In this document: positions 1 through 29,620 of the stretch, piece by piece | Layout: the number at the start of each line of letters is the position of its first letter | Position numbering within the stretch: the first letter of the stretch is position 1 | Virus record (IMG/VR): IMGVR_UViG_3300045119_000440 | Coordinates: 1-29,620 of that record | DNA length: 29,620 nt | Strand: one strand, 5' to 3' | Origin: a virus | The notes under the pieces: model-generated | What the model was told of the DNA's origin: nothing | What the model saw: only the letters and a program-made list of their open reading frames with translations | Databases searched by the model: none | Made by a program: the position numbers and the translations under genes

Positions 1-1059
1 TCCAACGAGATGTGACGATCCACTATCAATCAACGTCTGCAGATAACTCGAAGAGATCTGGGCGGGCGTTCGAGCAATGTCCCAGATCCTCGATTCGAAC
101 ATCATCCCCTCAAAACCCTGATATGGATCGGGCTTGTTTTGATTAAAATCGGCCCCGATCATGTAGCCGGGACCCAGGAAAGCCGACGCTGTCGCGATGC
201 TTCCAGTGTATGGACGCATGACATCGAGGACACCGTTGACGAAGAAGGATGCCGATCCGTTTCCGCAAGTCAATGCGACATGCTGCCATTTTCCGAGCTG
301 TATGACGGTGGAGCCCGTCAGTAAGGTCTTGTTGTCGGTAAATGCCAGGGCACCCGTGGATCCTGTGATGAAGAATTTCCAAGAATCAGGAACGCTGATC
401 AGTGTATTCAGACCTACTGGATTCAGTGAGGCGCTCATTCCCAGCGCTGTCCCAAACAGATCATGTATTCCTGCGATCATCGTCGGCTTAATGAAAAACT
501 CGAGCGTGAATGAGCTCGTGGCAGTCGACGGAAATGAGGAAAAATTCACATATGAAGCAGGATTCTGATCCGGATCCAATATGAAATCGTAAGAGTGAAA
601 GAACAGTGACCTGTAGTCGTAAGAGCAAGTAGAATACAGCGGATTTACTCGAGAGTAACTGTTATACAGGAGCTCGATCGGACGAAAGTGTTCCTCGTAC
701 CAGTTATTAGCATCGATCGATGTCAGCCCTGGAGAGGGAATGTTCTTGACAAGAACATTCTGCACAGATCCCGTCGCAGGATACGAACCAGATATCTGGA
801 CGACTCGATCGATGCTATGGGTGTCTAGCTCATCGATCGGAAAGATCGCAAGTCCACTCTGGGGAAAATCGCCCGATTTCACGTCAGTCCGAGATCTGAC
901 TCCCTCATACAGGCTTATCGAGCCTGAGACTCCGGTGTTTCCGTGCCATCCGATCGGACTTCCACCGATGAATGTACCTGAGGCTAAGACTATCTTGGGA
1001 GACGCGTAGATCGTCGAATGCAGCACCTCATTGCTGCCAAACTTGTGATAGACTCCCAT
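1..1059 (-). CDS. LamG/concanavalin-like virion adhesin, C-terminus cut by window edge
   Basis: The reading frame is open from an ATG at 1059 to the window edge, giving 353 residues with no stop, so the gene is partial. The start lies 12 bases after the stop of the upstream gene and in the same frame; no strong Shine-Dalgarno is visible, so the exact start is less certain. Residues about 168-345 look like a LamG (concanavalin-type) beta-sandwich: SFTLEFFIKP near 183, GKWQHVALTCGNG near 257 followed by FFVNGVLDV, and FESRIWDIARTPAQI near 321. The N-terminal 165 residues are not recognised. LamG domains commonly bind glycans, so a role as a tail fibre or baseplate adhesin is inferred from the fold and from the run of structural genes upstream. 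The coding sequence contains a perfect 10-base inverted repeat (738-760). Confidence 0.8.
   Translation of the reverse strand, partial: MGVYHKFGSNEVLHSTIYASPKIVLASGTFIGGSPIGWHGNTGVSGSISLYEGVRSRTDVKSGDFPQSGLAIFPIDELDTHSIDRVVQISGSYPATGSVQNVLVKNIPSPGLTSIDANNWYEEHFRPIELLYNSYSRVNPLYSTCSYDYRSLFFHSYDFILDPDQNPASYVNFSSFPSTATSSFTLEFFIKPTMIAGIHDLFGTALGMSASLNPVGLNTLISVPDSWKFFITGSTGALAFTDNKTLLTGSTVIQLGKWQHVALTCGNGSASFFVNGVLDVMRPYTGSIATASAFLGPGYMIGADFNQNKPDPYQGFEGMMFESRIWDIARTPAQISSSYLQTLIDSGSSHLVG
738..760. repeat. Perfect 10-bp inverted repeat, 3-nt loop, inside a coding region
   Basis: The arms GAATGTTCTT (738-747) and AAGAACATTC (751-760) are perfect reverse complements separated by GAC. The hairpin lies within the partial LamG gene and encodes the residues NVLVKN, so it may be a by-product of coding. 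No function is assigned. Confidence 0.6.
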
Positions 1060-1071
1060 GGAGTTCTACGA

Positions 1072-2064
1072 TCAATAATCGAGACGGACTCTGAACGTCG
1101 CCTCCGTGTCAGGAGACTTCGTGATCGGCTTGTTCACTTTTCCGACAGCGAGAAGGTTATCGTTAGCGTCGTACAATCCGACTGTCGTGATGTAAGTACG
1201 AGTCTGAAGGATGTTGCTTCCCGATGTCACCCTGATCCTCTTGTCATCATCGACGAACGTGGAGTTGCTGGAATAGTTGAACTCAGAGTTGGTCGCTCGA
1301 CAAAAGTATACTGTCGAGTAGAGGTTCGTCTGATTGTGAAGGTTGATCTTGTCGATATGCTTCCGGAAACCATCGACGATCTGATTGATCGAGCTCGAAG
1401 ATTGACTCTCGATGAGAGTCTTGGTGCCCGACCACGCTGTCGAGACGGGCCAGGTCAAGTTATCGGAAAGAACGATGATTCCTGAATTGTACCAAACTTG
1501 TCCCACCTCGCTTCCTGTTCCATTGAACTTGAGCGGGGCAAAATCTCCGCCCAAGTTTTGGGAAAAGGCCGCGACGGCTCCATCATCGCTGGCAGTGAAC
1601 TGAGATGATTGACCGTTGATGATGACCTGGACAGAACCTTTCTTGATCTCGTCCTTCTGGATGCCTCTCTTGATGAGGACGAAGAAGCACTCAGGACTGC
1701 TCACCTGATTGATCGTGAATTGAGAATCGGGATCTCCCAAGAGAACAGAAGCCATCTCTCGATATACCTTGATCTTCTCATTCTGAGAGCTGCTCGGAGT
1801 GATCGCAAGATTGAACGTTGAACCTGTCGAATATCCGTATGTGAGATCAAACAACGGAGTGCTCAATGAGCTCGTCGGAGAAGAATCGTACGATGTCTCG
1901 AAATATCCTCCGAGATCAGTTCCCGCAGAGGCAGAGGCGATGTTCTTGAAGAACTTGACGTTCAAGTCATTCGAAAAGATCGATCCCGAGATGGAGACGA
2001 CCTCGTTGACAGATGAGACGAGAGACGCGATGTCTTTTGCCTGATCAAATGTGTTGAAGCTCAC
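1072..2064 (-). CDS. Conserved phage virion structural protein (baseplate/tail associated)
   Basis: This 330-residue protein starts at GTG 2064, chosen over an ATG at 2118 because GGGAGG lies at 2074-2069, four bases before the GTG and directly after the stop of the upstream gene; the ATG at 2118 would give a 44-base overlap. The N-terminus reads VSFNTFDQAKDIASLV. The C-terminus, with TYITTVGLYDANDNLLAVG and then KPITKSP and FRVRLDY, resembles a module I recall at the end of many structural proteins of large T4-like phages; this is from memory and not checked. No enzymatic motif is visible. The position inside the run of virion proteins supports a structural role, but the exact location in the particle is unknown. 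Confidence 0.8.
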   Translation of the reverse strand: MSFNTFDQAKDIASLVSSVNEVVSISGSIFSNDLNVKFFKNIASASAGTDLGGYFETSYDSSPTSSLSTPLFDLTYGYSTGSTFNLAITPSSSQNEKIKVYREMASVLLGDPDSQFTINQVSSPECFFVLIKRGIQKDEIKKGSVQVIINGQSSQFTASDDGAVAAFSQNLGGDFAPLKFNGTGSEVGQVWYNSGIIVLSDNLTWPVSTAWSGTKTLIESQSSSSINQIVDGFRKHIDKINLHNQTNLYSTVYFCRATNSEFNYSSNSTFVDDDKRIRVTSGSNILQTRTYITTVGLYDANDNLLAVGKVNKPITKSPDTEATFRVRLDY

Positions 2065-2068
2065 TTTT

Positions 2069-2074
2069 CCTCCC
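2069..2074 (-). promoter_or_regulatory. Strong ribosome binding site that decides the GTG start at 2064
   Basis: On the minus strand the order is stop codon TAA (2077-2075), GGGAGG (2074-2069), four A residues, then GTG (2064-2062). This is a near-ideal Shine-Dalgarno with normal spacing, and it rules against the longer ATG start. Confidence 0.85.
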
Positions 2075-2791
2075 TTAGCTCGTTGCGAACTCGATGATCG
2101 ACACAGGAATCGAGACATTCATTCCGGACTGTTGTCCGGACACGCTGATCCTGGTCGGAATGGTTCTTGGCTTGACCACGTTCGCTCCGACCAGAGTGTC
2201 AAAGGTCTCAGATGTCAGTGTCTGAACCCTGATGTTGAATTTGCACTCGGTTCCTCCCGCTGATGTCTGCAGACCAGGAGCAGCCGGAATGATGTATTTC
2301 GCAGTTCCAAAAGGAGTGATCGAGACAGGTGTCTCTTGAGCGATCATCAGCAGATCATTATCGAGCTCGATAGAGTAATTCACGTCGATGATCTCTGCAG
2401 GCAAGATAGTCTGAGAACGAGCGATCTCCTGGCTGACCGTCACATCGACACCTCCACCGACAGAATCTGTCTGCTCTCTGAGAGAGACGCTCGATGGATT
2501 TGAGACCATAGTGGGAAGGAACTGCAGACGGGAGTTTCTGATCGTCACGAGTGGACTTCTGAGTGCCACGATCTCATTCGTGAATGCCTCAAAGATCGGA
2601 GTGTCCAAGATCTTTCGATCTTTTGAATCTGAACCGGTGAGTTCGTTCCAGAACCTATAGTCGATCTCGTCATCACCGAAACGAAATCTGACGATTGAGA
2701 AACTACCATCATTTCGAGCGAGCCTCTCCCGACCCTCGTCTGTGAGGACGGCGTCAATGAAGATCTCTCCGCTGTTATCCATGAATCCCAT
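2075..2791 (-). CDS. Virion structural protein with N-terminal GFxDxSG...DDEIDY module
   Basis: This 238-residue protein starts at ATG 2791 with AGGAGG ten bases upstream (2802-2807). Its N-terminus has the pattern GFMDNSGEIFIDAVLTDEGR, then LARNDGSFSI and FGDDEIDY. I recall this signature at the start of structural proteins in many large phages, but know of no named family or function. The same pattern in weaker form begins the protein at 10192-10833, so the two are probable paralogues. The rest (about residues 90-238) looks beta-rich, with hydrophobic alternation such as TRISVSGQQSG and SIPVSIIEF. It sits directly upstream of the conserved structural protein at 1072-2064, joined by a strong ribosome binding site, so the two are probably made together. 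The role is inferred as tail or baseplate structure. Confidence 0.8.
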   Translation of the reverse strand: MGFMDNSGEIFIDAVLTDEGRERLARNDGSFSIVRFRFGDDEIDYRFWNELTGSDSKDRKILDTPIFEAFTNEIVALRSPLVTIRNSRLQFLPTMVSNPSSVSLREQTDSVGGGVDVTVSQEIARSQTILPAEIIDVNYSIELDNDLLMIAQETPVSITPFGTAKYIIPAAPGLQTSAGGTECKFNIRVQTLTSETFDTLVGANVVKPRTIPTRISVSGQQSGMNVSIPVSIIEFATS

Positions 2792-2856
2792 TCGTGTAAT
2801 TCCTCCTAGGTTCAGATCAGATTCAATATCTATGTTATCTAGATCAAATCTCTCAC
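2792..2856 (-). other. 65-bp AU-rich intergenic gap with a possible weak stem-loop
   Basis: This is the longest gap between genes in the window. Read on the minus strand, it begins GTGAGAGATTTGATC and ends with AGGAGG and the spacer before ATG 2791. ATCTA and TAGAT flank a 7-base loop and AGATT/AATCT lie outside with a bulge, so a weak AU-rich hairpin is possible. There is no U-run after it, and no T4-type late promoter (TATAAATA). It may be an mRNA processing or spacing element, or nothing. Confidence 0.3.
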
Positions 2857-5208
2857 TTATTGACCGATAAGCGGAAGAGAATGAAATGGATCGAAAAGTC
2901 CCGGATCGTTTCCAAAGCTGTGAGGCGGAATGTATATTCCGGACTCGATCGTATTCACCACTCCCTGCTGATCTTCATAGTCAACTTCTAGATTGAGATC
3001 GATCGTCTCTCCTGTATCAAGCGACTGTATCCTGATTACGTGTTGCTTTGAATTTATCGGACTTGATCCCTTACCTTCTCTTCCGACAAACACTCCCTTA
3101 GCCATGGAACGAGTCATGAGATCCTTGCTCGGAGGAGGGATCATGATGACCTCAACCATCGTCTTCTTGAATGGATAGACAGAGAAAGATCCGAAAGCAA
3201 CGACATCTACACCCTTGCATGAGATGAATTCCACGGGATACTCACCGTAGACCTTGCTGTTCTTGTTCAATCGAGCAGCCAATTGCTCGCAGAGAGGAGA
3301 GACTTCGTTATGTCGAGAGACACAATATGCCGAATAGACATAACGAAGTCTACTATCTTCGAAAAATTCAACGGCAGTATCTTCGAAGAAGACATTCTGA
3401 GCAGAGAATTTGGGACCGATAGCTGTCCAGAGAGTGAGATCATTTCCTGATGAATCCTGTACTTTCCTCAAGATCCCTATCGTGTAGATATCTCTTTGGG
3501 GATTGTCGGGAAGCTTCAGTGTGACGATCACTTTTTTCTTCTTAGAATCAGTTCGAATAGAGAATTCGTCAGGAGGAGCGGGCGGCTGGATGTCTATGAT
3601 CTGACCATATTCCCAACTCAAGTTCCATGCGGAACCAAAATAAGAACTCTTGCTGGGAGCAGTCATCGATGTCTGACTTGACGGTGAACTAGAATTTGTC
3701 GGATCCACTCCATCTACACTCACGTTAGGAAGGTGGGTCCATCTCACGATAGATCTGATCCTATAGCGATAGACCCCACCGTACTTGACCTGTGTATCGA
3801 TGAACTCAAATGTCTTTCTATCAGGTACTCCGATCGTGTCGACAAGCTCAAAATTTCCCGCGTCAGAGAGAGAATATTTCTCAATGACATATCCGACGTA
3901 GGAGAGGTCTGCCACTCCTGACGGGGTAGAAAACATCGGAACTATCGACTTCCTGAGAATCTCATTAAGAGACGAGGCGTTCAGCATCTCCAGATTGGGC
4001 AGCATTCCTGCGATGGCGACCATAGACTCGACATGGTGAGGTTGAGTCATTGTCGAGACTCTCGTCTCACTGATAGCACCTCCTATCGAGAGATCGACAA
4101 ATGTCGCTTTTATCTGAGCAGAGTGTTTCATGCTCGTCGACGGAGCGGGCTGGACGAGGTTTTGTGCGAGTGAGATGAATGGAATCGGTTGGTGACTCTT
4201 ATTCGTGACAGAATTGACGACCATCGACAGGGACGGAGAATCGGGAACCTGACCATGGATCTGCAGTTCTCCTCCAGTGAAAGGACTCTTGTGGACAGAG
4301 AATCTTTGATCGAACGTGTCAGATCTGAGTTGTTCATCTTTAGCGGGAAGCTTTGACGATCCGATATCTGTCGCTCCCAGCACCCCGTTCGTCAACTGAT
4401 GGACGTTGGAAATCACCTCACTCAATGTAGTTCCCTGATTATCGTGATTCCTGAGAAAGGCGACCTCATCGAGCCGTTGGATCGGATCCACCTCAGAGAG
4501 GGATTGATATGTATCAAGTCCCGACGCATGTAGAGGCATCTCGATGATCGAGTTGATGACTCCTGGATTCGTATATCCATTCGCCAAGGAACTCATGACG
4601 AGAGGAAAATTCTCAGGCTGCATGTGATCAGGAGAGAAAGTGACTCCGTTGATGTTCGATGTAACATTCTGGCTCGGATTAGGTGCAGCTGGACGCATGC
4701 GTGTGGCACCTGGATCGAGCACAGGAAATAGATCGGGTGCCGGATCCCATGAGATCTTCACATATCGTGGAACGCTGTCGGGATCCCTATCTCCAAGCTC
4801 GTCATGATCATTTGTCAACTCATCATCTGTCCAAAAATTATAGACAGGAGTGACTTTCAAATTGAAATCGTTGAACAAGGTCTCAAAAGGAGCCTGTGAC
4901 GATTCTTTTGAGAAGATCTCAGGAATGACATCAGGAACAGCTGCAACAGGTCCAGAGGAAGGAAGTGAGGGAAGCCACGTTGAAATAGGAGCCTGGGTGA
5001 CAGGTCCGTTCGGAGGAATCGAGGCAGCCCCACGAAAGGGAACGGGAGAATTAGATGAGGCAGGTGGAGGGTTCTGGGAAGGATTGACGAGGACGTTTAT
5101 GTCGACGTTGAGTCCTGAATCAGAACTTCCGATGAAAGCAGAGCTGCCTCCGATCGAAAATGGGTGATCGTTCGTCGTTCCTAGACCTTGAAATAATTTT
5201 ATCGACAT
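2857..5208 (-). CDS. Large virion structural protein with two FN3-like domains
   Basis: This 783-residue protein starts at ATG 5208, seven bases after the upstream stop; no clear Shine-Dalgarno is seen. The first 110 residues are rich in Pro, Ser and Gly and look flexible. Residues about 425-490 (SYVGYVIEKY to YGGVYRYRIRSIV) and about 540-635 (PPAPPDEFSIRTD to YSAYCVSRHNEVSP) follow the fibronectin type III pattern, with a Y-x-Y-x-[IV]-x-[AS] strand near the end of each. A Lys run (KKKKV) precedes one strand. FN3-like repeats in phage tail proteins often act as surface-exposed spacers or weak glycan binders. It is the first of three adjacent FN3-containing genes (2857-10189), which suggests they form one structure. 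No catalytic motif was found. The structural role is inferred. Confidence 0.8.
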   Translation of the reverse strand: MSIKLFQGLGTTNDHPFSIGGSSAFIGSSDSGLNVDINVLVNPSQNPPPASSNSPVPFRGAASIPPNGPVTQAPISTWLPSLPSSGPVAAVPDVIPEIFSKESSQAPFETLFNDFNLKVTPVYNFWTDDELTNDHDELGDRDPDSVPRYVKISWDPAPDLFPVLDPGATRMRPAAPNPSQNVTSNINGVTFSPDHMQPENFPLVMSSLANGYTNPGVINSIIEMPLHASGLDTYQSLSEVDPIQRLDEVAFLRNHDNQGTTLSEVISNVHQLTNGVLGATDIGSSKLPAKDEQLRSDTFDQRFSVHKSPFTGGELQIHGQVPDSPSLSMVVNSVTNKSHQPIPFISLAQNLVQPAPSTSMKHSAQIKATFVDLSIGGAISETRVSTMTQPHHVESMVAIAGMLPNLEMLNASSLNEILRKSIVPMFSTPSGVADLSYVGYVIEKYSLSDAGNFELVDTIGVPDRKTFEFIDTQVKYGGVYRYRIRSIVRWTHLPNVSVDGVDPTNSSSPSSQTSMTAPSKSSYFGSAWNLSWEYGQIIDIQPPAPPDEFSIRTDSKKKKVIVTLKLPDNPQRDIYTIGILRKVQDSSGNDLTLWTAIGPKFSAQNVFFEDTAVEFFEDSRLRYVYSAYCVSRHNEVSPLCEQLAARLNKNSKVYGEYPVEFISCKGVDVVAFGSFSVYPFKKTMVEVIMIPPPSKDLMTRSMAKGVFVGREGKGSSPINSKQHVIRIQSLDTGETIDLNLEVDYEDQQGVVNTIESGIYIPPHSFGNDPGLFDPFHSLPLIGQ

Positions 5209-5215
5209 GTGATTA

Positions 5216-7051
5216 TCACGTGGGTGCGACCTTGCTCAGTCCGATGTCTGAAAAGATCCTGATTGTCCTGATCATGTCGCTTATTCCATCGAACGTCGTC
5301 AGATCAACGATGTGAGAGTTTGAGCTGCCGAGTGAACTCAAAAAACGATCAGATGAGTTCAAAGCAGCTGTCTGCGGAGCTTCATTGAAGTTCGCCGGTA
5401 TCGAAAATTCAGAAGGTGTCGATTGAGCCTGTGATGGTACTTTTGACAGACCTGTCGCGAGGCTAGAGACAAATGAGGCATCAGACATGTTCAAGAGGAT
5501 TGACAGGTTGCTTGCCAAAGAATCTAAGTCAAGAGTCGCAGTCTCTGGATCGATAGCAGAGGATATCGTTGTCAGTATCTGATTTCCTCTTGTCGAAGTG
5601 AACCTGCTGGCATTAAGACCCAGGATCGATGACTGTCCACCGCCCAGGAAAAAAGAGATTCCCGTCTCCAAGATTATCTCTTGGACGACCTGACTTATTC
5701 CAAACTGTACAATCGATGACTGGACATTCGCGATGATGTCGTTAAAGTTGTTGGGAACGACGAACTTTTGTCGATCCATCTGTTGAAAGATGAAAAGGAG
5801 GTCTGCTGTCAGATAGGAGTACTTTCGTGTACTGTCAGCATCGTCTCCTCGAGATATTGATTGTCTCACGTTCAATCCAGCCAACAACCAATCGTACTGA
5901 CTGCTTCCCAAGAAAAACTCTGAGAGAAACGGGTACGGACTGACAGATGTCGTCGAGACACTTCCCGAGTTCGCGAAACTGACGATCATGCTACGAATGG
6001 AATCTTTCTGGACGCTTGTCAAGTTGGCAATCGTGCTACCTACATTGAAGATCGAATCGTTCGGCTGCTTTGAGATCTGATAACACTGGACAGTGTATTG
6101 GTAATACGCATCACTCTTCGTCGTAGAGTCAAGGAAAGCAAAGATCGATTCGGGATTGACAGTGTCGTAAAATCCCAAGATCCAACTCTTCACATAGTCC
6201 TCTATCTGTACGTACTTTGACGAGATATCATCATTTGAGAATGAAAAGCTGACCTCTTCAGAGGTAAAGATGTCTCTTCTCTTGATGATGTAACCTGAGG
6301 CATCAGGCACCCTCTTCCATGCGACGACACTTCCTTCCACTCGCCCAGAAGGAGAATATGAGGAGATAAACAGAATCTTCGGAATCCTATTTTTGAAGTC
6401 TAATGGAGACAGCAACGGAGAGAAGATGTTCGAGTTCTCAGACACCGGACCACCCGCTCCAGCCACGGCTGCAGGAACAAAAGACAGAAGACTGACAGCG
6501 TTGTCTCCTGAACCTCCAAATCCTCGTAATGACATCTCAACAGACGAGAGCTGGACCACATCCTGAGACTGCGGGATGGAGGCAACACCTAATCTTGATT
6601 GTTTTCGGATGAGATTGAGACAGAACGTGATGTCGTTCCCAATCGATTGAGCATCCGAGTCGCTCAGACTGATATTTCCACCAGAGACACGGCGAGAATT
6701 CAACGCGGATATCTTCAAGAAAGGATTGCTCGGAAGAGTGAAATTCGCACTCTGCGGAGATGAATACAGAGTGGCGATCCTGTTCATCATATCGAACACG
6801 TGGTTCCTAGCATCCATGATCCCGTTCAAGATCACTGTTGAAACGTTCGATGAGCTGCTCGGATTCTTGGTCACGAGAGTCGTGGAACTCGACAGGGCAA
6901 GAGAGGCAGCATCGGAAGGACTTCCGAGAAACTCAGAGGCCCTTGCACACTTACCAAGGTATTCCAACCCCAGGTTAACGGGAGGTTCTCCGACAGCATC
7001 GGCTATATCAACGATCACGCTGGTATTGATCGGAAGACCTGCTGAAGACAT
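5216..7051 (-). CDS. Virion structural protein with one FN3-like domain
   Basis: This 611-residue protein starts at ATG 7051, which directly follows the TAA of the upstream gene (TAAATG), implying coupled translation. Residues about 220-325 form an FN3-like unit: PKILFISSYSPSGRVEG, then WKRVPDASGYIIKRRD, and YYQYTVQCYQI near its end. The flanking parts are Ser-rich and look alpha-helical, for example the stretch around 360-450 with repeated FANSG and FIFQQMDRQKF, and a C-terminus ending SDMIRTIRIFSDIGLSKVAPT. No recognised family. It sits between two other FN3-containing structural genes and probably belongs to the same assembly. No signal peptide or transmembrane segment is apparent. Confidence 0.75.
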   Translation of the reverse strand: MSSAGLPINTSVIVDIADAVGEPPVNLGLEYLGKCARASEFLGSPSDAASLALSSSTTLVTKNPSSSSNVSTVILNGIMDARNHVFDMMNRIATLYSSPQSANFTLPSNPFLKISALNSRRVSGGNISLSDSDAQSIGNDITFCLNLIRKQSRLGVASIPQSQDVVQLSSVEMSLRGFGGSGDNAVSLLSFVPAAVAGAGGPVSENSNIFSPLLSPLDFKNRIPKILFISSYSPSGRVEGSVVAWKRVPDASGYIIKRRDIFTSEEVSFSFSNDDISSKYVQIEDYVKSWILGFYDTVNPESIFAFLDSTTKSDAYYQYTVQCYQISKQPNDSIFNVGSTIANLTSVQKDSIRSMIVSFANSGSVSTTSVSPYPFLSEFFLGSSQYDWLLAGLNVRQSISRGDDADSTRKYSYLTADLLFIFQQMDRQKFVVPNNFNDIIANVQSSIVQFGISQVVQEIILETGISFFLGGGQSSILGLNASRFTSTRGNQILTTISSAIDPETATLDLDSLASNLSILLNMSDASFVSSLATGLSKVPSQAQSTPSEFSIPANFNEAPQTAALNSSDRFLSSLGSSNSHIVDLTTFDGISDMIRTIRIFSDIGLSKVAPT

Positions 7052-10000
7052 TTAGATGACGCCCTTTTGGACAGTGGAAAACGGAGATGAAAATCCAGGA
7101 ACAAGAGAATACGATGATGACTTTTTCACGATGCTAGAGTCTATAGTGCTGACAGAAGGTGAAAAATTCGAGAAGAGATCCTGTTTCTCATCATCGCTCA
7201 GGATCGATGCCTGCTTCCTCTCGAATAGATCGCTCGTGACCTTTATGCCTCGATATGCCCAATCAGAGATTGAGTTCCCGTCAACGGAGACAGACTTGAT
7301 CCTATAGACATAGGAGTTTCCAAAAGCAATCTGTGTGTCCATGTAATGATGCTCTCCGAAAACAGGAGAGGTCATCCGATCATTGTCTGTCGTACGTGAG
7401 CTGAACCTGCTCGATTCCCTGAAGACAGTTCTAAATTGCTTGAAGTTCAACTTCTGAAAACTCAGAGGATTCCTGGAATTCAACCGAGCAGCGGCAAAAT
7501 TGTTGATCTCTGCACGCTCGATTTCCCAGTGATCTATCACTCCCGAATCGATGTCAGTGTCCCATCCCAGCATCACGTAAAATGGTCTCACGCGACTATC
7601 AGAAGGTCTCGCTCTGAAGTTCAAGGGTGTCTTGACAGGAGCTTCCAACGAGACCGAGAATGGAAAGCTAGAATTGGAGATGAAAGCACCCGATGAGAAT
7701 GCTTGGACGCGGTACTGATACGATCTGTTCAGGTTCAGGTACTCTGGACGGAAATTTGGAGCCTGACTTCCTGACTGACTGATCGGATCGAAGAATGATG
7801 CACTATCGATCATGGGAAAATCTTCCCAATGATCGAGATCAGACCTCCTTCTCGAGATCTGAAAGAGAGTCCTGATCGAGTTGGCAGACAAGGTATCCCT
7901 GTTTCCCAAAAGATCCTCAGATGAAAGGTTCACATTTCCATCGATCCACTTGAGAGAAACTCCAGAGATCGACCCAGATCCATCATGGATGATGGTCCCG
8001 CTCAAGTTCAATGGAGAATTCACCACTGTCTGATTGTTGATGAAGATCTTACGAGAAAACTCAAAAGGAGTCCTGTTCCCGAACCGATCGACTCCGAAAA
8101 TCTGGTACTGATAGGTGTGATCTATCTGTACAGTGCTGTCAATGAAGACTGTGTCTGAATCCTGTCTCTCGAACATCCCGTTCCATGTCTTGTTTGAATC
8201 ATCGGAGAGGTGAACTCCCTCGAATCTCTTCCTATCCTGCGGACTGCGCGGATTTCCAGAGATCAGTTCGTTGACCTGCCTTGGAGGGGTGAACGCGTGC
8301 TGTTTCGTTGTGAGATTTCTCCGAGACAAGAATAGAGATTCAACCCGATCATCATCACACCTGAACAGAAGTCTGCAGTTGCCTGTTGAGACATCGACCT
8401 CTGCAAGCAAGACGGGCTTTCTCAACTGCACTGACTTTCCCGATTTATCGGGAACGAACACGCTCACCTGTCTAGGAGCCTCAGACTTGTTTCCGAAGAC
8501 ATCGACCGAATATACTCGGTACTCAAAACTCTTTCCGACCTGTACTGTCTTATCGTAAAACGTCCCTCCGATGGAACCCCCGATATTCACTGCCTCTCCG
8601 ATCTGTATGAAGCCATTCTGCATACGATTTGAAGAGACAACATTGGTTGAAAAACCAGAAGCATCAGAGATCACGTTTGAGATCATAGAGACGTCCTCTC
8701 TCTCTCCGATCTCTCTCCTGTATATCTCAAACTTCTCGACAAGCTGATCATCGACAGAGCAATTCAATGACACGAACTTATTGACAATCTGCGCAGTCAC
8801 ACTCTTTGGAAACTCAGGAATCCTCAATCCGTCAATGACGACCTGAACGATGCGCGAACGCACGCTCTCATTCATGTTCTTATCGACAGTGACAATGTAA
8901 TACCGATACCCTCGACCATAGAGTATCGAAAAATCGTTATGCGAGTATTCGACGAAATCTCCAATCACCCTACCAGAGATCCTGCTAGGAGAGATGAAGG
9001 CAATCTGCTTGAAATCCTGACTGTTTCCAGGATTATCTGAGAAAGAAGTGCTACTGACATTGTTTTGGATCTGACGCAGTTGTCCCACACTGGTCCGAGA
9101 AGACATGACCATGTTAGATCCAATCCTGATCTGGTCGAGTTGTGTCCTTCCCAAAGATCCGGAATTTCTCAGTTGGATGTTTCGTAGAGAGAGGAGATCG
9201 TTTGCAACAGACCTATCAAGGGTCGAAAATTTTGTCGAATCAAGATATGGAGCTACATCCTTGACGATCCTCGTGTCTCCCACGACAGGAACGCTGACCA
9301 ATTGAGGGATAGATCCCGTCGAATCAAAGTCTGTTCCTACTCTTACATTTCTAAAAGAATCGAGAGGAATGAGCTGACTCACTGAGTTGGGAACTCCGCT
9401 CTCTTCGAATTTCTTCTCCAAGATGCTCAAAGAATCGTCGTTCCGGATGCAGAACCTGTTCGAATCTGCTCTGATCCTCTCCATGCCGTAAATTGAGATC
9501 CTGGCAAGATCTCTGAACATGGGAGGATCGATGATCTCGGATCTAAAGATTCGGACGGCTTTTATGTCTCCGCTTGCCACGGCTGCACGTGGGAGACTGA
9601 AAGTGATCTTTCCGATGAATGAGTCGAGGACTCCGGCCTTCTTATCGATCTGCACTGAGATGTGATCGATATCAGAAATCGACGAATTGATAGGAGACCT
9701 GTTGTTTGTCTGCTGCTCAGTTGGAAGAAATGCACCTGTGGAACTCTTCACGAGACCCGGAATGACTCGAGAAATCAATTCAGACTGAGTCGAGTTCTCA
9801 GGAGAAGATCTCTTCAATGCGGAATCTGAAAAGACTCTCTGAGAGATGAGCAGATCATTTTGTGAAAAGGATGACTTTGTAGATGGAGCCTGAGCATTGG
9901 GTTGATTGACGATCGATGTGGGATCGCTCAGCATCTTTCGCGCGCTCTTCAAAGCATCTCTTGCGACAGATGAGATGGAGATAGCTGCAGAAGATAACGA

Positions 10001-10189
10001 GATCAGGCTGGAAGCACTCTTTACAATGTGACTGTCATTGGGAGTGACATCGTTATTCGAGACAGGAGGATTGACGACCTGATCTTTCGCGGTAAATTTT
10101 CGAGCAGAACTCCTCGTGGTCCGAGAAATGTGAGGATGAGACGAACCGATCGCGAGGTCAGTCCTCAGGTTTGATCTTTTTCTCGACAT
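7052..10189 (-). CDS. Giant virion structural protein with about five tandem FN3-like domains
   Basis: This 1045-residue protein is the largest in the window. ATG 10189 lies two bases after the upstream stop, and AAGGA about nine bases before it serves as ribosome binding site. The first 180 residues are Ser-rich with basic patches and look disordered. From about residue 395 onwards FN3-like units follow one another, each ending in the pattern Y-x-Y-x-[IV]-x-[ST]-V-D-x-x-G-N: YRYYIVTVDKNMNES, FEYRVYSVDVFGNKSE (near 555), YQYQIFGVDRFGNRT (near 695), YQYRVQAFSSG (near 830) and YVYRIKSVSVDGNS (near 960). This repeat is visible directly. The likely role is a long modular spacer or adhesin on the tail or baseplate. 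The very regular strand pattern points to duplication within the gene, but the DNA repeats have diverged. Confidence 0.85.
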   Translation of the reverse strand: MSRKRSNLRTDLAIGSSHPHISRTTRSSARKFTAKDQVVNPPVSNNDVTPNDSHIVKSASSLISLSSAAISISSVARDALKSARKMLSDPTSIVNQPNAQAPSTKSSFSQNDLLISQRVFSDSALKRSSPENSTQSELISRVIPGLVKSSTGAFLPTEQQTNNRSPINSSISDIDHISVQIDKKAGVLDSFIGKITFSLPRAAVASGDIKAVRIFRSEIIDPPMFRDLARISIYGMERIRADSNRFCIRNDDSLSILEKKFEESGVPNSVSQLIPLDSFRNVRVGTDFDSTGSIPQLVSVPVVGDTRIVKDVAPYLDSTKFSTLDRSVANDLLSLRNIQLRNSGSLGRTQLDQIRIGSNMVMSSRTSVGQLRQIQNNVSSTSFSDNPGNSQDFKQIAFISPSRISGRVIGDFVEYSHNDFSILYGRGYRYYIVTVDKNMNESVRSRIVQVVIDGLRIPEFPKSVTAQIVNKFVSLNCSVDDQLVEKFEIYRREIGEREDVSMISNVISDASGFSTNVVSSNRMQNGFIQIGEAVNIGGSIGGTFYDKTVQVGKSFEYRVYSVDVFGNKSEAPRQVSVFVPDKSGKSVQLRKPVLLAEVDVSTGNCRLLFRCDDDRVESLFLSRRNLTTKQHAFTPPRQVNELISGNPRSPQDRKRFEGVHLSDDSNKTWNGMFERQDSDTVFIDSTVQIDHTYQYQIFGVDRFGNRTPFEFSRKIFINNQTVVNSPLNLSGTIIHDGSGSISGVSLKWIDGNVNLSSEDLLGNRDTLSANSIRTLFQISRRRSDLDHWEDFPMIDSASFFDPISQSGSQAPNFRPEYLNLNRSYQYRVQAFSSGAFISNSSFPFSVSLEAPVKTPLNFRARPSDSRVRPFYVMLGWDTDIDSGVIDHWEIERAEINNFAAARLNSRNPLSFQKLNFKQFRTVFRESSRFSSRTTDNDRMTSPVFGEHHYMDTQIAFGNSYVYRIKSVSVDGNSISDWAYRGIKVTSDLFERKQASILSDDEKQDLFSNFSPSVSTIDSSIVKKSSSYSLVPGFSSPFSTVQKGVI

Positions 10190-10191
10190 GA

Positions 10192-10833
10192 TTACGGTTC
10201 CTTGAAGATAAGATCTTCATCGAAAGAGATCTGATTGCTAAGATCCCTGTTCGAACTTGAATCAGAAAATCCATCGCTGCCAGATGTCAGGACCTTGATC
10301 AGGAAACCATCAGACCTATGATCTGGAGGAAATCCATCATGACTAAGTGTGATGCTCTCTGCGGATGAATCAGACCTCACATAACCCCGATCGAACGGTC
10401 CTAGTTGCTGAGAGACGTTTCCCATCAGATCACGCTTGATAAGAAGATCAAACAGTTTCGATTGATCGACAGTGAGACTCAAGTCGCTGCCTGAGCTTGA
10501 CACGAGCACCATCGTCGGTAAACGAGTCTGGCCGTGCGGCATGGTAAAGATCGGTTTTCTGACATTCGTGAGATCTTGACCCCTGTGATCTAACGGACGG
10601 TATCCCGTCACAGCCTCTGTGATCAGAGAGTTCTCGATCTGATCAGAAATCGAAGAACTCAACGTAGCAGAGTCCATGGTACCACTCTGTGAGATGTACG
10701 GAGTGTAATCAATCTCATCATCAAAAGGAGCCCAGTACATGAAATTCAGCTTTCCCAATGAGAGCTGAGATTTTCCAAGACCTGTCAAGATGAGATCGAC
10801 AACTCGATTATTCTTGTCTAGAAAACCAGCCAT
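10192..10833 (-). CDS. Virion structural protein, paralogue of the DDEIDY-module protein
   Basis: This 213-residue protein starts at ATG 10833. It begins MAGFLDKNNRVVDLILTGLG and continues to PFDDEIDYTPYIS, which parallels the GFMDNSG...VLTDEGR...FGDDEIDY start of the protein at 2075-2791. The two genes flank the three FN3-containing genes. The C-terminal half (about 120-213) is acidic and Ser-rich, ending SNQISFDEDLIFKEP. The function is unknown. The shared N-terminal module may dock these proteins onto a common baseplate partner, which is inference. Spacing to the downstream gene is only two bases, so translation is probably coupled. Confidence 0.75.
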   Translation of the reverse strand: MAGFLDKNNRVVDLILTGLGKSQLSLGKLNFMYWAPFDDEIDYTPYISQSGTMDSATLSSSISDQIENSLITEAVTGYRPLDHRGQDLTNVRKPIFTMPHGQTRLPTMVLVSSSGSDLSLTVDQSKLFDLLIKRDLMGNVSQQLGPFDRGYVRSDSSAESITLSHDGFPPDHRSDGFLIKVLTSGSDGFSDSSSNRDLSNQISFDEDLIFKEP

Positions 10834-10864
10834 CTGATAAATGGTCCCGTCTTTCGTATTTCGA

Positions 10865-13063
10865 TCAAGAAGATCCCGATGTAATCACGTCGAATGAGTC
10901 AAGCAGGTCCGACGCTCTGTCGATAGATGTCTTAAAATATTGACTTCTGTTCAGCGTCGATCTCAGATCTTGAGCTGGAGATCCATTCTGAGATCTCCTG
11001 AGGACAAAGTCCAAAAAGTTTCGACTGTTAGAAATCTCGTCGTCGTCGAACGGAGAGAATGAAGGACTGACACCAGATCCGGATGAAAGAGGAATGTACG
11101 GCGTTCCGAATTCATTTTTCAAAAAGAATGACCTGGATCCGCTCAATGAACTTGACAAAGATCCCGTGATCTGAGAAAATACGGCGAACGAGTCTGATGC
11201 ACGTCCCGGATCGTCTGTGATTCCGACAGATCGTCCGTACTCTTCTTTTTCCTTGACATACACGTAATTGATCCCTATGTCGAAGTTCGCCGTTCCTGAG
11301 ATTATCGAGACTCTCCTGAACCCCGGACGCTGTGAGACGCTTCCACCTTTCGAGAATCTCCTTCCCTTTGATGGATAAAAGCTGTCTGTTCCTCTTCCCG
11401 TGTCTATGACGAACTCAAGACGAGCCTGACGAAACCAGATTCCCTTGCCGAAGTTCACGGAACCCGCATTCGATGACATCATCAGTCGCCACTTTCCGTG
11501 CACCTCAGTCCCTCGAAGACCAGGTCGAAAGCCTATGGTGTTGTTGGACGACAGTAGAGACGGAAAAGGATTCGGAGTGAGTGAAGGATCGAGGTAATCA
11601 AAGACCTTCCTAGAGTACACATCCTCAAGAAGAGGATACACTGGCTTGATCGTAACAGGTCCCAACTGAGAACCTGTCGTCGGAAACTCATTGACATTCG
11701 CAGATCCCCCTGGCCCACTGAGCCATCCGGGAGGAGGAGAGAGTCCCAATGAGGCAGTGAAATTCGTCGTCCCTGTGATGAATCCAGGCTTCACTCTGTT
11801 GTCGTAAAACCATGGGACAAAATTTCCAGCGACAGAAGTGTGATGATTCGTCAGTGAACCTGCGAAATTATCAGAAAAAGAAGGAATCGGATATCCCTCG
11901 ATCGCATACATGACAGCGTTCGGAGCAGAAGCTGATAAGGCAGAGATGTTGTTCGTCGCACTTCCCAACAGTGATCCTGTCGATTTTCCTGGTCCCAACT
12001 CATCGGCTGATGCATAGAGACGATCCAGATGATGAGGATTCGGAACTACCGAATTATCGCAAAAGACAGTCCTCATATCCATGTCCGAATCCCAAGTAGC
12101 GTAGAAAGGATCGAACGAATCGGATTGAGATATGAATCCAATGACGGGAACTCCACCAGAGAATGAATATCCGATACTAAAATCAGAGGTGACTGTCCTT
12201 CCCTGCCAGAGTAAATATGAACTTCTCAAAAGCTCAGGAATGGCGACATTATGTCCACTATAAGGTGCAAATCCCTTAGCTTCCATACTGTTCCAGAAAG
12301 GATGGGCAGAATAAAAATTGACATTAGGAGATCTCAGAGCGAGAGAAATAGCTCCAAGTCCGCAAAGAGTCGGTGATGCTCCTATTCCCGACGTTCCTGA
12401 CGACACACGGACATCATGAATGAACTCGACCCACACTCTGATATCTCTGATCTTTCCGTACTCAGCAACGTCAAAATCAAAGAATGCAGGAAAATCGATG
12501 CTTGTGTCAAAATATGAACCTGATGTCGCAGTGAAGAATGTCCTTCCAGGAACTCCAGAGCTACCGTTGGGATCAGCGTTTGGACCGTAAGTATACGGAT
12601 TTGATTGAGAAACAGAGGCGGTCGGAAGATTGGCAGAAGCTGAGAGCTTGTATGTCAACTTCAAGAAACGCGACTGCTTCGAGTAGTATGAAGATGCCGA
12701 AGCAGGGACGGCGGTCATCTCTAGAGCAAGAGAACCCGATGAGAAAGTGTTGAGCCTACTGACCTCATGATCTGAGGACGAAAAAGGAGGGATGACGAAT
12801 CCATCCTTACGACCGATCTGAAACCTAGTCCAAGAAGGAGGTGTCGCAAGCTGTTGCGGAAAAGATGCTGTCAAAGAACCAGAGATCCATTGATCGGGAG
12901 CTTCTCCCACATCAGCTCTCAACGCCTCTCCTCTCAGGAGACGAGAGTACAATCGTCGCTGAACCTTTCGTCGAATATTCATGCTTCCCGAGAGATCAAA
13001 TGACGACGTCGGCGCCGCCATAAGATCTGAGCTCAGATCAAAGATCGAAACATTGTCAGGCAT
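10865..13063 (-). CDS. Ser-rich virion protein with proprotein-convertase P-domain-like fold
   Basis: This 732-residue protein starts at ATG 13063 with GGAG nine bases upstream. Ser is very frequent (15 in the first 100 residues). From about residue 180 the sequence resembles the P (Homo B) domain of proprotein convertases. RDIRVWVEFIHDVRV then ISLALRSPNVNF match the usual I-x-H...DL-x-I-x-L-x-SP strand pair. HGKWRLMMSSNAG near 523, followed by WFRQARLEFVID, matches the closing G-x-W-x-L...L-x-F pattern. If this is right, more than 200 residues are inserted between the two halves. P-domains in secreted and phage proteins are generally non-catalytic beta-sandwiches. No protease catalytic domain is present here. 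An adhesin or fibre role is inferred. A divergent jelly-roll is the main alternative. Confidence 0.75.
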   Translation of the reverse strand: MPDNVSIFDLSSDLMAAPTSSFDLSGSMNIRRKVQRRLYSRLLRGEALRADVGEAPDQWISGSLTASFPQQLATPPSWTRFQIGRKDGFVIPPFSSSDHEVSRLNTFSSGSLALEMTAVPASASSYYSKQSRFLKLTYKLSASANLPTASVSQSNPYTYGPNADPNGSSGVPGRTFFTATSGSYFDTSIDFPAFFDFDVAEYGKIRDIRVWVEFIHDVRVSSGTSGIGASPTLCGLGAISLALRSPNVNFYSAHPFWNSMEAKGFAPYSGHNVAIPELLRSSYLLWQGRTVTSDFSIGYSFSGGVPVIGFISQSDSFDPFYATWDSDMDMRTVFCDNSVVPNPHHLDRLYASADELGPGKSTGSLLGSATNNISALSASAPNAVMYAIEGYPIPSFSDNFAGSLTNHHTSVAGNFVPWFYDNRVKPGFITGTTNFTASLGLSPPPGWLSGPGGSANVNEFPTTGSQLGPVTIKPVYPLLEDVYSRKVFDYLDPSLTPNPFPSLLSSNNTIGFRPGLRGTEVHGKWRLMMSSNAGSVNFGKGIWFRQARLEFVIDTGRGTDSFYPSKGRRFSKGGSVSQRPGFRRVSIISGTANFDIGINYVYVKEKEEYGRSVGITDDPGRASDSFAVFSQITGSLSSSLSGSRSFFLKNEFGTPYIPLSSGSGVSPSFSPFDDDEISNSRNFLDFVLRRSQNGSPAQDLRSTLNRSQYFKTSIDRASDLLDSFDVITSGSS

Positions 13064-13084
13064 TGAAACTATCTCCGATGAAGC

Positions 13085-14704
13085 TCATGAGGACGGAGGC
13101 AAGAAGGGAGCGATTGAGGACGAGATCAGATTTGTGATCTTCTGATATCCCTGATCATTGGGAGTAAAACTTCCTGAAGTCACATCGGATGAATTCAGGT
13201 TCTCAAACACAGGAATGTATATACATGGTTTTCCTGCCATCGTCTTCGCGCTAAGAAGGGGCGGAAGGGCGGAAGCAAAATTAACAGTGGCAGTTTGAGC
13301 GGTGGAATTTCCATCATTTCTGGTCGGCAGACTCGCTACCAAACAAAGTTGGACAGAGTTCACGGCAAAACACTGATCGATCTGAGCACTTATGTCACTA
13401 ATCATGAGTGATGCATCTCTGAATGGAGCGTCGTTACACCCCTCGAACAGAATGCAGATGTTCGGTATGAGATTGTTCACGTTATTTATCACAGTTGAAG
13501 TGACATCAGAGATGATCAGGCCCTGACCTCCTACGAATTGAGGCCTCGGTGTGTTTCCAGAGAGCATGTCTCCTAATGGACGAAGACTCCATGGTCTAAA
13601 GGCATTCCACAGCTGACCACGATATCCGAGAGAAAGGTATAGAGATCCCGATCCTCCGATTCCCACCGTCAGATCGTCTCCGCAGTACATGACCCGAGTA
13701 CTCATCCTGTATCTATTCACGAAATAAGACTCGATCTGCGAAGGAAGTGGAGCTGCTGATCCTGTGTAGATGAGTGTCTCGACGATGCTTCCACTCATGA
13801 ACCACTGCTCGAGTGTAGCATGTCCTCCCAGGGAAATACGATCAAGGGAACCTGATCCGACATTTCCCGACACCTGACCCGTGAAAAGTTTCGAAAGAGA
13901 TCCTGAACCGTTGAAGATTCCTGTCACAATCTCCCATTGTCCAGCATCAGTATTCGTGAACTGACCCGTGTTCAATGTCGTAGATCCGACCAGGTTGATC
14001 GACTGTGTCTGAATCAAGAATCGAGAATTTGCAGATGAAAACAACGTAGAGAACGATGCTGTGTTTATATTGTTCTTGTAGAGCATGCCATACGTCCAAG
14101 GCATACTGCCCGTGCTTCCTGTAGGAAACGCGGAAGATCGCAACACATCATCGACTCCATCGAATCTCACTCCTGATTTTAGGTTCAACTGCGGGCTGTC
14201 GACGACAAGCCTGAATGTCGGACGCTTAGAACCGCTCGCCTGGGTGATGTTCGACGCGGTTCCCAAGGATCCTAGGTTCTTCCAAGTAGTGATCGACCCA
14301 CTGTCAACGAGGGTCAAGTTGTTCTGACCATCGATGTTCTGAGCATCAAACCAGATGAAAGGAGATCCTGGAGGAGCGGACGATGTAACAGAGGAGGTGA
14401 CCGGAGGAATGGGACCCCCTCCTGTGAAAGAGAAGACTGGATTTCCATATGCATCCACAGACCTCGCATCATAGTGCCTCAAGGAGGTTGGCACCTTGAT
14501 TTTTCGAAGATCATTTCCTCTGAATACGACAACCCCCGAGTTATTCGAACGATCAGATGGATCGCTAGAAGGAGACATCACTCCATTGACATGAAAAATT
14601 TGGGAGCCGAAGACAACGACGTTATCGGCACGCCCGGCTGGAACATTGGCGAACTTTATCCCCCGAGCAAACTGCAACTTCTTGGGATTCGTGAATTGAC
14701 TCAT
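13085..14704 (-). CDS. Tail adhesin: LamG-like domain plus degenerate SGNH-hydrolase-like domain
   Basis: This 539-residue protein starts at ATG 14704, overlapping the upstream stop by four bases (ATGA). Residues about 115-330 look like a LamG-type lectin (FIWFDAQNIDG, WKNLGSLG, GVRFDGVDDVLRSS). From residue 338 the order of motifs follows SGNH/GDSL esterases: MYCGDDLTVG at 339-348, GYRGQLWNAF at 360, FVGGQG at 390, FEGCNDAP with Gly422-x-Asn424-Asp425, and TPNDQGYQKI at the C-terminus. The nucleophile position reads Asp344 instead of Ser (the DNA is GGA GAC GAT). The usual D-G-x-H-P before the final helix reads G-S-F-T-P (Gly511, Thr514), so the Ser/Asp/His triad seems absent. It may therefore bind rather than cleave acetylated glycans. 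The fold assignment is fairly confident; loss of activity is inferred from an alignment made by eye. Confidence 0.85.
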   Translation of the reverse strand: MSQFTNPKKLQFARGIKFANVPAGRADNVVVFGSQIFHVNGVMSPSSDPSDRSNNSGVVVFRGNDLRKIKVPTSLRHYDARSVDAYGNPVFSFTGGGPIPPVTSSVTSSAPPGSPFIWFDAQNIDGQNNLTLVDSGSITTWKNLGSLGTASNITQASGSKRPTFRLVVDSPQLNLKSGVRFDGVDDVLRSSAFPTGSTGSMPWTYGMLYKNNINTASFSTLFSSANSRFLIQTQSINLVGSTTLNTGQFTNTDAGQWEIVTGIFNGSGSLSKLFTGQVSGNVGSGSLDRISLGGHATLEQWFMSGSIVETLIYTGSAAPLPSQIESYFVNRYRMSTRVMYCGDDLTVGIGGSGSLYLSLGYRGQLWNAFRPWSLRPLGDMLSGNTPRPQFVGGQGLIISDVTSTVINNVNNLIPNICILFEGCNDAPFRDASLMISDISAQIDQCFAVNSVQLCLVASLPTRNDGNSTAQTATVNFASALPPLLSAKTMAGKPCIYIPVFENLNSSDVTSGSFTPNDQGYQKITNLISSSIAPFLPPSS

Positions 14705-17619
14705 GTTCTTATGTAGACCTGGATGACACCTTCAGGTTGAAATGGAGCCTGCTGACGACGATAATTCCATTGCAACTTAGGACGCTCGAGCATGTGACTC
14801 TCGATGACGAACTCATCTCCCAAAAACACAGTACGAGCAGGAATGAGTCTCCTGACCATGTCGAGAAACGATCTGTCAAAAAATTCCAGCATATCAGAGA
14901 ATACCCTGAAATTCAATCTTCCCTGCAGTCGTCTGAAGTAGTTGAATCTCAATATTTCGAGATCATGATATGTCGCTCTGAACCTGTTCACAGGAAGACC
15001 TATCGCAATATTAAAATCATCCATCGTCGAGATGATCTGAGATATGTCCTCGTTCAATGCATCGATCATACCAAACTCGAGAGAAAGGACCCTGTTATCG
15101 AGGAAAGCATCCCCCGGATCAGGAGACGACGAATCAAAGACTCTCACTTTCTCTTCGTTCCATCCCAGGTCAGGAGCTGCGATGTAGTTGTAATCAAGCA
15201 AAAATCGAGTGAACGGGATCGAATCGTGCAAGAATCCAGAACCTGTTCCCCACAGATTGTGGGCGCTGTAGTCGTAGATATTCGTAAAGCTTCCCGATCC
15301 ATCGGCGGTCAGTCCCTCGTTCAATCTCCAGTGCAAAGCAAGATCATTTGACCCTTGAAACTCCTCTGTGCCGTAGCTCTGGAAGTTGAGAGCATGATCG
15401 TCGAGTTCAGCATCGCTTAGTGCTTGATTCCACACTCTCATCTCTTGAACCCACATCTGGGTTGGAGTCGATCCCGAGGCTCCCATCGTCATCGTTAGAC
15501 TCAATGAACTAGAGATAGATCCAGAGACGATCGTCTGGGTCCTGAACCTCTTCGAGACAGCGTCATCGTCGATCGATCTCACATCGATGAAAAATGACGA
15601 TGACGCTGGGTCTCTCAAAAATGAGACATTATACCACTCATTGTCAAATATGTTCGCCCCGGAAAGGATCACTGTCCCTTCTGAGCTAGACATGATCAGC
15701 GATCCTGTTTGAGATCCCAACGCATTCTTCAGAAATGACATCTGATAGGACTGGGAAGCATTCCCTTTGAGAGACCAGATGAGACCACCCGACAATGTCG
15801 CAGGCATCTCGAGTGTTCCCGTTGTCGGAAATTTCACACGTGATTCTACCGTGTTGAAAGATGATGAAAATGAAGGTGAGACGATATGAGATCCAGTGAA
15901 TGAACCAGATCCCAACTGTACGGTAAACACACTCTTCTGAGAATTGATCCGATTTGTCGAAATCCCGACGATCGGTTTAAATCCAAACTCTTTCAATTTC
16001 ACAAAGTTCTTATTGACCCCGTAAATCCTCAAGAGCGACTCGACGCTCTCTCTCGTTCCTTTTGTCTTGTAGAGATATACGAGATTGATGAGGGTCCTCT
16101 TCCAAAATTCGTTCTTGATCTGAAAGAGTTTTGTGTCTATCTCCCTGTTCGCTTCAGTGTTATGAAGAACATTTTTCCCCAAGATGTACTGGGAAGCATC
16201 AGCGCTCAGGAAGTTTGCCGTAAACTCCCAGCCGAATTGTTTTCCGATGTCTTCGAGCAAAGCATCGGGAGTCTGATCAAACTCTCCGTACTTGCTCCTC
16301 AAGACAAAGATCGTCTGATCTATCCTTGTCTTGATTTCATCAAAATTTCTAGCAAGTATGTAGATAAATTTCTCGAGAACGTCAGTGTTCTTCAGTTGTT
16401 CCAACTGAAAGAGCTGGCTAGGCAACATGCGTGTGATGATGTTGTCGTTCGATCGATCATAAGCACTCCCCGACGCTTGCTGAACTGAGATCAGCGCTTG
16501 GATCTCGGGAGAATCGAAAGAGAGGATGGGATCAGGATCTTCAAAAGGTACGAGAGATCCCGAAGCTCTCATCGCTGGATAATATCCGAAGATCCTTCCA
16601 TTCAATCGGTGGCCCGAATAATCGAGAACGATATTGGAATTAGTGGGAGACGAACCTGTCTCATTGAACCTCCAGAGCGCGGTCAAGTTTCGCTGGGAAA
16701 AGATCTTGCAGTTGAAACTTGAGCTGATGTCGAATACGGAGAGCGGGACATTCCAGATCCTGACATTGTCGAGTGCACCGCTGAACGGTACGCAGTTCTT
16801 ACCTGAAATACTACCACTTGCGAATGAGATCTTCGTCGAACCGACGAAGATCGGTCCTGATATCCCAGAGCTCGAAGAAGAAACGAGCACAGGAAACGAT
16901 CCTATGCTACCCGTGTAGATGAACGAGAAAGGAGTGGAAAATGACGAGTTATCGTAGACGCAAGAAAAGTAAGAAGCCGTTCCAGGATTGACGAGGGTAG
17001 AGATCTCAGTAGAATTCGATCCAGAAACCATCCTGAAATATGCCCGAGATCCTGAAAAGTATACTGAGTAACCATCACCCGAACCAGTGACCTTCTGCGC
17101 AAGCACCATCACAGCAGACGATCCTGTGAGCACTGGAGGAGGGATGCACCAGAACTCCAAAGAAAGCGAGCTAGTTCCAGGACTCAACATTCCCGTACGA
17201 GCAACGCCTGAGTCGACTCCCACGTCTTCACAAAGAATGTATGACGAAGAGATCTGAGAATCAAATCTTATGTGACCTGATCTCTTTGGCCATGTATCTA
17301 GCACATGATTCTGATATCCATCGAGATCGTCGATGAATGCCTGTCGATCTGCCCTCGTCCCGTCATAGGGATACTCGTTGAGTATCTTCTCTCCTGTTAT
17401 GTTGAAGTAATCAAGGGCAGAGTTGAAGAAGACGAAGTTCGCAAAATTCGAGTAGTCAACACGAGGGATGACCTCGCTGAATTTTCCAAACCTGTCGACG
17501 ATGTACTGCTGCTCCTCAAGTTTACTCGACAAAGAATCGAGGCTTTGGGGAGGACTAGCGACGAGCTCTTCAGGTCGTCGCAACTTCTCATCGAACAATG
17601 AAAACAGGCGATCAGACAT
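14701..17619 (-). CDS. Baseplate/tail protein I-like protein with two LamG-like domains
   Basis: This 972-residue protein starts at ATG 17619, two bases after the upstream stop. Domains read in order: an N-terminal helical part with LFDEKLRRPEELV; a LamG-like domain at about 115-320 (LSLEFWCIPPP, GALDNVRIWNVPLS, ALWRFNETG); a helical segment at about 400-540 that resembles phage tail protein I (ILARNFDEIKTRIDQ, LLEDIGKQFGWEF, LYKTKGTRESVESLLRIYG); a second LamG-like domain at about 565-790 (MWVQEMRVWNQALSDAEL, ALHWRLNEG); and a C-terminal part with FNYFRRLQGRLNF, RLIPARTVF and IESHMLERPK. The tail-I resemblance suggests attachment at the baseplate periphery, where fibres bind. It follows gp6 and the DNRLRE gene and overlaps the SGNH-like gene by four bases, so these probably form one peripheral assembly. 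Confidence 0.85.
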   Translation of the reverse strand: MSDRLFSLFDEKLRRPEELVASPPQSLDSLSSKLEEQQYIVDRFGKFSEVIPRVDYSNFANFVFFNSALDYFNITGEKILNEYPYDGTRADRQAFIDDLDGYQNHVLDTWPKRSGHIRFDSQISSSYILCEDVGVDSGVARTGMLSPGTSSLSLEFWCIPPPVLTGSSAVMVLAQKVTGSGDGYSVYFSGSRAYFRMVSGSNSTEISTLVNPGTASYFSCVYDNSSFSTPFSFIYTGSIGSFPVLVSSSSSGISGPIFVGSTKISFASGSISGKNCVPFSGALDNVRIWNVPLSVFDISSSFNCKIFSQRNLTALWRFNETGSSPTNSNIVLDYSGHRLNGRIFGYYPAMRASGSLVPFEDPDPILSFDSPEIQALISVQQASGSAYDRSNDNIITRMLPSQLFQLEQLKNTDVLEKFIYILARNFDEIKTRIDQTIFVLRSKYGEFDQTPDALLEDIGKQFGWEFTANFLSADASQYILGKNVLHNTEANREIDTKLFQIKNEFWKRTLINLVYLYKTKGTRESVESLLRIYGVNKNFVKLKEFGFKPIVGISTNRINSQKSVFTVQLGSGSFTGSHIVSPSFSSSFNTVESRVKFPTTGTLEMPATLSGGLIWSLKGNASQSYQMSFLKNALGSQTGSLIMSSSEGTVILSGANIFDNEWYNVSFLRDPASSSFFIDVRSIDDDAVSKRFRTQTIVSGSISSSLSLTMTMGASGSTPTQMWVQEMRVWNQALSDAELDDHALNFQSYGTEEFQGSNDLALHWRLNEGLTADGSGSFTNIYDYSAHNLWGTGSGFLHDSIPFTRFLLDYNYIAAPDLGWNEEKVRVFDSSSPDPGDAFLDNRVLSLEFGMIDALNEDISQIISTMDDFNIAIGLPVNRFRATYHDLEILRFNYFRRLQGRLNFRVFSDMLEFFDRSFLDMVRRLIPARTVFLGDEFVIESHMLERPKLQWNYRRQQAPFQPEGVIQVYIRT
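16828..16852. repeat. Perfect 11-bp inverted repeat, 3-nt loop, inside a coding region
   Basis: The arms GATCTTCGTCG (16828-16838) and CGACGAAGATC (16842-16852) are exact reverse complements around AAC. The repeat lies in the first LamG-like domain of the 972-residue protein. No role is known; it could fold in the mRNA. Confidence 0.6.
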
Positions 17620-17621
17620 GC

Positions 17622-18980
17622 TCAGACAACCTTGAACTTGAAACCATTGTCGAGTATCTGACGCTCTCCATCGATATCAAACAGGAAAACGATCCTGTAG
17701 ACATTTCTTGGCGGAAGGGAGCTCATGAAAAATCGAAAGTAGTTTCCGTCCTTATCGTATGACAATCTCGTTGTCTCGATGCTACCTGTTCCAAAAGGGA
17801 CCACGACCTCATCGGTGCGGTCGTTATCGATCCTATAGTAAGCCTTGGTCACAACGGATCCAAGTGGCCCCGATGATGACGTGAGCACAACAGCAGGGTT
17901 GTAGTTCCTGTCTCTGACGTATAGCTTCAACCGAGGAACATCGTCCTGTGAGTACTGATCCTTGAGATTTGAGACGTTCACGAAAAAGACATCCTGACCG
18001 AGAGAGACTTGGGAGAAATTATCGGTCGGATGAAATGTCCCTGTCAGGTACGATCTTGATCCTGAGAACCAGATGTCATGAAAGACAGACCCTGAGTACG
18101 ACCCCGTGGAAAGAAGGAAACTGGCGCTGTAGACACCTGGCATTCCCGTGTGAGATCCGGTGACAGTCATGAGCGTCCCGCTCAAATCACCGATCGAGAC
18201 ACTCAGGCTACCTGTTCCGATCCCTGAGATGTCAGCGTATGCTCCCTTCACTCTGTTATACAGGTAGAGTGAACAGGTGTTATCGAAGATGAAGTTGTTC
18301 CTATCGTCCTTGATCGAGTCATCCCAGCTTGCCTCAAGATACGGGACCCTGTCTCCAAAGTGGGTCTCGCGTGAATGAAACATCTTGATGAAGTAATCAG
18401 CATTGCCCGTCTCAAGAGACGATGACATCCTGACCAGGAAACCGTTGTTCGTCACGGTCCCAGACATCCAGCTCTGGACGATGGGAGTCACATCAGCGAC
18501 GATGTCCTCATCTCCGATGTCAAAATGGATGATGGACGATGGAGAGCTCAAAAAATCTCCCCCTGGAGTCGACCAGGCAAGGTTCGATCTCGCGTTGATC
18601 CAGTTGGCAAAACCGATGTCTGAGAAGTCGTCGTTATCCATCCCCCGACCCTCGTCCCATGAACGAGCGAGTGGAAGGATCTCCATGTCAAACGACGACG
18701 GCAGTGTCTGATCATGTCGAGCGTTTTTCAGTCTCAGCTTGTACGTGAGGTTGGAAGGAGCCTGATGACTCGCCGTCAGACTCGAGATCTGAGAGAGATC
18801 GAACTTCATCAGAATTCGAGCAAGACTGCCGCTCGTTATTCCAGCCGATGAACTTACAGGAGCGACCACGAAACAGTTCATTATCTCAGAAGATCCAAAG
18901 TTAGACGCCGTCTGTGGGACACCCCCAACTTGGAAATTGGTGATGAATGTGTCCTGCGATGGAAAGATGCGAAAGATCAC
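17622..18980 (-). CDS. DNRLRE/CBM96-like domain protein in the baseplate cluster
   Basis: This 452-residue protein starts at GTG 18980, overlapping the gp6 stop as GTGA, with GGGAG eight bases upstream. Residues 1-205 follow the DNRLRE (CBM96) pattern: FRIFPSQDTFI at the start, ARILMKFDLSQISSL, LTYKLRLKNA, ILPLARSWDEGRGMDN, FANWINARSNLAWSTPGGDF, DIVADVTPIVQSWMSG and TNNGFLVRMSSS. Domains of this type occur in secreted bacterial surface proteins, and some bind polysaccharides such as alginate. The rest (about 225-452) is beta-rich, with repeated SGS/TGS tripeptides, and may hold two immunoglobulin-like units. Its place directly after gp6 suggests it binds the wedge. Carbohydrate binding is inferred from the fold alone. 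Confidence 0.85.
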   Translation of the reverse strand: MIFRIFPSQDTFITNFQVGGVPQTASNFGSSEIMNCFVVAPVSSSAGITSGSLARILMKFDLSQISSLTASHQAPSNLTYKLRLKNARHDQTLPSSFDMEILPLARSWDEGRGMDNDDFSDIGFANWINARSNLAWSTPGGDFLSSPSSIIHFDIGDEDIVADVTPIVQSWMSGTVTNNGFLVRMSSSLETGNADYFIKMFHSRETHFGDRVPYLEASWDDSIKDDRNNFIFDNTCSLYLYNRVKGAYADISGIGTGSLSVSIGDLSGTLMTVTGSHTGMPGVYSASFLLSTGSYSGSVFHDIWFSGSRSYLTGTFHPTDNFSQVSLGQDVFFVNVSNLKDQYSQDDVPRLKLYVRDRNYNPAVVLTSSSGPLGSVVTKAYYRIDNDRTDEVVVPFGTGSIETTRLSYDKDGNYFRFFMSSLPPRNVYRIVFLFDIDGERQILDNGFKFKVV

Positions 18981-20809
18981 TTGCTTTCTCCCACGATGTC
19001 CTTGACAGGATTCTTCACTTCAAAGATCGAATTGTCAGGACAGTATAGTATGTTGTTCGATGTTGCTGCCGCCACATCAAATGTCACCTGAGAGTATGAG
19101 AGACCGTTTGACTGCAGACCGACGATGTTCCTGAACCCCAGCTGATAGACCGAGATAACTCCGAGGACATCCTGGATCCTAGATTGCAAATCGGAGATGA
19201 TGATCGGCTGTCCGATCTGCCACCTATCAATGTCAAAATAGTCCTGGATCGTCTGCAGGCAGGCAGCGAGCACCTGGACCTTGTTCATCTTCGGTGAAGT
19301 GACGACTCCGAACTGAACTCCTAAATTGATGATGTCACTCTCGAGAATGTTGATCCCGTCGGTGAGCATCCTGAACTGAGAAAGGTACGTTGAGATATTG
19401 TTCTTTAGGGTCGAAGTGGCCTGGGTCAGGTGTCCATCAGGATCCTTCGCGAGCAGGTGTAGATCGAAAGCGAGCAGGCTCACTGTGTCTCTCTTGACAG
19501 TGACCTTCTCAGGTTTTCCGAACCTCGCAGGAAGGGAGAGGACTCGAGCTATCACGTCCTCTCGAGTAACCACCCTATTCTGGGCCGCGAAGAAGGCAGC
19601 GCTGTTCGCCTTGATCTCTGCCACCGATTCTTCAGGAGCACCTCCATCGGTCCTGCTCACGTTAGTACACTCGAGAGAACCGATCACTGATGATTTCTTG
19701 GCAACATCGAGACCAGTCGATGAAAAATCCAAGACTGCCTCATTCACACTCTTGATGGATCCTGGAGGGACATTCGTCTGCGGTCCTCCTCCGACTCGAT
19801 ATGAGACCGTGATCGTCGTATTAACAGGACTCAATCCCAGAGTCCTCGTGCGCAGGAAATTCTGTGGGTCCAACGAAAATGACGAGAACGTCCGTCGACC
19901 AGCGAGCGGTAAAGACAGATCGGCAAGGTTCGGCACGAGTTCATCGTCAAAGCTGATCCCGTCTCCAGAACCGAAGATGATGCTCGTCTTATTGGTCGTC
20001 GGATCCCTATCGGAGATGAATCTCCGTGGAACTGTCTTGAGTCTCAAGACGTAGGGGACAATTGAATTGTCGTCGTTCACGTTCGTCGTCTGATCGAAGA
20101 CTGTCTCCTGTGCCAGGTAGTTCACTTCAAACCACTCATTCCCGTCACTGTCAAACACGGAAATGATCTCGATGACATCTGATTCAGGAAGCTCAACCTG
20201 AAAGAACTGCTGAAAATCGGAGACAGATGTCGAAAATGTCTTCGTCTCTCCTGCGACAACCTGCACATCTTTCCTGATGGCGAAAAATGTCGGAAGACCA
20301 GTAGTGCTATCGAACCGTGATCCTGTCACGAACCTATTATCGGAAGGAGATGATGCACTGAACTGCACATCGTCGAGTGTCTCAAAAATCGTCCCGTTAG
20401 GACCACCGATCTTGGCTCCCTTTCTCAAGATTGGAGAGTAGAGATCGTCTGGGACACGAGAACCGAGCTGGGTCGTCGCAGGAACCTCTATGAAGAACGA
20501 TTCTACACCGCTCGCTGCGCGTTTTCCAGAGGGACGATATCCCCTGCTCTTAGCATTCGAGACAATCGATTCGATCTGTCGAGATGTCTCATCTCTCAGC
20601 TCGTTAAAATTCTGATCGATGTAGAAGGCAAGAACATCTCCCACGAATGACTGAAGCTCGAGTATCGCCATTCCCGGTGAGCTCTCATTGAAATCCTGAA
20701 AGACTCCGCTGTGATGAGCCTGAGAAAACTTGATCAGATCAGACTTAAACGATCTGAAGTCTTTGTTCAGGTATTTTACGCTCTTGTCGAGAACAAAATC
20801 AGTTGCCAT
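18977..20809 (-). CDS. 6: Baseplate wedge protein, gp6/J-like
   Basis: This 610-residue protein starts at ATG 20809, with GAGGAG just upstream overlapping the gp25 stop. T4 gp6 is about 660 residues. It has the marks of the gp6/Baseplate J family: an N-terminal helical part (FRSFKSDLIKFSQAH, PGMAILELQSFVGDVLAFY), a beta-rich centre with IIFGSGDGISFDDEL, and the family-typical stretch ESVAEIKANSAAFFAAQNRV followed by TREDVIARVLSLPARFGKPE near 400-445. In T4 this protein forms the inner wedge ring that triggers sheath contraction. It follows the gp25 homologue, as gp25/gp6 pairs do in most contractile systems. Nothing suggests truncation. Confidence 0.93.
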   Translation of the reverse strand: MATDFVLDKSVKYLNKDFRSFKSDLIKFSQAHHSGVFQDFNESSPGMAILELQSFVGDVLAFYIDQNFNELRDETSRQIESIVSNAKSRGYRPSGKRAASGVESFFIEVPATTQLGSRVPDDLYSPILRKGAKIGGPNGTIFETLDDVQFSASSPSDNRFVTGSRFDSTTGLPTFFAIRKDVQVVAGETKTFSTSVSDFQQFFQVELPESDVIEIISVFDSDGNEWFEVNYLAQETVFDQTTNVNDDNSIVPYVLRLKTVPRRFISDRDPTTNKTSIIFGSGDGISFDDELVPNLADLSLPLAGRRTFSSFSLDPQNFLRTRTLGLSPVNTTITVSYRVGGGPQTNVPPGSIKSVNEAVLDFSSTGLDVAKKSSVIGSLECTNVSRTDGGAPEESVAEIKANSAAFFAAQNRVVTREDVIARVLSLPARFGKPEKVTVKRDTVSLLAFDLHLLAKDPDGHLTQATSTLKNNISTYLSQFRMLTDGINILESDIINLGVQFGVVTSPKMNKVQVLAACLQTIQDYFDIDRWQIGQPIIISDLQSRIQDVLGVISVYQLGFRNIVGLQSNGLSYSQVTFDVAAATSNNILYCPDNSIFEVKNPVKDIVGESK

Positions 20810-20816
20810 TTACTCC

Positions 20817-21215
20817 TCACTGTGTTATGCTGACGTCAATGGCAGAGAACAGGTCGGGCCTTCCATGAAGACTAAATTTCACGTGTACACCTATCGCGTG
20901 CTCGACAAGACTCGGATCGTCTTCCTGAAAGAGGACGACAAGATCATCGATGTTTACGAATGGCATCCATTTCGAGATCTGCGAGTGTATCCTGTCAGAG
21001 ATCTTCTCACGAAGAATGTCTCCGGATTCCATCTCAAAAAAGAACTCGATGAGGTTGCATCCGAAATTGGCATGCATGACCCTCTCTCCCCAGTTCGTCA
21101 ACAGCAGCGACTTGATGTTTTCCTTTACGGCAGAGATCTGATCGCTGGTCGTCTCGAGATATCCAAGAGAACCAGTTGTCTTAGAGAAAGGAAATGTGAA
21201 TCCGATCGGTGGCAT
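20817..21215 (-). CDS. 25: Baseplate wedge protein, gp25-like
   Basis: The ATG at 21215 gives 132 residues, the same length as T4 gp25. A TTG at 21242 would extend the protein by nine residues into the upstream gene and is less likely. The family core is plain: YLETTSDQISAVKENIKSLL, LTNWGERVMHANFGCNLIEF, and the C-terminal half with IDDLVVLFQEDD. Gp25 has a lysozyme-like fold without catalysis and links the inner baseplate to the sheath initiator. The stop of the preceding gene (21219-21217) is one base before this ATG, and gp6 follows seven bases later, so the three are probably co-translated. Confidence 0.93.
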   Translation of the reverse strand: MPPIGFTFPFSKTTGSLGYLETTSDQISAVKENIKSLLLTNWGERVMHANFGCNLIEFFFEMESGDILREKISDRIHSQISKWMPFVNIDDLVVLFQEDDPSLVEHAIGVHVKFSLHGRPDLFSAIDVSITQ

Positions 21216-21216
21216 C

Positions 21217-21720
21217 CTATGTGACTGGAAGTATCGAGACAATTGACGCAGGAGGAATCGTGGTCGCGGTCACAGTCAACAGCGTTGTATACTTATGGAG
21301 TATCTTGGAGATTTTGTCTGTCGCATCCTCGAGAGACTGCGGTCCTTCCGACAACATGCTCGAAATCTCTGGGGCTATTCCTGCTAACGGAACAGGGATC
21401 GTGGGATTTATCGGAATGAATCCCGGACCAGTCCAGACGACAGGAGTCCAATACGCAATGAGTCCCGGTGCCCATCCCGTCATCAGAGGAGCGATGAGCG
21501 CTGAGGCGAGGACTGACTTGATGCCAGGAGAGACTATCGAGAGTGTCCCGGCGGTCGGAGATCCCGAACTCACGTAAGAATCGTACGCATCAGCGAGAGA
21601 GTTTGCGACAACGATAGGTATGTTCGGAGGATCCCATGCGATGTTTTCCGGATCCTCATTGAACGTCTTCTGAAGAGCCTGTATCAGGCTGCTCTTGAGC
21701 GTGTCAGAAGAGAGAGCCAC
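21217..21720 (-). CDS. Conserved phage protein of unknown function between spike and gp25
   Basis: This 167-residue protein starts at GTG 21720 (MALSSDTLKSSLIQALQ), three bases after the stop of the spike gene. An ATG two bases earlier (21722) is out of frame. The N-terminal third is helical. The middle (about 65-120) is rich in Pro, Gly and hydrophobic residues (LIAPLMTGWAPGLIAY, GPGFIPINPTIPVPLAG), and a helix with SMLSEGPQSLEDATDKI follows. The C-terminus is beta-like and hydrophobic. I recall similarly arranged small proteins beside gp25 in large myoviruses, but no function. It may be a baseplate component or chaperone. The hydrophobic middle could suggest membrane contact, but no clean transmembrane helix is seen. 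Confidence 0.75.
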   Translation of the reverse strand: MALSSDTLKSSLIQALQKTFNEDPENIAWDPPNIPIVVANSLADAYDSYVSSGSPTAGTLSIVSPGIKSVLASALIAPLMTGWAPGLIAYWTPVVWTGPGFIPINPTIPVPLAGIAPEISSMLSEGPQSLEDATDKISKILHKYTTLLTVTATTIPPASIVSILPVT

Positions 21721-21723
21721 ATC

Positions 21724-22383
21724 TCACTTCACTTTTGCTGTCTGAGAGCTCAAAAGGATGTCGGTCATAGGAACTACTGGGGGAGATGTGTTACCGACAG
21801 GAGAGATGTGCGCGTGAGCATTAAAGAATGTCATGAATGCATCACCCAGGATCAACCTATCGATCGCTCCTGGACCCAGCTCAATGTTACTTCCGTCGAC
21901 AGTGATCTTGTCAGAGCTCATCCTGATGCTCGAGTTTCCTATCTTGATCGCACACTGATCTCCATCGAGATGAATGTAGTTGTTCCCTCCATCCATGAAG
22001 ATCTTGACAGATTTCCTTCCACATACACGGACAGCATCGCTCTTCATTATCACAGCAGGCAGAGAATTATCTGGAGACTCGAACGATGAATCAAGGTTCG
22101 TATCGACGTCGGTCTTCATCGACAGATAGAGGTACGATGAGTCCTGAGTGACGTCAGGATTTCCATCACGGTCTTTCCTACCGACGACAAGATGGATCGC
22201 TCCAGCGAGCTTTCCTCCACCAGCCGATCCTAAGTGACCCAATCCATCATCTATCTTGGCAGGACCATGGTTGGCACGATCTGTTCCCAAGATGATCAGT
22301 GAGTTGTTCGAACCCTGAAGGGTGTAGTCACCGACCCTCCTGATGAAAGAGGGAACGTTCTCTTGGACGATGTCAAATTCCAT
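21724..22383 (-). CDS. Tail spike/needle protein, gp5 C-terminal or gpV-like, with HxH near the tip
   Basis: This 219-residue protein starts at ATG 22383, six bases after the hub gene. Residues about 125-185 show the alternating short strands of a trimeric beta-helix (VRVCGRKSVKIFMDGG, NNYIHLDGDQCAIKIG, NSSIRMSSDKITVDG, SNIELGPG). LILGDAFMTFFNAHAHIS and TSPPVVP follow, as at the end of gp5- and gpV-type spikes. His190 and His192 form an HxH motif like the one that holds iron at the tip of the P2 and phi92 spikes. Here the OB fold and the needle are separate genes, and no lysozyme domain is present in either. The role is membrane piercing upon contraction; metal binding is inference. Confidence 0.85.
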   Translation of the reverse strand: MEFDIVQENVPSFIRRVGDYTLQGSNNSLIILGTDRANHGPAKIDDGLGHLGSAGGGKLAGAIHLVVGRKDRDGNPDVTQDSSYLYLSMKTDVDTNLDSSFESPDNSLPAVIMKSDAVRVCGRKSVKIFMDGGNNYIHLDGDQCAIKIGNSSIRMSSDKITVDGSNIELGPGAIDRLILGDAFMTFFNAHAHISPVGNTSPPVVPMTDILLSSQTAKVK

Positions 22384-22389
22384 TTGGAC

Positions 22390-23007
22390 TCATGCGAAGA
22401 GAGAACTCAAGTTTCCTCCGACCTTCGACTCTCCCGCGTCTTCGTCAGTCTTGAGAGGATGAGGATCTGATCCGACATCCCTGCTGTCATCGAACTTGTT
22501 CGCGAGCGAATTAGAGGCAGGATCTTTGAAAGAATCCTGTCCTCTGAAGAAATTAAAATTCTCCTGACCTGGAACCTTTCCGACCCACAATCCGTGCTCC
22601 ATCTCGATATCTTCAAACATCACATAGACATGCTCTCCCGGCTTGATCGGGATCGACATGTGCTCAGGAAAAAGGGGCCAGAACACCCTCAACCTGTCAT
22701 CTGTTATGAACTGATCAGAGCCCTCGCTTATGATTCGAGCTTTGATGCTGTTCTTCGGATTGACAGGACCGATGTTCGCGACAAACTCGACGCTCTTTCC
22801 GTCAAAGACGTGTGACACTTTTCCCTGTCCATCAGGATTCTCAAGGAGTCCGCCTATGACATCCACAGCAGCGACAGTCGCTCGAGACAGAAGACTTGGA
22901 TTTTCACCTCGACTCTGAAGAAAACCCTGAGATGACTGTCTGATTACTTCAGAGAGAAAGAGCTCAGGCTTGAAAAATTTCTCCTTATATTGTTGTTCCT
23001 GAGACAT
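22390..23007 (-). CDS. Baseplate hub OB-fold protein, gp5 N-terminal/assembly protein V-like
   Basis: This 205-residue protein starts at ATG 23007, overlapping the upstream gene by 23 bases; GGAG lies nine bases upstream. Residues about 60-150 form an OB-fold like that of gp5 and VgrG hubs: GKVSHVFDGKSVEFVANIG, NSIKARIISEGSDQ, LRVFWPLFPEHMSIPIKPGE, HVYVMFEDIEMEHGLWVGKV. The C-terminal 55 residues are polar and look disordered (DDSRDVGSDPHPLKTDEDAG). There is no T4-type lysozyme domain, so cell-wall cleavage must be done by another protein or not at all. It probably joins the tail tube to the spike encoded immediately downstream. Confidence 0.88.
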   Translation of the reverse strand: MSQEQQYKEKFFKPELFLSEVIRQSSQGFLQSRGENPSLLSRATVAAVDVIGGLLENPDGQGKVSHVFDGKSVEFVANIGPVNPKNSIKARIISEGSDQFITDDRLRVFWPLFPEHMSIPIKPGEHVYVMFEDIEMEHGLWVGKVPGQENFNFFRGQDSFKDPASNSLANKFDDSRDVGSDPHPLKTDEDAGESKVGGNLSSLFA

Positions 23008-23206
23008 CGGGAATTGCTCCCACGAGAAGAGATCCTTGGCCCCTCCTCTTCAGTTCTTCGTATAGGATCGAACACTCAAGACGCAAGTTTCCGATCTTTT
23101 GGACCTTCGGTCCGACATCCTTGAGCAAGGAATCGATCTCAAAAAGTATCGTGGAGAGTCTCGAACGTATTTCGATCAGATCGACTTCTTCCAAATGATC
23201 TGACAT
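22985..23206 (-). CDS. Small predicted coiled-coil protein, unknown
   Basis: This 73-residue protein starts at ATG 23206, five bases after the upstream stop, and overlaps the hub gene by 23 bases. Residues 5-55 look like one or two amphipathic helices (IEIRSRLSTILFEIDSLL, GNLRLECSILYEELKRRG). The last 18 residues are flexible (LLVGAIPDVSGTTI). No family is recognised. Its place between the sigma factor and the hub suggests a baseplate assembly or tail accessory protein. Confidence that it is a gene comes from the tight packing on both sides. Confidence 0.7.
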   Translation of the reverse strand: MSDHLEEVDLIEIRSRLSTILFEIDSLLKDVGPKVQKIGNLRLECSILYEELKRRGQGSLLVGAIPDVSGTTI

Positions 23207-23211
23207 TTGAT

Positions 23212-23532
23212 CTAGTTTCCTGAAGCTTGATCGATCACGTCAAAGATGTTCTCGCGATCAGAATTCTTGAGACCATGGTCTTTCTCTGGATCTGACTTGG
23301 AGTTGGTCTTGAGAAGCTCAATGAGCTGGGAGTTCGATTTTATCATGCACTCCTGCAATTTGGCGATGTACTCGACAGAGGCAAGTCCTGCCAGATCATC
23401 GTCCTTTGTCACGGAACGCAATGAATCGATCAGGTTCTTGATCCTGCTCCGATCTTCTCGAACATTGTCGTAGATCTCCTTGGAAAGACCCACAGTGTCT
23501 CCGGAATTATTGTCTCCCTTCATTGAATTCAT
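23212..23532 (-). CDS. Small helical protein of unknown function
   Basis: This 106-residue protein starts at ATG 23532, overlapping the end of the sigma-factor gene by 26 bases. The alternative ATG at 23523 lacks any upstream ribosome binding site, while the first has a weak one (GTGGA). It is highly charged and mostly helical (NVREDRSRIKNLIDSLRSV, VEYIAKLQECMIKSNSQL), with a polar linker SKSDPEKDHGLKNSDREN and a short C-terminal helix. No recognised domain. The overlap with the gp55-like gene suggests coordinated expression. Confidence 0.7.
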   Translation of the reverse strand: MNSMKGDNNSGDTVGLSKEIYDNVREDRSRIKNLIDSLRSVTKDDDLAGLASVEYIAKLQECMIKSNSQLIELLKTNSKSDPEKDHGLKNSDRENIFDVIDQASGN

Positions 23533-24178
23533 TGTTCCACTCTACGTAGAGATCTTTGATCTTCTTGAGACTGGTGACCACCTGCTTTGTCGAAAGCCCT
23601 GTGAGCTCTCTCAGATAAAGGTACACAGCCTTACGATTATAGATAGTGACCAGATCGGAGTTTCCAATGAGGAAGATGACGGCCTCGAGTACCTGACGCT
23701 CGGTGGTCTTCTTCAGTTTCGATTTCCACTGACTCATTCCCTCCCCAAATTTCACCCACCTCTCCTTGTCGAGGAGAGAATCTTCGTAAGGTTGCACGCT
23801 GAAGTTCGGATCTTTCCTGACCACCTCGTGATCAATGTCGTAGTGGAGTTCCACTTCGAGCTGAATCTTTCTCTTCCGCTCCCTGATCTTCTGGATGAAC
23901 CAGTTCTTGGCGACGACATTGAAGTAGGAGAAACCCTTCGTGCCTTGATCTGAGTTAAAACGAGGAAGTTGCTCATAGAGATTCGCAAGACAGTCTCTCT
24001 TCAGGGTATCGACATCATCAAGATTGAAGAATCCATACACGTAGATCAGGTTCTCGATCAATTTTTCAAATGCTGGTCTGATCCCATCATTGAACAATCG
24101 ATGCTTCTCATCTCCCAGTTGGGCTTCGATGAAAAGCTTGATGTATCGATCGGTATCTTTCGTGAAATAATCTGACAT
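23507..24178 (-). CDS. 55: T4 gp55-like late-transcription sigma factor
   Basis: This 223-residue protein starts at ATG 24178, 12 bases after the upstream stop. It resembles the short phage sigma factors of the gp55 group: a helical N-terminus, then RFNSDQGTKGFSYFNVVAKN followed by WFIQKIRERKRK at about residues 73-104, corresponding to sigma region 2 (core binding and -10 recognition). LTGLSTKQVVTSLKKI near the C-terminus is helix-turn-helix-like. T4 gp55 (185 residues) directs host RNA polymerase to late promoters together with the sliding clamp. No TATAAATA promoter was found in this window, so the target sequence may differ. It sits between the sugar operon and the baseplate core, which would allow co-expression of both. 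The assignment rests on region 2. Confidence 0.82.
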   Translation of the reverse strand: MSDYFTKDTDRYIKLFIEAQLGDEKHRLFNDGIRPAFEKLIENLIYVYGFFNLDDVDTLKRDCLANLYEQLPRFNSDQGTKGFSYFNVVAKNWFIQKIRERKRKIQLEVELHYDIDHEVVRKDPNFSVQPYEDSLLDKERWVKFGEGMSQWKSKLKKTTERQVLEAVIFLIGNSDLVTIYNRKAVYLYLRELTGLSTKQVVTSLKKIKDLYVEWNNEFNEGRQ

Positions 24179-24190
24179 TCAATCTCTCTT

Positions 24191-24529
24191 TCACACGACG
24201 ACTGGCGGGTTTTTCGAAACCTCCCTGGTTTTGGGACGAAGATCCCTGTTTGATGCTTCTCCCATCCTCGACACATATTCCTTAAGTCTCGAGTTGATGA
24301 TCATCATGTTGTGATGAGCTGTCTTCACTTCTTGAACGTCTGATAAGACAGGAGTTCGACTCAACTTATCAAAAAACTCGATATTGACAGCGATATCATC
24401 TACAAGCATCTCAAAGAGACGATCGAATTGGAGCAACCTGGCGAGCAATCTATATGAGATGAGAGACAGAGCAATGACGGTGATCAGAAGAAAACATGAG
24501 AAAACGATCAATGAAATGATCGGACTCAT
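24191..24529 (-). CDS. Small protein with one N-terminal membrane segment
   Basis: ATG 24529 gives 112 residues. It is preferred over ATG 24538 because AGGA lies eight bases upstream of 24529, while the earlier ATG directly abuts it. Residues 3-27 (from PIISLIVFSCFLLITVIAL) are a strong transmembrane helix, followed by basic residues (YRLLAR), which suggests an N-out, C-in orientation with a cytosolic helical tail. The C-terminus is basic and Pro-rich (PKTREVSKNPPVVV). No homologous family is recognised. A spanin, holin or antiholin role cannot be excluded but is not shown. Confidence 0.72.
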   Translation of the reverse strand: MSPIISLIVFSCFLLITVIALSLISYRLLARLLQFDRLFEMLVDDIAVNIEFFDKLSRTPVLSDVQEVKTAHHNMMIINSRLKEYVSRMGEASNRDLRPKTREVSKNPPVVV

Positions 24530-24530
24530 G

Positions 24531-24713
24531 TCAGTCATCCTGGTCAGGAGGACCGTAATTCCTGCCCTTGACATATTTCGATGTCAGACACACGCGATCA
24601 TTTCTGATCTCAAGATCGACATCTCTGAGAGACTGAGAGATGTCTTTCATGTCTACCAGTCCTCGACGTACAATTTCGACGATTTCCAACAACGTATCTT
24701 CTCCGAACTTCAT
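24531..24713 (-). CDS. Small acidic-helical protein of unknown function
   Basis: This 60-residue protein starts at ATG 24713, overlapping the kinase stop as ATGA. The first 35 residues look helical (EDTLLEIVEIVRRGLVDMK), followed by a conserved-looking tail (LTSKYVKGRNYGPPDQDD). No family is recognised. The exact ATGA overlap upstream and the close start of the next gene support it as a real gene. Confidence 0.65.
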   Translation of the reverse strand: MKFGEDTLLEIVEIVRRGLVDMKDISQSLRDVDLEIRNDRVCLTSKYVKGRNYGPPDQDD

Positions 24714-25651
24714 GATTGGACCTCCATTATATCACGAGACAGTCTCATCTTACAACAGCTTGTACCAAAACTTGAGACGACAGAGCTGGCACATTCATTT
24801 GCGAACCTCACAGCAGATCTCACGTCATTTCCATTGAGAAGCAACGAGCACGCAAGTGCGGCAGTGTGAGTATCACCGCAGCCTGTCACATCGTTCATCT
24901 TTTCATTCATGACAGGAACGGGGAAATCTTCGGTATGAATTATGTAAGATGATTTTTTGGAAGATAAACCACCGTACTGATTCAATTGAGTCGATGATTT
25001 TCCCCGGGTGACAATCACGTATTTGAAGATAGATTCCAAGGGATGAGACGAGAACGAAACCTGCGCTGAGTACTCTCCAAGATTAAGTTTCAGAACATCA
25101 AAGCCCTTGTAGATGTTGAGATCTTTTCTCTTTGAATCGACGATCTTGACAGAACTCGAAATCAAATGATCGTTGATCGTCTCTAAGATCCTCTTATCAA
25201 CGGTGCCTTTATCGTAATCAGAGACGACAAGACCATCAAACTTTACACGTGAGCTCAGATCCTTGATGTGACTATTGAGAAAGAGAAGATCTTGATTGAA
25301 AAATCTTTTCCTGTTATCTACTCGAGCAAGGTATTTTGAGTCTCCGTCGACAAATCTCGTCTTTACGATCGCTGACTCATGTGGGACTCTCAAGCACATG
25401 AGAGTGTTCACATCGAGATCATCCAAGAGCTCCGACGTCTTGTCATCGATGAGACCGCACACCCAGATCTCGATCTCTCCAGAACAGATCGATGAGATGT
25501 TATTGACGACATTTCCCATCCCTCCCAACCTATGCACAACATTGACAACATCCCAGATCGGGATTGGAGCCTCCTGCGCATTTCTAGAGCTTGAGACAAA
25601 GGAGTATGTGTCCCTGATCATGTCTCCTAGGACAAGCAGTCTCTTTTTCAT
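24710..25651 (-). CDS. hldA: PfkB-family sugar kinase, HldA-like (heptose-7-phosphate kinase type)
   Basis: This 313-residue protein starts at ATG 25651, overlapping the stop of the upstream HldC-like gene as ATGA; earlier in-frame starts would run into that gene. It resembles the N-terminal kinase domain of E. coli HldE: LVLGDMIRDTY at the start, GGMGNVVNNI at 43-52, KYLARVDNRKR, VVSDYDKGTV, VDSKRKDLNIYKG and the PfkB signature DVTGCGDTHTAAL at 254-266, with catalytic Asp260. HldE phosphorylates heptose-7-phosphate at C1 on the way to ADP-heptose. The exact substrate here is inferred, since PfkB kinases are diverse. It follows HAD and HldC-like genes in one operon, which supports the pathway. 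Confidence 0.85.
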   Translation of the reverse strand: MKKRLLVLGDMIRDTYSFVSSSRNAQEAPIPIWDVVNVVHRLGGMGNVVNNISSICSGEIEIWVCGLIDDKTSELLDDLDVNTLMCLRVPHESAIVKTRFVDGDSKYLARVDNRKRFFNQDLLFLNSHIKDLSSRVKFDGLVVSDYDKGTVDKRILETINDHLISSSVKIVDSKRKDLNIYKGFDVLKLNLGEYSAQVSFSSHPLESIFKYVIVTRGKSSTQLNQYGGLSSKKSSYIIHTEDFPVPVMNEKMNDVTGCGDTHTAALACSLLLNGNDVRSAVRFANECASSVVSSFGTSCCKMRLSRDIMEVQS

Positions 25652-26130
25652 GATCGTCCGATACCTTCGATGATCTTCGTTGTCGACCACGCGGGATCAA
25701 AATCAGAAATGACGACCAGGGCGAGATCAGATCCGACGATTGTGTTTGACCTATAATCTCCACCTTTCACAATGACATGAGGATGAAGAAGCTCGATGAG
25801 AGTCTTCGGAGTATCGTCTGAGAATAGAACGACATGATCGACAAATCTCATCGAAAGAAGGATGAGCGTACGAGCGTACTCGTTGAGGATCGGTCTACTG
25901 GGACCTTTCAACTTTGAGACAGACGCGTCATCATTCAATCCCACGACAACTGCTCCACTGGGACCTGCCATCTCTCGAGACTTCTGAAGAACTGAGATGT
26001 GACCAGGATGGATCAGATCAAAACACCCATTTGTAAAAACGATCCTCTCATATCCTCCCGCGAACATCTTTCGACCATGGGATCGGATGTGCTCACAGGA
26101 TTTTTCAAGATATCTCGTGTCATGAATCAT
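25648..26130 (-). CDS. hldC: HldC-like sugar-1-phosphate nucleotidyltransferase
   Basis: This 160-residue protein starts at ATG 26130, overlapping the HAD gene stop as ATGA. It aligns by eye over nearly its whole length with the C-terminal domain of E. coli HldE. Visible motifs are VFTNGCFDLIHPGH at 31-44 with the HxGH nucleotide-binding motif (His41, His44), VVVGLNDDASVSKLKG, SRPI, SDDTPKTLI, VKGGDY at 121-126, and a late STTKII at 149-154. HldE-C transfers AMP to heptose-1-phosphate, giving ADP-heptose. The family also includes related cytidylyltransferases, so the nucleotide is not certain. The kinase directly follows it, so the two halves of HldE are present as adjacent separate genes in reversed order. 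Confidence 0.88.
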   Translation of the reverse strand: MIHDTRYLEKSCEHIRSHGRKMFAGGYERIVFTNGCFDLIHPGHISVLQKSREMAGPSGAVVVGLNDDASVSKLKGPSRPILNEYARTLILLSMRFVDHVVLFSDDTPKTLIELLHPHVIVKGGDYRSNTIVGSDLALVVISDFDPAWSTTKIIEGIGRS

Positions 26131-26492
26131 GAGTTGACAATCTCTTCTATCGTATTGAATGAAAAATCGAAAGGCGTCATACACCTATCGTCGACGTAAA
26201 GATGACCGGGAGGCTTTCCGAACATGAGACGATTATACTTGACTCCGTTCTCCTTGAGCCACTCCCGAGTCATCTCACCAAGATTTTTTTCGATCTTATC
26301 GATGTCCCCATCGTAACTGTTCATACCACGAGCAGTGAATATCGTAATGTGCCATCCCAGGTCGTACATCGTATTGACCCGATCGATCATCCTCCTTATC
26401 GGAGGGGCACAGCGATAAAGAAAGCTGCTCGGCATCTGCATGCAGAGAGTACCATCAAGGTCGATGACAAGCTTCTTGATGATTTCCTTCAT
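26127..26492 (-). CDS. Small HAD-family phosphatase (capsule biosynthesis type)
   Basis: This 121-residue protein starts at ATG 26492, four bases after the upstream stop. It has HAD motif I DLDGT with Asp11 and Asp13, motif II in ITIFTARGM, and the C-terminal GKPPGHLYVDDR with the acidic pair of motif IV. The short form without a cap domain matches phosphatases often annotated as capsular polysaccharide biosynthesis proteins. In the ADP-heptose route a HAD enzyme (GmhB) removes the C7 phosphate between the kinase and nucleotidyl steps. GmhB is longer and of different subtype, so that role here is a guess from context. Confidence 0.8.
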   Translation of the reverse strand: MKEIIKKLVIDLDGTLCMQMPSSFLYRCAPPIRRMIDRVNTMYDLGWHITIFTARGMNSYDGDIDKIEKNLGEMTREWLKENGVKYNRLMFGKPPGHLYVDDRCMTPFDFSFNTIEEIVNS

Positions 26493-26496
26493 GGAG

Positions 26497-27414
26497 TTAT
26501 CCGATCACTGCACGTCCTGCCATGGCGAGCCAATCCTTGTCCTCACGGAGTTCATCGTTCCGTTCGATGACAGCCGTGAACATCCGTTCCTTGATACCGA
26601 GCTTTCGACAGACGTCTCGGAGGTTATTGATGTCCTTGGGAAAACAATGTCCACCGGCACCCAGCATCCCGTCATGACCCGGGACAGAAGTGTGGCTCCC
26701 TCCCACTCTCGGATCGATCGCAGCCAGACCTCGCACGTCTTCAAAATCGATCTTCATGGTCTTGCAGATCTGATAGATCTCATTCGCGAACAGGACCTTC
26801 GTCATGAGCATCCCATTCGTGAACAGTTTCACCATCTCAGCGACAGACGAATCGCAGTGAAGGAGCAGAAGTTGACCGTTCTCGACCCTCTTCGGCTGGA
26901 CTTCCATGAAGTACTTGAGGACGACAGTGGCATCATCGGGATCTCCACCGACGATGATCCTATTCGAGTTCCTAAAGTCGATGACACTGTTCTTCTCTGT
27001 GAGAAATTCAGGAGAAAAGACGATCCTCAGCTCAGGATGAGCATCTCTCATCGACTTCGTAAAACCCGGACTCACAGTGCTCTTGATGACGCACACGAAG
27101 CTATCAGGATTTCGACCGATAGCATAGGCAGCCTGCTCGATGTCTGAAATGACAGACTGCACGATCCCCGTGTGACAGCTGCCATCGCTCACGCTCATGG
27201 GAGTGGGAACGCAGATGAAGATGACCTCAGCAGATTTCACGAGCTCGTTCAGTGTTCCCAAGTTCGGAAATGCACGATCATAGAGCTTGATCGTGCAATG
27301 ATCCAAGAAAAACTCAGACACGGCCCTTCCCACGTATCCGTATCCGACGACACCGATGGTCGCCTGATCGATCTTGAAATCCTCGATGAAATCCAGAGCA
27401 TTGATGTCAATCAT
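26497..27414 (-). CDS. Short UDP-glucose/GDP-mannose dehydrogenase family protein
   Basis: This 305-residue protein starts at ATG 27414, overlapping the glycosyltransferase stop as ATGA. An N-terminal Rossmann fold is shown by GVVGYGYVG (Gly24-x-Gly26-x-x-Gly29), followed by VIFICVPTPMS, IKSTVSPG and FSPEFLTE. The central helix (SSVAEMVKLFTNGM) and the catalytic motif GAGGHCFPKD with Cys257 are intact. Typical members are 390-450 residues; this one lacks most of the C-terminal UDP-binding domain, so the sugar nucleotide is uncertain. The usual reaction is oxidation of the C6 alcohol of a UDP-sugar to a uronic acid. A perfect inverted repeat lies in the gene at 27271-27297. Confidence 0.85.
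   Translation of the reverse strand: MIDINALDFIEDFKIDQATIGVVGYGYVGRAVSEFFLDHCTIKLYDRAFPNLGTLNELVKSAEVIFICVPTPMSVSDGSCHTGIVQSVISDIEQAAYAIGRNPDSFVCVIKSTVSPGFTKSMRDAHPELRIVFSPEFLTEKNSVIDFRNSNRIIVGGDPDDATVVLKYFMEVQPKRVENGQLLLLHCDSSVAEMVKLFTNGMLMTKVLFANEIYQICKTMKIDFEDVRGLAAIDPRVGGSHTSVPGHDGMLGAGGHCFPKDINNLRDVCRKLGIKERMFTAVIERNDELREDKDWLAMAGRAVIG
27271..27297. repeat. Perfect 10-bp inverted repeat, 7-nt loop, inside a coding region
   Basis: The arms TGCACGATCA (27271-27280) and TGATCGTGCA (27288-27297) are exact reverse complements around TAGAGCT. The repeat lies in the Rossmann part of the dehydrogenase gene, and no function is known. Confidence 0.6.
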
Positions 27415-28472
27415 TTCTTCTCCAAAAGATCCTTGAACAGTCCATTGAACCTCTGGGCCTGCACGGCCCACCTCTCTGAGAGAGCGTATTTTCGTGCGCG
27501 ATCTCCGATGCGATGCCACTCTCCCGTCTGTATCAAGTCGACGATCGACCAGACCCATCCTTCGATGGGTTCCACAATGCCTGTCATCCTATTCTCGATG
27601 AGCTCGGAGGGTGTCCCCATCCCAGGAGGATATAGTACAAGGCTGCCGGCTGCCATGGCCTGCCGATGAGCTCGGGATGATGGCTCCATGAAATTGGATG
27701 TGTACGGAAGAATACCCGTCTTTCCGAAAAGATCCCAGAGTTCAGGACCATTGTCAATGTTCCCGTGAAACACCACAGCTGGATGTGCGATCCTCTGTCC
27801 TGATGAATAGTCAGGATGACAGACGTGTAACCTGAATCTTCGATCGACCTTAAAGAGCTCATGGGCAAGACACAGTGCACTCGATATTCCCCGTCCGGGA
27901 TCGGACGCCCAGATCATCTCATAAGGATTCTTGTCAAGGCTTGGCTGATAGATATCGGTGTCGACACCCAGAGTCACTCCATCGAGCAACCTATCCTGAG
28001 GGAACGATGGTCCCAGCTCCTGGGAGAGATTCCTCTTGTGCCACTTCGGAAAACACAATATTCCGAAAAGCTTCTTCTCGACGAAAGCCTGCAAGACAGA
28101 TCGCTTCCACTCATCAGAGAAGCTGTGATCTTGACAATTGATGACGTTGATCGCTTCAGGTCGATAGAGCTCAGGAAACCACTTGCGCCAGTGAATGACG
28201 ACGTCGAACTGGGGTGCGTATTTTTTGTAGTTCTCCTCGTTGTCACACGCGAGAACTCCTGAATTGATCTCTCTTGGTTGAAAGACGATTCCACCGTCCT
28301 CATCTCTATGATTGATCGTATCTCTGTAATCGACTGTCGTGATGAGGACGGAGTTTCGACCATCTCGAGCATAGTAGTAAGGAAGCTCGAGATGACACTT
28401 ATTGAACATGTCTCGATATCCAGGAGAAAGCTCCTGATACTTCCTCTTCACTCCGACGAAAGCGATCCTCAT
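27411..28472 (-). CDS. GT-B fold glycosyltransferase (GT4-like)
   Basis: This 353-residue protein starts at ATG 28472 (MRIAFVGVKRKYQ), overlapping the SDR stop as ATGA; a GTG at 28496 would extend it into that gene. The C-terminal half reads as the donor-binding domain of a GT-B enzyme: IWASDPGRGISSALCLAHEL, RLHVCHPDY, VVFHGNIDNGPELWDLFG, then EPSSRAHRQAMAAGSLVLY at 263-281. The usual E-x7-E donor motif has Glu263 but Gln271 at the second position. The N-terminal domain contains INCQDHSFSDEWKRS. Donor and acceptor are unknown; the neighbouring dehydratase and dehydrogenase probably make the donor. Confidence 0.82.
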   Translation of the reverse strand: MRIAFVGVKRKYQELSPGYRDMFNKCHLELPYYYARDGRNSVLITTVDYRDTINHRDEDGGIVFQPREINSGVLACDNEENYKKYAPQFDVVIHWRKWFPELYRPEAINVINCQDHSFSDEWKRSVLQAFVEKKLFGILCFPKWHKRNLSQELGPSFPQDRLLDGVTLGVDTDIYQPSLDKNPYEMIWASDPGRGISSALCLAHELFKVDRRFRLHVCHPDYSSGQRIAHPAVVFHGNIDNGPELWDLFGKTGILPYTSNFMEPSSRAHRQAMAAGSLVLYPPGMGTPSELIENRMTGIVEPIEGWVWSIVDLIQTGEWHRIGDRARKYALSERWAVQAQRFNGLFKDLLEKK

Positions 28473-29446
28473 CGATCCAGCGCCTTCCTGTACCACTCGA
28501 TAGTACGCATCATGCCATCATCGAAACTAGTGTCAGGCTGCCAATTTGTCAATTTGAAGAGACGAGAGCTGTCGATGCACTGACGTTCGATCTCCTTGAA
28601 AGTCGCCCCTCTCTCGAGGATGGTCGGCTCGAGATCTTCTCGACCCATCAAGAAGCAAATCCTCCTGATCACATCGATTATTTTCAAGGGACCGTTTCCA
28701 CCGACATTGAAGACATTCGGTGCGAGGTCATCTGAGATCTTCGCTACATGATCATATCCTCGGATGACATCGTCGATGTAGATGAACTCCCGCTCCATGT
28801 TCTCGATGTCGGCATAGAGGATCGGTCGCTTCCCCTTGATGATATTGACGATCGTCTTGGGGATAAGCCTCGAAAAATTCCAATCTCTCGGACCATAGAT
28901 GTTGCTGCACCTGACGACAGAGATCGGCATATCGTAATTGTGAGCGTATGACCTCGAGATCATGTCCATGCATGCCTTCGAAGTGTCATACGTGTTGAGA
29001 GGACGCAGGTCATGCTTCTCAGTGTAAGGAAGATCAGCATGATCACCGTACGCTTTATCGGACGATGCGACGATAATCTTGGAACACTTCCCTACCGAGC
29101 GAGCCGCCTCAAGAAGAGAGACAGTACCCATCACGTTTACGTGATACGTTGTCATGGGATCTTGAGAAGATATCCTGACGATCGAGTAGCCCGCGAAATG
29201 AAAGATCACATCGATCTCATTGTTCGAGATTACCTCTCGGACGAGATTCATATCGGTGATATCACCCACATACATGTTGTATGTGCCTTTTTCCCGAGAA
29301 CTCGGAGGAATGTTCCTGATAATTCCGATAATGTTGGCCCCAGAAGAGCACAGGGCTTCGGCCATGTGCGATCCGACGAATCCTCCGATGCCCGTGATGA
29401 GCACGTTCTTACCTTCCCATTGTGGAAACGTGAGTTTCTCTACCAT
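28469..29446 (-). CDS. NAD-dependent SDR sugar-nucleotide dehydratase/epimerase (CDP-glucose 4,6-dehydratase-like)
   Basis: ATG 29446 gives 325 residues and is preceded by AGAGG five bases upstream; an earlier in-frame TTG at 29488 lacks support and would run further into the upstream gene. Extended SDR features: VLITGIGGFVG at 15-25 (Gly19, Gly22, Gly25), GDITDMNLV, FHFAGYS, SSDKAYG at 128-134 and the catalytic Tyr153-x-x-x-Lys157 (YDTSK). Later come SVVRCSNIYGPRD, MEREFIYIDDVIRGY and FNVGG. SSDKAYG instead of SSxxVYG points towards CDP-glucose 4,6-dehydratases, but a GDP-mannose or UDP-sugar substrate is possible. It starts the run of ATGA-coupled sugar genes and overlaps the previous gene by seven bases. 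Confidence 0.88.
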   Translation of the reverse strand: MVEKLTFPQWEGKNVLITGIGGFVGSHMAEALCSSGANIIGIIRNIPPSSREKGTYNMYVGDITDMNLVREVISNNEIDVIFHFAGYSIVRISSQDPMTTYHVNVMGTVSLLEAARSVGKCSKIIVASSDKAYGDHADLPYTEKHDLRPLNTYDTSKACMDMISRSYAHNYDMPISVVRCSNIYGPRDWNFSRLIPKTIVNIIKGKRPILYADIENMEREFIYIDDVIRGYDHVAKISDDLAPNVFNVGGNGPLKIIDVIRRICFLMGREDLEPTILERGATFKEIERQCIDSSRLFKLTNWQPDTSFDDGMMRTIEWYRKALDR

Positions 29447-29620
29447 GTTACCTCTGACTCTTTGAGAGCCTGTGCTCTCATGTTCCAATTCTGGGAATAC
29501 GTTTCACCGTTCTCATTTCTCTCGAGATAATTGATCGAATCAAACCCATTTCTCTGGAGATGATGATCAAGTAGTTCTGTCGTGAATGCTGTAAAATGCC
29601 AGTTTCCCGGCCTATCCTGA
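29440..29620 (-). CDS. Partial gene, C-terminus only; possible SAM-dependent methyltransferase
   Basis: The last 59 residues of a gene that begins outside the window; the stop TAG is at 29442-29440. The end has the pattern WHFTAFTTELLDHHLQRNGF, DSINYLERN and SQNWNMRAQALK, like the last helix and strands of class I methyltransferases found in sugar biosynthesis clusters (a helix [TS]xELLxxLLxxxGF followed by a strand). The catalytic and SAM-binding parts are not in the window, so this is tentative. It overlaps the SDR start by seven bases, so it belongs to the same operon. Confidence 0.5.
   Translation of the reverse strand, partial: QDRPGNWHFTAFTTELLDHHLQRNGFDSINYLERNENGETYSQNWNMRAQALKESEVTW

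Follow-up and report, generated by a model that had tools for sequence, protein, structure and literature searches.

A probable phage tail protein with a CE3-type SGNH domain that lacks its catalytic residues and may serve in glycan attachment

Introduction

What does an esterase-like domain do on a phage tail when its catalytic residues have been replaced? SGNH domains occur on receptor-binding proteins such as E. coli G7C gp63.1, those of Klebsiella prophages and Acinetobacter Aristophanes gp41, for which the excerpts cited here report deacetylase or esterase activity (PMC13123978, PMC11058221), including two Klebsiella prophage SGNH tail fibres with esterase activity (PMC13123978). Here we analyze a protein that likewise appears to place an SGNH domain on a receptor-binding protein but, in contrast to these active tail fibres and tailspikes, lacks the catalytic residues. 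It is encoded in a 29,620-base stretch of viral DNA (the window, meaning the whole stretch analyzed). The original prediction, made from the letters of this DNA, proposed that all three triad positions of the domain seem to be substituted while the fold residues remain, and that the domain may bind glycan next to a LamG-like lectin or may use a different catalytic residue. A literature search for degenerate SGNH domains in phage tails found none, with most subscription journals outside its coverage.

Results

The protein, of 539 amino acids, is the product of an intact open reading frame at 13085-14704 on the minus strand, in a tail module that runs on that strand and encodes further same-strand proteins beyond this gene. 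Because the frame overlaps its upstream neighbor by 4 bases and is separated from its downstream neighbor by a 21-base gap, it belongs to this module, and the identities of the surrounding genes suggest that the product is located on the tail. The gene, its parts and its neighbors are as follows.

13085..14704, minus strand: whole gene, intact open reading frame; putative modular tail attachment protein (anchor, LamG-like domain, pseudo-SGNH domain)
14405..14704, minus strand: putative N-terminal anchor, about residues 1-100, from phmmer matches in related phages and alignment
13706..14371, minus strand: LamG/concanavalin A-like domain, residues 112-333, from identity to the nearest relative (L175, below) and from relatives matching Laminin_G_3
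13088..13705, minus strand: pseudo-SGNH (CE3-type) domain, residues 334-539, from the 2VPT match, profile score, and Foldseek and VIA-align comparison with CE3 structures
14701..17619, minus strand: upstream neighbor, 972-amino-acid tail/baseplate protein with a LamG-like part (Laminin_G_3, E 3.6e-12)
10865..13063, minus strand: downstream neighbor of 732 amino acids, the other border of the slot, with homologues in 15 distinct contigs
18977..20809, minus strand: baseplate wedge protein of the same module, lying upstream (match to phrog_219, baseplate wedge subunit, E 4.7e-17)
20817-21242, minus strand: gp25-like protein of the tail module

Homologues of the 972-amino-acid protein stand before the corresponding slot in related phages; in L009 and L016 (about 13200-20400) the matches to it fall in pieces several kilobases apart, as if the homologue had been split by an insertion. 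A sugar-nucleotide gene cluster adjoins the tail module (window 24710-29488) and encodes a PfkB-type kinase, a cytidylyltransferase-like protein, a UDP-glucose/GDP-mannose dehydrogenase and a member of the GDP-mannose dehydratase/epimerase family, and homologues of several of its genes border the tail module in related phages. Elsewhere in the window, two small proteins (2075-2791 and 10192-10833) match the same open reading frames in several related phages and are therefore probably paralogues.

We assign residues 334-539, by homology and modelling, to an SGNH alpha/beta/alpha fold of the CE3 type. A phmmer search matched residues 336-526 to 2vpt_A, a C. thermocellum CE3 esterase (E=7.7e-6), and a CE3-type profile built from eight other domains (seven bacterial plus 2VPT, leaving out L175 and the sister-phage protein P0002) gave the window protein 72.9 bits, whereas none of 2000 shuffled versions of the domain exceeded 4.3 bits. 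The 539-amino-acid protein had no SGNH match in Pfam, PHROGs or NCBIfam, and Pfam PF13472 (Lipase_GDSL_2) left it unmatched at E<=1. An AlphaFold model of the domain, computed with two relatives, reached moderate scores (pTM 0.60, mean pLDDT 55.6); the full-length model (mean pLDDT 40.6) was left out of the analysis. Foldseek with the domain model placed three CE3 structures at the top (2vpt, E 3.4e-7, followed by 5b5l and 5b5s), and VIA-align superposed it on 5b5l (Z 14.9, rmsd 2.8, 160 aligned), 5b5s (Z 14.8, rmsd 3.0, 161 aligned) and 2vpt (Z 13.4, rmsd 3.0, 162 aligned), scores to which other GDSL enzymes come close in Z. The SGNH-like character first proposed is thus borne out by the phmmer match, the profile score against shuffles and the fold search, but the nearest solved relatives in sequence (phmmer) and structure (Foldseek) are CE3 acetylxylan-type esterases instead of the rhamnogalacturonan acetylesterase type suggested for comparison. 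The proposed block order stood in part: GCND begins at residue 422, PNDQGYQK occupies 515-522 and the block II glycine is Gly395, within GGQG, but YRGQLW is a CE3-type helix motif and no canonical SGNH block. In the alignment, the CE3 calcium loop motif DFVG..D.D (as described in the excerpted part of PMC9487903) is by eye missing from the window domain, and RPLGDMLSGNTPRPQ stands there.

The catalytic site was read from an alignment of 11 sequences, the window domain and 10 others, which places three substituted residues at the triad positions.

13673..13675, minus strand: Asp344 (codon GAT), at the nucleophile Ser position; Ser in 10/10 other aligned domains
13172..13174, minus strand: Gly511 (codon GGA), at the catalytic Asp position, three residues before the His
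13163..13165, minus strand: Thr514 (codon ACT), at the catalytic His position; His in 10/10 other aligned domains

Both the open reading frame and the alignment confirm the predicted change of Ser to Asp344 and of D-G-x-H-P to G-S-F-T-P, with G511-S512-F513-T514-P515 occupying that site, and the question whether relatives keep the Ser is answered by all ten aligned domains, which keep the His likewise. The acid position holds Asp in seven of the ten and Ser in L175 and in two near-identical Cereibacter domains, which have an Asp one residue before it. The window domain keeps the oxyanion Gly395 (block II) and Asn424 (block III), so that of the S, G, N and H residues it retains G and N while S and H, and the acid too, are gone. 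Homology, the fold search and a close relative retaining Ser and His together uphold the claim that the whole triad is substituted in a kept fold. Sequencing error is an unlikely source of the changes because the genetic code demands at least two base changes at each site to turn Ser into GAT and His into ACT. With nucleophile, base and acid gone, ester hydrolysis by the serine-hydrolase route would be impossible, and the alignment argues strongly that this activity has been lost in the window domain.

Residues 334-539 contain no histidine, and the whole 539-amino-acid protein has three, at positions 38, 77 and 295; the triad could therefore not be rebuilt within the domain, and the possibility that another part of the chain or another subunit supplies a His or Ser found no support. 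A further alternative is new chemistry, in which Asp344 would act as nucleophile or a metal would be bound by Asp343 and Asp344 together with the GCND loop. The nucleophile position is taken precisely by an acidic residue, Asn424 and Asp425 are kept, and Asp nucleophiles occur in the unrelated alpha/beta hydrolase fold, all of which speak for it. We nevertheless regard it as very improbable, and disfavor the earlier suggestion of a different catalytic residue, since a domain without His has no usual base inside it, the arrangement is absent from all relatives aligned, and the domain model leaves the pocket below pLDDT 50 (residues 342-413, which include Asp344 and block II) and so does not give its geometry.

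The nearest relative, reached by a CE3-guided scan, is L175, a LamG-SGNH protein encoded on the Mu-like phage contig IMGVR_UViG_3300045119_000430, which is 48% identical to the window protein over the LamG-SGNH cassette and 53% over the SGNH domain. L175 has the same two-domain cassette but, unlike the window protein, retains Ser and His, lacks the window's anchor and occupies a different gene position. Its Ser-His dyad is kept with the Asp already replaced, as in many CE2 dyad enzymes that likewise lack the Asp (PMC9487903, in excerpt), and it scores 49.5 bits with Pfam GDSL_2, above the cut-off of 32.9. The L175 gene (5236-6621) is flanked by head-tail adaptor genes on one side and tail sheath genes on the other, away from tail fibre genes, in surroundings that comprise a head protease, major head protein, head-tail adaptor and sheath; L175 matches in a plasmid collection fell in 29 records, 19 of them Streptomyces. 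GC content is 48.6% in the 539-amino-acid gene, 48.0% in the window and 62.6% in the L175 gene, and it is even along the window gene (anchor 48.3%, LamG 48.9%, SGNH 47.7%). As the gene resembles its own genome, a very recent transfer from an L175-like source is unlikely.

In the tree, the window domain and L175 form a clade (support 100/100) in which the branch leading to the window domain is 0.87 long and that leading to L175 0.10. Because the tree has a midpoint root and a small outgroup, and the window's letter make-up was flagged as unusual, the direction of loss is a matter of parsimony, not proof: the nearest relative retains the Ser-His dyad, which makes a loss derived in the window lineage the more economical reading. 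The simplest history would begin with an active bacterial-type enzyme, pass through a phage-borne cassette in which a Ser-His dyad was left, and end with full loss in the window lineage. This catalytic loss is represented by one sequence, with L175 as its one close relative; IMG/VR scans, whether queried with the full-length protein or the SGNH domain alone, returned nothing, phage collection scans gave no relative, genome-contig scans gave no confirmed relative, and a later IMG/VR scan returned the L175 contig again and nothing else.

A domain whose catalysis had become useless might be decaying and on its way out. The long window branch (0.87 versus 0.10) and substitutions in blocks I, III and V fit such a course, and the poor match of block III, the least conserved motif (3/9), together with that branch, makes relaxed selection a possibility. 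However, the open reading frame is intact, its composition is like that of its own genome, and 107/202 SGNH residues are still common to L175. We consider decay improbable: the SGNH domain matches L175 at 107/202 versus 96/217 for LamG, which argues that it has not simply decayed.

The LamG stretch, residues 112-333, is 44% identical to L175 (96/217). A LamG-like lectin as neighbor of the SGNH domain, as first proposed, is supported through relatives, two of the four aligned LamG-part sequences matching Laminin_G_3 (best E 2.9e-5), but not by the window's own stretch, which has no Pfam match, Laminin_G_3 being absent at E<=1. A LamG profile gave no credible match among solved structures. Related Erythrobacter phage domains were found by tblastn from the L175 LamG-SGNH protein.

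Related phages, reached via neighbor genes, indicate what else the anchor can carry. With residues 1-120, phmmer matched seven open reading frames of these phages (E 1.5e-19 to 4e-13), and with P0002 the anchor set comprises eight contigs; the anchor HMM, having been trained on its own hits, adds no independent support, and the anchor found nothing beyond chance level in PHROGs and solved structures. Kelch propellers form the cargo in four contigs, three by Pfam (L172 4432-5982, L165 4129-5877 and L086 12295-14484) and L087 counted with them as near-identical to L086 by eye in the alignment; such beta-propellers on tail anchors are an unusual tail cargo, and L086 has a LamG inserted besides. 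Anchor proteins in L164, L093 and L095 are free of cargo. P0002 carries a triad-bearing SGNH domain (GDSIS, GTND, DLTHP); its anchor resembles that of the window protein only weakly (E 0.019 in phmmer without filters, unlisted with filters on), and it was grouped by slot and aligned motifs. Its SGNH domain was rejected as direct ancestor of the window domain, being not CE3-like (13.7 bits) and on a very long branch. A PF13472 search of 36 related-phage records gave two matches at E<=0.01, neither over the cut-off; one is P0002, and the second, a short frame holding a stop (L085), was discarded as spurious. Across the 15 distinct contigs with homologues of the downstream neighbor, an anchor-bearing frame lies directly upstream in 7 and other proteins in 8. 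We thus find the receptor-binding-protein layout of a conserved N-terminal anchor and variable C-terminal cargo, and the comparison indicates that constant anchor and exchanged cargo have the arrangement of a receptor-recognition slot.

The cargo-free proteins imply that cargo is dispensable in some relatives, which favors a purely structural SGNH fold serving as spacer, oligomer contact or tip, with LamG alone recognizing the host. We find this rather unlikely, as a small alpha/beta enzyme fold is in our judgement an unlikely mere spacer and the SGNH domain is no less conserved than LamG, although neither point is decisive.

Discussion

Our analysis favors, as the probable reading, an inactive CE3-derived SGNH domain that grips a host surface glycan beside LamG on a myovirus-like tail. 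The first 100 residues or so would form an anchor that fixes the protein to the baseplate region, as its gene position and sharing among related phages suggest, and the cargo behind it would comprise a LamG-like lectin domain and then the CE3-derived SGNH domain, whose descent from an active carbohydrate acetylesterase is shown by homology. The alignment shows that this domain has lost nucleophile, base and acid but retains the pocket's Gly/Asn side along with the fold, and it most probably acts as a non-hydrolyzing grip on a host surface polysaccharide, perhaps an acetylated one. Variable tail attachment, a LamG partner and a retained fold fit glycan recognition, and by analogy and sequence glycan binding is the most likely role of the domain, argued less firmly than the loss of hydrolysis. 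More tentatively, the acetylesterase may have turned into a pure lectin in which Asp344 contributes to a newly formed binding site, perhaps together with a metal, so that the slot could accommodate an SGNH domain that cuts or one that grips. Overall, the evidence supports the pseudo-enzyme reading well, leaves the lectin plausible and makes a new catalyst unlikely.

Comparison with known systems sharpens these expectations. The window domain shares fold and sequence over its whole length with the CE3 esterases CtCes3-1 (2VPT) and TcAE206 (5B5S), including the block I GD..T.G frame, the block II Gly and the block III Asn, but differs in its replaced Ser, His and Asp, in the calcium loop missing by eye, and in being joined to a phage anchor and LamG. 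In another CE family, CtCE2 of Cel5C-CE2 offers a carbohydrate esterase site reused for polysaccharide binding, as we propose here: according to the excerpted source, it binds cellulose non-catalytically in the esterase site, retains the Ser-His pair and esterase activity, and involves that pair itself in binding (PMC2661963). In the window domain, by contrast, the Ser-His pair is gone, which counts against a pseudo-esterase binding reading. For Klebsiella phage KP32 gp38, a capsule depolymerase receptor-binding protein, the cited excerpt reports that binding to capsule was seen solely when the catalytic residues were mutated and no domain was missing (PMC13082707).

A clear case without catalytic residues beside a relative with Ser and His means that the presence of an SGNH fold is no proof of activity. 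The slot in the sister phage holds a triad-bearing SGNH domain, in contrast to the catalytically empty domain of the window, and the window protein, L175 and the sister-phage slot form a matched set for asking whether adsorption proceeds by cutting or by gripping alone.
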